IMG/VR virus record: IMGVR_UViG_3300037132_000065
Location: 1 to 43,248 of that record
DNA from: a virus
DNA: 43,248 nucleotides
Direction: 5' to 3' (one strand)
The notes under the pieces are model-generated. The model was not told where the DNA came from and searched no databases. It saw nothing but the letters and a program-made list of their open reading frames with translations. The first letter of the stretch is position 1; every line of letters begins with the position of its first letter. Made by a program: the position numbers and the translations under genes. Of this stretch, positions 1 through 43,248 are shown one piece after another.

Positions 1-73
1 CGACGACGCGTGTGTGTTAGGCAACGCGCGGGTTTACGGCGACGCGTGGGAGAATAAAAAGGAATCGAAATGA
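1..73 (+). CDS. C-terminal end of hexapeptide-repeat protein (partial)
   Basis: Reading from base 2, the codons give the tail of a hexapeptide-repeat protein with the pattern (W/R/C)-V-(Y/L)-(G/D)-(N/D)-A, followed by a short charged end (ENKKESK) and a TGA at 71-73. There is no start codon here. The upstream part is the gene at 42608-43248, which runs off the other end of the window in the matching repeat register if the shared six terminal bases (CGACGA) are overlapped. The pair therefore marks a circular or circularly permuted molecule. See the right-end entry for the family. Confidence 0.85.
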   Translation, partial: DDACVLGNARVYGDAWENKKESK

Positions 74-76
74 CGC

Positions 77-98
77 ACCCAGCCCCAGGGAACAGGGG
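77..98 (+). repeat. 22-bp leader repeat, copy 1
   Basis: A 22-base block, ACCCAGCCCCAGGGAACAGG followed by GG, occurs here just upstream of the gene at 136 and again at 40175-40196 just upstream of the gene at 40240. In both places it lies 38-44 bases before the start codon, and G/C-rich inverted repeats follow it (CCGGT-ccg-ACCGG here). A shared regulatory leader or a recombination junction are both possible. Confidence 0.75.
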
Positions 99-121
99 CC
101 CGGTCCGACCGGAAAAATCGA

Positions 122-140
122 GGAGGCGGAATAACATGAA
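122..140 (+). repeat. Duplicated ribosome-site and start cassette, copy 1
   Basis: The 19 bases GGAGGCGGAATAACATGAA, covering the Shine-Dalgarno site, spacer, ATG and first codon, are identical at 122-140 and 42253-42271. They start two unrelated small genes (136 and 42267). The identity fixes both start codons and suggests exchange of gene cassettes at start sites. Confidence 0.8.
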
Positions 141-294
141 TTACATACACAGGGGATTGAAAAGCGTTTCCTATCAATGGAATGGGAAACAGTGGAAAGC
201 CAAATTCTACACTATTGGAAGCCCTCAAAATCATTCTGGTTTGTACAACACAAGGGAAGAATTACAAGCCGACATTAATGCTTGGTTAGATTAA
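136..294 (+). CDS. Small basic protein of unknown function (52 aa)
   Basis: I do not recognise this protein. It is short, soluble and rich in Trp, Tyr and Lys (MNYIHRGLKSVSYQWNGKQW near the start), with an acidic helix-like end. No signal peptide, membrane segment or metal-binding Cys is visible. An ATG further upstream at 70 is in frame, but the strong GAGGAGG site at 120-126 and the duplicated start cassette favour ATG 136. It lies first after the hexapeptide-repeat gene in the plus-strand accessory cluster, and a G/C hairpin follows it. Confidence 0.65.
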   Translation: MNYIHRGLKSVSYQWNGKQWKAKFYTIGSPQNHSGLYNTREELQADINAWLD

Positions 295-297
295 TCC

Positions 298-329
298 CTT
301 CCCCTTGGTCTTCCCTTGGATAGGGGAGG
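298..329 (+). other. Intergenic G/C hairpin
   Basis: CTTCCCCT (298-305) can pair with AGGGGAGG (322-329) as an 8-bp stem with one G-U pair. It lies between the genes at 136 and 371 and has no T-run, so it is probably not a terminator. It belongs to a set of CCCC/GGGG hairpins repeated before starts in this cluster (3052, 40883, 41730). Confidence 0.5.
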
Positions 330-370
330 CATTGGGGTAGTGATTAAATTCCTTGAAAGGGAAAAAAATC

Positions 371-898
371 ATGAAACTAGACCCAAAATTTAAAATTGAG
401 GAAGCGTGTAGTACTGACGAACGCAGAAAGACTTTAAAATATGTGTTTTATCAGGATGGGACCTTGACCGCAACGGACGGGCATATTTTGGCTTGTGTGC
501 CGGTTGAAGACGGACCGGAAGATTGCGCAATGGTTCATCCCAAGGCCATTTCGGATGCTCGCAAGAATGTTATGGGTCCGACGTTTGAACCGTCGAAAGC
601 GATTAATGGTCCATCTTATCCAATTCCAGAGGATTTGCAATTTCCCGACACGAAACGAATTTATCCGGGGAAAGAGCGAAAAGAATTTTCGATTGGATTG
701 GACCCCATTTTGTTACTGGCGGTTTCCAGGGCCATTGGATTGAACGCCTCAAAATACGGGGATCATGGTGTAAAAATAACGTTTGAGGTTGACGATGATG
801 GCAAACCTTTGCCGTTATCGGTTATGCGTGTGAGTTTGTTGGTCGGAAATGTAGGCACGGGATTGATTATGCCGTGCAGAACCGAGGTTGAAAAATGA
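371..898 (+). CDS. DnaN-like (beta sliding clamp-like) mini clamp protein
   Basis: Probable role: a processivity or clamp-type protein on DNA. Residues 34-38 read ATDGH inside a strand-turn context (GTLTATDGHILACVPV), which matches the ATDGHRLA motif of bacterial DnaN. The C-terminal part has GLIMPCR, resembling the MPMR end of DnaN. At 175 aa it is about half the usual clamp length of roughly 366 aa, so a ring would need more copies or the protein may work differently. I chose ATG 371 with a G-rich site upstream; an in-frame TTG at 353 is the alternative. The next gene overlaps its stop (ATGA), which suggests coupled translation. The clamp call rests on motifs I recognise, not on an alignment. 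Whether it binds host polymerase is unknown. Confidence 0.6.
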   Translation: MKLDPKFKIEEACSTDERRKTLKYVFYQDGTLTATDGHILACVPVEDGPEDCAMVHPKAISDARKNVMGPTFEPSKAINGPSYPIPEDLQFPDTKRIYPGKERKEFSIGLDPILLLAVSRAIGLNASKYGDHGVKITFEVDDDGKPLPLSVMRVSLLVGNVGTGLIMPCRTEVEK

Positions 899-1107
899 AA
901 TACATTTTGACTTTGATGGTTGGGTTAGTACTGGTTGCGCTGGTTATTCACGACCGGCAATCCCGTTGGGAAGGCCCGCGCAGTTGCCCATTAACAATCG
1001 TTTTGGACATTCCGGGGGAAACAGCCGACGAGTATGCCGATAACGTTGAACATGCGGTTAACCGCATTGAAAAATTAGGGTATACAGTTGACCTGGTAGA
1101 CCGTTGA
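895..1107 (+). CDS. Small membrane-anchored protein (70 aa)
   Basis: Residues 3-17 (YILTLMVGLVLVALV) form one hydrophobic helix, probably an N-terminal anchor or uncleaved signal. A soluble domain of about 50 residues follows, with an acidic stretch (PGETADEYADNVEHAVNRIE) that looks like a beta-alpha unit. The start overlaps the stop of the clamp-like gene by ATGA, so the two are likely translated together. I do not recognise the family. Confidence 0.6.
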   Translation: MKYILTLMVGLVLVALVIHDRQSRWEGPRSCPLTIVLDIPGETADEYADNVEHAVNRIEKLGYTVDLVDR

Positions 1108-1132
1108 CATTATGGTTACAGTGTGAGATAAT

Positions 1133-1183
1133 TACGATCTAGAAAAAGGAGCATTGTGGACGCTCAACAATCATACGATCTAG
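1133..1183 (+). promoter_or_regulatory. Direct repeat and ribosome-site hairpin before the gene at 1156
   Basis: TACGATCTAG occurs at 1133-1142 and 1174-1183. Between them, GAGC (1149-1152) can pair with GCTC (1161-1164), which would place part of the AAGGAG ribosome site in a short stem and the GTG start in its loop. A translational operator is possible. This is a weak, purely visual signal. Confidence 0.3.
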
Positions 1184-1287
1184 CCTCACCGGATGACGAC
1201 GAACACCGTCAGTTGGTCGAGGATCGGAAACAGGCGACGAAGGACGAAAAATTCGACGAATGGGAGAATAGCCATGGATCAATATAG
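1156..1287 (+). CDS. Small acidic, charged protein (43 aa)
   Basis: This frame opens with GTG behind an AAGGAG site (spacing only 4) and gives a very hydrophilic product with DDDEH near residue 13 and KDEKFDEWENS near the end. The composition is typical of a coding small phage protein and not of a chance frame. Its end overlaps the next gene, which starts at 1274, by 14 bases. Function is not recognised. Confidence 0.5.
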   Translation: MDAQQSYDLASPDDDEHRQLVEDRKQATKDEKFDEWENSHGSI

Positions 1288-1444
1288 GATTATTCCGGAA
1301 AAAAACGGGTACACGGTGACGTGTGACCCGGAACTGAAAAATGATCTTTATTTGGCACTTTCAAATATGGCTCATCTTTTGAACATGACGATGGTGGAAG
1401 CAAAAATTCGAGCGGCTAAAGAAATCATGGATAAAAACGGATGA
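1274..1444 (+). CDS. Small protein of unknown function (56 aa)
   Basis: ATG 1274 follows GGGAGA with good spacing. The product begins MDQYRIIPEKNGYTVTCDPE and continues into a helical segment (LALSNMAHLLNMTMVEAKIR), suggesting a small beta-hairpin plus helix fold. It starts inside the end of the previous small gene, and its TGA overlaps the ATG of the next gene (ATGA at 1441). It is probably co-translated with the DUF7666-like repeat protein. No family is recognised. Confidence 0.6.
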   Translation: MDQYRIIPEKNGYTVTCDPELKNDLYLALSNMAHLLNMTMVEAKIRAAKEIMDKNG

Positions 1445-2466
1445 CAAAATTCGTCTACATGCTCAGGACTTGCAACGCTGACGGAAGAAGCTGCAACGGT
1501 TTCGCTTGGCCGAAATTGGGACCAGTCGAATGCACCGATTGGAACCCCGATCCAAAGTGCGGCGGTGGTCTGCATGGACTTTTATGGGGGGAGGGAGACC
1601 ACAGAAATCTGAATTGGGCCGATGACGCATCGTGGCAAGTCGTGCGGGTATTGTCGTCGGACGTGGTTTACATCGCCTCTCAGGGCGGCGGTAAGTGGAA
1701 ATTCCCGCGAGGAGTTGTTGTTTTTACGGGTTTTCGAAGCGATGCACTCGAATGCCTGAAAAGTTTTACCCCCGCTAAAATTCTGGACCGAGCCTATCAC
1801 GGAAATTCTCACACTGGAATTGGAGGAATTTCGACGGCTGGGGATGATGGTACCGCGACGGCTGGGTATGCTGGTACCGCGACGGCTGGGGATGATGGGA
1901 CCGCGACGGCTGGGTATCGTGGGACCGCGACGGCCGGGAATCGTGGGACCGCGACGGCTGGGGATGATGGGACCGCGACGGCTGGGTATGCTGGTACCGC
2001 GACGGCCGGGAATCGTGGGACCGCGACGGCTGGGGATGATGGGACCGCGACGGCTGGGGATGATGGGACCGCGACGGCTGGGTATCGTGGGACCGCGACG
2101 GCTGGGTATCGTGGGACCGCGACGGCTGGGTATGCTGGTACCGCGACGGCCGGGAATCGTGGTACCGCGACGGCTGGGTATGCTGGTACCGCGACGGCTG
2201 GGTATGCTGGTACCGCGACGGCCGGGAATCGTGGTACCGCGACGGCTGGGTATGCTGGTACCGCGACGGCTGGGTATGCTGGTACCGCGACGGCTGGGGA
2301 TGATGGTACCGCGACGGCCGGGAATCGTGGGATAATCGTTTCCCGATGGTGGGATGAAAAAAATGAACGATACCGACTCGTGGTTGGATATGTCGGAGAG
2401 AACGGGATCAATCCAAACACGAAATATGTTTTGAACGAAAACCACGAGTTTGAGGAAAAAAAGTGA
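1441..2466 (+). CDS. DUF7666-like protein with a 21-unit octapeptide solenoid
   Basis: The first ~105 residues (starting MTKFVYMLRTCNADG, then a Gly- and Trp-rich CGGGLHGLLWGEGDH stretch) resemble the phage DUF7666 type domain, whose role is unknown to me. Residues from about 131 to 297 are 21 near-perfect octapeptides of the form TATAGxxG, where xx is DD, YA, YR or NR. These should form a regular beta-solenoid. A capping domain of about 45 residues ends the protein. The start overlaps the previous stop (ATGA). The protein may be a surface, binding or scaffold element; no catalytic residues are evident. The opposite strand is also open across the repeat, but that is a by-product of the repeat and not evidence of a gene. 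Confidence 0.75.
   Translation: MTKFVYMLRTCNADGRSCNGFAWPKLGPVECTDWNPDPKCGGGLHGLLWGEGDHRNLNWADDASWQVVRVLSSDVVYIASQGGGKWKFPRGVVVFTGFRSDALECLKSFTPAKILDRAYHGNSHTGIGGISTAGDDGTATAGYAGTATAGDDGTATAGYRGTATAGNRGTATAGDDGTATAGYAGTATAGNRGTATAGDDGTATAGDDGTATAGYRGTATAGYRGTATAGYAGTATAGNRGTATAGYAGTATAGYAGTATAGNRGTATAGYAGTATAGYAGTATAGDDGTATAGNRGIIVSRWWDEKNERYRLVVGYVGENGINPNTKYVLNENHEFEEKK
1831..2330 (+). repeat. 24-bp coding tandem repeat, 21 units
   Basis: Each unit is 24 bases (ACCGCGACGGCTGGGxxxxxxGG plus one base). Four unit types can be told apart by the variable dipeptide: DD (6 units), YA (7), YR (3) and NR (5). Every NR unit also carries GCC before GGG where the other types carry GCT, so a silent change travels with the dipeptide. 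This means whole units have been copied. Confidence 0.9.
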
Positions 2467-2535
2467 AACTCCGCTACCGAAGTGGGAGTGGCAACGGTCG
2501 ATGAACTAATCCAGACGCTCCTTTAGGGGGATGAA

Positions 2536-2745
2536 ATGAAAATAATGATTTGTCCTAGGTCAGGAGATTGCCCGATGCCATGTGATCATGGGAAACCACA
2601 TGAATTTAGGGAGAAGGGAGACGGGCTCAACAACATGTGGGAGCCTGGATGTTTGGACACGGATGGGTGCGGTAGATTTAAAGACAAAAACCCGGCATGT
2701 GTTGAGATTAAAACGTTTGCAACTGTGAAGGAAATTCCGTCATGA
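2536..2745 (+). CDS. Small Cys-rich protein (69 aa)
   Basis: ATG 2536 follows AGGGGG. The product contains seven Cys, the first three in ICPRSGDCPMPC, then PGC, DGC and PAC, with a His-rich loop (CDHGKPHEF), so it likely binds zinc or forms a compact metal-stabilised fold. It overlaps the next gene by ATGA. The context (a run of small phage proteins) gives no specific function. Confidence 0.6.
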   Translation: MKIMICPRSGDCPMPCDHGKPHEFREKGDGLNNMWEPGCLDTDGCGRFKDKNPACVEIKTFATVKEIPS

Positions 2746-2972
2746 AATCCTTGAAACCTGTAGCCCTGGACCTGTTGGGGGAACGCGCGAACAGAATATG
2801 GTACTACCGCGACGCTGAGATTGAATCACTCAAAAGACAGCTTTCAAACGAATCCGAAAAACTTGCAGTATCGGTCCACGAAGTCGAGGAGCTGAAAGAG
2901 AATTTGGATGATGCGCGAATTGTGATTGGATCACTCAGAAATAGATTAGCTGACGAGTTGGGATTGTATTAA
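2742..2972 (+). CDS. Coiled-coil protein (76 aa)
   Basis: Residues 25-70 have heptad-like leucines and many Glu/Lys/Arg (EIESLKRQLSNESEKL, then EVEELKENLDDARIVIGSL), giving a single coiled coil. It is translationally coupled to the Cys-rich gene before it (ATGA). It may be an oligomerising partner of a neighbouring protein; function unknown. Confidence 0.6.
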   Translation: MKSLKPVALDLLGERANRIWYYRDAEIESLKRQLSNESEKLAVSVHEVEELKENLDDARIVIGSLRNRLADELGLY

Positions 2973-3051
2973 CATCTAAGTTGAATTTTCACACTAGATG
3001 AACGACTCGCATTCAGTATTTTATTCGTACTACGTCAAGTCTTACTAATCC

Positions 3052-3064
3052 GTCCCACAGGGAC
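3052..3064 (+). other. Short hairpin upstream of the gene at 3084
   Basis: GTCCC-aca-GGGAC forms a 5-bp stem about 20 bases before ATG 3084, just ahead of the AAAGGAGAAG ribosome site. It has the same kind of position as the hairpins at 298, 40883 and 41730. Confidence 0.4.
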
Positions 3065-3083
3065 CAACAAAAGGAGAAGAAAA

Positions 3084-3440
3084 ATGGAGAATAACCCAAA
3101 CGAAGTGGAATTGAACGGGAAGGTTTATGTTTTGAAGGAGTCTTTGCCGAAACAGTCAAAAACAGCAAACGTTAAAACCATTCAAAAACACCCATACACC
3201 ATTGGAAAACAATGGATCATTGAAACGGCGACAAAATACTATGTCGGTGACGTGGTGGCTGTGACCGATACCGAAATCATTTTGTCCCAAGCCGCTTGGT
3301 TGGCCGATACGGGACGTTTCAACGAGTTCATGAAAACCGGAGTTCCTTTGGAGTTGGAGCCTTGCGGTGCTGTCGTTGTGAGCCGTGGTGCGATTGTGGC
3401 TTCGTTGCCTTCTCCGATGGTTAAAATTGAGGTGAAATGA
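3084..3440 (+). CDS. Conserved phage protein of unknown function (118 aa)
   Basis: It starts behind a clear AAGGAG. From about residue 35 the sequence (YTIGKQWIIETATKYYVGDV, VAVTDTEIILSQAAWLADTG, PCGAVVVSRGAIV) matches a type of small phage protein that recurs in many tailed phages and is usually left hypothetical. It looks all-beta with a Gly-rich end. No enzyme motif, signal or membrane segment is seen. Its stop overlaps the next possible start (ATGA at 3437). Confidence 0.65.
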   Translation: MENNPNEVELNGKVYVLKESLPKQSKTANVKTIQKHPYTIGKQWIIETATKYYVGDVVAVTDTEIILSQAAWLADTGRFNEFMKTGVPLELEPCGAVVVSRGAIVASLPSPMVKIEVK

Positions 3441-3706
3441 TGAATTCGGTAATGATTCGAAATTGTCATGAGCGGTCAGGGTCAGGGCCAGGGTCACGGT
3501 CAGGGTCACGGTCATGGTCAGGGTCAGGGTCACGGTCAGGGTCACGGTCATGGTCAGGGTCACGGTCAGGGTCACGGTCATGGTCAGGGTCACGGTCAGG
3601 GTCACAGTCATGGTCACGGTCACGGTCACGGTCATGGTCACGGTCACGGTCACGGTCATGGTCACGGTCACGGTCACGGTCATGGTCACGAGAGGTATTA
3701 AAATGA
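3437..3706 (+). CDS. Possible low-complexity repeat protein (Ser/Arg frame)
   Basis: ATG 3437 overlaps the previous stop and has a GAGG site, so this frame is the best placed for translation. It gives [15 protein letters not shown] and then a Ser/Arg/Gly/Trp repeat ([11 protein letters not shown] type). An alternative frame from ATG 3468 to 3701 gives a Gly-His/Gln repeat (GQGHGHG type) that could bind metal. There the unit differences are His/His or His/Gln changes, milder than the Arg/Gly/Trp changes in the Ser/Arg frame, but it lacks a ribosome site. The array is open in every frame, so coding cannot be decided from the sequence. Confidence 0.35.
3474..3690. repeat. GGTCAN hexanucleotide tandem repeat
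   Basis: About 36 units of GGTCAC, GGTCAG or GGTCAT follow each other almost without interruption. Only the sixth base varies. No stop codon occurs in any of the six frames across the array. Confidence 0.95.
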
Positions 3707-3722
3707 ACCAGGAGTCGTTTAA

Positions 3723-3923
3723 ATGACCAAAAAACCATTTCACGACAACAGGCGGAAGAAACATTCCTCAGATGGTAGATGTTGCGCCGATTCCGGGTCG
3801 TTTATTTGTCCAGATTGTAAAAAACGTTCATTGAATGCGCAGGATGGGACGTGCCAGAATTGTGGGCGTGACCCTAACTACGGGCCGTTTGATGACCTTG
3901 GCGATGGACGCTTCGGAGACTAA
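3723..3923 (+). CDS. Small zinc-ribbon protein (66 aa)
   Basis: The pattern CPDCKKRS..CQNC (residues 30-47) is a typical two-knuckle zinc ribbon, preceded by a Lys/Arg/His-rich N-terminus that could contact nucleic acid. The end is acidic. It follows the hexanucleotide array with an AGGAG site (CCAGGAGTCG). It may be a nucleic-acid or protein-binding adaptor; no closer family is recognised. Confidence 0.65.
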   Translation: MTKKPFHDNRRKKHSSDGRCCADSGSFICPDCKKRSLNAQDGTCQNCGRDPNYGPFDDLGDGRFGD

Positions 3924-3953
3924 ACGTCCCAATGGACGAGAGCGAGAGTGGGG

Positions 3954-4142
3954 ATGAAACAAAATGATTGGAAGCGCGGATTTGATGAAGGAACTTTTGC
4001 CGCCGTTTCGCATTTGCTTAGTCGCGGAGAGGATACTTTGGCCCAAGAGGTTCTAACAAACTCGAACCCGAGCAAGAAAAACGCAGATGAGTTTGATAAG
4101 GCTCTACTGATTAAATCAAAAATGTTGAAACTTTGTAAGTAA
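3954..4142 (+). CDS. Small helical protein (62 aa)
   Basis: ATG 3954 starts MKQNDWKRGFDEGTFAAVSH; an in-frame GTG at 3948 is the alternative start. The product is predicted helical, with no Cys or membrane segment. It is the last gene of the plus-strand accessory cluster, 37 bases before the terminator at 4180. Function unknown. Confidence 0.55.
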   Translation: MKQNDWKRGFDEGTFAAVSHLLSRGEDTLAQEVLTNSNPSKKNADEFDKALLIKSKMLKLCK

Positions 4143-4179
4143 CCCCCCGCTAGACGTGAAAGTGGGAATGGACGTAGAC

Positions 4180-4217
4180 AAACGATACTCGGTTTATTTA
4201 CGGGTATCGTTTTTTTA
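4180..4217 (+). terminator. Rho-independent terminator of the plus-strand accessory cluster
   Basis: AAACGATAC (4180-4188) pairs with GTATCGTTT (4204-4212) and a run of T follows to 4217. It lies between convergent genes (plus end at 4142, minus end at 4215). On the minus strand only three T follow the stem, so it mainly stops plus-strand transcription. Confidence 0.85.
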
Positions 4218-6257
4218 TTCTTTAAACCACCTTCTGCGCGACGATCCTTCCACTCTCCTAACCTGCTGATCGAATCCAAGATTGTGCATGATCTGGCCGA
4301 TTCTCTTTTGAATAATTCCATTCATCTTGTCTATGGTAATATTTAAGGCGCCATCGGCTATCTCTGAAGTGGTCAATCCGTACTCATCTCTATATCTTTC
4401 GCTAACCATTTTACTAATGGCTTCTTCCCATTCGTCATGTATCGTTCTTAAGTCTTGTTCTGCTTTAGTTTCTTCCAACGGAACATTAAACCACTTTTCA
4501 CCAGACTTGTATCTTTTGACCGCTTCCGCAAACAATTGATCACGATCTTTTTTCAAATCTTCAACATTTATTCTTGAAACCCTTATAGGCCAAAACCTTC
4601 TATTGCCCGTCGTATCCTTAAAATAATGCTTTTCGTTGGTGGTCCCTGCAAATATACATTGGCGCGGATGTTCAGAAGCGTGACGACCATATTTTTCCCT
4701 ATAACGATCTGATTGAGTGGTAAGCATGGCTTTAATTTTAGTTGCTTCGGCTTTTCCAAATGATTCCATTTCTGCAATTTCAGCAATCATTTTTCCTTGA
4801 AACACTTCATAGAAATCATTAGACATGACTGATGCAGTTAAAGATACATACCATTTTCCTCCAATAATTCTTAATGACATGGTTTTAAACGTCTCTTGTT
4901 TTCCTTCAAGAATTACCATGTTATCAACTTTACATCCAGGATCAAAGATACGAGCAACCATTGAAATCCAGAAATTTTTGCTTATCGCTTGGGCATAATA
5001 TCCACGTTTGCATCCAAAATAATCAGCGAAAAATCCGTCAAGGCGTTCGTTTCCATCCCACAAAAGTGATTCCATCCAGTCTTTCGGTTCATTTCTGGAG
5101 TTTTTGTGAGCATAAATATAAATCGCTTGAAACGCCATCTCAGTCGAAAACTTTGTTATCCCCAGGCGTCGCTGTAATTCCAAAACTATTTTATATGTGT
5201 CAAGGTCGGACCATTCTTCGGGTTCTCCGTACAAAGACGTGAAAACTTTATTATGAAATTCGTCCCACCATATTTTTCCTTCAAAAGATTTGTCTCCGTC
5301 CAAAACGCGAAGCCCGTTATCCAAATTAGCAAACGGCACTCCATTTCCGTTTCTGGAAATACTTAGCTCATCCCAAATGACGTTTAAAGAAACTGTGGGC
5401 TTAAGCTCGTCAATTGGTTCTGCTACATAAGTTGTAATTAACGGGCTTGCCCATTCGACAAATTTTTCATAAGTCATCCCTTCGTTTAATGCGTCTGCGG
5501 CATCCCACTTTAATGGCTTGTCTTTGGGATTAATAATTTTAATGTCTTCACAATCTCTAGATAAAATACCGGCAATGTCTTGAGCGGCTTTTTTTCCTGG
5601 ATCATCAGCATCAGGCCAAATCAGAATTTTTCGCCCTTTTAGAACGGACCAATCGTTCTTATAAACGCTGTTTGCTCCATGACTCCATGTGGTAACGAGA
5701 CACGTTGACCCCATTATTTTACGGCAAGCGTCTGCGGATTTTTCGCCTTCGACCACAACCACGGATGCAGTTGGGTTTAAGGACAGGATGTCTAACCCGT
5801 ATAGCGGTCGTGGTTCTGGGTAAGCTTTGGCTGTCCACTTTCCATCAACCAAATGATATGGAGTGTATTGCTTGCCTTGGGGAGTTTCCCGACGAGTCAC
5901 ATAAAATAATGCGTTTCCGTTCTTATCATTGTATTTCCAAAATAATCCTTTAGGTCTGAATTCTTGAATTTCTTGAGGTTTTGAAGGCGATAACCTTTCT
6001 GCGGCTTCGCCCTGTTTAATATTGTGTATTGCGGCGTATAACGAAATCAAATCTCCACCGCGAACCTCTGAATTCGCATGATCCATCCATTGTCCAGTTT
6101 CAATGTTTACACATAGCGATTTACCGTTTCCACCTTTTAAATCAGAGCAAGCGTATTCTTTTCCCTGAAATTTTCCTCCAGGGAGCCATTCTGGAAGAAG
6201 GTTTCTTGAGTTAGACGCGAGTTCCCATGCAAGGGATTGAAAGTCTATTTTAGGCAA
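4215..6257 (-). CDS. Primase-helicase: Toprim plus VapE-type ATPase
   Basis: Replication protein that should prime and unwind phage DNA. Domains in order: an N-terminal segment (residues ~25-80) like those before primase Toprim domains; Toprim with VEGEKSAD (169-176) and the acidic PDADD (215-219) that binds metal; then a virulence-associated E (VapE, PF05272) helicase-like ATPase from about 330. Its Walker A is GKQETFKT (452-459), with Phe where a classical P-loop has Gly, and its Walker B-like strand is MIAEIAEME (490-498). At 680 aa it has the length of a two-domain phage or island replicase. The start is TTG 6257, because a stop codon lies two codons upstream in frame and no ATG is near. 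It is the last gene of the minus replication operon and ends beside the 4180 terminator. Confidence 0.85.
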   Translation of the reverse strand: MPKIDFQSLAWELASNSRNLLPEWLPGGKFQGKEYACSDLKGGNGKSLCVNIETGQWMDHANSEVRGGDLISLYAAIHNIKQGEAAERLSPSKPQEIQEFRPKGLFWKYNDKNGNALFYVTRRETPQGKQYTPYHLVDGKWTAKAYPEPRPLYGLDILSLNPTASVVVVEGEKSADACRKIMGSTCLVTTWSHGANSVYKNDWSVLKGRKILIWPDADDPGKKAAQDIAGILSRDCEDIKIINPKDKPLKWDAADALNEGMTYEKFVEWASPLITTYVAEPIDELKPTVSLNVIWDELSISRNGNGVPFANLDNGLRVLDGDKSFEGKIWWDEFHNKVFTSLYGEPEEWSDLDTYKIVLELQRRLGITKFSTEMAFQAIYIYAHKNSRNEPKDWMESLLWDGNERLDGFFADYFGCKRGYYAQAISKNFWISMVARIFDPGCKVDNMVILEGKQETFKTMSLRIIGGKWYVSLTASVMSNDFYEVFQGKMIAEIAEMESFGKAEATKIKAMLTTQSDRYREKYGRHASEHPRQCIFAGTTNEKHYFKDTTGNRRFWPIRVSRINVEDLKKDRDQLFAEAVKRYKSGEKWFNVPLEETKAEQDLRTIHDEWEEAISKMVSERYRDEYGLTTSEIADGALNITIDKMNGIIQKRIGQIMHNLGFDQQVRRVEGSSRRRWFKE

Positions 6258-6301
6258 AGTTTATCCGATCAATCGAATTGTGTTTTCGATTTAAGCATGT
6301 A

Positions 6302-6550
6302 CTACCGCTTGAGTTTAAATTTTTCGCATATGGCGTATTTTGAAGTCCTGCGTTCAAACAAGAAACAAAAAAAGAATTTATGACGACGTTCTTTGTTAAA
6401 CCGGCAATTTAAACATGTATAGTCGGAAGACGATTCTTGATATTTGAACCTCGCCTTCATCTCTCTTTGGGCAATCAATCGGTTGGGATCGGTTTCCACA
6501 ATGTTGGTTTCTGTCTTCTCGAACAAATCAGGATTAGTTTTGACTATCAT
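6302..6550 (-). CDS. Small Cys-rich basic protein (82 aa)
   Basis: It overlaps the end of the VRR-NUC gene by ATGA, so it is coupled to it. The second half contains CLNCRFNKERRHKFFFC and a further Cys in AICEKFKLKR, giving a four-Cys pattern spread over ~35 residues that could bind zinc; the end is strongly basic. It sits between a nuclease and the primase-helicase, so a replication accessory role is likely. The family is not recognised. Confidence 0.6.
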   Translation of the reverse strand: MIVKTNPDLFEKTETNIVETDPNRLIAQREMKARFKYQESSSDYTCLNCRFNKERRHKFFFCFLFERRTSKYAICEKFKLKR

Positions 6551-6918
6551 AATCCCTCCATTAGTTTTAATGAATCTTCAACGCTCCAAACAATCCCGCC
6601 TCGTCCGCCGTTATCGTTCACCATCTGAACGAATGAAGCCTGCTCAACTGTAGGTTTTCCGTTACCTTCTTTGACTTCGATAGCAAGGAATTTTCCGTTT
6701 TTAATTCCAATTAAATCAGACGATCCGACGCATAACCCGGAATGTAAAACTCGCGCATGGTGGATTAAAACGTCACCTGGAATCAATCGAACGGTTTCTT
6801 GTTTGTGTATGAACCTATAGTCGCCTATCCAAGCTTGAGCGACGTTGTTTCTAAATAAACGCGCTCCTTGTCTAGAGGCTTCTAGTTGAATAGTTCTCAT
6901 TAGGTCGGGCTCGTTCAT
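6547..6918 (-). CDS. VRR-NUC domain nuclease
   Basis: A single-domain nuclease of the PD-(D/E)XK superfamily. The core reads GSSDLIGIKNGKFLAIEVKE then GKPTVEQASFV: Asp of GSSD, then Glu-x-Lys (EVK), then the conserved TxxQ helix. The 123-aa length is that of stand-alone phage VRR-NUC proteins, which are thought to cut branched or flapped DNA. The start overlaps the helicase stop by ATGA, and the next gene overlaps its own stop. It probably works with the adjacent SF2 helicase on replication or recombination intermediates. Confidence 0.9.
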   Translation of the reverse strand: MNEPDLMRTIQLEASRQGARLFRNNVAQAWIGDYRFIHKQETVRLIPGDVLIHHARVLHSGLCVGSSDLIGIKNGKFLAIEVKEGNGKPTVEQASFVQMVNDNGGRGGIVWSVEDSLKLMEGL

Positions 6919-8267
6919 ATAGCCGCCTTCCTTTGCCTAGCATTCCAAACGTGTCTGGCCCACGCCTTGGGATGGTTATATCCCCTATGCTGTGCCACAG
7001 TAATAAGGTCTTCGTAACTCTGTGCCGTCCATTGAGGAATTTTCACGGCTCGCTCGACTTCTTTTAATTCTCCTTCAACTTCTCTCAGCTTTTCAACAAC
7101 AGCTTCAAACTTAAAACCGCAGAACTTACACACCCCAGACGGAACTTGAGCCGCAAAACATCTTGGGCAAATCTTTACATGAACTTCTTGACTCGATTTT
7201 TTCTTCCCTACGTTTCCTTCTAAACTCCATTCTCTAACTGCGTCAGGCAATCCGTGGCGCCTACAATTTCCAACGTGATCTAATATGATGGCGTAGTCTT
7301 TGCCTTCTGCGGGACGAAGGCACCTTCCAAGCATTTGCAGATACATGCTTAGGCTTTGAGTCGGCCTGAGCATGATTACCGCTTCAATTGCGGGACAATC
7401 GTATCCCTCGCCAAACAATTCAACGTTTGAAACGACCGATGTTTTACCATCCTTGAAATCGTTCATCACGCGATCTCGAATTTCGGTTGGAGTTTCTCCG
7501 TCAACGTGTTCCGCTTTTACTCCAGCCGATCGGAATTGTTCTACTATATGCTTCGAGTGTTCAATTGACGATGCAAAAACAACCGCGCGTTTACCACGGC
7601 ACAACTTGAGGTATTCATTTATGGCGCTACCAGTAATGGTGGGCTTATCTACTCGTTCATTTGTTGCCTTACGATCAAAATCCCCCATCGTTGTGCGAAT
7701 ACCGGTCATGTCAACCGTTGAAGGAGCATATAGTTTGTAATCCGAAAGAAACCCGGCTTCAATCAACCAAGAAACGGTTGGACCTTTAACCATTGCCTGA
7801 AAATATTTTCCTAAACCCTTTCCATCCAGTCTTTGAGGCGTGGCCGTGAGTCCGATATGAAACGCTTCTGTAATTTGATTAAATATAAACTCCCAATTCT
7901 TGGCGGCTAGATGGTGACATTCATCATATATAATAAGACCGGGTTTTGACATATGTTCATAACGTCTCTTAAGACTTTGAATGGAGCATATTTGAACCGG
8001 AAAATGCGGTTCTTCCATAAATCCAGCAGACACGACGCCACACGGAACTCCTACGTTAGAGAATGCCTTTAGGACTTGGCGTATAAGCTCCCTTCGATGC
8101 GTTATAAACCACACGCGATTTCCCAACGCAACACTGGATTTAACTATGTATGAAGCCAACACCGTTTTTCCTGACCCCGTAGGGGATTCGAGTATCATGG
8201 AACGAACACCAGAACGCATGAGCGCCCTGGCCTCGTTGCTCATTTTTTCTTGGTATGGGCGGAGCAT
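6915..8267 (-). CDS. SF2 DEAD/DEAH-family helicase
   Basis: ATP-driven DNA translocase of the type III restriction-like (ResIII) phage helicases. Visible motifs: PTGSGKT (29-35), DECH (115-118), TATPQR (141-146), and QMLGRCLRP near 312-320 (motif VI). A C-terminal zinc knuckle (CPRC...CKFCGF) sits near 370-390 and probably binds DNA. The 450-aa length is normal. The start is ATG 8267, directly after the stop of the regulator gene, and the stop overlaps the VRR-NUC start. A role in replication fork or recombination processing is inferred from the neighbours. Confidence 0.92.
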   Translation of the reverse strand: MLRPYQEKMSNEARALMRSGVRSMILESPTGSGKTVLASYIVKSSVALGNRVWFITHRRELIRQVLKAFSNVGVPCGVVSAGFMEEPHFPVQICSIQSLKRRYEHMSKPGLIIYDECHHLAAKNWEFIFNQITEAFHIGLTATPQRLDGKGLGKYFQAMVKGPTVSWLIEAGFLSDYKLYAPSTVDMTGIRTTMGDFDRKATNERVDKPTITGSAINEYLKLCRGKRAVVFASSIEHSKHIVEQFRSAGVKAEHVDGETPTEIRDRVMNDFKDGKTSVVSNVELFGEGYDCPAIEAVIMLRPTQSLSMYLQMLGRCLRPAEGKDYAIILDHVGNCRRHGLPDAVREWSLEGNVGKKKSSQEVHVKICPRCFAAQVPSGVCKFCGFKFEAVVEKLREVEGELKEVERAVKIPQWTAQSYEDLITVAQHRGYNHPKAWARHVWNARQRKAAI

Positions 8268-8468
8268 TTATTTGATGTCTTCCATTAGCATCTCAATCGT
8301 CACTCCCCACTTCATTTTGTTTGACGCGGATAATACTGATTTCCAGTTATGAGCAGGAATAGCTCCCCTGGTTTTCCAATGATGCAAAACAGCTCGTTCC
8401 ACTCCAATGGCGCGAGCGGCTTTAGTCAAACCGCCAGATTTTTCAATAATACGTTCTGATGTGTTCAT
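8268..8468 (-). CDS. Cro/YdaS-like helix-turn-helix regulator (66 aa)
   Basis: Small DNA-binding protein with the helix-turn-helix pattern GLTKAARAIGVERAVLHHWKTRGAIP (residues 13-38; broken here only for description), typical of Cro or YdaS-type antitoxin-like repressors. It is the first gene of the minus replication operon, has an AAGGAAATC ribosome site, and faces a strong divergent promoter. It probably controls this switch region. I see no CI-type partner in the window, so a full lysogeny switch is not supported. Confidence 0.8.
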   Translation of the reverse strand: MNTSERIIEKSGGLTKAARAIGVERAVLHHWKTRGAIPAHNWKSVLSASNKMKWGVTIEMLMEDIK

Positions 8469-8490
8469 TTTGATTTCCTTTCAGATAAAT

Positions 8491-8496
8491 ATTATA
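8491..8496 (-). promoter_or_regulatory. Candidate -10 box for the minus replication operon
   Basis: On the minus strand this reads TATAAT, about 22 bases before the regulator start. No good -35 is seen at 16-18 bases, so the promoter may need an activator or be weak. It lies next to the divergent plus promoter, so the two could compete. Confidence 0.5.
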
Positions 8497-8507
8497 TCAT
8501 TCGAAGG

Positions 8508-8536
8508 TTGACAAGTCTAATACAATCGAATACAAT
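8508..8536 (+). promoter_or_regulatory. Consensus sigma70-type promoter for the recombination-lysis operon
   Basis: TTGACA (8508-8513), a 17-base spacer and TACAAT (8531-8536). A second TACAAT at 8521-8526, in the direct repeat TACAATCGAA/TACAATATTC, may be an operator half-site. The GTG start at 8572 follows with an AAGGAG site. This is the cleanest promoter in the window. Confidence 0.85.
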
Positions 8537-8571
8537 ATTCAAACGTTGTTAATTCATCAAGGAGAACGAGC

Positions 8572-9495
8572 GTGAGCGAGATAATCAAGTCTAACCCAAA
8601 AATCACGTCTGGAAAAAGAAAAGAGCCGTTGACTATTATGTTGTATGGCGTTGCTGGTATCGGTAAAACGCAACTAGCTTCTGAATCCGAAAATCCAATT
8701 TTCATCGGAGAACGCGGAAATTTGCTTTTGGACGTTTCCCGCTTTGACGAAGAAAAAACATTTGCGGAGTTTGTCGAAGACATCAAATGGTTGATTGAAA
8801 ATGAACACATTTACAAAACTCTTGTGATTGACACTCTTAGCTGGCTTGAGCCTTTAGTGTTCCAAGAAGTATGTTCTGAGCAAACAAAACCAGCCAAAGA
8901 CATTTCAAAGGTGCCACACGGTGCCGGTTACACTTCGGCTTATGCAAAGATGGAAAGCGTCACAAAGCTTTTGAATGATCTTAAAGATAAGAAAAAAATG
9001 AACGTTGTGATTATTGCTCATTCAAAAGTTAAGCCATTTAATGATCCCACTTCGATTGAACCATACGATAAATACGTTCCTTCGTTGAACGAAGCCATTT
9101 CCGCAATATGGGTCAAGTACGTCGATGCCCTCATCTTTATGAACTACGAAACGTTTGTAAAAGAGGGAGAACGACGGGCTTATGGAGACGCGCTTCGTAT
9201 TGCTTACACCGAAGAACGTCCTTCATTCCAAGCTAAAAACCGTTACGGGTTGCCTTATCGAATTGCCATGCGCAAAGGGGAGGGATGGAAAACTCTAGTT
9301 GAAGCGATTGAAAAATCAGAACCAAACAGTCTGGAAGTGTTGCAACGAGCCGTTGCCGAATTGCGAAAGACAATTTCAGGGGAGCCTGAATTTTTGTCTA
9401 AGGTTGATAAGTCGATTGCCGATGCTGGTGTTGATTTGACTAAGTTAACGGCCATTCGCGACCGTATGGTTGCATTAACGGGAGGTTTAAAGTGA
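8572..9495 (+). CDS. Sak4-like / AAA_24 RecA-fold recombination ATPase
   Basis: Probable single-strand annealing or recombination ATPase. P-loop GVAGIGKT at residues 26-33, a Walker B-type strand LVIDTLSW near 84-91, and later HSKVKPFNDP, as in phage AAA_24 (PF13479) proteins of the Sak4 type. The length (307 aa) is slightly longer than the shortest members. The start is GTG behind AAGGAG. It is followed by a coiled-coil protein, a DUF669-like protein and a YqaJ exonuclease, which is the usual company of Sak4 recombinases. It acts in the cytoplasm on single-stranded DNA by inference. Confidence 0.85.
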   Translation: MSEIIKSNPKITSGKRKEPLTIMLYGVAGIGKTQLASESENPIFIGERGNLLLDVSRFDEEKTFAEFVEDIKWLIENEHIYKTLVIDTLSWLEPLVFQEVCSEQTKPAKDISKVPHGAGYTSAYAKMESVTKLLNDLKDKKKMNVVIIAHSKVKPFNDPTSIEPYDKYVPSLNEAISAIWVKYVDALIFMNYETFVKEGERRAYGDALRIAYTEERPSFQAKNRYGLPYRIAMRKGEGWKTLVEAIEKSEPNSLEVLQRAVAELRKTISGEPEFLSKVDKSIADAGVDLTKLTAIRDRMVALTGGLK

Positions 9496-9812
9496 AAAAG
9501 TTAAATAAAAGAGACAAGGAAATTGACGATCTGAAGATGGCTTTGTTGGTTAACAAGAGTCAATTGTTCAAACTTCGTAATGTAGAAGAAGAGCTTTCTA
9601 GGATTAAGGTTCTTCTAAAACATTACTCTACAAAACGTGTGCCTAATATGATCATTAGTGTTGAAATAAGTAGCGAACAGACGTTGTCTGACATTATTGA
9701 TAGGTTGAACACTTCACTAACAAGATGCTCTGAATTGTCTTTTGTTTGCGATAAATACTACGAACTACTTAACACGGCTTTTACAGGAAAACGAGAAGGA
9801 GAAAAAGCATGA
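9492..9812 (+). CDS. Coiled-coil protein of the recombination operon (106 aa)
   Basis: GTG start overlapping the ATPase stop (GTGA) behind GGGAGG. The first ~45 residues form a charged heptad coil (LNKRDKEIDDLKMALLVNK, VEEELSRIKVLL) and the rest looks mixed alpha/beta with several Ser and Cys. No catalytic motif is seen. Its position between the ATPase and a DUF669-like protein suggests a recombination accessory role. Confidence 0.6.
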   Translation: MKKLNKRDKEIDDLKMALLVNKSQLFKLRNVEEELSRIKVLLKHYSTKRVPNMIISVEISSEQTLSDIIDRLNTSLTRCSELSFVCDKYYELLNTAFTGKREGEKA

Positions 9813-10306
9813 GAATCAAGCCCGGAACATACCCTGGTATGTTGGCTGATTATGGAATCTCAGAAACCAAGGCCGGTGATCCTCAAGTGTTTCTGATATT
9901 CGACGTAAACGCAGGAGATCAAGGCAATTACAGTATGACTTGGTACGGGTTAATGAATACCGTTGCTAAGGAATCCGGAAAGAAAGCTCCAATCGAATAC
10001 ACGATCAAGACCATTCTTGATTGCGGATTCTCTGGTGAGTCTCCTGAGCTTCTTGCGGCTGGCCCTGAATCTAATTTGATGCCTTTGGGCATCGCAATGG
10101 ATTTACGTGTTGAAGACAATACCTACGATGGTACTACAACCAGCAGAATCAGGTTTGTAAACGTTCCTGGTCAAGGTGGTGGACCTGGACGAGTAGGATA
10201 TGAGGAGGTAACTAAGAAGGTAAGCGTCGATGCTATCCGTGCCGAATTGATTAAGCAACGCGCTAACCGGCCTCATGTAGAAAAAAAACAAGATGTTGGG
10301 TGGTGA
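9809..10306 (+). CDS. DUF669-like, probable single-stranded-DNA-binding protein
   Basis: The start overlaps the previous stop (ATGA). The sequence begins MRIKPGTYPGMLADYGISET and contains MTWYGLMNTVAKESGKKAP, then a Gly/Pro-rich linker (VPGQGGGPGRVGY) and a basic tail. This is the layout of the DUF669-type proteins encoded beside phage Sak4 ATPases, where they are thought to bind single-stranded DNA. I see no OB-fold signature by eye, so the family call is by context and style. Confidence 0.65.
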   Translation: MRIKPGTYPGMLADYGISETKAGDPQVFLIFDVNAGDQGNYSMTWYGLMNTVAKESGKKAPIEYTIKTILDCGFSGESPELLAAGPESNLMPLGIAMDLRVEDNTYDGTTTSRIRFVNVPGQGGGPGRVGYEEVTKKVSVDAIRAELIKQRANRPHVEKKQDVGW

Positions 10307-10308
10307 GC

Positions 10309-10881
10309 ATGTACCAACTAATCGAGGTGGAACAAAACACACCCGCTTGGTTGGATTGGCGCAAGAACGGAATAGGGGCATCAGACGCCCCTTCCGTTCT
10401 GGGCGTCAGCCCGTATACCAAGCCCCAAAAGCTTTGGGCTATTAAAGTTGGAATGGATATAGATAAACCAGCAAACAAATATATCATGGATAAAGGCCAT
10501 GATTTTGAAACCCGTATTCGAGCTAAATACGAGTTCGAATCAGAAGGTAATTGGCCTTCGGTTTGCATGCAATCGGTTGAATTTCCATACTTAAGGGCTT
10601 CGTTGGACGGATGGAACGGTAAAAATATCATCGAAATTAAGATGGTTGGAGCAAAGATGTTTGCTTCTGATGATATACCGCCTCACCATTACGCTCAATT
10701 TCAGCATCAAATGATGGTTTCTGATGCCGAAGACATGACCGAGATTTACGGTTTGATTGACGAGTTTAACGAACTCAAAGACAAGAAACGTCTCGTTGTT
10801 CGCGACGAAAAGTTTATTGATGCCATGTTTCACAAAGAAGTGGAGTTTTGGAAGATGGTTACGGATAAGGAGTGGATATGA
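10309..10881 (+). CDS. YqaJ/lambda-Exo-like exonuclease
   Basis: Phage recombination exonuclease of the YqaJ (PF09588) type. It has the N-terminal WRKNGIGASDAPSVLGVSPY element and the catalytic ASLDGW...NIIEIKMV (Asp, then Glu-x-Lys), with an EFPYLRASLDG strand before it and a helical C-terminus. ATG 10309 is used; GTG 10303 overlaps the previous stop and is an alternative. The size (~190 aa) is compact but usual. It should resect double-stranded ends to give the 3' tails used by the annealing ATPase upstream. Confidence 0.9.
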   Translation: MYQLIEVEQNTPAWLDWRKNGIGASDAPSVLGVSPYTKPQKLWAIKVGMDIDKPANKYIMDKGHDFETRIRAKYEFESEGNWPSVCMQSVEFPYLRASLDGWNGKNIIEIKMVGAKMFASDDIPPHHYAQFQHQMMVSDAEDMTEIYGLIDEFNELKDKKRLVVRDEKFIDAMFHKEVEFWKMVTDKEWI

Positions 10882-11450
10882 TTAGTGGCATCGACGTTTC
10901 TCACTGGAACGGTAAAATTGATTGGCCGAAAGTAAAAACATCGTTTGCGTTTTGCAAGGCCACTCAAGGAATAGGGATGATTGACCATACGTTCCAGACG
11001 AATATTCAAGGTTGTAGAGATAACGGGATCGTTCCTGGCGCGTATCATTTTTTGAACCCTACTCAAAACGGGCGAGATCAGGCAGACTTTTTTGCAGAAT
11101 ACGCAAAGCCCGATATGTTACTTGCTTTGGATTGCGAAGGAGACGGTTGGAACGCATTAACACCGCAAGAATGTGCTGACGAAATCGGTGTTTTTATGAC
11201 ATTCTGCAAGATTAACATTGGCAAGTATCCGTTATTGTACTTCTCGCCTTCGTTCGCAAATGACAGGTTGCGAAGGTTTCCGATAAAGCAGTATAATTGG
11301 TGGGTAGCTTGCTACGCCACGAAGATGCCTGCCAATTTTTCTACCGCAAAGTTCTGGCAATATACTGAATCCGGCGGATGCCCTGGAATTTCAGGAAAAT
11401 GCGATCTGGATATGTTCTTTGGTGAACGAGAAGATTTACTAAAACTGTGA
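10878..11450 (+). CDS. Endolysin: glycoside hydrolase family 25 lysozyme
   Basis: Peptidoglycan muramidase. Starts GIDVSHWNG with the conserved Asp (D6), and has ALDCEG with the DxE pair (D85, E87), plus a strand YPLLYFSPSF and the terminal motif FWQYT, all GH25 marks. No signal peptide is visible, so release may depend on a holin. The ATG overlaps the exonuclease stop (ATGA). The lysis genes follow the recombination genes directly in one operon. Confidence 0.93.
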   Translation: MISGIDVSHWNGKIDWPKVKTSFAFCKATQGIGMIDHTFQTNIQGCRDNGIVPGAYHFLNPTQNGRDQADFFAEYAKPDMLLALDCEGDGWNALTPQECADEIGVFMTFCKINIGKYPLLYFSPSFANDRLRRFPIKQYNWWVACYATKMPANFSTAKFWQYTESGGCPGISGKCDLDMFFGEREDLLKL

Positions 11451-11457
11451 GAGAAAA

Positions 11458-12246
11458 ATGAAACTCGGAAAACTTGCAGTACGCCACGACCCTAGAACGC
11501 TGAAACTTGCGAAGTACCTACCGACTCTTCCGACCCCTCCGCCCGTATGCGACTGGGGATCGAAAGTCTCGTTCTGGAATATGCTGGCAAACGACTCGGT
11601 TGGCGATTGCACGTGTGCTAGCGCTGGTCACATGCTCATGGCGTGGACCGCGAACGATGGCGTGGAGTTTGTCCCAACTGATTATCAAATTTTGTGTGCA
11701 TACTCGGAAATAACTGGGTATGACATAACCAATGGGTTAAACGACAACGGTGCGGTGGAACTGGACGTTCTGAAATACTGGCGCAACAAGGGAATCGCTG
11801 GTAAAAAGATTCTGGCATACGTCAAACTGGAAGAGAAAAGTTTCGACCACCTGAAAACGGCGGGCTATCTTTTCGGCGGCGTCTACATCGGCGTTTCGCT
11901 CCCCGTCGAGGCCCAGAACCAGAAAGTTTGGGACGTTACACCTGGAGAGGTTCCGGGCTCATGGGGTGGACACGCGGTCCCAGTTATCGGCTATAATTCC
12001 GTTGGGCCCGTAGTCGTGACATGGGGCGAGTCGAAACAGATGACGTGGGCGGCATACATCGCTTGGTGTGATGAAGCCTATGCGATTTTAAGCGGAGATT
12101 GGACGGGCCCGGATAATCTCACGCCCAACGGGTTCGATATGGTTCAACTGGTTTCGGATCTGAAAGAGTTAGACGGTGCGTCGTCGGTCGAAAAGCCGTC
12201 TTTGTGGGAAAGGATCAAGAAATGGCTGAAAGACCTTTTTCATTAA
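11458..12246 (+). CDS. Papain-like cysteine peptidase (262 aa)
   Basis: The sequence has a Cys near the start of a helix (NDSVGDCTCASAGHMLMAW, C51 or C53), then GGHAVPVIGY with the His (H172), and VTWGESKQMTW where the usual Asn-Ser-Trp lies. This follows a phage-borne papain-like peptidase pattern. It sits between the lysozyme and a small gene, so roles in lysis or in processing a virion or host protein are both possible. The C-terminus ends in a basic amphipathic segment. No signal peptide is seen. The missing Asn makes activity uncertain. Confidence 0.7.
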   Translation: MKLGKLAVRHDPRTLKLAKYLPTLPTPPPVCDWGSKVSFWNMLANDSVGDCTCASAGHMLMAWTANDGVEFVPTDYQILCAYSEITGYDITNGLNDNGAVELDVLKYWRNKGIAGKKILAYVKLEEKSFDHLKTAGYLFGGVYIGVSLPVEAQNQKVWDVTPGEVPGSWGGHAVPVIGYNSVGPVVVTWGESKQMTWAAYIAWCDEAYAILSGDWTGPDNLTPNGFDMVQLVSDLKELDGASSVEKPSLWERIKKWLKDLFH

Positions 12247-12276
12247 CCTAGTAGGTTAAGACTTTTGGGAGGGATT

Positions 12277-12429
12277 ATGAACATCATTGAAGACTTGGTA
12301 AGCTTGGGAGTAAAAACCGCATGTCTTCCAATTTCAGTAGTTAAAGACATTGGCAATGTCATTGAAGGTGACAATGTGGATGCTACGGCGTCAAACATTG
12401 AGTCGATCTTGGACGACATTTTCGGATAG
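12277..12429 (+). CDS. Small lysis-region protein (50 aa)
   Basis: ATG 12277 is behind GGGAGGG. The product begins MNIIEDLVSLGVKTACLPIS and ends in a short acidic helix (NIESILDDIFG). It is conserved-looking and resembles small phage proteins found near lysis genes. No transmembrane segment is obvious. Spacing to both neighbours is 30 bases, fitting one operon. Confidence 0.6.
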   Translation: MNIIEDLVSLGVKTACLPISVVKDIGNVIEGDNVDATASNIESILDDIFG

Positions 12430-12459
12430 TAGGTGCATCAAAAAACTCAGGAGGAAGCA

Positions 12460-13188
12460 ATGCAAAGTTTTATCACAAAGTGGCAGTTGTTTTGGGGTAC
12501 TCCATTGGCTCAATGTTTTTTTAAGGTGGTCCGTGACAGTGCGTTGACGTATGCCGGGGCCAATCAATTCGTGCCGTCGAAGGCTTGGGCGGTCGGACTG
12601 GTGGTATTCGTTTTTTCGGCCATCATTCACGGCGCTCCCACCGATCAGGCCAAGCGGTCGGCACTTCGTTCGACACTCAAGGTTCTGTTCCTTTTTGCCT
12701 TCTGCTTCTCGATGGTCGGGACGGCCTCGGCTTACGAGTGGAACATTCCAGCCAATCAGGTTCGTTTCTCTCAATCCACGTTGAAAAGTTTGGCGTTGAA
12801 TAAAAAGCTGACGGCGGGAACGAGTGAGACGGACATTATCACGGCCCCGACCGCCGCGCTTGCTTGCGGGACGGTTAAATCCTCATACGGGTTTAGTTTC
12901 TCGTATGCGGTGCTGGTCGGAAAAATTTCATACGTGAACGACACAACCAGCAACTACTCAAATTATTTCGGGTTGGGTGTTTCGGGTTACGCCGACTTGG
13001 GAAATTTTATGACGACCGATTACAGCATAAAGGACACATTTAAAGGCGGATTCAACGCGATCCTTCCCGAAATGTGCGGCGTCACTCCGGGTGTGTCCGA
13101 GGTTTGGGCCTACAAGCAAAAACCTACTTTTCTCGCAACGGCAAACGTTCCGTTGGGATCGACTCACAAAGTTTGCAAGGTTCATTGA
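12460..13188 (+). CDS. Two-helix membrane (holin-like) protein with exported C-terminal domain
   Basis: The strong AGGAGG site at 12449-12454 sets ATG 12460. The first ~95 residues have two hydrophobic segments, WAVGLVVFVFSAII (43-56) and LFLFAFCFSMVGTASA (76-91), the second ending in an AxA-like cleavage pattern. The remaining ~150 residues are Tyr/Ser/Gly-rich (GFSFSYAVLVGKISYVND, YFGLGVSGYADLG), possibly beta-barrel-like. It sits last in the lysis cluster, just before the terminator. It could be a holin with an exported tail, an outer-membrane disruptor, or a surface protein. No known holin family is recognised. Confidence 0.5.
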   Translation: MQSFITKWQLFWGTPLAQCFFKVVRDSALTYAGANQFVPSKAWAVGLVVFVFSAIIHGAPTDQAKRSALRSTLKVLFLFAFCFSMVGTASAYEWNIPANQVRFSQSTLKSLALNKKLTAGTSETDIITAPTAALACGTVKSSYGFSFSYAVLVGKISYVNDTTSNYSNYFGLGVSGYADLGNFMTTDYSIKDTFKGGFNAILPEMCGVTPGVSEVWAYKQKPTFLATANVPLGSTHKVCKVH

Positions 13189-13202
13189 TTCGTTATTCGT
13201 TC

Positions 13203-13234
13203 GGCGGGGTGGGTCAAACCATCCCGCCTTTTTT
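13203..13234 (+). terminator. Rho-independent terminator of the recombination-lysis operon
   Basis: GGCGGGGTGG (13203-13212) pairs with CCATCCCGCC (13219-13228) with one G-T pair, loop of six, followed by TTTTTT. It separates the plus lysis genes from the convergent minus tail-fibre gene. The opposite strand lacks a T-run. Confidence 0.9.
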
Positions 13235-13236
13235 AT

Positions 13237-14166
13237 TTAAGCATATAATCCAGTAGCCGTTACCAGCCATCCTTTATATAGAGAAGTTCCAGACGGAGTG
13301 TTAATAAGCCTAATCATGGCCCATCCATTTTCCGGTATTACAACATCGGACGGAATGTTAAACCTATTAATCGCCAATGACCCGGTGTTTTTAGCTTTCA
13401 AAGTTATAGTTCCACCTGCCACATTAAACAATAGCAAATCTGTATCTCTTGTTCTGCTTTCGGAGTTTATCCCAGTGATGTTTACGACTTCTGAAATAAC
13501 TATTCCCAGTTCGGTAACATTTCCATCCGCGAAATCTTTTCCAGCGGTATCGACTGGGCTGTAATTATTTATAGTCCCGTTAATTACCGGAGCAACCATT
13601 GTGTAAACATAAGGAACATATGCCGGTCCAGCCGGTCCTTGAGGTCCAACTGCGCCTTCTGGAGGTTGAACGCCAAGGTTTCCATCTTCATCGAACACGA
13701 TCGTTTTATTTGCTCGAATATAGGCCGTTGGAAGATCAAGCGTTGTAGCCCCAGCAGGTTCACTATCAGGAGCTTTGACGCTCTTGGATATTTGTTCCTT
13801 ATTCTGCAAGTCTTCCAACGCAAGTTTGTCAAACTCATTTTCGTGCAACACAGCGTAGTATTCCGCGTTGTTTCGTATTGAAGTGATTTGAGTACCATCC
13901 AGGTTGGATATGATCGAAAGTTTATACCCGGAGCTAAGTATATCCGTGAGCGTTATCGTTCCGCCTTCGGTATAATCCGTTGGTGCTTTGATTCCAACAA
14001 CCGTGTAATCGTCGTTTATTACCAAGTCTGCGCTTGACCCGGTTGAAACCTTGGTAACTATCAGCCTCAGGTTCGAGATGTTGAACACGCAAAACGAAAA
14101 TGTGAATGGTCCAGCTATTCCTGTCCCGGCATAATCAGTGCGTATGGAAGTCGATGCGATTGTCAT
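13237..14166 (-). CDS. Tail fibre with T7 gp17-type N-terminal domain
   Basis: The N-terminal ~150 residues begin with TDYAGTGIAGPFTFSFCVFN and ISNLRLIV, the recognisable phage T7 tail-fibre anchor (PF03906). A short collagen-like run (GPQGPAGPA) near residue 181 is a hinge, followed by a beta-rich receptor-binding end of ~120 residues ending at GLYA. At 309 aa it is short for a fibre. It follows the giant ejection protein and closes the late operon. No enzyme motif is visible in the end domain. Confidence 0.85.
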   Translation of the reverse strand: MTIASTSIRTDYAGTGIAGPFTFSFCVFNISNLRLIVTKVSTGSSADLVINDDYTVVGIKAPTDYTEGGTITLTDILSSGYKLSIISNLDGTQITSIRNNAEYYAVLHENEFDKLALEDLQNKEQISKSVKAPDSEPAGATTLDLPTAYIRANKTIVFDEDGNLGVQPPEGAVGPQGPAGPAYVPYVYTMVAPVINGTINNYSPVDTAGKDFADGNVTELGIVISEVVNITGINSESRTRDTDLLLFNVAGGTITLKAKNTGSLAINRFNIPSDVVIPENGWAMIRLINTPSGTSLYKGWLVTATGLYA

Positions 14167-14169
14167 GTT

Positions 14170-17100
14170 CTACCTCTTGGTTATGGGAGTGGTTACGTCT
14201 TGCCAATGGTACGGGATGTTTTGGTGCATATGCTTCCATCCGTTTATCACAAGTGTATCAATTTCCTTCGGGTTGTTCGATGCAATTAAGGCGGAAGAAA
14301 GCATTTCCTCTGCATCAGATTGCTTAAAATGTTCTTTATCAAACATTAATTTTTCAGTGCTTTTTATAACTTCAACGCCTCTGGTTATAACGTCTTCACC
14401 TGGATATAAGTGATATGCCCACGGTCGAACGCTGTGCATGGCATTGAGTCCGTAATCTCCCACGCCTCTAGCCAATGGCAACATTTCAAACGAAGCGATT
14501 GCAATTTTTTCAGTCAACCTGCGTTTTTTATCTTCATTATTTTGAATCATTGGGTTTCTGAAAACTTCATTTACTCCCCAATTTATGATCGCCGGAGTAA
14601 GTACAAAGCTATTGAACAGTTTGGCCGTTGCCAAGCAACCAGTCAAATAGTCTTTGTTCTTGAAGTTTCCTTGAGCCTTTTTAGCGTCAATGTAAAATCT
14701 ATTGCCCCAAGAAGCGAACACTTGAAAAGCAGGAGCAAGACCTTTCTCAAATTCTCCTGCGTTCTCGCCTCTTGAGAACATTACATGATGAGTCTTTGAT
14801 CCGGTTCCAAACACGTTATCAACGAACTCCCTAGCCAGATGAGCCGCTTCGTAATCGCTCTTTCCTTCGGCTTTAGCATTATTGTAAATCGTATCGAAGT
14901 GAGTGTATGAAACAAGTTTGTGTGCCAAACGCTCGGATAGGTATTTGGTTTGATTGTAGAATACTTGCCAAGAGTTTTTACCCAAAGACTCTTCATGAAA
15001 CTGTTGAGCATTATAATTAAATGTGTTACCTATCAATTTCATGGAAGGGTCTATTTTGTTGACTCTATCCTCGATAGCCTTGAACTTATCTCCCGAAGGA
15101 ATAACAACTCCGTTGTCCCACATAGACCTTGCGAATTGGTTCTTATCCTCCCAAAGAGATCGGTTAATATCGGTCATTAACTTGATCGGGTACATCTTGG
15201 GACGCCAACCAATGTTGTAGCTTAGTTCTGAAATCCTGGCCCATCTCAAAGCATTAGCTATGGAGTTTATGGCTGTGTTTCCGAATTGCTTGCCATGTCC
15301 ACCTTTTGCAAGATAAGACAGTTGGTCTGTAAACAGCTTCGCTCCATTGTTGGTTAACACATCGGCCAAAGAAGAATAAACAACTTTATTTTTCAAAAGT
15401 TTGTTAACGTCACGCACAGCTTCGGCATAACTTATGTAGTGCATCAACTGGTTTAAATCTTGTGAAAAAATATCTTTATCAAGTGTCAATGGCTTGTTCA
15501 AGTTTTTAATTCTTGATTTAGAGAAATCATCTGTCGCGCGGCTTACGTTAAAGTTCTTGTATGCGTTTTCCAGTTCTACGGCAGAATCTTTAGCTGTTGG
15601 AGGTGCAAGTGATTGATCATAATCAAGATGATGATGCCAACCTTCGTATGTTTTGCCATTGAATTTAACTGGGACTTTCTCGGTTGATCCTGGTTCAACC
15701 CCGTGAAGTTTTAGTTCAACGGCCTTGGCAAGGGGCCACAGTTTCTCTCTGACTTCGCATGTTTCCTTGATGTAATCCATATCATGATCAGTCAAATGAG
15801 ACTTCATGTTTTCTATAGCTTTATCAGAAAATCCGTTTCCGTCCTTGATGCGTTGCAATCCCTCGACATTTCCAATGTTACGCATAACATTGTGAATTTC
15901 CATAATAGACATTTGCTTGAACTTGCCATCTCCCATATCCACAGAAACCTTTTTCTTCATCCTGTCTCCAAAAGAATTATCGGAGAAGTGTTTGTTTCTA
16001 ATATCAGTCAATTCTTTGTATGTACTTTCCTCCATCACTTGATGATTTGATTCTGAATCGCGAAGTTTTCTAGTAATGAAGTCGTGTAAAGGACCGCTCT
16101 TTCCTTCAATTCGCTCCGCAACACTCTCTAATTGACCGAGAGAACGAATCCAAGTGCCTTCAAGCATTGCGGATATAGAGTTTTTTGTTTTCTCCCTATC
16201 TTTATACTCCGCAACCTTTGAACACTTATCTTTAATAGAAGAAACAGCCGAATCAAAACTTCGGCGTTCTCCTGCGGCTTCAATCTCGTTGGTTATCTTT
16301 CCGAAGTGATAAATGCCAGTTGCGGCATTTACTACAGCCTTTAATTCACCAAGAGTAAGGGATGTATGATCTTGTTTTTTAAGATCATTGAAACCATCGG
16401 GGAAGGCATATTCCCAATGCTCATCTTCCTCGGTCATTCTTCCGATTAACTGAGATAACGTTTCTTCTTTCCAACCACTTCCGGTTTTAACCATTCCGGT
16501 AGCGTCAAGTATTTTTGATTCATGTTGTCCATCCATGTGTTCGGCAATAGCTTCCATGTCTGTTTTGCGAAAATCAGCAAGATTGAACTTTGACAGCAAT
16601 TCATTGATTCGTTTTGCAATACCTACTGGTACTTTTAGAACACCAGGTTCTTCCATTCTTGTTTTTTCATCTAGGTATGACGCCGTTCTAATAAGTTTAG
16701 GAACAACGTCTTGGTTACGAACAGCTAACTTAGCAAGTTCGTGATTCAACAACTCCTTGTATTTCCATTTAGCCGCATTCGCGTAATCTTTCTTTTCTGC
16801 GTATTTACCGTATTGCTCAGCGGCGTTCTTACACGCTGTTTGGTACTTATCAAACCTAATCGACTCTCCCGAAGGAGTGTCATTAAGTATCGAACGGGCT
16901 TCCGTTTTAGCTTTGTCTTGAATAGCCTTGGCTTGATCTTTTTCTTTAACTGCATTAGCCTTACGAGCTTCTTCTGATTGTTCGACTGTAGAACCAACTT
17001 CTTCTGGACTGATATTCAATAACTTGGCGTATTCAGCGCTAAGTTGATTAGACCTGGCGTCACCGTACATTAACGCCAAATTAGCTTTAGTTTCGTTAGC

Positions 17101-20100
17101 GTTACCTGGAGCGTGATACTGTTTCATTTCAAGGTCAAGACGGTTCTGTATCTCTGCGTTTTTATCGGCATTTAATGCGATAGAAGCCCCAACCGAAGCG
17201 TCTTGTTCTCCTGAAATTGCAATGCCTATGTTCTCGAACAAAGCCCGTTCTTCAGGCGTTGACGTGTTATCCAACACCTTTTTGGCTACGTCTTTGTAGT
17301 CTGGATTAAGACTATCAAGCACTTGCCATTTAGGGCTACTATTTACATATTTCTCGGCTCGTTCCTTCGCGTCTTGATATATCTTAGATTCTTGCTCTTT
17401 AGGATCGGGTGTCATCCGTTGCATTTGTTTAGATATGATTTCATCGGGATGAAGTTTAATGTTATCCGCTTCGGCCTTAGCCTTTGCTTGTTGGGCATCC
17501 AATCCATTTTCTTTTTTGTATGCGTTGAAACTAGATTTGTACGAAACGTCATACGCACTCTGTAATGAATCGTAATGACGTTTGGTCCATTCGTGCATCT
17601 CTTCTGGACTCAATCCTTTAGGAGCCTCTGGGGTATATCCATTGTGTTGAGCGGCATCGTCTATGTCTGTTTGAGTGGACATAATGCGGTCGTAGACTCG
17701 ACGCATATCAGGCGTCATTTCAACACCAAGGTACTTCTGCATGGTTTCGTAGGTCGGGTATACCATACGAATCCATTTTGCGAACCTATCATAAACAGCC
17801 TTCATGCCCTTGGCAGGAACATCACCCTCCCACAAACGGTATTCAAAACCCCTAGCAAAACGTTCGTGTTTATCTCTGGCGGAATCGGTTATTTTCCCAT
17901 CCTTGCGTTCAAAAACATCATCCCAAGAATTTGCATCAAGGAATTTAAGAGTGTCCTTCTCCATTTGTTTAAGCTCAGGAGAAGCGTCTTTTCCTTTGAG
18001 CATATCGCGCATAACGTAAAGGAAAGCATGGGCGCTTTCGTGAAATATAGTCGATTGGTCTTTGTTCTCGTCTAGCAGGATATGGAACGTTTTTTTGCCG
18101 GTTTCAGGATCGTAGGCGACTCTAATCGCTCCCCTGTTATCCTGATTATGTTCGACATAATCATTTCTATTTCTAAGAAGCTCCCTCGCCTCAAAGTCTT
18201 GGAACGTAACGTTCTTACCAAGTTCTTCGCGGATATTGGCCTGATCCTTAAGCATATCCCCGCTTGTTTCGTATCCATGAAGTTCATCTCCTTGTTTCCT
18301 TGTAATAAACGTTCCGTCGCCCTTCATAAATCCAGTGTGTTCATCAATTATCCCTTTAAGTCCCAAGCGTTTGATTATGTCTGAATGTTCTTCCCCTTCT
18401 AAACCAACATAAATCTCGCCAGTAACAGGGTCTTTAATCGCGGCTCTAAGACCCATTTTTTCTTCGCGGGATTTAAGATAATCAGCTTGTGTTTTCCCTT
18501 TACTATCTACTTTTTGAGCATTGAGTTTGTCCCAACTCATTCCCGTTTGATTAAACACTTCGTTATTTTGTTCAGGGGTTGAGTTAATGAACGGCTTATC
18601 AAACGACTTTTTATTATTATGAAACTCCATCCCAAATGTTTCGGCTCCTTTATCCAACAAGTTTGAAGCCCATTTAGCTACGGCAACACCTTTAGATTTA
18701 GCCTCTCCGGTTTTCATTACACTTTCAATAATCTTATCTTCTAAAGCCTTGCGTCGTTCTGCTACCTTGTCTTGCTCCGTTTGTATAGACTTGGTTTTAT
18801 CTAATTCGTCCTTAGCTTCTCTAACCGAAGGAACATCGTGGTTAACCTTCATCTCATCAATCAATGGCAACAACGTCTTGGCCTTACCGGAAGTAAGTAA
18901 TTCTTCTAATGGAATCTCCACATGGGATGAAGCTGGGTTGGTATAAGACTCGACGGATTTATCACCGAACTCTTTTAGAACATCTTCTGGTTTCTTATCT
19001 TGACAAAACTCTTCAAACGTGTCCGTGGGAATGATTACAGACCCAACCCCAGGATGAGCCTCTTTCATGGCCTTGATAGCTTCTTGAGAATGGCTCTTAG
19101 CGTCTTTATCCGATATGGTTTCATGATTCAGTAAATCGACTAAAGCTTTGTTTGACGCTTTAGAAGCATCGAAATCAGCTTGCGCCTTTCTGTATGCGTC
19201 CTGGCCTTTTAATAAAGAAGATGCTCCTTTAGCAATATGAGGCGCACTCCATCCAATGCTAGACAGCGAACTTTCGGCAATGTTTTCTTTTGCTTTTTGA
19301 TAGTAATTTTGAAACGCATTTGGATCAGCACCCGTAGCTTTATCAACAATTGAATTTGCAAGCAATTGAGCCTGACCTTGAACCGCAAACGCTCCCGACG
19401 TTTCGAGATATGTTCTTACGGTATTAGTTAACATATCTTTTGCCAATGAAGGCCCGAACTTAACAACTAACGGCCTATACAAAACTCCAACGGCACTACC
19501 CACAAATGGTAATGGAATTGCCATTGTTGCGCCTGTAATACCGGCTTTTAAAGTTGAAGCTCCATATCCTTCTCCGTGCTTTAAACTTTCGGCCTCTGTC
19601 ATAGCAGACATGGCCCCGCCAGTACTCAACATCATTACAACTTTGCCAACACCTGCGGCCAATCCAAGTTCAGCAGTTGCCACGAAAGCCGCAATATTCG
19701 GAAGCCATTGAGCCAACTTGTGCGCCGCGCCTTCATAATATTCTGGGTCAGAAAGACTAAGGCTTTTGTCTCCCGTTAAATCTCTGTCTCCGATTGAAGT
19801 AACAATATCGCTTGCGGATTTATCTAAACTTCGTACCCACTCTTGCTCTTTATCGTATCCTGGCAGACTATATCCGGTTGCATCTTTCACGAACTTTCCG
19901 GCAAGAGAACCAACACCAACTGCATTTGATGCTAGTGTATAAGTTCCTTTTTGAAGGTTATCAATAAGGCTCTCTCGTTTTGACAAATCAGGAAGATCGT
20001 TATGAACCGCCGCCATATTTGTCGGGTCTTCAAGGAACTTGGACAATCCAGGGCTGTTGGTCTGCATTTTGTTTAAAAACTCTTGATCCGGTTGGCTCAT

Positions 20101-20436
20101 AGCCTTTCGAGCCGATTCAAGATTTTGTCTTACAATGTCAGGACTGATTCCGGTTTTTTTACCGATTTCTAAAGAATCGGCGTTGTCTTTGGCCGATGTA
20201 TCAGAAACACGATTGTAATTAGTGAGTATCGCAGACTCTTTTGGAGAAACAGAACCAACCGCTTCCTTTGTTTCAAGCATATCTTTATTTGGAAACGGGG
20301 TGGCTTGTTGTTCTGGATAAAAATTACTTTTTGATGGAGGAGTATAAACCAAACCGTTTTCGGCAACCGTTTCTGGTTTTGGACCGGTTTGCAATGGTTG
20401 AGTATTATCGGTAGGTGGAGTGTATTGAAGTTCCAA
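14170..20436 (-). CDS. Giant internal/ejection virion protein with HExxH metallopeptidase motif (2088 aa)
   Basis: By position, just before the fibre and after two other internal proteins, this is the large ejected core protein, analogous to T7 gp16 but much larger. It starts at TTG 20436, with an AAGAGAG site overlapping the end of the upstream gene. A hydrophobic Gly-rich stretch near residues 240-370 could insert into a membrane. The pattern STIFHESAHAFLYVM, about residues 794-808, contains a HExxH zinc-peptidase signature. Much of the centre is highly charged helix (Lys/Glu/Asp-rich). The C-terminal ~450 residues look folded, with Trp-rich WRPKMYPIKLMTDI and a membrane-like LTPAIINWGV. 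A polyvalent multi-domain protein is likely; I do not see a transglycosylase motif. Confidence 0.75.
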   Translation of the reverse strand: MELQYTPPTDNTQPLQTGPKPETVAENGLVYTPPSKSNFYPEQQATPFPNKDMLETKEAVGSVSPKESAILTNYNRVSDTSAKDNADSLEIGKKTGISPDIVRQNLESARKAMSQPDQEFLNKMQTNSPGLSKFLEDPTNMAAVHNDLPDLSKRESLIDNLQKGTYTLASNAVGVGSLAGKFVKDATGYSLPGYDKEQEWVRSLDKSASDIVTSIGDRDLTGDKSLSLSDPEYYEGAAHKLAQWLPNIAAFVATAELGLAAGVGKVVMMLSTGGAMSAMTEAESLKHGEGYGASTLKAGITGATMAIPLPFVGSAVGVLYRPLVVKFGPSLAKDMLTNTVRTYLETSGAFAVQGQAQLLANSIVDKATGADPNAFQNYYQKAKENIAESSLSSIGWSAPHIAKGASSLLKGQDAYRKAQADFDASKASNKALVDLLNHETISDKDAKSHSQEAIKAMKEAHPGVGSVIIPTDTFEEFCQDKKPEDVLKEFGDKSVESYTNPASSHVEIPLEELLTSGKAKTLLPLIDEMKVNHDVPSVREAKDELDKTKSIQTEQDKVAERRKALEDKIIESVMKTGEAKSKGVAVAKWASNLLDKGAETFGMEFHNNKKSFDKPFINSTPEQNNEVFNQTGMSWDKLNAQKVDSKGKTQADYLKSREEKMGLRAAIKDPVTGEIYVGLEGEEHSDIIKRLGLKGIIDEHTGFMKGDGTFITRKQGDELHGYETSGDMLKDQANIREELGKNVTFQDFEARELLRNRNDYVEHNQDNRGAIRVAYDPETGKKTFHILLDENKDQSTIFHESAHAFLYVMRDMLKGKDASPELKQMEKDTLKFLDANSWDDVFERKDGKITDSARDKHERFARGFEYRLWEGDVPAKGMKAVYDRFAKWIRMVYPTYETMQKYLGVEMTPDMRRVYDRIMSTQTDIDDAAQHNGYTPEAPKGLSPEEMHEWTKRHYDSLQSAYDVSYKSSFNAYKKENGLDAQQAKAKAEADNIKLHPDEIISKQMQRMTPDPKEQESKIYQDAKERAEKYVNSSPKWQVLDSLNPDYKDVAKKVLDNTSTPEERALFENIGIAISGEQDASVGASIALNADKNAEIQNRLDLEMKQYHAPGNANETKANLALMYGDARSNQLSAEYAKLLNISPEEVGSTVEQSEEARKANAVKEKDQAKAIQDKAKTEARSILNDTPSGESIRFDKYQTACKNAAEQYGKYAEKKDYANAAKWKYKELLNHELAKLAVRNQDVVPKLIRTASYLDEKTRMEEPGVLKVPVGIAKRINELLSKFNLADFRKTDMEAIAEHMDGQHESKILDATGMVKTGSGWKEETLSQLIGRMTEEDEHWEYAFPDGFNDLKKQDHTSLTLGELKAVVNAATGIYHFGKITNEIEAAGERRSFDSAVSSIKDKCSKVAEYKDREKTKNSISAMLEGTWIRSLGQLESVAERIEGKSGPLHDFITRKLRDSESNHQVMEESTYKELTDIRNKHFSDNSFGDRMKKKVSVDMGDGKFKQMSIMEIHNVMRNIGNVEGLQRIKDGNGFSDKAIENMKSHLTDHDMDYIKETCEVREKLWPLAKAVELKLHGVEPGSTEKVPVKFNGKTYEGWHHHLDYDQSLAPPTAKDSAVELENAYKNFNVSRATDDFSKSRIKNLNKPLTLDKDIFSQDLNQLMHYISYAEAVRDVNKLLKNKVVYSSLADVLTNNGAKLFTDQLSYLAKGGHGKQFGNTAINSIANALRWARISELSYNIGWRPKMYPIKLMTDINRSLWEDKNQFARSMWDNGVVIPSGDKFKAIEDRVNKIDPSMKLIGNTFNYNAQQFHEESLGKNSWQVFYNQTKYLSERLAHKLVSYTHFDTIYNNAKAEGKSDYEAAHLAREFVDNVFGTGSKTHHVMFSRGENAGEFEKGLAPAFQVFASWGNRFYIDAKKAQGNFKNKDYLTGCLATAKLFNSFVLTPAIINWGVNEVFRNPMIQNNEDKKRRLTEKIAIASFEMLPLARGVGDYGLNAMHSVRPWAYHLYPGEDVITRGVEVIKSTEKLMFDKEHFKQSDAEEMLSSALIASNNPKEIDTLVINGWKHMHQNIPYHWQDVTTPITKR

Positions 20437-20438
20437 TG

Positions 20439-22493
20439 CTATCTCTCTTTCAAAGAGCTAGGTTTTGAGATGAACGTGGGCTTCTCTTCTTCTTTAGGAA
20501 CTTCAACCTTTTCCATCATAACCTGTTGGATGTTTTCCCATGTGGGTTTTACAGTATATCCTTTTTCGTTTGGAGGAAGATTATTTATTAGTTTTATGGC
20601 ATTTTGAACGGCCTTGATGCCTTCGGGGGATTGAAGAATCGGAGTAAGTTTCTCACTCAATTTCTCATAATCACTTGCGTCGTTTGAGTATTTAACCGCA
20701 TCCAAAACAGATTGGGTCTGATTACCCAAAGTGTTTTTAAGATTAGATGCAAACTTCATTTGACGGGAAGTTTGTTCTTGATTGCTCAAAGGAATTTTGT
20801 AATTAGGAACAGAAGACATTTTCCATTTTCCTATTTCACCAGGAACGGCAGTTGCCCCATATTTCGACAAATCTCTAAAGAAGTTTGGATTCTTTTTGTT
20901 GTCTGCGCCAGGTTCATCTTTAACCAGGTCTTGAGCAAACTTAACTGCACCTGTAAAATTAACCATTTGCTCTTTATGAGGGTGTATCAGGCTATCGTTG
21001 TTAGCCTGATACACCTCGTTTTGTAACTGAGAAAGCAATTCATATTGACGTTTAGGGTCTGTCTGAGTAGCGTTTACAATCACTTGTTTAGCCGCATTAT
21101 AATTGTTAATAGCTTCTGTAGGGATCATCCCATTGTTTTTCTTTTTAACTATATCCAACCCTTTCCTGTAATCTTCCACGCTTATTTGCTTGCTATCATA
21201 CATATCTTTTAGTTCGGATGCTCCGGCTTTGCCTTTCATCATGTTACTTTCCCAATCAACCATGTCGGTAGGACCAGAAATGATTGTAGGTTCAGTGAAC
21301 GCCTGTTTCGCAATTTCTCCCATCATCTCTCGTTCTTCTTCTTTTCCTGCGCCAAAAACGGTTCTGTATTTTTCGCGTTGAGCAATTAAAGAAGGAAGTT
21401 GAAATCTAGGATCATCTGGATTTGCTTCGTTTTGGTGACGAGTTGTTATGCAAAGGTCTTTCCAAGCATTAAGGGCATCTGATTTTTTTTGAATCGTTTT
21501 GTTACTATCTATCTTTGCAAACTGCATCATGTCTTCATAAACTTTTCTTGCATGAATATCATCGCTCTTGAATCTGTCGCTTTTACGAACGTAATCCCAC
21601 AAAGCCGATTCTTTTTCTCGGCCTTCGCTATTAAAAAACTTTTCTTTATCAGCAACAATTCCCTTAATGCCTTCGTTCTTGTCTCCATAATACTCCTGAT
21701 AGGCTTGAGAAGCCGCTACCGGGGCATCGTACTTTTCAACAAAACGATCGTATTGAGCTTCTGTTATTTTCCCACTATCCCTATAGTCCTTTAGGTCTTT
21801 AGGTATCTGATAACCTTGATTGTGCGTGGCCTTCTGATCTCCTATTGTTTCCAACACTCCTTCATGTATCGCTTGTCTATCCTTCTCGATGGCTTCTGGT
21901 GTCCAATGATTCAAACGTGCCGCTTCGTCGCTGGACTTATACATATCGTTGATGTTGCGTTGAACTGCGTTAGGATCGTTGTAATTCATCCCAATGTCGT
22001 GAAGTTTGGCCCCTCGTTGAACCATGAACTTCTCAGTATCTATCTTAGGAGTTTGAGTTGCAACGTGCTGACCAATATCGTTAATCAACCTTGCACGATG
22101 TTCTGCCGAAAGATTGTCAATAGCCTGTTGCTGTCTTTGGTCTGTAACACCGTCCCTTAAAGACTTAACGTTTTCATCGAACATCTTAACTGCGGGATTA
22201 GCGGCTTCAAATGCGTTTGTTCCTTCGTAATCTTTAACTTTGCCAAGTAGGTTACTTGAAAGCAACGTCAACTGTGCATCGTAGTGGTTCTTGACGGCAA
22301 AATCAGCGTGTTCTTGAGCTTGCTTCATGTAATCTTCGGCAGACTTCTTTACTTCTTCTGCACCTTGAGCGTACCTCTGATTAACGTCTTCGTTGCTCGG
22401 AATATCAATATGTTCCCGAACATTGGGAGTTATTTCAGGTCTAACTTCGGGGGCCTTGAACGGACTTTCTACCGTTGGAACTCGTGTACTCAT
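20439..22493 (-). CDS. Internal virion protein, coiled-coil rich (684 aa)
   Basis: The start overlaps the stop of the upstream gene (ATGA). Charged helices dominate (EEVKKSAEDYMKQAQEHADF near the start) with no membrane segment or catalytic motif. Its place between a gp14-like protein and the giant protein matches the T7 gp15 slot in ejectosome gene order. The assignment as the middle ejection protein is by position and composition only. Confidence 0.65.
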   Translation of the reverse strand: MSTRVPTVESPFKAPEVRPEITPNVREHIDIPSNEDVNQRYAQGAEEVKKSAEDYMKQAQEHADFAVKNHYDAQLTLLSSNLLGKVKDYEGTNAFEAANPAVKMFDENVKSLRDGVTDQRQQQAIDNLSAEHRARLINDIGQHVATQTPKIDTEKFMVQRGAKLHDIGMNYNDPNAVQRNINDMYKSSDEAARLNHWTPEAIEKDRQAIHEGVLETIGDQKATHNQGYQIPKDLKDYRDSGKITEAQYDRFVEKYDAPVAASQAYQEYYGDKNEGIKGIVADKEKFFNSEGREKESALWDYVRKSDRFKSDDIHARKVYEDMMQFAKIDSNKTIQKKSDALNAWKDLCITTRHQNEANPDDPRFQLPSLIAQREKYRTVFGAGKEEEREMMGEIAKQAFTEPTIISGPTDMVDWESNMMKGKAGASELKDMYDSKQISVEDYRKGLDIVKKKNNGMIPTEAINNYNAAKQVIVNATQTDPKRQYELLSQLQNEVYQANNDSLIHPHKEQMVNFTGAVKFAQDLVKDEPGADNKKNPNFFRDLSKYGATAVPGEIGKWKMSSVPNYKIPLSNQEQTSRQMKFASNLKNTLGNQTQSVLDAVKYSNDASDYEKLSEKLTPILQSPEGIKAVQNAIKLINNLPPNEKGYTVKPTWENIQQVMMEKVEVPKEEEKPTFISKPSSLKER

Positions 22494-23143
22494 GATGCGG
22501 CTCCCGCGACTTTCATTCCAGCCGAAGCAAACCCAGACAACGCTCCATAGAACCCGGAACTCTTCTCGGATTCGGCCTTAATGTCTTGGAGTTTGGCTTC
22601 TCCCTGATCCTGTATGGCTTCCATGTTGTATCCAAACGCCTTAGCATAGGCGTTGTTTCTGATCGTTAAAATGTCCCTGGCTCCTATTTCGGATGTGGCG
22701 TTTGTTACGGATTGGGCGCCTTCGCTACGAACATTTATGCCTTCGCCTGCTTGAGCGGATATTTCTCCGCCTATTTGTTGGGCGTTCCGTTCGCTCATGC
22801 GCTGTTCATCAAACGACTCTTGGTTCCAAAGTTCTTTGGTTCTGATGGATTGCAACTGGGCGTTACGCATGTATTCGCCAGAACGAAACTTGGCGGTTAC
22901 AGCATTGGAGTTTCCTTCGATAAACGAGGTTATTCCAGCGTCCAACCCTTTGAGTATGTTCAATCCCGACGATGTTATTTCATCAGTTTTTGACATTTTA
23001 GCAATGTTGGTAGGAGCAATGTGTGTAGTACCGGAATCACCAAATGACGGATTTGAAAGACCGGAAAAGCTATCATGATCCATAGGTTCGATACTTGGAT
23101 CGGTAGCTACAGGGGTTGGAACGCTTAATTGTAGATCGTCCAT
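22490..23143 (-). CDS. Internal virion protein, gp14-like (217 aa)
   Basis: The middle of the protein is helical and Gln/Ala/Glu-rich (NAQQIGGEISAQAGEGINVR), and the C-terminus is Gly/Ala-rich and hydrophobic (FYGALSGFASAGMKVAGAAS), as in the small ejection protein of T7-like phages. It lies directly after the large tail-tube protein and before the other two ejection proteins. Its ATG follows a GGGGAAATAAC site. Confidence 0.6.
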   Translation of the reverse strand: MDDLQLSVPTPVATDPSIEPMDHDSFSGLSNPSFGDSGTTHIAPTNIAKMSKTDEITSSGLNILKGLDAGITSFIEGNSNAVTAKFRSGEYMRNAQLQSIRTKELWNQESFDEQRMSERNAQQIGGEISAQAGEGINVRSEGAQSVTNATSEIGARDILTIRNNAYAKAFGYNMEAIQDQGEAKLQDIKAESEKSSGFYGALSGFASAGMKVAGAAS

Positions 23144-23144
23144 G

Positions 23145-26100
23145 TTATTTCCCCATTTCCTTCGCGTCGATGGTAAATCCTAGCGCGGAAATTGTTAACG
23201 GAAGCGGGTCTAAACTACGCACAAACCCTGCGGCTCCGTAAGTAAATGTCCCTGCAAAGTTAACCAAAACACGCCCAGTAACCAAATCTACCGTGCTGTC
23301 GTATCCGGCCTGATCCCTGATCTTCGCCTCAGTTAAACCGAAAACATTGTCCGTTGCATGGTTCGACCCTGGCATGTTCTGAGGCGAACTCAAGTTATCT
23401 CCGGGATCTTGTGATCCAACCCAGAAGCTTTGAGATGATTTTAGCATTAAAGAGCATTGCTTGAGTATTGTCTTTTTGTTTATGTACGAGTCTTTTGGTT
23501 CATCATAATCAAGTGTTTCAATACTTGACATGTAAGGAAACCCAACACGAATCACTTCTCCGAAATCAGGCAACTTTGCGTATGTGTTTGAGTCCATCGT
23601 TATAAACGATACCGTGTCTGAAATGTTTAAATTCATTGGATTGCAAACAACGTTGGCGTCAATGGTGGCCGCAATTCCCGTTGCTCCATAAATAGGAGCC
23701 GAACATTCAATAATATCTTGCGCTAAACTCCAATCTGTTGTAGCTAGATTAATCATGTTTCCGTATATTGCGTTATCCGTTGACCCGCTGTTGGTTCCGT
23801 CTGGAACAAAACGGTCAACTTCAACGGTCATGTTTTTTGGATCAATGTATGAAACCGGAGTGCATTTAACCAAGTATCCATCTGCACCGCGAATAAACCA
23901 CTTGATGTGCTGGTATAAACCTCCTGAAGTGTCGGAAGGGAAGTAATTTTCAGAGCAATTCAACGTCCAAAGCTTTCCGATGGTTGGTGGAACAAGCATC
24001 ATGGTTTTATCACTCGTGTTTCTTCCGTCATACGAAACCGAGCAATCCAAGAAGTTTGAGTCTTTAACGTCAAACCATTGGTCCGAAGACATTCGTTCGA
24101 TGAACCTGTAATCCGTTCCACCAATGGTTCGTTTTACAACAGCGTAAACGGCGTCTTCGATTCCCTCAATAACAGCACAGAAGTTCTCAAAAGTACCTTG
24201 AGTGGTCCTTCTCCACCAAGCCGCAAGCTGTTGCTCTGGACAATAAGTCAATCCCAACGCTACTCCATCATTACGAGCGCACCAAACTGTACCGTCATAA
24301 ATGCGTTGGTAGTCCCAATCCTTGATCGAATATCCTTCCACCAAATGTTTCGAGAATAAAGTTATTTCTTCGGACGATGCAATGTATGTATAACCGTAAG
24401 GCGTTATTTGCACCTGCATATCTCTAACAAGCGAAGTCTGGGCTTGGGAGTATAGAACTGACTTGTTTATCTTTAACGGTCTTAAGTCTGAACAACCGTT
24501 ATACGTTTGAGGAGTGCAATTAATGTTTGTTGTAGTCAGCGTTCCTGTAGAATCCCCCTTGAGTACAATTTCTCCTTGATCCGTAAACACGATCAAGAAC
24601 CCAAAGTTTACTAAGTGCTTGATCTTTGCCCCAGCATCAGCTTCAAGGTCTTGATGAATAATGGCATCATCCGACTGCAAGTTAGTTCTGGTGGTAAAGT
24701 TTTCTAAATATCCGGTTCTTGATGCGTTAAAACCCAAAAGTTTTTTATTCGTTGCGCACAAGCAAAGCCGTTGTTGGTAACTTTCAACGCACGAAGGATA
24801 ATCATCTTTAGTAACAAATACCGGATTATAAGTGGGGGGGCAGTAGGTTGTGTCCGCTGTCATTCCAGTATCTTTAAAAGTATAACCCTGAGTTGAACCA
24901 ATAAATCCATAAACTCCTCCAACGGATTTATAAATGTTGTATTCAATCTGAAACGGATAAGTGTTCTCAATAGAATACCTATTTATATCGAGAGTTATTG
25001 TTATCGGTTTTTCTCCGGTAGGAGCCGCAACGTTTTTTGATTTAATCTCGGTTGGCGCAATTTTTCCTGAAATCGTTGAAGGAATCGTTCCATATCCCGA
25101 TGGATCGGTAAAAATTTTAAATACATTATCTGCTAATCCGTTAATGTAAACATTAAAAACCCTATCGTCAATTAATTCAATTTTTGTGCCAGTTATAAGT
25201 ATTTGACTTCCGTTGTCTAAAATTTCCGCCGACGATCCATGAGAATTTTCTAATGTAGTTATCTCTATGTATTTGTTTGTTGTATCAAAAACAATGTTTG
25301 AAATATTTAAATTTCCAGAAGACCCGGCTTGAGTTTGTTCAGCAATAAACAGACCGTTTCCTAAACGTTCTCCGGCTGAATTATAACACTCTATTGGATT
25401 AAAACTAAATAAAGTGAAACTTTGATCCGCCCAATCTCCAACATATTCAAAATAAATAGCGTGATCCCCTACGTTTTGGTCAAACCATTGAGTCATCCAA
25501 AGAGGGCCTACAGTTTCAGAATCATATGGAGTTTGAGAAACCAAAATTCTTCCTATGCCAACGGCATCGTCTATTATTGTTTGCAAAGCGGATAACGATG
25601 CTGGTCCACTAAATTCAGATGTGGTAATGTTATCAAATGTAAGTGAAAATCTAGTTATTATATACAATTGTCCCGGAACAACTCCCCCGGTATCTCTTTT
25701 TAATCTTTGTATGGCGTTTTTTGGAGTTGCATATCTTAAAGGAATCGGAAAAGATTCTTCTCCATCAGAAAGTCTTTCGACGGTTACTTTATAATCATAT
25801 TCATATAACCCAGCTTCATATCCATCAACATGAGCTTGCAAGTAATCGGATTTAATCGACGGGATAGTCATTACTTTTTTAAAGTAAAAGCCCGGAACAT
25901 CTTTGTCAAACACGAGTTCCATTGGAGCATAAGACGGATGAACGATGTAAAGAACGCCGTTGACTTGCCCAAACTTCAATGCACTTAAATCATCTTGGGC
26001 GTAATTCGTTTGAAGTTCGTAAGTGGTTCCGGTTATTTGATACCAATAATCGGTATGCGTATCCGGTTCTTTGTTTGAGTTATCATTGTTTTGATTGTAT

Positions 26101-26474
26101 ATCGCAATGTATGTGTTGCCAGAATAAGTAACCACACTTCCTGGAGAATATGTTGCGTCTTCTAGAATATTCCACTCGGAACCGCTTGGAGCAACTATTT
26201 TGCCGTCTTGGTAGAACCTAACTAGGCTATCCGAAAACTCAAGTAAATATCCTTCTTCATCGTCAATGACAAATTTAAACAGTCTGACTGGAAGATCGTT
26301 TGGAGTTCTTGCAACTAATTCAGTACCTGGACACTTCGTCAAGTTTCCGGCACGAGTAACTTTGAAATTTTCACACTTCTTTAGGGCGATTGGATACTTC
26401 GGGTGATCCGTCTTGCCCCACAACTCAGGAGCAATCTCTCCACCTCCGAATCCTTTTTGAAGGTTAGTAAACAT
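23145..26474 (-). CDS. Tail tubular protein B-like (gp12-type), 1109 aa
   Basis: It opens FTNLQKGFGGGEIAPELWG followed by TDHPKYPIALKKCENF and VTRAGNLTKCPGTELV, a highly typical start of podovirus tail tube/nozzle proteins. The rest is beta-rich with many Tyr, Asn and Gly. At 1109 aa it is longer than T7 gp12 (about 794), so it carries an extra, probably outer, part. It should form the hexameric tail nozzle below the gp11-like ring encoded at 26804. Confidence 0.9.
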   Translation of the reverse strand: MFTNLQKGFGGGEIAPELWGKTDHPKYPIALKKCENFKVTRAGNLTKCPGTELVARTPNDLPVRLFKFVIDDEEGYLLEFSDSLVRFYQDGKIVAPSGSEWNILEDATYSPGSVVTYSGNTYIAIYNQNNDNSNKEPDTHTDYWYQITGTTYELQTNYAQDDLSALKFGQVNGVLYIVHPSYAPMELVFDKDVPGFYFKKVMTIPSIKSDYLQAHVDGYEAGLYEYDYKVTVERLSDGEESFPIPLRYATPKNAIQRLKRDTGGVVPGQLYIITRFSLTFDNITTSEFSGPASLSALQTIIDDAVGIGRILVSQTPYDSETVGPLWMTQWFDQNVGDHAIYFEYVGDWADQSFTLFSFNPIECYNSAGERLGNGLFIAEQTQAGSSGNLNISNIVFDTTNKYIEITTLENSHGSSAEILDNGSQILITGTKIELIDDRVFNVYINGLADNVFKIFTDPSGYGTIPSTISGKIAPTEIKSKNVAAPTGEKPITITLDINRYSIENTYPFQIEYNIYKSVGGVYGFIGSTQGYTFKDTGMTADTTYCPPTYNPVFVTKDDYPSCVESYQQRLCLCATNKKLLGFNASRTGYLENFTTRTNLQSDDAIIHQDLEADAGAKIKHLVNFGFLIVFTDQGEIVLKGDSTGTLTTTNINCTPQTYNGCSDLRPLKINKSVLYSQAQTSLVRDMQVQITPYGYTYIASSEEITLFSKHLVEGYSIKDWDYQRIYDGTVWCARNDGVALGLTYCPEQQLAAWWRRTTQGTFENFCAVIEGIEDAVYAVVKRTIGGTDYRFIERMSSDQWFDVKDSNFLDCSVSYDGRNTSDKTMMLVPPTIGKLWTLNCSENYFPSDTSGGLYQHIKWFIRGADGYLVKCTPVSYIDPKNMTVEVDRFVPDGTNSGSTDNAIYGNMINLATTDWSLAQDIIECSAPIYGATGIAATIDANVVCNPMNLNISDTVSFITMDSNTYAKLPDFGEVIRVGFPYMSSIETLDYDEPKDSYINKKTILKQCSLMLKSSQSFWVGSQDPGDNLSSPQNMPGSNHATDNVFGLTEAKIRDQAGYDSTVDLVTGRVLVNFAGTFTYGAAGFVRSLDPLPLTISALGFTIDAKEMGK

Positions 26475-26795
26475 TTACTTGCTCCCATAAACCTTCTTCG
26501 CAACCTTCTTGAAGTAGTCTTCTTTGGTTTTTGACAAGTCCATCTCTTCGATCTGCAACGTAAATTGACGTTCAGACATGTCTTTGTTTTCATACTGGCT
26601 TACACCAGCAACGTGGCATTCGGCCTCAATTTTAAACTTTGCTCCGACTTCTGGAAGTTCCTTGATACCTAGAATATCCAAAAGCTCGTGGTTAATCGTG
26701 ATACAAGTGCCGTAAGGCCATTTTGGGCGTTCTTTTTCTTCGGCCTCTATGGTTTCTTCTTCGGAGCGTTTATCATCCAGTTCAATGCTTTTCAT
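26475..26795 (-). CDS. Small beta-rich virion accessory protein (capsid staple-like?)
   Basis: ATG 26795 has GAGG at the right distance; a TTG at 26807 is a weaker alternative. After an acidic N-terminus (DDKRSEEETIEAEEKERP) comes a compact domain (PYGTCITINHELLDILGIKE, then KFKIEAECHVAGVSQYENK) that reads like the small barrel proteins sometimes called capsid staple or decoration proteins. The C-terminus is basic. It lies between the two tail tubular genes. The staple assignment is tentative. Confidence 0.5.
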   Translation of the reverse strand: MKSIELDDKRSEEETIEAEEKERPKWPYGTCITINHELLDILGIKELPEVGAKFKIEAECHVAGVSQYENKDMSERQFTLQIEEMDLSKTKEDYFKKVAKKVYGSK

Positions 26796-26803
26796 GTTTA
26801 ACC

Positions 26804-27541
26804 TCAAGGAACGTAATTCGAGCCAACCATCTGGTATCCATGTGAAGTAAAAGCCATTCTAGTCCCAATTCGGCTTCTGGTAAGTTCTCCAATTCGCATG
26901 ATATCCGGTTTGTCTTCCATTGCGTCTCTAGACATTGCCGAATACATTGCGTTTTGGCCCATTTGCAAATTCTTCTCTCTTAGATCAATCATCCCGATCT
27001 GAGAAATGCTTGGAGCGGCCCACCCTGCCAGCATGAGCGAAAACGCGAACACGAAGTCTGCCGGAATGTAAGAAATTCTTGAGAATGCTTGCGTGTACTC
27101 CAAAACAGGAACCATATCACCTTGAGCAACGGTAAAACTTGTCGTTGGAGTAAGCGGAGTACCAGTTAATGCGCTTGAAGGCCCGTGATTCGTTAAAATC
27201 ACACGTCCTTGAGCATCGCTGGACGTAACATAATTTACGACGGTAGTTCGATCATCCAAGTGGCTACCATTCCAGAACCGCCTAACAAACAAGCAATCCG
27301 CTGGATAACGATATTCAAACTGCCATTCTTGATTTGGATTTACAACGATGGGAGAAACATTTGCGTAAACGTGAGCGAAGTTCCAGTTATAACCACGAAG
27401 AACCGATTCCATCCAATGGTCAAACAATTGTCTAAGTGTTTTTGCTTCGCTTGATTGATCGGTATCTAAATCGGAAATTTGCTTTCCTGTACCCATGTGC
27501 ATCAAGGCAAGATTCGCAATATCCGTTTTAGTGTTAGCCAT
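26804..27541 (-). CDS. Tail tubular protein A-like (gp11-type)
   Basis: The N-terminus TDIANLALMHMGTGKQISDL and FDHWMESVLRGYNWNFA match the adaptor that joins portal and nozzle in T7-like podoviruses. The length (245 aa) is only slightly above the usual ~200. It follows a 54-aa gene whose stop overlaps its start, and it precedes the beta-rich accessory protein. Confidence 0.88.
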   Translation of the reverse strand: MANTKTDIANLALMHMGTGKQISDLDTDQSSEAKTLRQLFDHWMESVLRGYNWNFAHVYANVSPIVVNPNQEWQFEYRYPADCLFVRRFWNGSHLDDRTTVVNYVTSSDAQGRVILTNHGPSSALTGTPLTPTTSFTVAQGDMVPVLEYTQAFSRISYIPADFVFAFSLMLAGWAAPSISQIGMIDLREKNLQMGQNAMYSAMSRDAMEDKPDIMRIGELTRSRIGTRMAFTSHGYQMVGSNYVP

Positions 27542-27698
27542 GATAATGCTTTACCTTTGGGGCGTGATGCACTTTACCAGACTTACCAGTCATCCTTATG
27601 GCGGCGGCCACTGATTGTTTCTGAGGATGACCAGCGGCTACCATCTCCTTGATATTTGAGGAGACGGTAGCCTTTGAGGTTCCTTTACGAAGCGGCAT
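27534..27698 (-). CDS. Small basic protein of a recurrent phage family (54 aa)
   Basis: MPLRKGTSKATVSSNIKEMV followed by AAGHPQKQSVAAAIRMTG is the familiar small phage protein with Ser/Thr-rich start and a KQxVAAAI helix, often found among structural genes. A His/Lys-rich tail (KVHHAPKVKHYHG) is added here. It overlaps the start of the gp11-like gene by 8 bases and begins just after the stop of the 218-aa gene with an AAGG site. Confidence 0.7.
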   Translation of the reverse strand: MPLRKGTSKATVSSNIKEMVAAGHPQKQSVAAAIRMTGKSGKVHHAPKVKHYHG

Positions 27699-27699
27699 A

Positions 27700-28356
27700 T
27701 CAAACCTTCGTTTCGGTCAAGTTACGCATCTGAACCTTGATAACATTCTTGACTCGTTCTCGGCCTTGAACGCGCTTTTCAGCTTCGTTCCATTGATTAA
27801 GAAGACTTGCATCGTTGCACTTGTTAACCATCTTAATGGCCTCGTCTTCCGAAAGACGAGAAATATTACTAACAATGTGTTGTTGAGTATCAACATCTCC
27901 AACGGACGTTGTTTGCGCTCCCATGACATTAGGAATCAATCGAGCTTCTTCTTCTTCTGGAAGTGTCTCTCTCTTGCTAATGTTAGGAACACAATTACGA
28001 GGCGCAGGTTCCATCCAATCAGGTGCGTATTCAAAAAATTTCAGGAACCGATCCTTGTCTTCCTTACTCCACCTTGCGCAAGAAGGGCTTTTCTGAAGCG
28101 TGAACCTTCTATATTCAAGCTCCGTCATGTCCTTCTTCTCGTTGTCGCTTACTGGAACCCCCAAGTGAGTAATCAACCGTTCTTTGATTGGTTTCTTCGT
28201 CTGGGGATCAACTTCTAAATCCGAATCGGCTTCGTGGATAACTAGGGTATCAGGGATTTCAAAGATATCCCCTCCGTGAAGCATTCGGCAAAATCGTTCT
28301 GCGCGAGGATATCCCTTCTTATCGGCCGTGGGCCACTCTTTTACTCGTACAAGCAT
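27700..28356 (-). CDS. Conserved hypothetical late protein (218 aa)
   Basis: It follows the capsid-gene terminator and an AAGGAG site. The first half is mixed and charged (MLVRVKEWPTADKKGYPRAE), and the second half is helical (SEDEAIKMVNKCNDASLLNQ, then ERVKNVIKVQMRNL). It lies where a head-completion or connector protein would be encoded, but I cannot match it to one. Confidence 0.6.
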   Translation of the reverse strand: MLVRVKEWPTADKKGYPRAERFCRMLHGGDIFEIPDTLVIHEADSDLEVDPQTKKPIKERLITHLGVPVSDNEKKDMTELEYRRFTLQKSPSCARWSKEDKDRFLKFFEYAPDWMEPAPRNCVPNISKRETLPEEEEARLIPNVMGAQTTSVGDVDTQQHIVSNISRLSEDEAIKMVNKCNDASLLNQWNEAEKRVQGRERVKNVIKVQMRNLTETKV

Positions 28357-28369
28357 GGATTGTCTCCTT

Positions 28370-28406
28370 AAAAATTTGGAGGGATGGCTGTGATTTCCAT
28401 CCCTCC
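28370..28406 (-). terminator. Rho-independent terminator after the capsid genes
   Basis: On the minus strand GGAGGGATGG pairs perfectly with CCATCCCTCC around a 9-base loop, followed by AAATTTTT. It lies between the cement-like gene (ends 28428) and the next gene (starts 28356), so it may lower expression of the tail genes relative to the capsid genes. Confidence 0.85.
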
Positions 28407-28427
28407 GTTACATACATGCCATTCTTT

Positions 28428-28910
28428 TTAGGGAATGTAATTCGCGGCGTGAGTATAAGTCTGAGTAAACTCGGCCTCGTTCATCAGGTACGCATTGACC
28501 GTGATCGAGTTACCAGCCGCAATCGCCTTCATACCGATGAACTCCTGACTGACCCGATTAGGATCAATCGTCAAAAAGATGTTCCCGCCGCCAACAACCC
28601 CAGCAACTGCGGCAGTCTGTTCGACTCCGGGAGTCAAACGAGAATCGGTGTTAGCCATAGCACCAGTGGTTCTGATAACCGTAGGATTAGAAGTAAGCGC
28701 GGCATTATCAGCCGAAATTACTTGGAATTCAATGGTATCAGAAGCATTGGCCGCAAACGTCTTCGGGAAAACTCCAAACCCAATTTCAGTTCCGTTTTCA
28801 GCATGTCGAGAAGCAACAGCCAAATCAACGGAATAGGTCGAAAGTACCGTCCCGGTAATGGTAGTGCTGGACGACCAAACTTGAAGTTGAGCATCAAGAC
28901 CTGTACTCAT
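28428..28910 (-). CDS. Bbp16-like capsid cement protein
   Basis: Ser/Thr/Ala-rich beta protein (160 aa), starting LDAQLQVWSSSTTITGTVLS and containing SDTIEFQVISADNAALTS and IDPNRVSQEFIGMKAIAAG. This agrees with capsid cement proteins of the BPP-1 Bbp16 type (usually 140-170 aa). The gene directly follows the major capsid gene, with an AAGGAG site and a stable hairpin between them. It probably stabilises the capsid on its outside. Confidence 0.7.
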   Translation of the reverse strand: MSTGLDAQLQVWSSSTTITGTVLSTYSVDLAVASRHAENGTEIGFGVFPKTFAANASDTIEFQVISADNAALTSNPTVIRTTGAMANTDSRLTPGVEQTAAVAGVVGGGNIFLTIDPNRVSQEFIGMKAIAAGNSITVNAYLMNEAEFTQTYTHAANYIP

Positions 28911-28934
28911 GATTTTCTCCTTGGAGCGGGTATC

Positions 28935-28956
28935 GGAGGGTTCCGAAGAACCCTCC
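28935..28956 (-). other. UUCG-capped hairpin between capsid and cement genes
   Basis: On the minus strand GGAGGGTTC-TTCG-GAACCCTCC makes a perfect 9-bp stem with a UUCG tetraloop, with no T-run after it. It may be an RNA-processing or stability element that sets the ratio of capsid to cement protein, not a terminator. Confidence 0.65.
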
Positions 28957-28963
28957 AGGTTTA

Positions 28964-30028
28964 TTACAACGCGAGAAGGTTGGATTCAGTAAGAAGAATC
29001 TGGTCAACGATTCCGTAAGGAACACCGTTGTATTCCCACTCCCAACGAGGATGGTAAGCCCCGGCCATACCTTCTTTTGCGTAACCAGCACCTTGAACCG
29101 TAACACTCTTGATTTGGTGCCTCAGGTTACGTTGAACCGTACGGGGACCGAAGAAATAATACGTCGGTTTCGTGGTTTCCACGCCTTCTTCAGGAGGAAG
29201 ATTTGTGTCTTCAGGCAATCTGGACTGGGCTTCGTCCATGTAGAACGCAATATCGGCTCCGTTCTGAGAATTCAAGAGCGGAACGTCAATGTCACCGATA
29301 CGAACCACATGCCGCCAATCAGCCAAGAAAAGTCCAAAGTCCATCGTGAATTCATCTTCGTACATCGCCAAGTTACCAACAGCATTTCCGCTGGCGTTGA
29401 TTGCGTTGTTTACTGGACGAAGACCCCAATCACGATGATGAATCCCAGCAATGGAACCCTTTGGGAAAATACCCGTCAATGCGTACTCGTTAAGACCGAG
29501 CAACCAAACGGACGTGTTGGTATTAGCGGTACCACCGGCAGACAAAACGTTCTGTGAGTTTGGAGCGCCGCTCTTGGCGGAGAAACGCATCGACAGACCG
29601 TTAATATCCGAAGGATTCGCGCCACGATTTCCATAGAACCAAAGGTAAGCAAACTTTCGGCCCATTGCGCGAAGACGACCCTGGGCTTGACGAACACGGT
29701 AACTTTGAGGATCGCCGCCATAGTTGGCAACGTCTTCGTCGATCTTCACCCAGTCTTTTAACTGAGCGCAAGTCTCTTCGATTTGAGCAGAAGTCCCGTA
29801 TTGCGCGTCAACGCCTTGATTCAAAATACGAGTGGAAGGCATGGGGCATGACGTTTCAACGGAAGCTTGGTGAGAACGAGCTTGATTGGTTTCAATGAAA
29901 GAAAGCAACCGAAGCAAAGCGTTGGATTGAGAAAGAGCATAGATGTAAGGCAAAAGTTTGCCCGAAGCATCCCGCTCCTTGGCGATATCAACAATCGTAG
30001 GGTTTGAAGTACTAAGTGCAGTAGTCAT
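28964..30028 (-). CDS. Major capsid protein
   Basis: 354 aa, with an AGGAGATAAAC site. The start TTALSTSNPTIVDIAKERDA and the middle (CAQLKDWVKIDEDVANYGGD, YLWFYGNRGANPSDINGLSM) fit an HK97-fold capsid protein of the BPP-1-like podovirus group. It is encoded after the scaffold and before the cement protein, in the usual head gene order. Confidence comes from order and style as well as length. Confidence 0.85.
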   Translation of the reverse strand: MTTALSTSNPTIVDIAKERDASGKLLPYIYALSQSNALLRLLSFIETNQARSHQASVETSCPMPSTRILNQGVDAQYGTSAQIEETCAQLKDWVKIDEDVANYGGDPQSYRVRQAQGRLRAMGRKFAYLWFYGNRGANPSDINGLSMRFSAKSGAPNSQNVLSAGGTANTNTSVWLLGLNEYALTGIFPKGSIAGIHHRDWGLRPVNNAINASGNAVGNLAMYEDEFTMDFGLFLADWRHVVRIGDIDVPLLNSQNGADIAFYMDEAQSRLPEDTNLPPEEGVETTKPTYYFFGPRTVQRNLRHQIKSVTVQGAGYAKEGMAGAYHPRWEWEYNGVPYGIVDQILLTESNLLAL

Positions 30029-30042
30029 TGTTTATCTCCTGA

Positions 30043-30759
30043 TTATGAATTGTACGAAACTTTCATGGGGTCGTAGTTTAATCCGTAGGCTTTTTCCCCA
30101 ATAGTTTTCGGTTCGACTTTCGGAGGATCAGGCTTTTCTCCCATGTGTAACACGGAATCACCTGACGCCTCAGCGAATTTAACCAACCCTTTAACAATTT
30201 CAGGGTGGTGAAAGAAGAAGTTAACTTTTACTTCGGACTCATAAAACGTATCGCCGAACAAAGTTTTAAGCGACCGTTCTACAAGTTGACTGGTACGATT
30301 CAAGTTATCTCCGCCAAGTTTCGGATCGGATTTAACGGAATTGTCCCATTCTGCTTGTTGGGCCTTGATGCGAGAATCTCCAAAGGCCGCAACTTCCCGA
30401 AACGTATTGAACTTGGAATCCATCTCTCCTTGAACGGCGGTGATTGGCTGTTTGCCATCCACGGCAGTTTTAGAAGCTTTACCAAGCCATTCGTTGAGGA
30501 ATCCTTTTTCAACGTCATTGATTCCTTCGGGCATTTTCAACTGTTTAACATCAGCAAACAACTCAGGTGCCTTAACGGCAGGCGTTTCCGCTGGTTTAGG
30601 AGCGGGTTTTTCTTCGGTTCCGGAGGCAGGAGGCGCGGCAACAGGCGGCGCAACTTGTGCGGCAGGAGCAGGAGTGGGTTCTGCAACCTTGGGTTGTTCA
30701 ACAGCCGGAGGTGTTGCGGGTGCTTGTGCGCTTCCGGTTGTGTTATTCGGTGTTTCCAT
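30043..30759 (-). CDS. Scaffolding-like protein (238 aa)
   Basis: The first ~70 residues are Pro/Ala/Glu low complexity (PAPAAQVAPPVAAPPASGTE), typical of a flexible scaffold N-terminus. The rest is helical and charged (NDVEKGFLNEWLGKASK, SQLVERSLKTLFGDTFYE). It sits immediately before the major capsid gene. A protease role is not seen. Confidence 0.65.
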   Translation of the reverse strand: METPNNTTGSAQAPATPPAVEQPKVAEPTPAPAAQVAPPVAAPPASGTEEKPAPKPAETPAVKAPELFADVKQLKMPEGINDVEKGFLNEWLGKASKTAVDGKQPITAVQGEMDSKFNTFREVAAFGDSRIKAQQAEWDNSVKSDPKLGGDNLNRTSQLVERSLKTLFGDTFYESEVKVNFFFHHPEIVKGLVKFAEASGDSVLHMGEKPDPPKVEPKTIGEKAYGLNYDPMKVSYNS

Positions 30760-30761
30760 AG

Positions 30762-31130
30762 TTATGTTTTACCTCTTTTAAAATGTTCGTCAAGCTGTTT
30801 TTGTTCTACGCCTCGTTCTGTGTTCTCAATATCTTGGCGTTGTTTTGCCTCAAAAATCATTGAAATCCAAGGATTTGCTCCAAACCAGAATGATATCTTG
30901 TTCTTTATATTCTGAGCGCATCCTTGTCTTGCAACTTTAGCAGACATTTCTTGCCCGTTTTTATCGAAACAATCCTGGTACAAGCCAAATTCTTCCATCA
31001 ATTCATACAACACTTGACGGCCTTGGGGAGTAGATAAAACACTTTCCCATGCTTCTTTTAGGCGTCTGTTGCGCTTTCCAAGTAGACGTTCTTCCATTGC
31101 TATTTTGGCTTTGTTACTGTCTTCGTTCAT
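30762..31130 (-). CDS. Bbp19-like small head protein (122 aa)
   Basis: Helical protein with the TPQGRQVLYELMEEFGLYQD segment and ARQGCAQNIKNKISFWFGA, which agrees with the Bbp19-like proteins found between portal and scaffold in BPP-1-type phages. It overlaps the portal stop by ATGA, so it is coupled to the portal. Confidence 0.6.
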   Translation of the reverse strand: MNEDSNKAKIAMEERLLGKRNRRLKEAWESVLSTPQGRQVLYELMEEFGLYQDCFDKNGQEMSAKVARQGCAQNIKNKISFWFGANPWISMIFEAKQRQDIENTERGVEQKQLDEHFKRGKT

Positions 31131-32866
31131 TGCGGAGCCTCGCTAGCCGTAGCTTGGGCTTGTGCCATATCTTTTTGACCTTTTCCAATTTGAGGCATGG
31201 CCTGAGCTTGCATAGCGGCAGAACGTTGTTTGGCTTTTTGATCTCGCTCTTGTTTAACTTGAGCGGGGTCTTTAAATACCTTCAAATTAACACCGCTTGC
31301 AATGAAATAACGTTTTGCCATTTCATCTCGGTCGATGGTATCCAGAACGCTTTCGGCCGCACCGGCGGCTTGCTCTACATTTACCACGCTTTGAATAAAC
31401 GCCACGCCTTTTTCATAAGGCGTCGTTTCAGTCAACTTCAAAGCCATCGCCACTCGAGACACAAGATTCCATTTAAGATTTTTCCCTTGTAACTTTTTTG
31501 GAGGTGGTGGTATTTCACCTTGGCGCCATAATATTCCGAAAATATACGAGAACATCGGCTTAAGCCAATCGTGTTCAAAGTTTCCGTACACGGGGGCCAG
31601 GATGTTGTAATTCTCCTGAATCCGTTGGAGCCAATATGTCGCCGTTTCGGGTTGCGTTTTCATTGCCGATTCATTCGCAATCATCCGGATAATATCAGAG
31701 AAGCAAGTCTTATCAATGCGCTGTTTAAGTTCCATGATCTTGTCTTTAATCGCGGCAAGATCAGGTTTAATCTGGTACTGAGGACGGATACCAGTTTGAG
31801 CATCTGACGCACTTGGGGCAGTAACCAAGAACCCTGGCGTTGTACCCATTGGATATTGACCCGTAGTAGGTGGCGCAACCATCGGTGGTTCAATCATCTT
31901 CTCGCAAGCGTTGTTCCACATACCATTGGTCTTGAAAATCTCCTTAACGTCACCGATGGCCTTTCGGCCAGGACCATCAATACCATAAGCGTCTGTTGGT
32001 TGGCGAAACCACCTAAATACGAACACTGGGAATTCATCGAATCCGCGACATTGCAGAATGCGTTTTTCCCCTGAATTTCGAAGGTAATAGGTAGCTTTGT
32101 AACGTTTAAATTCAGAACGATATTTGGCTTTATTTTCGTTGTAGTCAAGGTTTGGTTCAACAACCCACACCACATCAAACGGAATTTCTCGTTGCTTGGG
32201 ATCGTCCCATGCGTGTTTTAACGCGCTTCCCAAGTTTGAAGTGTCCGGCGATCCGTCCGAATTTTTCTCGCAAAATTTGCCTATGATCTGCCTAACCTTC
32301 ATCCTCGTTTCAAAGATAAACGTATCCACTTGACCAAGATCGTTATTTGAGCAATAAAACGATCCAATCGGAAAAACCGTAAACTTGCAGTGGTGCTTGA
32401 AATCTTCTTCGATCATCATTGCCGAAGTAAGAAACCTTGAACCCATGCGGTAAAATGTTGGGACTTCTTGGTAAAAGTTGGAGTTCTGAAACACGAATTT
32501 AAACTTCTGATTTACGATGTGGCACCAATTTATGGTGTCGATATCATCCATAAGGTCTTCATCTTCGGGTTCAGTAACATGCCATTCAGAATTTTCGGGA
32601 GTAATTCCAGTACACAATCCGGCCATAAGATCATCAAACGCCTGAAACGGGTATGAAGTAATTTTAATATCGTCAAAATCTGGATATCCAGCAGTTGCTG
32701 GACTCCAAATAACCAAGTGAGGATCAAGCAAATGCTGTATTTCTTCCCAAGTGTCTTGATAAGGAGACCGTTGGGTAAGCAAATACGAACGAAGTACTTC
32801 CAAACGCGAGTATTCGCTATATTGCTTCTGTTCGTCTGGCTGAGTAATAATCTCTTTATTTTCCAC
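31127..32866 (-). CDS. Portal (head-tail connector) protein
   Basis: 579 aa, as expected for a podovirus head-tail connector (PF12236 type). Seen: RLEVLRSYLLTQRSPYQDTW, the FDDLMAGLCTGITPENSEWH segment, VFVFRWFRQPTDAYGIDGPG, and a helical end with a Gln/Ala-rich tail. The start is GTG 32866, overlapping the end of the small upstream gene by 11 bases, which suggests coupling. It should form the dodecameric DNA gate. Confidence 0.93.
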   Translation of the reverse strand: MENKEIITQPDEQKQYSEYSRLEVLRSYLLTQRSPYQDTWEEIQHLLDPHLVIWSPATAGYPDFDDIKITSYPFQAFDDLMAGLCTGITPENSEWHVTEPEDEDLMDDIDTINWCHIVNQKFKFVFQNSNFYQEVPTFYRMGSRFLTSAMMIEEDFKHHCKFTVFPIGSFYCSNNDLGQVDTFIFETRMKVRQIIGKFCEKNSDGSPDTSNLGSALKHAWDDPKQREIPFDVVWVVEPNLDYNENKAKYRSEFKRYKATYYLRNSGEKRILQCRGFDEFPVFVFRWFRQPTDAYGIDGPGRKAIGDVKEIFKTNGMWNNACEKMIEPPMVAPPTTGQYPMGTTPGFLVTAPSASDAQTGIRPQYQIKPDLAAIKDKIMELKQRIDKTCFSDIIRMIANESAMKTQPETATYWLQRIQENYNILAPVYGNFEHDWLKPMFSYIFGILWRQGEIPPPPKKLQGKNLKWNLVSRVAMALKLTETTPYEKGVAFIQSVVNVEQAAGAAESVLDTIDRDEMAKRYFIASGVNLKVFKDPAQVKQERDQKAKQRSAAMQAQAMPQIGKGQKDMAQAQATASEAPQ

Positions 32867-33146
32867 CTAAGCTTCCCTTCAGTCCGCCAAGAGTGGAAAA
32901 GTTAATGGCGTTCGTATAAGGAGAATTTGCAGTAGCTATTTGTTGATTGATTTGCTCTTGCTGTTGACGGACTTGAATCATTGCGGGTTGAAGTTGTTCT
33001 TGTCTAAGTTCTTTGTTTTTTGCATTAATGGCGTCTTGCTCTTGCTCGGCGGTTTCTGCAAGAGCGTCTTTTTGTTCTTTTGCGGATTGGGCAGACGAAT
33101 AAGCTTTAATCCCGTAACTAATTGCCATCAATGCAAGAGAAAACAT
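32856..33146 (-). CDS. Small coiled-coil protein upstream of portal (96 aa)
   Basis: N-terminal hydrophobic stretch MFSLALMAISYGIKAYSSA, then a Gln/Glu/Ala coiled coil (EQEQDAINAKNKELRQEQLQ) and a Gly-rich end (LGGLKGSLGGK). It has a strong AGGAGGATAAA site. The Gln/Glu coil plus Gly end is common in small head or ejection-associated proteins, but I cannot name it. A structured-RNA candidate lies just upstream. Confidence 0.6.
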   Translation of the reverse strand: MFSLALMAISYGIKAYSSAQSAKEQKDALAETAEQEQDAINAKNKELRQEQLQPAMIQVRQQQEQINQQIATANSPYTNAINFSTLGGLKGSLGGK

Positions 33147-33173
33147 TTTATCCTCCTAAAGGGATACCCCGCC

Positions 33174-33257
33174 ATTCTGAAACGATCACTTCGTCATCCG
33201 TCATGGTCTTGAAGGAATCCGAACTGCGTCCATGCCGCAATTCAACCGTTTCAGAAT
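33174..33257 (-). ncRNA. Candidate structured RNA (three-way junction-like) before the portal operon
   Basis: On the minus strand ATTCTGAAACG (33257-33247) pairs perfectly over 11 bases with CGTTTCAGAAT (33184-33174). Inside it, GAATTGCG (33243-33236) pairs with CGCAGTTC (33228-33221) over 8 bases with one G-U, loop GCATGGA. A third, weaker CTTC/GAAG helix is possible in the remaining part. It lies 28 bases before the start codon at 33146. A small ORF-like frame crosses it, so a decayed gene is the main alternative. Confidence 0.4.
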
Positions 33258-33333
33258 CGGGCGGGGGCTACGCCCAGTATTGCCTTACGGCGAGTCGATT
33301 TCGGTTTTGCCGTTCCTACATCGAGTCGAACAC

Positions 33334-33594
33334 TTATTTCGTATTACCTGAAATCCACATCCAAACAAACGCAATCAAAGCCGCAATTCCAGACCCTACC
33401 AATCCCCAAGCACCAGACTTAACCCTTAATTGCGCTTCCGCAATTTGAAGCTTGTTAAGACGGTTATAAATTTCGGCGTCTTTTGCGGATTGGTTTTGCT
33501 CAATCCTTTGAACAGTCGAGTCTATTCTATCAAGCGTCTTGTTTAAGTAAAGACGTTGTTCTTTCCAGTCGCAACCTTCGTGTTCGTCCGGCAT
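33334..33594 (-). CDS. Coiled coil plus membrane anchor (XhlA/holin-accessory-like), 86 aa
   Basis: The N-terminal part is soluble and charged (CDWKEQRLYLNKTLDRIDST, then VQRIEQNQSAKDAEIYNRLN), a coiled coil. The C-terminus is one hydrophobic helix (WGLVGSGIAALIAFVWMWI) with a short tail. This is the architecture of XhlA-type lysis accessory proteins. It sits away from the lysis cluster, in the late operon. The ribosome site is weak (AAGGG). Lysis is one idea; a virion membrane protein is another. Confidence 0.55.
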   Translation of the reverse strand: MPDEHEGCDWKEQRLYLNKTLDRIDSTVQRIEQNQSAKDAEIYNRLNKLQIAEAQLRVKSGAWGLVGSGIAALIAFVWMWISGNTK

Positions 33595-33657
33595 AGGTCA
33601 ACCCTTGTGATGTTGTATTTTACTTAACGTTTTGTCGATGAACATCACCAACTCCAT

Positions 33658-34641
33658 TCAAGGAATTGTCCAACCACCAATGCTGAACACCTGAGACGTG
33701 CCAGAAATAAGGGTGGCTCGGATGCGGTAAGTGGGCGCAACGAATGCGTTGAAGTCCACATTTGCGACTGATGTGATACCCGGATAGAATCGGTATTGGT
33801 TTGTGGAAACTGTGGATACGTTCGCGCTGGTACCAACGTTGATATATTTCCCACTCAGCTGGTCTTTGTTATCCAATGCGAAGGTGAAAATGCCAGAACC
33901 TGTTACGGTTGTCACGTCCACCACAACCCCAAGACCTCGACAGTTTTGACTAAAGGTGAAGTCCCCAAAAGTTACCGTCGAGGAATTTGTGCCGGATGTC
34001 GCGAGAGTAACACTAGTGTCTATACCAACGAGCGATACGCCGTGAGTTGGGATGGTTCCGCCGAGGGTTATGGGCCCACCAGCATATGATGTGACCGCGT
34101 GCGCTGTTACAGTTACAGGAGCCAAAATAGAAACTCCACCCAATGCGTTGGAACCAGCAGGTAAAGCAGACGTGATAGACACATGTGCAGTATCAATCGT
34201 CGCGGCTTTGCTGCTGACGTTGTTCGTCGCCAACGTGTTGAGTGAAACGGTCATCGCTTGATTAAATGTATTCGCAATTGTTAAAAGCGCGTTGCCTGCG
34301 GAAACCAATGTAGAAACTGCGGAGTCATATACCGTCTTGTTTGGAATATCCGTCGGGTAAGGAACAGGCGTATCTACGGAATGAACAAACAATGGAGTTG
34401 GAGAGGTTGTAACGGTTGGCGTAGCCGGTTGCGTCGGTGTGGTGGTTGCGTTCCAGGTGGGGGTGTAGGTTGGGGTATTGGTAGGTCCGACATAATCGGA
34501 ACTAAGTTTCACGATGAACGGAGTCACCACAAGGGTCGGAGAGCCACCGGTCCCGATGTTGTAGTTGCGTTGCTTAACATCCTGCACCAACTGGGCATGA
34601 GCAGTTCCAGCAATCAGCAACAGCAATAAAAATTTCTTCAT
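33658..34641 (-). CDS. Secreted beta-rich protein with Thr/Pro linker
   Basis: From ATG 34641 the product opens MKKFLLLLLIAGTAHAQ, a clear Sec signal peptide with AHA|Q cleavage. An N-terminal region of ~40 residues is followed by a Thr/Pro-rich linker (TPTYTPTWNATTTPTQPATP) and a long beta-rich, Thr/Ser/Val/Gly region to the end. An in-frame ATG at 34755 has an even better AAGGAG site and would add 38 residues including another hydrophobic segment (MLLLILKVLLLAVLAFAW), so two N-termini may be made. A signal peptide in a late structural operon is unusual. Function unknown; a cell-surface or tail-spike-like protein is possible. Confidence 0.65.
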   Translation of the reverse strand: MKKFLLLLLIAGTAHAQLVQDVKQRNYNIGTGGSPTLVVTPFIVKLSSDYVGPTNTPTYTPTWNATTTPTQPATPTVTTSPTPLFVHSVDTPVPYPTDIPNKTVYDSAVSTLVSAGNALLTIANTFNQAMTVSLNTLATNNVSSKAATIDTAHVSITSALPAGSNALGGVSILAPVTVTAHAVTSYAGGPITLGGTIPTHGVSLVGIDTSVTLATSGTNSSTVTFGDFTFSQNCRGLGVVVDVTTVTGSGIFTFALDNKDQLSGKYINVGTSANVSTVSTNQYRFYPGITSVANVDFNAFVAPTYRIRATLISGTSQVFSIGGWTIP

Positions 34642-34787
34642 GGCTTCACCTGTAACCAAGTTGGGGTAGAAACGTTCGTCCCTACATAAACGGTGCCTGG
34701 ACCAGGCGAAGGCCAGGACTGCAAGCAGTAGGACTTTCAAGATGAGCAAAAGCATGTGAGGCTCCTTGAGGTTGGGGGTTACTTTGT

Positions 34788-36365
34788 TTATCGAATCGCC
34801 TGGTTGATGACGTCCGCAACCAAGGTTGCTTTGTCACGGTATCCAAATTTATTCATGTGCGCGCCGTTCCACATGAAGCCCAAAGCGTTTGCGTTGGCCC
34901 AGGTCTTATAGCGCCCGTAGGTATCAACAAGCAAACAACCGTTCGACACCGCAAGCGATTTAATGACCCCGATATAATCCAAAGGATTGTTCGGGTAGCC
35001 ATTAATAGGGTGGGAGGTCATAAGCACCACGTCGCCACCTCCAAGTTTCGCCGACGTAATGATGGTTTGCATATATGTCTGGTATGTCGTTAGGTTTGTC
35101 CCTTGTGCCTGGTCGTTTATTTCCAGGTCGATGAACGTGCAAGCAGGTTTCCAAAACGTACCCAACGTGCTTGCGGGAGCCCAATTTGATCCCGCATCCG
35201 CAAATGACGATACCTGCGCTCCGTTTACTCCGGCGTTTAATATTTCAATAAACGGATGTACCGTGTTGTACGCTAGTATTGAAGATATGTAAATTTGACC
35301 ACTCGAAACTCGTTTTACGTTTATGGTATGCACACCCTCACTCGTGGAGATAGTAACCGCCGCTATCCCGTTTGGAGTAGTGGCGACGGCGTAAGTGACA
35401 GGCGTACCTGAGTCAATTTGAACCGACAAGGAAGCCGCCGCGCCACTCACGGCATAATCGACTTCAAATGACGTAACCGAAACCGCCGACGCAAACGAAA
35501 ATGCATTAGTTGTTGTGTTATTAAGTATGAGGTTGCCGCCGAGACATGATGGTTGTCCACCCCAGTCCCATCCCGCGCCATAGGTTAATCTTGGGTCATA
35601 AAGCATGTCGGCCTGGAGAGATACGGTCCCATTGTGGGAGATGAATGAATCATCTTTTGCGGGTATACCCACCAAAGAAAGCATCGCCGCCACTTGACTC
35701 GGCATACTCCATATCTTCGCATTTGTAATCCAGTCGGTAACAGGCGCGCCGTGGCCCATCGTGGTAGAGTCGCCAATCCAAGCAATTTGGCATCGACCAT
35801 ATCCGTAGTTCATGTTTTCGTAGGAGAAGCGAAGATGAGGAAGATAATCGGCAACCGACATTGTATTTGTTGCGGTCGGAGTGCTAGTCGGGACTGTTGG
35901 TGTATTGGTCGGAGTTGATGTGAACGTATTCGTTTGAGTGCAAGTAGCAGTCGGTGTCGCAGTAACCGTAAACGTCGGAGTCGCAGTCCCGGCATAATAC
36001 AATAACCGAGGCAACGTTCTAATCGTGTGGCCAACAATCAAACCTTTCTGCTGACTATAAACCGTCCATGTCCCTTGCGGGTTCGCTGTCGCACGAGTAC
36101 CACGAATAATCGTAATCGCATTATTATTTCCAGAACTAACCCAGATCGGTTCGATATACTGATCCAGCCCGGAGTTATACGGAACATTCCCGCTGATGAT
36201 CGACGCGCCATACGCGCCACTCGGAACCGGAGTAGTGGTCGGAACGAAAATAATCGTCTGAGCCGTATCAACGGCACTCATTAACGAAACCGAGTTACTC
36301 GGGAGATTATTAATACTGGCGTGCGCGGACACTGCCATCAGCATCATCAGGAAAATTTTTTTCAT
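34788..36365 (-). CDS. Secreted SGNH (GDSL-type) hydrolase with Thr/Pro linker
   Basis: MKKIFLMMLMAVSAHAS is a signal peptide. After an N-terminal domain comes a Thr/Pro linker (residues ~126-168), then an SGNH hydrolase domain: block I IAWIGDSTTMGHG (Ser in GDST, 198-201), an NGAQVSSFAD turn, block III-like LEINDQAQ, and block V-like NGAHMNKFGY with the His (H503). The Asp-Ser-His pieces are in family order. A beta sandwich seems inserted between them. Such domains deacylate or deacetylate cell-surface sugars or esters; the substrate is unknown. It has an AAGGAG site and sits between the terminase and the other secreted protein. Confidence 0.75.
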   Translation of the reverse strand: MKKIFLMMLMAVSAHASINNLPSNSVSLMSAVDTAQTIIFVPTTTPVPSGAYGASIISGNVPYNSGLDQYIEPIWVSSGNNNAITIIRGTRATANPQGTWTVYSQQKGLIVGHTIRTLPRLLYYAGTATPTFTVTATPTATCTQTNTFTSTPTNTPTVPTSTPTATNTMSVADYLPHLRFSYENMNYGYGRCQIAWIGDSTTMGHGAPVTDWITNAKIWSMPSQVAAMLSLVGIPAKDDSFISHNGTVSLQADMLYDPRLTYGAGWDWGGQPSCLGGNLILNNTTTNAFSFASAVSVTSFEVDYAVSGAAASLSVQIDSGTPVTYAVATTPNGIAAVTISTSEGVHTINVKRVSSGQIYISSILAYNTVHPFIEILNAGVNGAQVSSFADAGSNWAPASTLGTFWKPACTFIDLEINDQAQGTNLTTYQTYMQTIITSAKLGGGDVVLMTSHPINGYPNNPLDYIGVIKSLAVSNGCLLVDTYGRYKTWANANALGFMWNGAHMNKFGYRDKATLVADVINQAIR

Positions 36366-36394
36366 TTAACTTCTCCTTACAAACATCCTACCAA

Positions 36395-37891
36395 CTACCG
36401 TTTTTTCGTCAAGCACTTATATTCATCCAACGTCGTGACCATATTAACCGGTTTACTGCGCATTTTACCCTTCATCGCCACGGGATACGCGAACGTTAAA
36501 AACAACGCATCGCCCATATCGGGCGAATCTAAACCCCTTTTCTTCATATCATCTTTCGATTCCAGCTTTAACTGCCCCTTTATCGTGTCCCCGAATAACC
36601 GGTTACATAACTGCTCCTGTAAATCGGCATCATCAAATATCGAACCCCCGTCTTTCATCCACTGCTTTAACTTCGCCGCCATCTCTGCCGTTTTGTTAAA
36701 ATATTTATCTTTCTGTTCTCCTCCAAAATTAACGTTCAACACTTCCCAACCCAACCGTCTAATTATATCCAGTGTCGGAGCGCCCAATCCTCCCGAGTCA
36801 CCAAACACTTCGTCGGGTTTATACGTCTCAAATATTTCTATCGCTTTTTCTGCAAACTTAACCGAGTCGTGAATCAACGAACCAGGTATCACTATCGGCG
36901 CTATCGTTTTTCCGTCCAATCCTTTCCTAAAATAAAACACGCAATTATCTTGGCCTCCCCTGGCAATATCCAACCCACAAATCAGCGGGTCGAGTACTGT
37001 GGACTGCGCCAACTGTTTTCTCGACATCATCACCAAATCACTGGGGAAAAACTGTAACGAACTCGCGTTCGGGAACAATCCCCTAATACGCGATTTCACA
37101 TAATCGCTGTCCCAACCGTGTGTATCAATCAGTTTCTGAATTTCATCCTGGTCAACGCCTTCTATCCCCTGGGAACAAATATTATACGTCTTCCAAATCG
37201 GTTCCAAATCCGATTCGCGTCTACGCGCTTCGTTCTCGAATATATCGAAAAACCCCCCCGACTTCTGCAACGGGTTTCCAAACGCCAACACGATTATCTC
37301 GGTATCTTTATCCAGGCAGAACGAATCAATCGTTTCCCAGATCGAACGCGGAATACCCGACGCTTCATCGACGGCTATAAATATTCGACTCCCCTGGTTG
37401 TGAAACCCAGCGAACGCCGCCGTGTTATTGTCTCTCCAAATCGCCTGATCCGATTTCCATTCCAGGCGATACTTCTCCTGTGACGAATACATGCTCGTGG
37501 CGGTTATCTCAAACCAACCATTCGTCAAACTCAATCGGTGCCACTTCGACAACTCGGCCCACGTCTTCGTCTTCAACTGCGATCCCGTGTTCGCCGTAAT
37601 CAGGCATTTCGTTCTATTCATCGTGTCCAGCGCCCACTTCTGCAACATATTAATCAGGGCGGATTTCCCAATATCGTGACCGCTGGCAACCGCAATCCTT
37701 ATAATCTTCTTTCCACGCTGTAACTCTTTACCAATATACTTCGCTATCTCGGCCTGCCATTCTCTCGGACCCTGAGCTGACTCCAGGTCATTCTCACCCC
37801 ACGGGAAATTAAAACACATATACCCGTACGGGTCGTGTTTAAATTCTGCAATCTGTTCTCCGAGTTTCATCTGGTATTCGATCTCGTTCAT
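36395..37891 (-). CDS. Terminase large subunit
   Basis: DNA-packaging motor ATPase and nuclease, 498 aa. Walker A-like SGHDIGKSA (GHDIGKS at 71-77), Walker B IFIAVDEASG (Asp-Glu at 175-176), then the nuclease half with GLDIARGGQDN (D308) and VFGDSGGLG (D365) and a further acidic motif DMGDALFL near the end. The start overlaps the small terminase stop by ATGA. Confidence 0.95.
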   Translation of the reverse strand: MNEIEYQMKLGEQIAEFKHDPYGYMCFNFPWGENDLESAQGPREWQAEIAKYIGKELQRGKKIIRIAVASGHDIGKSALINMLQKWALDTMNRTKCLITANTGSQLKTKTWAELSKWHRLSLTNGWFEITATSMYSSQEKYRLEWKSDQAIWRDNNTAAFAGFHNQGSRIFIAVDEASGIPRSIWETIDSFCLDKDTEIIVLAFGNPLQKSGGFFDIFENEARRRESDLEPIWKTYNICSQGIEGVDQDEIQKLIDTHGWDSDYVKSRIRGLFPNASSLQFFPSDLVMMSRKQLAQSTVLDPLICGLDIARGGQDNCVFYFRKGLDGKTIAPIVIPGSLIHDSVKFAEKAIEIFETYKPDEVFGDSGGLGAPTLDIIRRLGWEVLNVNFGGEQKDKYFNKTAEMAAKLKQWMKDGGSIFDDADLQEQLCNRLFGDTIKGQLKLESKDDMKKRGLDSPDMGDALFLTFAYPVAMKGKMRSKPVNMVTTLDEYKCLTKKR

Positions 37892-38325
37892 ACGTCGATC
37901 ACCTTATTCGCCAGCTTCTTATACCTATTCTGGGCTTTATCCAGTAACATTCCAAAATCCAACGTTATATTCGTATCTCCCGTATGTCCATTCTTATATC
38001 TCGCATCCCTTGCGGACAACAACCTGAGCAACAAATCATTGTCGTGCTTGTGTATCGTCTTCACCGCAGTTCCATTCGCATCATACGTCACTTCATCATA
38101 TCCATTCATCGCCCTATTCTTCAGTTCAGTCTCATAAAACTCTATCTGTAATTCCAGCGCTCTCTTATACCCATCCTGTGCCTCGATGTTATCGGCCCGT
38201 ATGTGATCGTAATCCTGAACCGTTATCCCTGATTTTTTACACGCTTCCGTAACCGTATCACCCAACGCAATACGTTTCTCCACCTCAACATACGGTTCGT
38301 TATTCAGGAATCCATCTAATCCCAT
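37888..38325 (-). CDS. Terminase small subunit
   Basis: 145 aa. N-terminal helix-turn-helix-like region (VEKRIALGDTVTEACKKSGI, then TVQDYDHIRADN), helical middle with ELQIEFYETELKNRA, and a helical C-terminus (GMLLDKAQNRYKKLANKVID), a typical small terminase layout. It recognises the packaging start by analogy. The ATGA overlap with the large subunit couples the two. Confidence 0.8.
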   Translation of the reverse strand: MGLDGFLNNEPYVEVEKRIALGDTVTEACKKSGITVQDYDHIRADNIEAQDGYKRALELQIEFYETELKNRAMNGYDEVTYDANGTAVKTIHKHDNDLLLRLLSARDARYKNGHTGDTNITLDFGMLLDKAQNRYKKLANKVIDV

Positions 38326-38520
38326 TTACTTTCCCTTACACTCTTCATCCTTTACGTCCTCCACCATAAAATCCGCCATTTTCACTCCCTTTACCTTAAT
38401 ACCTCCTTCTAACAACATATCCACCGTCACTACCTTCTTATTCTCTCCCCTAAACATACCCAGACGATTCCTAAACACCGGATTTACACTCGGCAAATCT
38501 CTGATCTTTACATATTTCAT
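38326..38520 (-). CDS. Small protein before terminase (64 aa)
   Basis: Begins MKYVKIRDLPSVNPVFRNRL and ends with an acidic KDEECKGK stretch. Contains a hydrophobic strand pair (VVTVDMLLEGGIKVKGVKMA). It sits between two other small genes in a tightly packed run and precedes the small terminase. Unrecognised. Confidence 0.6.
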   Translation of the reverse strand: MKYVKIRDLPSVNPVFRNRLGMFRGENKKVVTVDMLLEGGIKVKGVKMADFMVEDVKDEECKGK

Positions 38521-38783
38521 TTAATCAATCCTTTCGTAATTAAATCCGATACGTGCAACCTTACCCTCTGCCATGCCGCATCCAACCACGCTTTGCTCGG
38601 ACTCCCAAACGTCAACAACTGTCCCTTCTTCAAGTCATGCTTCATCACATACGCACCCGTCAAACACACTACCCCATACTTCTCACACAATCCCTTAAAT
38701 TCTCGGTTAAACCGTTCTTCAATCTTATGATCCTGCTCTTTCCCATAACTATCCGGCAACCACAACTTCTTTTCAATCTCCAT
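38517..38783 (-). CDS. Small charged protein (88 aa)
   Basis: ATG 38783 is preceded by AAGGAGAGAATTG, so it is chosen over an in-frame TTG at 38801. The product is MEIEKKLWLPDSYGKEQDHK onward, with many Lys/Glu and a helical C-terminus (WLDAAWQRVRLHVSDLI). It overlaps the zinc-ribbon gene end by 11 bases. Unrecognised. Confidence 0.55.
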   Translation of the reverse strand: MEIEKKLWLPDSYGKEQDHKIEERFNREFKGLCEKYGVVCLTGAYVMKHDLKKGQLLTFGSPSKAWLDAAWQRVRLHVSDLITKGLIK

Positions 38784-38979
38784 CAATTCTCTCCTTTTCA
38801 ATCATATACAACGCATCCCCTGTATTTCGATGTTTCACTTCCTTAACTCTTTTAACCCTTACTTCACCAATAAACCAATAGCTTGTGGGTCCACACTTTC
38901 TACATTCCATACACCCATATTTCCCATCTTCACTAACAACCTCTTTCAACTCTAAAAAACACTTCGGGCAAGTTTTCAT
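38773..38979 (-). CDS. Zinc-ribbon protein, first gene of the late operon (68 aa)
   Basis: CPKC near the start and CMECRKCG (residues 23-30) form a zinc ribbon, followed by a basic stretch (RVKRVKEVKHR). Its position directly after the late promoter region suggests a regulator or adaptor, though small zinc ribbons also occur widely as unknown phage proteins. Confidence 0.6.
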   Translation of the reverse strand: MKTCPKCFLELKEVVSEDGKYGCMECRKCGPTSYWFIGEVRVKRVKEVKHRNTGDALYMIEKERIDGD

Positions 38980-39001
38980 TATTCAACTATATAATATAAT
39001 G

Positions 39002-39014
39002 TTCTTGACAAGAA
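39002..39014. promoter_or_regulatory. Palindromic operator candidate at the late promoter
   Basis: TTCTTG-A-CAAGAA is a perfect 13-base palindrome. On the minus strand it lies between a TTGAAA -35-like element and TATATT/TATAAT-like A/T boxes before the late operon start (38979). It shares TTGACAAG with the promoter region at 8508. A regulator could bind both sites; this is inference. Confidence 0.45.
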
Positions 39015-39166
39015 TAGTTTCAAAAAATAGATGTACAGAATTTTTCATCCCCTTTCCGCGCGCGCGCCAAAAAGCCGGGGGTAGGGGGTGCCCAAATGTA
39101 TATATGTCATGTAATATATACAACACACACACACAATACACAACATATAGATCGTGCATTTCAACT

Positions 39167-39205
39167 CCCCCTAACTCCCCCAAACTCCCCCGAACCTCAT
39201 ACCCC
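39167..39205 (-). other. G-quadruplex candidate (minus strand)
   Basis: Runs of C at 39167-39171, 39177-39181, 39187-39191 and 39202-39205 mean that the minus strand has four G runs (GGGG and three of GGGGG) separated by 5, 5 and 10 bases. It lies upstream of the late operon on its coding strand. Confidence 0.5.
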
Positions 39206-39283
39206 ATAATAATACCCCTCAATTTTTCGATCCTACGATATACCCATACCAGTACACCACCTCGATATACTAAAACGTTTTAG

Positions 39284-39496
39284 ATCGAATCCTGGTGCAA
39301 TATTTGCACACCGTCCAACACCCGGACCATCACGAATACGCCGACAGATACGAAAACTCCGACGAACACCAATACGGTCACCAATACCTATACGCCGAGC
39401 TTCACAAGGACGATTACCGACACGCCGACGGTCACGAACACTCGAACCGAAACCAGGACACCCACCGATATGTTTACCCCGACGAACACCCGATAA
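39284..39496 (+). pseudogene. Remnant of a Thr/Pro-rich linker gene
   Basis: The frame from 39284 is open for 70 codons and reads as a Thr/Asn/Pro linker (TNTPTDTKTPTNTNTVTNTY and onward, ending PTDMFTPTNTR), but it has no start codon: a TAG precedes it. It resembles the linkers of the proteins at 33658 and 34788 but is on the opposite strand. It is probably a decayed or transferred piece, not a translated gene. Confidence 0.5.
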
Positions 39497-39602
39497 CCCC
39501 CATTGGGGCGTAAACCCACAATTTCACCAATTCAATAATATTCTTGATTATGACATGTTACATGCTGTTTTTTTTGAAATAATTATTTAATGACAAATTA
39601 TC

Positions 39603-39939
39603 AAACCCGACAAATATAAAAAAATATTTTTTCGATTGTTCTCTATATAGTATGTGTGTGGTTTTGTTACGGGTTTTAGGCGTAACGTTTCACCTCGTCC
39701 GTTACGCCTAAACTCCGCAATTTTATTGGTTGTTACGGGTGCAACATCTATATTTCCTATTAAACATAAAAATCTCTGTATACAATTTGTAAATCATGTT
39801 TTTAAATTGTTAGGGTAAATATATCACATTTTTACCTTATATAGGCAAAACAGGCGTAACACGCGTACATTAGTTGCCTGTAATATTTTTAGGCGTAACA
39901 AACGTCCAAAACGTTACACCAGAATTAAACCCGACAAAT
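39603..39939 (+). other. Candidate replication origin with iteron-like repeats
   Basis: AGGCGTAAC occurs at 39678-39686, 39852-39860 and 39891-39899, with its reverse complement at 39701-39709, and looser copies GTTACGGGT (39666, 39732) and GTTACACC (39913). The array is flanked by the direct repeat AAACCCGACAAAT (39603-39615 and 39927-39939) and lies in very A/T-rich sequence with a TTAACGTTAA palindrome just after. That is the make-up of an iteron origin or a cluster of operator sites. Confidence 0.55.
39675..39712 (+). repeat. 13-bp perfect inverted repeat within the iteron region
   Basis: TTTAGGCGTAACG (39675-39687) and CGTTACGCCTAAA (39700-39712) with a 12-base loop. No T-run follows, so it is probably a protein-binding or cruciform site and not a terminator. 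Confidence 0.75.
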
Positions 39940-40058
39940 TAACGTTAAACATTGAATGCATGAATTTATGTATATAATGTTAACAAAACAATTTTTGACA
40001 TAGATTTACATCGTGTAAACCACATTGTTAGATAATTTAACACTTTCTAGACAGTTTG

Positions 40059-40087
40059 TTGACACACTGTATACCAACGTCAATAAT
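40059..40087 (+). promoter_or_regulatory. Sigma70-type promoter for the plus-strand accessory cluster
   Basis: TTGACA (40059-40064), 17-base spacer, AATAAT (40082-40087), about 150 bases before the first gene at 40240. A long leader containing the 22-bp repeat lies between. Confidence 0.6.
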
Positions 40088-40174
40088 CGTGCCGCACGTA
40101 TTTCGTTGTGATATATAGTAAATCCGGTTTTGGCATGGGCATTGCATATAGGATAACCAGTTGACGAGATGTAA

Positions 40175-40196
40175 ACCCAGCCCCAGGGAACAGGGG
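40175..40196 (+). repeat. 22-bp leader repeat, copy 2
   Basis: Second copy of the repeat at 77-98. Here it is followed by a G/C hairpin (CCAGGG...CCCTGG) before the gene at 40240, so it may form part of a regulatory leader. Confidence 0.75.
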
Positions 40197-40239
40197 ACGC
40201 CCCCTGGCTTAAAATAGCAGGGGAGAAAACGAGGGAGAC

Positions 40240-40863
40240 ATGAAAACCATACGAGTTAAGGTCTACCAATACAATGAATTAAGCGAAGCCGCCAAAGCGA
40301 AGGCCCGCGATTGGTGGCTGAGCCTGGACACCTTCGACGCCGAAGGCCTGGTATCCGAATTCAAGGCCTTTCTTGAGGATATCGGCTTCGCAGAGGTCGA
40401 CGTCCACTATTCCGGTTTCGGCAGCCAGGGCGACGGGGCCTGCTTCGACTTCAAGGGCCTGGACTTCAAGAAGTTTTCTGAGGCCGGAGACGGTTGGGGG
40501 TCCTATAGTGAATTGCACCGCATCACAGCCGCGCACGGCCCCAACCGAAAGGACATCCGCAACGCCTGCCGCATCACGGACTGCCTGGAAGCCTGGAGCG
40601 TGCGCACCAGTTTTGCCCACCACTACAGCCACAGCAAAACACGGTGGGCCGAAGTATCTTATTGTGGCAGGCGTAGCAGGTGTCTGGAAGCCCTCGAAAT
40701 CCGATTGAAAGATATGTTGACCACGTTTTGTCGTGAGGCCAGCGAAGACTTCTACAGCAGCCTGGAAAAGGAATACGACTACACGCGAAGCGAAGAGTAC
40801 GTTGCCGAGGCCATGGAGGCCAACGACTACACCTTTACAAAGGATGGGAAGCGGTTTGGTTGA
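40240..40863 (+). CDS. Conserved phage protein, antitoxin-like annotation in relatives (207 aa)
   Basis: It opens MKTIRVKVYQYNELSEAAKA, then RDWWLSLDTFDAEGL, and ends TRSEEYVAEAMEANDYTFTK, the pattern of a phage protein family that is often annotated only as hypothetical or as antitoxin-like. It has two charged helical ends and a middle rich in Cys, His and Trp. The base composition is clearly richer in G+C than in the structural genes, suggesting later acquisition. The start has a GAGGGAG site. First gene of the accessory cluster. Confidence 0.65.
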   Translation: MKTIRVKVYQYNELSEAAKAKARDWWLSLDTFDAEGLVSEFKAFLEDIGFAEVDVHYSGFGSQGDGACFDFKGLDFKKFSEAGDGWGSYSELHRITAAHGPNRKDIRNACRITDCLEAWSVRTSFAHHYSHSKTRWAEVSYCGRRSRCLEALEIRLKDMLTTFCREASEDFYSSLEKEYDYTRSEEYVAEAMEANDYTFTKDGKRFG

Positions 40864-40882
40864 TTCTCCCTCCTCCCTTGCA

Positions 40883-40897
40883 CCCCTCATTGAGGGG
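40883..40897 (+). other. Intergenic hairpin
   Basis: CCCCTCA-t-TGAGGGG, 7 bp with a one-base centre, about 41 bases before ATG 40938. No T-run, so probably not a terminator. Confidence 0.5.
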
Positions 40898-40937
40898 TCA
40901 TGGGGAGTAGGAAGACTCAAATTAAGGAGAATTTACC

Positions 40938-41426
40938 ATGAAACGCGCAAAAGGAACGTATGTTCCAAAATATCTTGAAATCTACAAGCGGCCTGATAGT
41001 TATGCGGGGCCAACCCACTACGGTTATTACCCCGTATTGAGTCAAAATAGGGACAGCGGTTGCCTGGAGCGCTCAAATTTCCGTAGCACGTTGCGAGCCC
41101 TGGGGGGTGAGGGCCGGGGGGTACAGGTTATCCGTGATACTCACTGGGCTAGTGGTTGGGTAGAAGCCATCTACGTCACGAAAACCGCCGTCAAAAGGCT
41201 CCAGATTGCCGACAAAATTATGTCGGACCTGGAAGGCTACCCCGCAGTAGATGAAGCCGATTTTTCAGAGCTGGAAACCGAAACGCAGGCCGAAACGTGG
41301 AATAGTTGCTATGACCTACGGGAAAAAATCCGGCTATGTGCGGAGAATGGAGTCAACATTCTACAGGCCCGACATAAATATCCGCCGTGCCGGGAAGACG
41401 GGGAATGCATTGTGATTGCGGATTAA
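40938..41426 (+). CDS. Conserved phage protein of unknown function (162 aa)
   Basis: YYPVLSQNRDSGCLERSNFR and ALGGEGRGVQVIRDTHWASG and WVEAIYV are marks of a widespread phage family with no assigned role. It is soluble, acidic in its C-terminal third, and Cys-containing. It has a GGAG site and G+C-rich codons like the gene before it. Confidence 0.7.
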   Translation: MKRAKGTYVPKYLEIYKRPDSYAGPTHYGYYPVLSQNRDSGCLERSNFRSTLRALGGEGRGVQVIRDTHWASGWVEAIYVTKTAVKRLQIADKIMSDLEGYPAVDEADFSELETETQAETWNSCYDLREKIRLCAENGVNILQARHKYPPCREDGECIVIAD

Positions 41427-41490
41427 ACCCTATCCCCTATTCCTCCACTGGGGGGATGGGGGAGCGATCAAACCGAGAACGAGGACTAGT

Positions 41491-41544
41491 ATGAATGAAA
41501 TTGATAGGATCATTGAGGATTTAATCAAGGAGGCGATGAAATGA
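41491..41544 (+). CDS. Possible 17-aa leader peptide
   Basis: MNEIDRIIEDLIKEAMK, with a GAGG site, directly upstream of and overlapping (ATGA) the gene at 41541. It may exist to couple translation. Low confidence because of its size. Confidence 0.35.
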   Translation: MNEIDRIIEDLIKEAMK

Positions 41545-41705
41545 TATGTTTTTACAGTTTTACCCCATACGGGGTTAGGGTTGCGCTGAAACGAGCGGGG
41601 CGTGAGTTTAGCCGTAAAATTGTATCCCTCACCCAATGGATGATGATGAGTGAGGAATTGGAGGAGCAGGGATATAGGATGATCGAGGCACCACGACCGA
41701 GATAA
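41541..41705 (+). CDS. Small protein of unknown function (54 aa)
   Basis: The AAGGAGG site at 41527 fixes ATG 41541. The product MICFYSFTPYGVRVALKRAG followed by SLTQWMMMSEELEEQGYRMI looks like a small conserved phage protein with a basic start and an acidic helix. No known function. Confidence 0.6.
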   Translation: MICFYSFTPYGVRVALKRAGREFSRKIVSLTQWMMMSEELEEQGYRMIEAPRPR

Positions 41706-41729
41706 TCACCCTACGGGGTGCAATGCGGC

Positions 41730-41744
41730 TCCCCAATGTGGGGA
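41730..41744 (+). other. Intergenic hairpin
   Basis: TCCCCA-atg-TGGGGA, a perfect 6-bp stem between the genes at 41541 and 41796; same type as those at 298, 3052 and 40883. Confidence 0.5.
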
Positions 41745-41795
41745 AGGGTTCCAAGCCCCTAACGCAGAGGACACTAAACTAAGGGAGTGCTACCC

Positions 41796-42113
41796 ATGAA
41801 AAATGTAATGGATATGGAAGGTCCGAAACGTACCGGAGCTTGGGTCATTTTGAAGGGTTCAAAACATGTCGGAAAAATCATTGCCGCTTATCCGTCAAAG
41901 GGGCACGGCGAACGGCGGACATATGTCCAGGTTTTCGACTGGACAAGACCAAACGAATTACCCGGCAAAAACGTGACCTATGCCGGGGGTTTTGGGTATT
42001 GCAAGGTCGATGCTTGCATGGAGGAGCTAGGGTTTGGTGGGTTGAAACTACCTTCCAGCGGCTGGGAATCGTTCCTGTCTAAAAATGGTTATACAGTTTT
42101 GGAGGTGCTTTAA
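41796..42113 (+). CDS. Small conserved phage protein (105 aa)
   Basis: ATG 41796 follows AAGGGAG; an in-frame GTG at 41787 lies within that site, so it is less likely. The product is rich in Gly and Trp/Lys (KRTGAWVILKGSKHVGKIIA, then GHGERRTYVQVFDWT), suggesting a small beta-barrel (SH3-like KOW style) that could bind nucleic acid. This is a guess from the strand pattern. Its stop overlaps the next ATG (TAATG). Confidence 0.55.
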   Translation: MKNVMDMEGPKRTGAWVILKGSKHVGKIIAAYPSKGHGERRTYVQVFDWTRPNELPGKNVTYAGGFGYCKVDACMEELGFGGLKLPSSGWESFLSKNGYTVLEVL

Positions 42114-42265
42114 TGGAAATAACGCGAAAAGAAGCCGAGGAACACCCATGCCCGAAATGCGGCAGCCTCAACGTAACATATGTTCAATTTGCGAAATATC
42201 ACTGTTTGAATTGCGGGGTTTACTACCCGGCCGAGTACAGATATAAAATTACGGAGGCGGAATAA
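42113..42265 (+). CDS. Small zinc-ribbon protein (50 aa)
   Basis: HPCPKCGSLN and YHCLNCGVYY form a canonical CxxC...CxxC ribbon. It begins at ATG overlapping the previous stop and ends just before the next gene with its GGAGG site. Possibly a nucleic-acid adaptor; no closer call. Confidence 0.65.
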   Translation: MEITRKEAEEHPCPKCGSLNVTYVQFAKYHCLNCGVYYPAEYRYKITEAE

Positions 42266-42271
42266 CATGAA
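42253..42271 (+). repeat. Duplicated ribosome-site and start cassette, copy 2
   Basis: Identical to 122-140 over 19 bases; here it starts the gene at 42267. Confidence 0.8.
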
Positions 42272-42608
42272 ACACGAATTAGTAGGACGTAAAATGACGA
42301 ACACAATCATGGGCGGAAAAATCCTCACTGGTTCGCTGAAAACTAAAATGTGGGTTGTTATCCAACACGTCGAAAACGAGGAAACGGGAAATCGTGATTC
42401 TAGGTGCGTTTCATTAGTTGTGGCCCCAACCGCCGAGGACGCCTACGGGATTTGGTGTGATTCGGTCGATATGGATCAATCCAAACGTGAACAGCTGAAA
42501 AAACAATTTCATGTTTTACCTGCGGGATTTGACGAATTGATTGAGGTCAAAAAAAACGCCAACGCATATGTGGACGGCGTTTTGAGCCGGGCTGGGGAGG
42601 TGGAATAA
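42267..42608 (+). CDS. Unknown protein sharing its start with the hexapeptide gene (113 aa)
   Basis: MKHELVGRKMTNTIMGGKIL, then WVVIQHVENEETGNRDSRCV and a helical end (DELIEVKKNANAYVDGVLSR). Its first codons are the same as those of the next gene: a 21-base match covers 42274-42294 and 42615-42635. Codons 4-9 (ELVGRK) are thus duplicated. Function unknown. Confidence 0.6.
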   Translation: MKHELVGRKMTNTIMGGKILTGSLKTKMWVVIQHVENEETGNRDSRCVSLVVAPTAEDAYGIWCDSVDMDQSKREQLKKQFHVLPAGFDELIEVKKNANAYVDGVLSRAGEVE

Positions 42609-43248
42609 TGAAGTACGAATTAGTAGGACGTAAAAACAAATATGGGATGCAACGCGTTAAAGCGCTCAAGAGTTTCGGAGATGTTTTGGCGGGCGAAAAA
42701 GGCGGATGGATAGAATCCGAAAAAAATCTTTCACAACGCGGCAACGCGTGGGTGTCCGACGACGCGTGGGTGTCCGACGACGCGCGGGTGTTCGACGACG
42801 CGAGTGTTTACGGCAACGCGCGGGTTTACGGCAACGCGTGGGTGTCCGGCAACGCGCGGGTGTTCGACGACGCGAGTGTGTTAGGCAACGCGCGGGTTTA
42901 CGGCGACGCGAGTGTTTACGGCAACGCGTGGGTGTACGACGACGCGTGGGTGTTCGACGACGCTCGTGTGTTCGGCAACGCGCGGGTTTACGGCGACGCA
43001 TGGGTTTACCGCAACGCATGGGTTTGCGGCAACGCGTGGGTTTGCGGCAACGCGTGGGTGTACGACGACGCGTGTGTGTTAGGCAACGCGCGGGTTTACG
43101 GCAACGCGAGTGTGTTAGGCAACGCGCGGGTTTACGGCGACGCGAGTGTTTACGGCAACGCGTGGGTGTCCGGCAACGCTCGCGTGTTCAGCAACGCGCG
43201 GGTTTATGGCGACGCATGGGTTTGCGGCAACGCGTGGGTGTACGACGA
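42608..43248 (+). CDS. Hexapeptide-repeat phage protein (N-terminal part, runs off the window)
   Basis: An N-terminal domain of ~45 residues (KYGMQRVKALKSFGDVLAGE, then KGGWIESEKNLSQRGNAWV) matches a known phage family in which this lead is followed by hexapeptide repeats of the type V-x-G/D-N/D-A-x. Here about 29 repeats are seen before the window ends, and the gene continues at 1-73 (final length ~236 aa if the six-base overlap is real). The repeats should form a left-handed beta-helix; no enzyme residues are evident. It is the end of a chain of overlapping starts (TAATG at 42606). Confidence 0.8.
   Translation, partial: MKYELVGRKNKYGMQRVKALKSFGDVLAGEKGGWIESEKNLSQRGNAWVSDDAWVSDDARVFDDASVYGNARVYGNAWVSGNARVFDDASVLGNARVYGDASVYGNAWVYDDAWVFDDARVFGNARVYGDAWVYRNAWVCGNAWVCGNAWVYDDACVLGNARVYGNASVLGNARVYGDASVYGNAWVSGNARVFSNARVYGDAWVCGNAWVYD

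Follow-up and report, generated by a model that had tools for sequence, protein, structure and literature searches.

Two opposed iteron arrays around an A/T-rich spacer as the probable replication origin of a VapE-encoding phage

A short non-coding stretch of a phage genome carries closely packed repeats, which raises the question whether they mark a replication origin, a transcriptional control region or a site of another kind. The DNA analysed, here called the window, is a viral contig of 43,248 bp. Both of its ends lie within tandem repeats, and contigs of a close relative span the junction (window 42271 to 123); the window genome is therefore circular or circularly permuted. The window encodes the usual set of terminase, portal, capsid and tail genes, and its capsid is related to BcepC6B-like podovirus capsids. 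The ORFs scanned did not include a DNA polymerase gene. The genes and gene blocks that bear on the question are:

353-898: RusA-like resolvase
3923 to 1/43248 to 40240: accessory gene block on the opposite strand, between VapE and the arrays
4215-6257, minus strand: VapE, the proposed initiator, with Toprim primase, PF05272 helicase (residues 395-600) and predicted C-terminal winged helix (about residues 609-680)
6915-8267, minus strand: ResIII-type helicase
8572, plus strand: Sak4
10300, plus strand: YqaJ/RecE-like exonuclease
36395-38979, minus strand: Zn-ribbon/HNH-like small gene, two small ORFs, TerS and TerL, on the flank of the proposed origin where synteny is kept

A YdaS/Cro-like HTH gene (8268-8468) adjoins another divergent promoter, near 8.5 kb, with which it possibly forms an early regulatory switch. 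Tandem-repeat genes (1852-2236, 3492-3672, 42740-43248) occupy parts of the accessory block that parts VapE from the repeat cluster and are strongly expanded in the relative (L099 7000-10900).

The original prediction described three direct copies and one inverted copy of a 9-mer. AGGCGTAAC indeed occurs four times in the whole contig (39678+, 39852+, 39891+ and 39701-), all within 39678-39899. When the 1.26 kb non-coding stretch was dinucleotide-shuffled 1000 times, no 9-mer appeared four times in 350 bp. As for the looser copies reported beside the exact ones, YGTAACR is present seven times in 300 bp, with a shuffle maximum of four. Eight YGTWACR sites (39556, 39665, 39681, 39700, 39731, 39855, 39894, 39912) span 39556-39918. 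The high A/T content and the palindrome were read correctly, too: the G+C content of 39561-39960 is 31.5% versus 44.9% for the contig, and TTTAGGCGTAACG...CGTTACGCCTAAA is found in the region. A 13-base direct repeat, AAACCCGACAAAT, is located at 39603-39615 and 39927-39939. The features of the locus are:

39556-39562, minus strand: outlying YGTWACR site, TGTAACA (CGTAACA in the relative)
39660-39925: proposed minimal replication origin, both arrays and the spacer
39665-39674, minus strand: left array site 1, ACCCGTAACA, 8/10 of AGGCGTAACR
39678-39687, plus strand: left array site 2, AGGCGTAACG, outer half of an inverted pair
39700-39709, minus strand: left array site 3, AGGCGTAACG inverted
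39731-39740, minus strand: left array site 4, ACCCGTAACA; the relative has the central base flipped (GTTAC to GTAAC) and the core kept
39741-39851: A/T-rich spacer, probable DNA unwinding element by nearest-neighbour energy, 26% G+C
39843-39869, plus strand: right array, tandem 9-bp units AGGCAAAAC-AGGCGTAAC-ACGCGTACA, strong site at 39852-39861
39891-39900, plus strand: right array site, AGGCGTAACA
39912-39921, minus strand: right array outer inverted site, TGGTGTAACG
40059-40087, plus strand: sigma-70-like promoter TTGACA-17-AATAAT of the rightward accessory genes, 11/12 consensus, outside the repeats

The sites fall into two arrays of mainly opposed orientation, left (39665-39740) and right (39843-39921), with outer inverted pairs at both array flanks. 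Strong sites correspond to a 9-10 bp unit, AGGCGTAACR, and weaker 9-bp tandem units adjoin them in the right array. The spacings are 16, 19, 31, [124], 39 and 18, with a single 9-bp tandem run, and one left-array site is oriented the wrong way. The arrays are thus less regular than the best examples of the family described below, which counts against an origin. The gap between the arrays measures 123-124 bp from site to site (26% G+C) and contains, at 39743-39842, the 100 bp of lowest stability in the contig (nearest-neighbour energy, rank 0 of 43148). A DnaA-dependent origin was rejected, since no DnaA box occurs in or near the region; the sole TTWTNCACA of the contig is at 15461. GC skew, proposed earlier as a check, does have its minimum near 39-40 kb. 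However, the minus-strand VapE and helicase genes show the same strand-linked skew; the signal therefore follows transcription and was discarded as independent evidence for an origin.

Conservation was assessed in G001, the sole close relative variant available for comparison, whose DNA is about 95% identical to the window in common genes and about 90% identical across the non-coding region analysed here. G001 retains all eight YGTWACR cores and all spacings. The four substitutions in 56 core bases are all compatible with YGTWACR, one of them flipping the central base. Two of the four exact AGGCGTAAC sites are degenerate in G001 (TGCGTAAC, AGGTGTAAC), so that the predicted conservation holds for the shorter YGTWACR core and not for the full 9-mer. 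As the motif was defined partly after both sequences had been viewed, and the substitution rate in the sites (4/56) is similar to that of the remaining region (32/475) in this one relative, this conservation is supportive and not decisive. The flanking 13-base repeat was dropped as an element, its second AAACCCGACAAAT copy reading TTTTCTAGACAAAT in G001. An RNA hairpin was likewise rejected; the palindrome arms are broken in G001 while both half-sites survive, which indicates paired DNA sites. DNA searches of phages with the region gave no match, and pattern scans of viral contigs returned only the known relative or one unrelated match. Clusters of AGGCGTAAC are absent from the relatives G013-G016 because their iterons are different words.

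Two further differences from G001 were observed. The 2088-aa and 684-aa genes in 14170-22493 are 35% and 43% identical to their counterparts, most neighbours being 96-99% identical, an apparent module swap of internal virion/ejection proteins judging from the sequences. An insert of about 160 bp (39324-39485) without counterpart in the relative encodes TPT-like peptide repeats and is tblastx-similar to the tandem repeat tract 3481-3690.

The segment 39660-39925 is interpreted as the phage replication origin, with a probability of roughly 0.85: two arrays of iterons of about 9 bp (AGGCGTAACR, core YGTWACR) around an A/T-rich unwinding element, with VapE as initiator. The predicted origin function is supported by the site clustering, the conservation, the melting minimum between the arrays, the recurrence of such arrays beside VapE genes, the recovery of the P4 and Sfi21 origins and the gene order. 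DNA sites, non-randomness, conservation, melting minimum, family-wide VapE association, gene order and the predicted fold are the demonstrated parts.

The candidate initiator is encoded on the same element as the arrays, a VapE/PriRep-like primase-helicase (PF05272 match, 1.3e-71). A structural model built from an alignment of 50 VapE proteins reached a mean pLDDT of 93 and replaced an earlier, poor model from six sequences (pLDDT 64). From the N-terminus, it comprises a Toprim-containing primase part, the helicase and, at the C-terminus, a domain of three helices plus a beta-hairpin, which is read as a winged helix. Among PDB structures, PriRep1 with dsDNA matches best (7pds, E 1e-27), ahead of NrS-1 and the SaPI5 primase-helicase. 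The C-terminal domain of SaPI Rep recognises an iteron origin located immediately after its own gene, where the protein apparently binds as a pair of hexamers; the related Cch2 likewise uses its C-terminal domain to bind its repeats (PMC7581432). By this analogy, together with the confidently modelled winged helix and the PriRep1 match, the suggestion that VapE might recognise the repeats gains support. In the ORFs scanned against Pfam and PHROGs, no RepA-type initiator turned up, as had been noted at first sight, and a RepA/iteron plasmid initiator was rejected on this ground; model and analogy make VapE, not RepA, the likely initiator. In 37 VapE-array pairs, iteron similarity correlated with C-terminal identity (partial correlation 0.17 given the helicase core; 3/1000 permutations), compared with 0.09 for the helicase core given the C-terminus. 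The correlation is weak and partly phylogenetic. The Walker A motif (residues 452-459) reads GKQETFKT in the window and G001, while relatives mostly have GxQGxxKS(T); this deviation may, to go by the residues, affect ATPase activity.

VapE-like proteins are widespread, 1011 of 50,697 phage records matching the window VapE. VapE-encoding loci from viral and bacterial collections were scanned for repeated words. In many of them, repeat clusters directly follow the VapE gene and are often mirror-symmetric around a spacer of about 100 bp, e.g. with spacings of 15, 49, 8, 119, 7, 50, 15 in L179 and 21, 54, 9, 118, 9, 54, 21 in L265. Downstream of VapE, a finder for opposed arrays around an A/T-rich gap picked out 15 of 118 windows, as against 2 of 1762 windows elsewhere and none of 590 shuffles; looser settings yielded 38/118 versus 29/1976. 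Compared with other non-coding gaps of the same loci, the ratio was 15/36 versus 8/272 (Fisher p = 1e-10), and several of these eight matches are themselves candidate origins detached from VapE. In about two thirds of the surveyed loci, no array was detectable with exact 6-mers. The top two matches in P4 were crr and the annotated replication origin. In Sfi21, the top match was the annotated 302-bp origin, whose sites have a GTAAC core as in the window. On 11 named VapE phages not used in building it, the finder gave scores above 8 in six: in five the array is at most 400 bp from VapE, and in Mica it is 2.8 kb away. Three of these six are Pseudomonas phages closely related to one another. In the window, two opposed arrays flank an A/T-rich spacer whose length falls within the range of about 70-145 bp taken for VapE/PriRep-type origins.

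Further arrays came to light beside the survey. Two terminase-related contigs (L037 73-343, L041 1335-1540) contain GGTTAC arrays around a gap of 105-112 bp with 24% G+C, likely further origins with a GTWAC core. Lactobacillus phage LfeSau (L291) has two GTTACA/GTAACA arrays, one 11 bp downstream of a VapE-like gene (stop 7224) and the other about 6.4 kb upstream, possibly two origins or an ori plus a crr-like element as in P4.

Most detected family members have the array adjacent to VapE. The window cluster does not follow the initiator gene directly and lies about 7.5 kb from it. Similar detachment occurs in G014/L096 (3.9 kb after VapE), L139 (4.9 kb) and Mica (2.8 kb), so adjacency to the initiator is usual, not universal, and was not treated as defining. 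G013, G015 and G016 encode on one strand helicase, VapE, arrays, terminase, portal and capsid, and the detached arrays of G014/L096 and L139 are still ahead of the terminase. Leftwards, the window reads helicase, VapE, opposite-strand accessory block, arrays, small genes, TerS and TerL, an arrangement found within one contig in G001. The order VapE, array, TerL is therefore shared by G013, G014, G015, G016, L139 and, through the opposite-strand block, the window; the proposed origin holds the family position, and the gene block parts it from VapE. It is fairly probable that in the window phage and several others inserted genes separated the origin from its initiator while its place before the terminase was kept, and that VapE phages as a class use mirrored-array, self-loading origins, usually just downstream of VapE, with an iteron word that changes rapidly together with the C-terminal winged helix.

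Initiation would begin with binding of the VapE C-terminal winged helix to the iterons of both arrays. VapE would load as two hexamers facing the spacer and melt it, the weakest duplex of the genome. The hexamers would then move outwards as replicative helicase, giving a bidirectional start. The Toprim domain would prime both forks, and DNA synthesis would presumably be left to the host polymerase.

An improbable alternative is an operator cluster, i.e. sites of a phage repressor or activator governing divergent late and accessory transcription. The cluster sits in a divergent intergenic region of 1.26 kb, its paired inverted half-sites resemble operators, the one HTH gene found (8268-8468) could supply the regulator and a promoter-like site is present at 40059-40087. 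However, this best promoter lies 140 bp beyond the arrays, and the promoter scan gave a number of promoter-like sites near chance level. The divergent promoter of the HTH gene (8468-8572) is free of YGTWACR, the nearest copy being at 9241. An operator also leaves unexplained the melting minimum, the mirrored geometry and the recurrence beside VapE genes with different words. The reading as a master control region, first offered as the alternative to an origin, is not borne out by the positions of promoter and motif. The placement at a divergence point of late and early genes was half right: late genes run leftwards, but the rightward genes are accessory, and the replication genes map to 4.2-10.9 kb. 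Autoregulation by VapE would be compatible with an origin as well as with an operator.

Still less likely is a packaging (pac/cos) region to which the terminase small subunit would bind. The cluster is about 1.3 kb upstream of TerS, and Variovorax phage VarioGold has an HNH gene, then cos, beyond its VapE region. Against this, the arrays of relatives directly follow VapE at 1.5-10 kb from TerL, the P4 and Sfi21 controls are origins, and the stretch 38980-39550, closer to the small genes and TerS, is the better candidate for packaging. Chance or neutral repeats in conserved intergenic DNA fit the unreduced substitution rate in the sites of the one relative, yet they are very hard to believe and largely refuted by the shuffles and the class-wide association with VapE in the survey, and all four in-site changes retain the degenerate motif.

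As a replication origin, the locus resembles several known systems. SaPI origins (PriRep1 7pds, SaPI5 Rep 7ola) share multiple short iterons and a primase-helicase initiator with a C-terminal candidate DNA-binding domain, its fold being the best structural match to the window VapE. They differ in lying directly downstream of the initiator gene and in belonging to satellites, whereas the window is a full phage; the comparison covers the layout and the initiator. In Streptococcus phage Sfi21 (302-bp non-coding origin, NC_000872), two GTAAC-core arrays flank an A/T-rich gap (83 bp, 13% G+C), and the replication module contains Sak4 and a ResIII-type helicase like that of the window. Its initiator, however, is a Pox_D5/DUF5906 protein without significant BLASTP similarity to the window VapE, and the origin abuts the initiator gene. 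P4 has short iterons in both orientations around a gap, a Toprim-containing primase-helicase (alpha) and an ori not adjacent to the initiator gene, but two repeat regions (ori and crr), an iteron word built on GGTGAACA and, in alpha, a D5_N/Pox_D5 protein. RepA-type plasmid origins combine iterons and an A/T-rich melting region as well; in contrast, the window has no RepA-type initiator among the ORFs scanned, and DnaA boxes are missing from the region and its surroundings.

The proposed window origin is a gene-detached case of the known self-loading helicase origins of the SaPI/P4/Sfi21 type. A search of open-access literature gave no description of VapE-phage origins, and the wider mirrored-array pattern appears to be undescribed there. 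The detached cases indicate that an origin can sit several kilobases from its initiator gene. The recurring architecture allows origin and initiator specificity to be predicted from sequence in many VapE phages, including uncultured ones, and makes the role of the 'virulence-associated protein E', an old question, directly testable.
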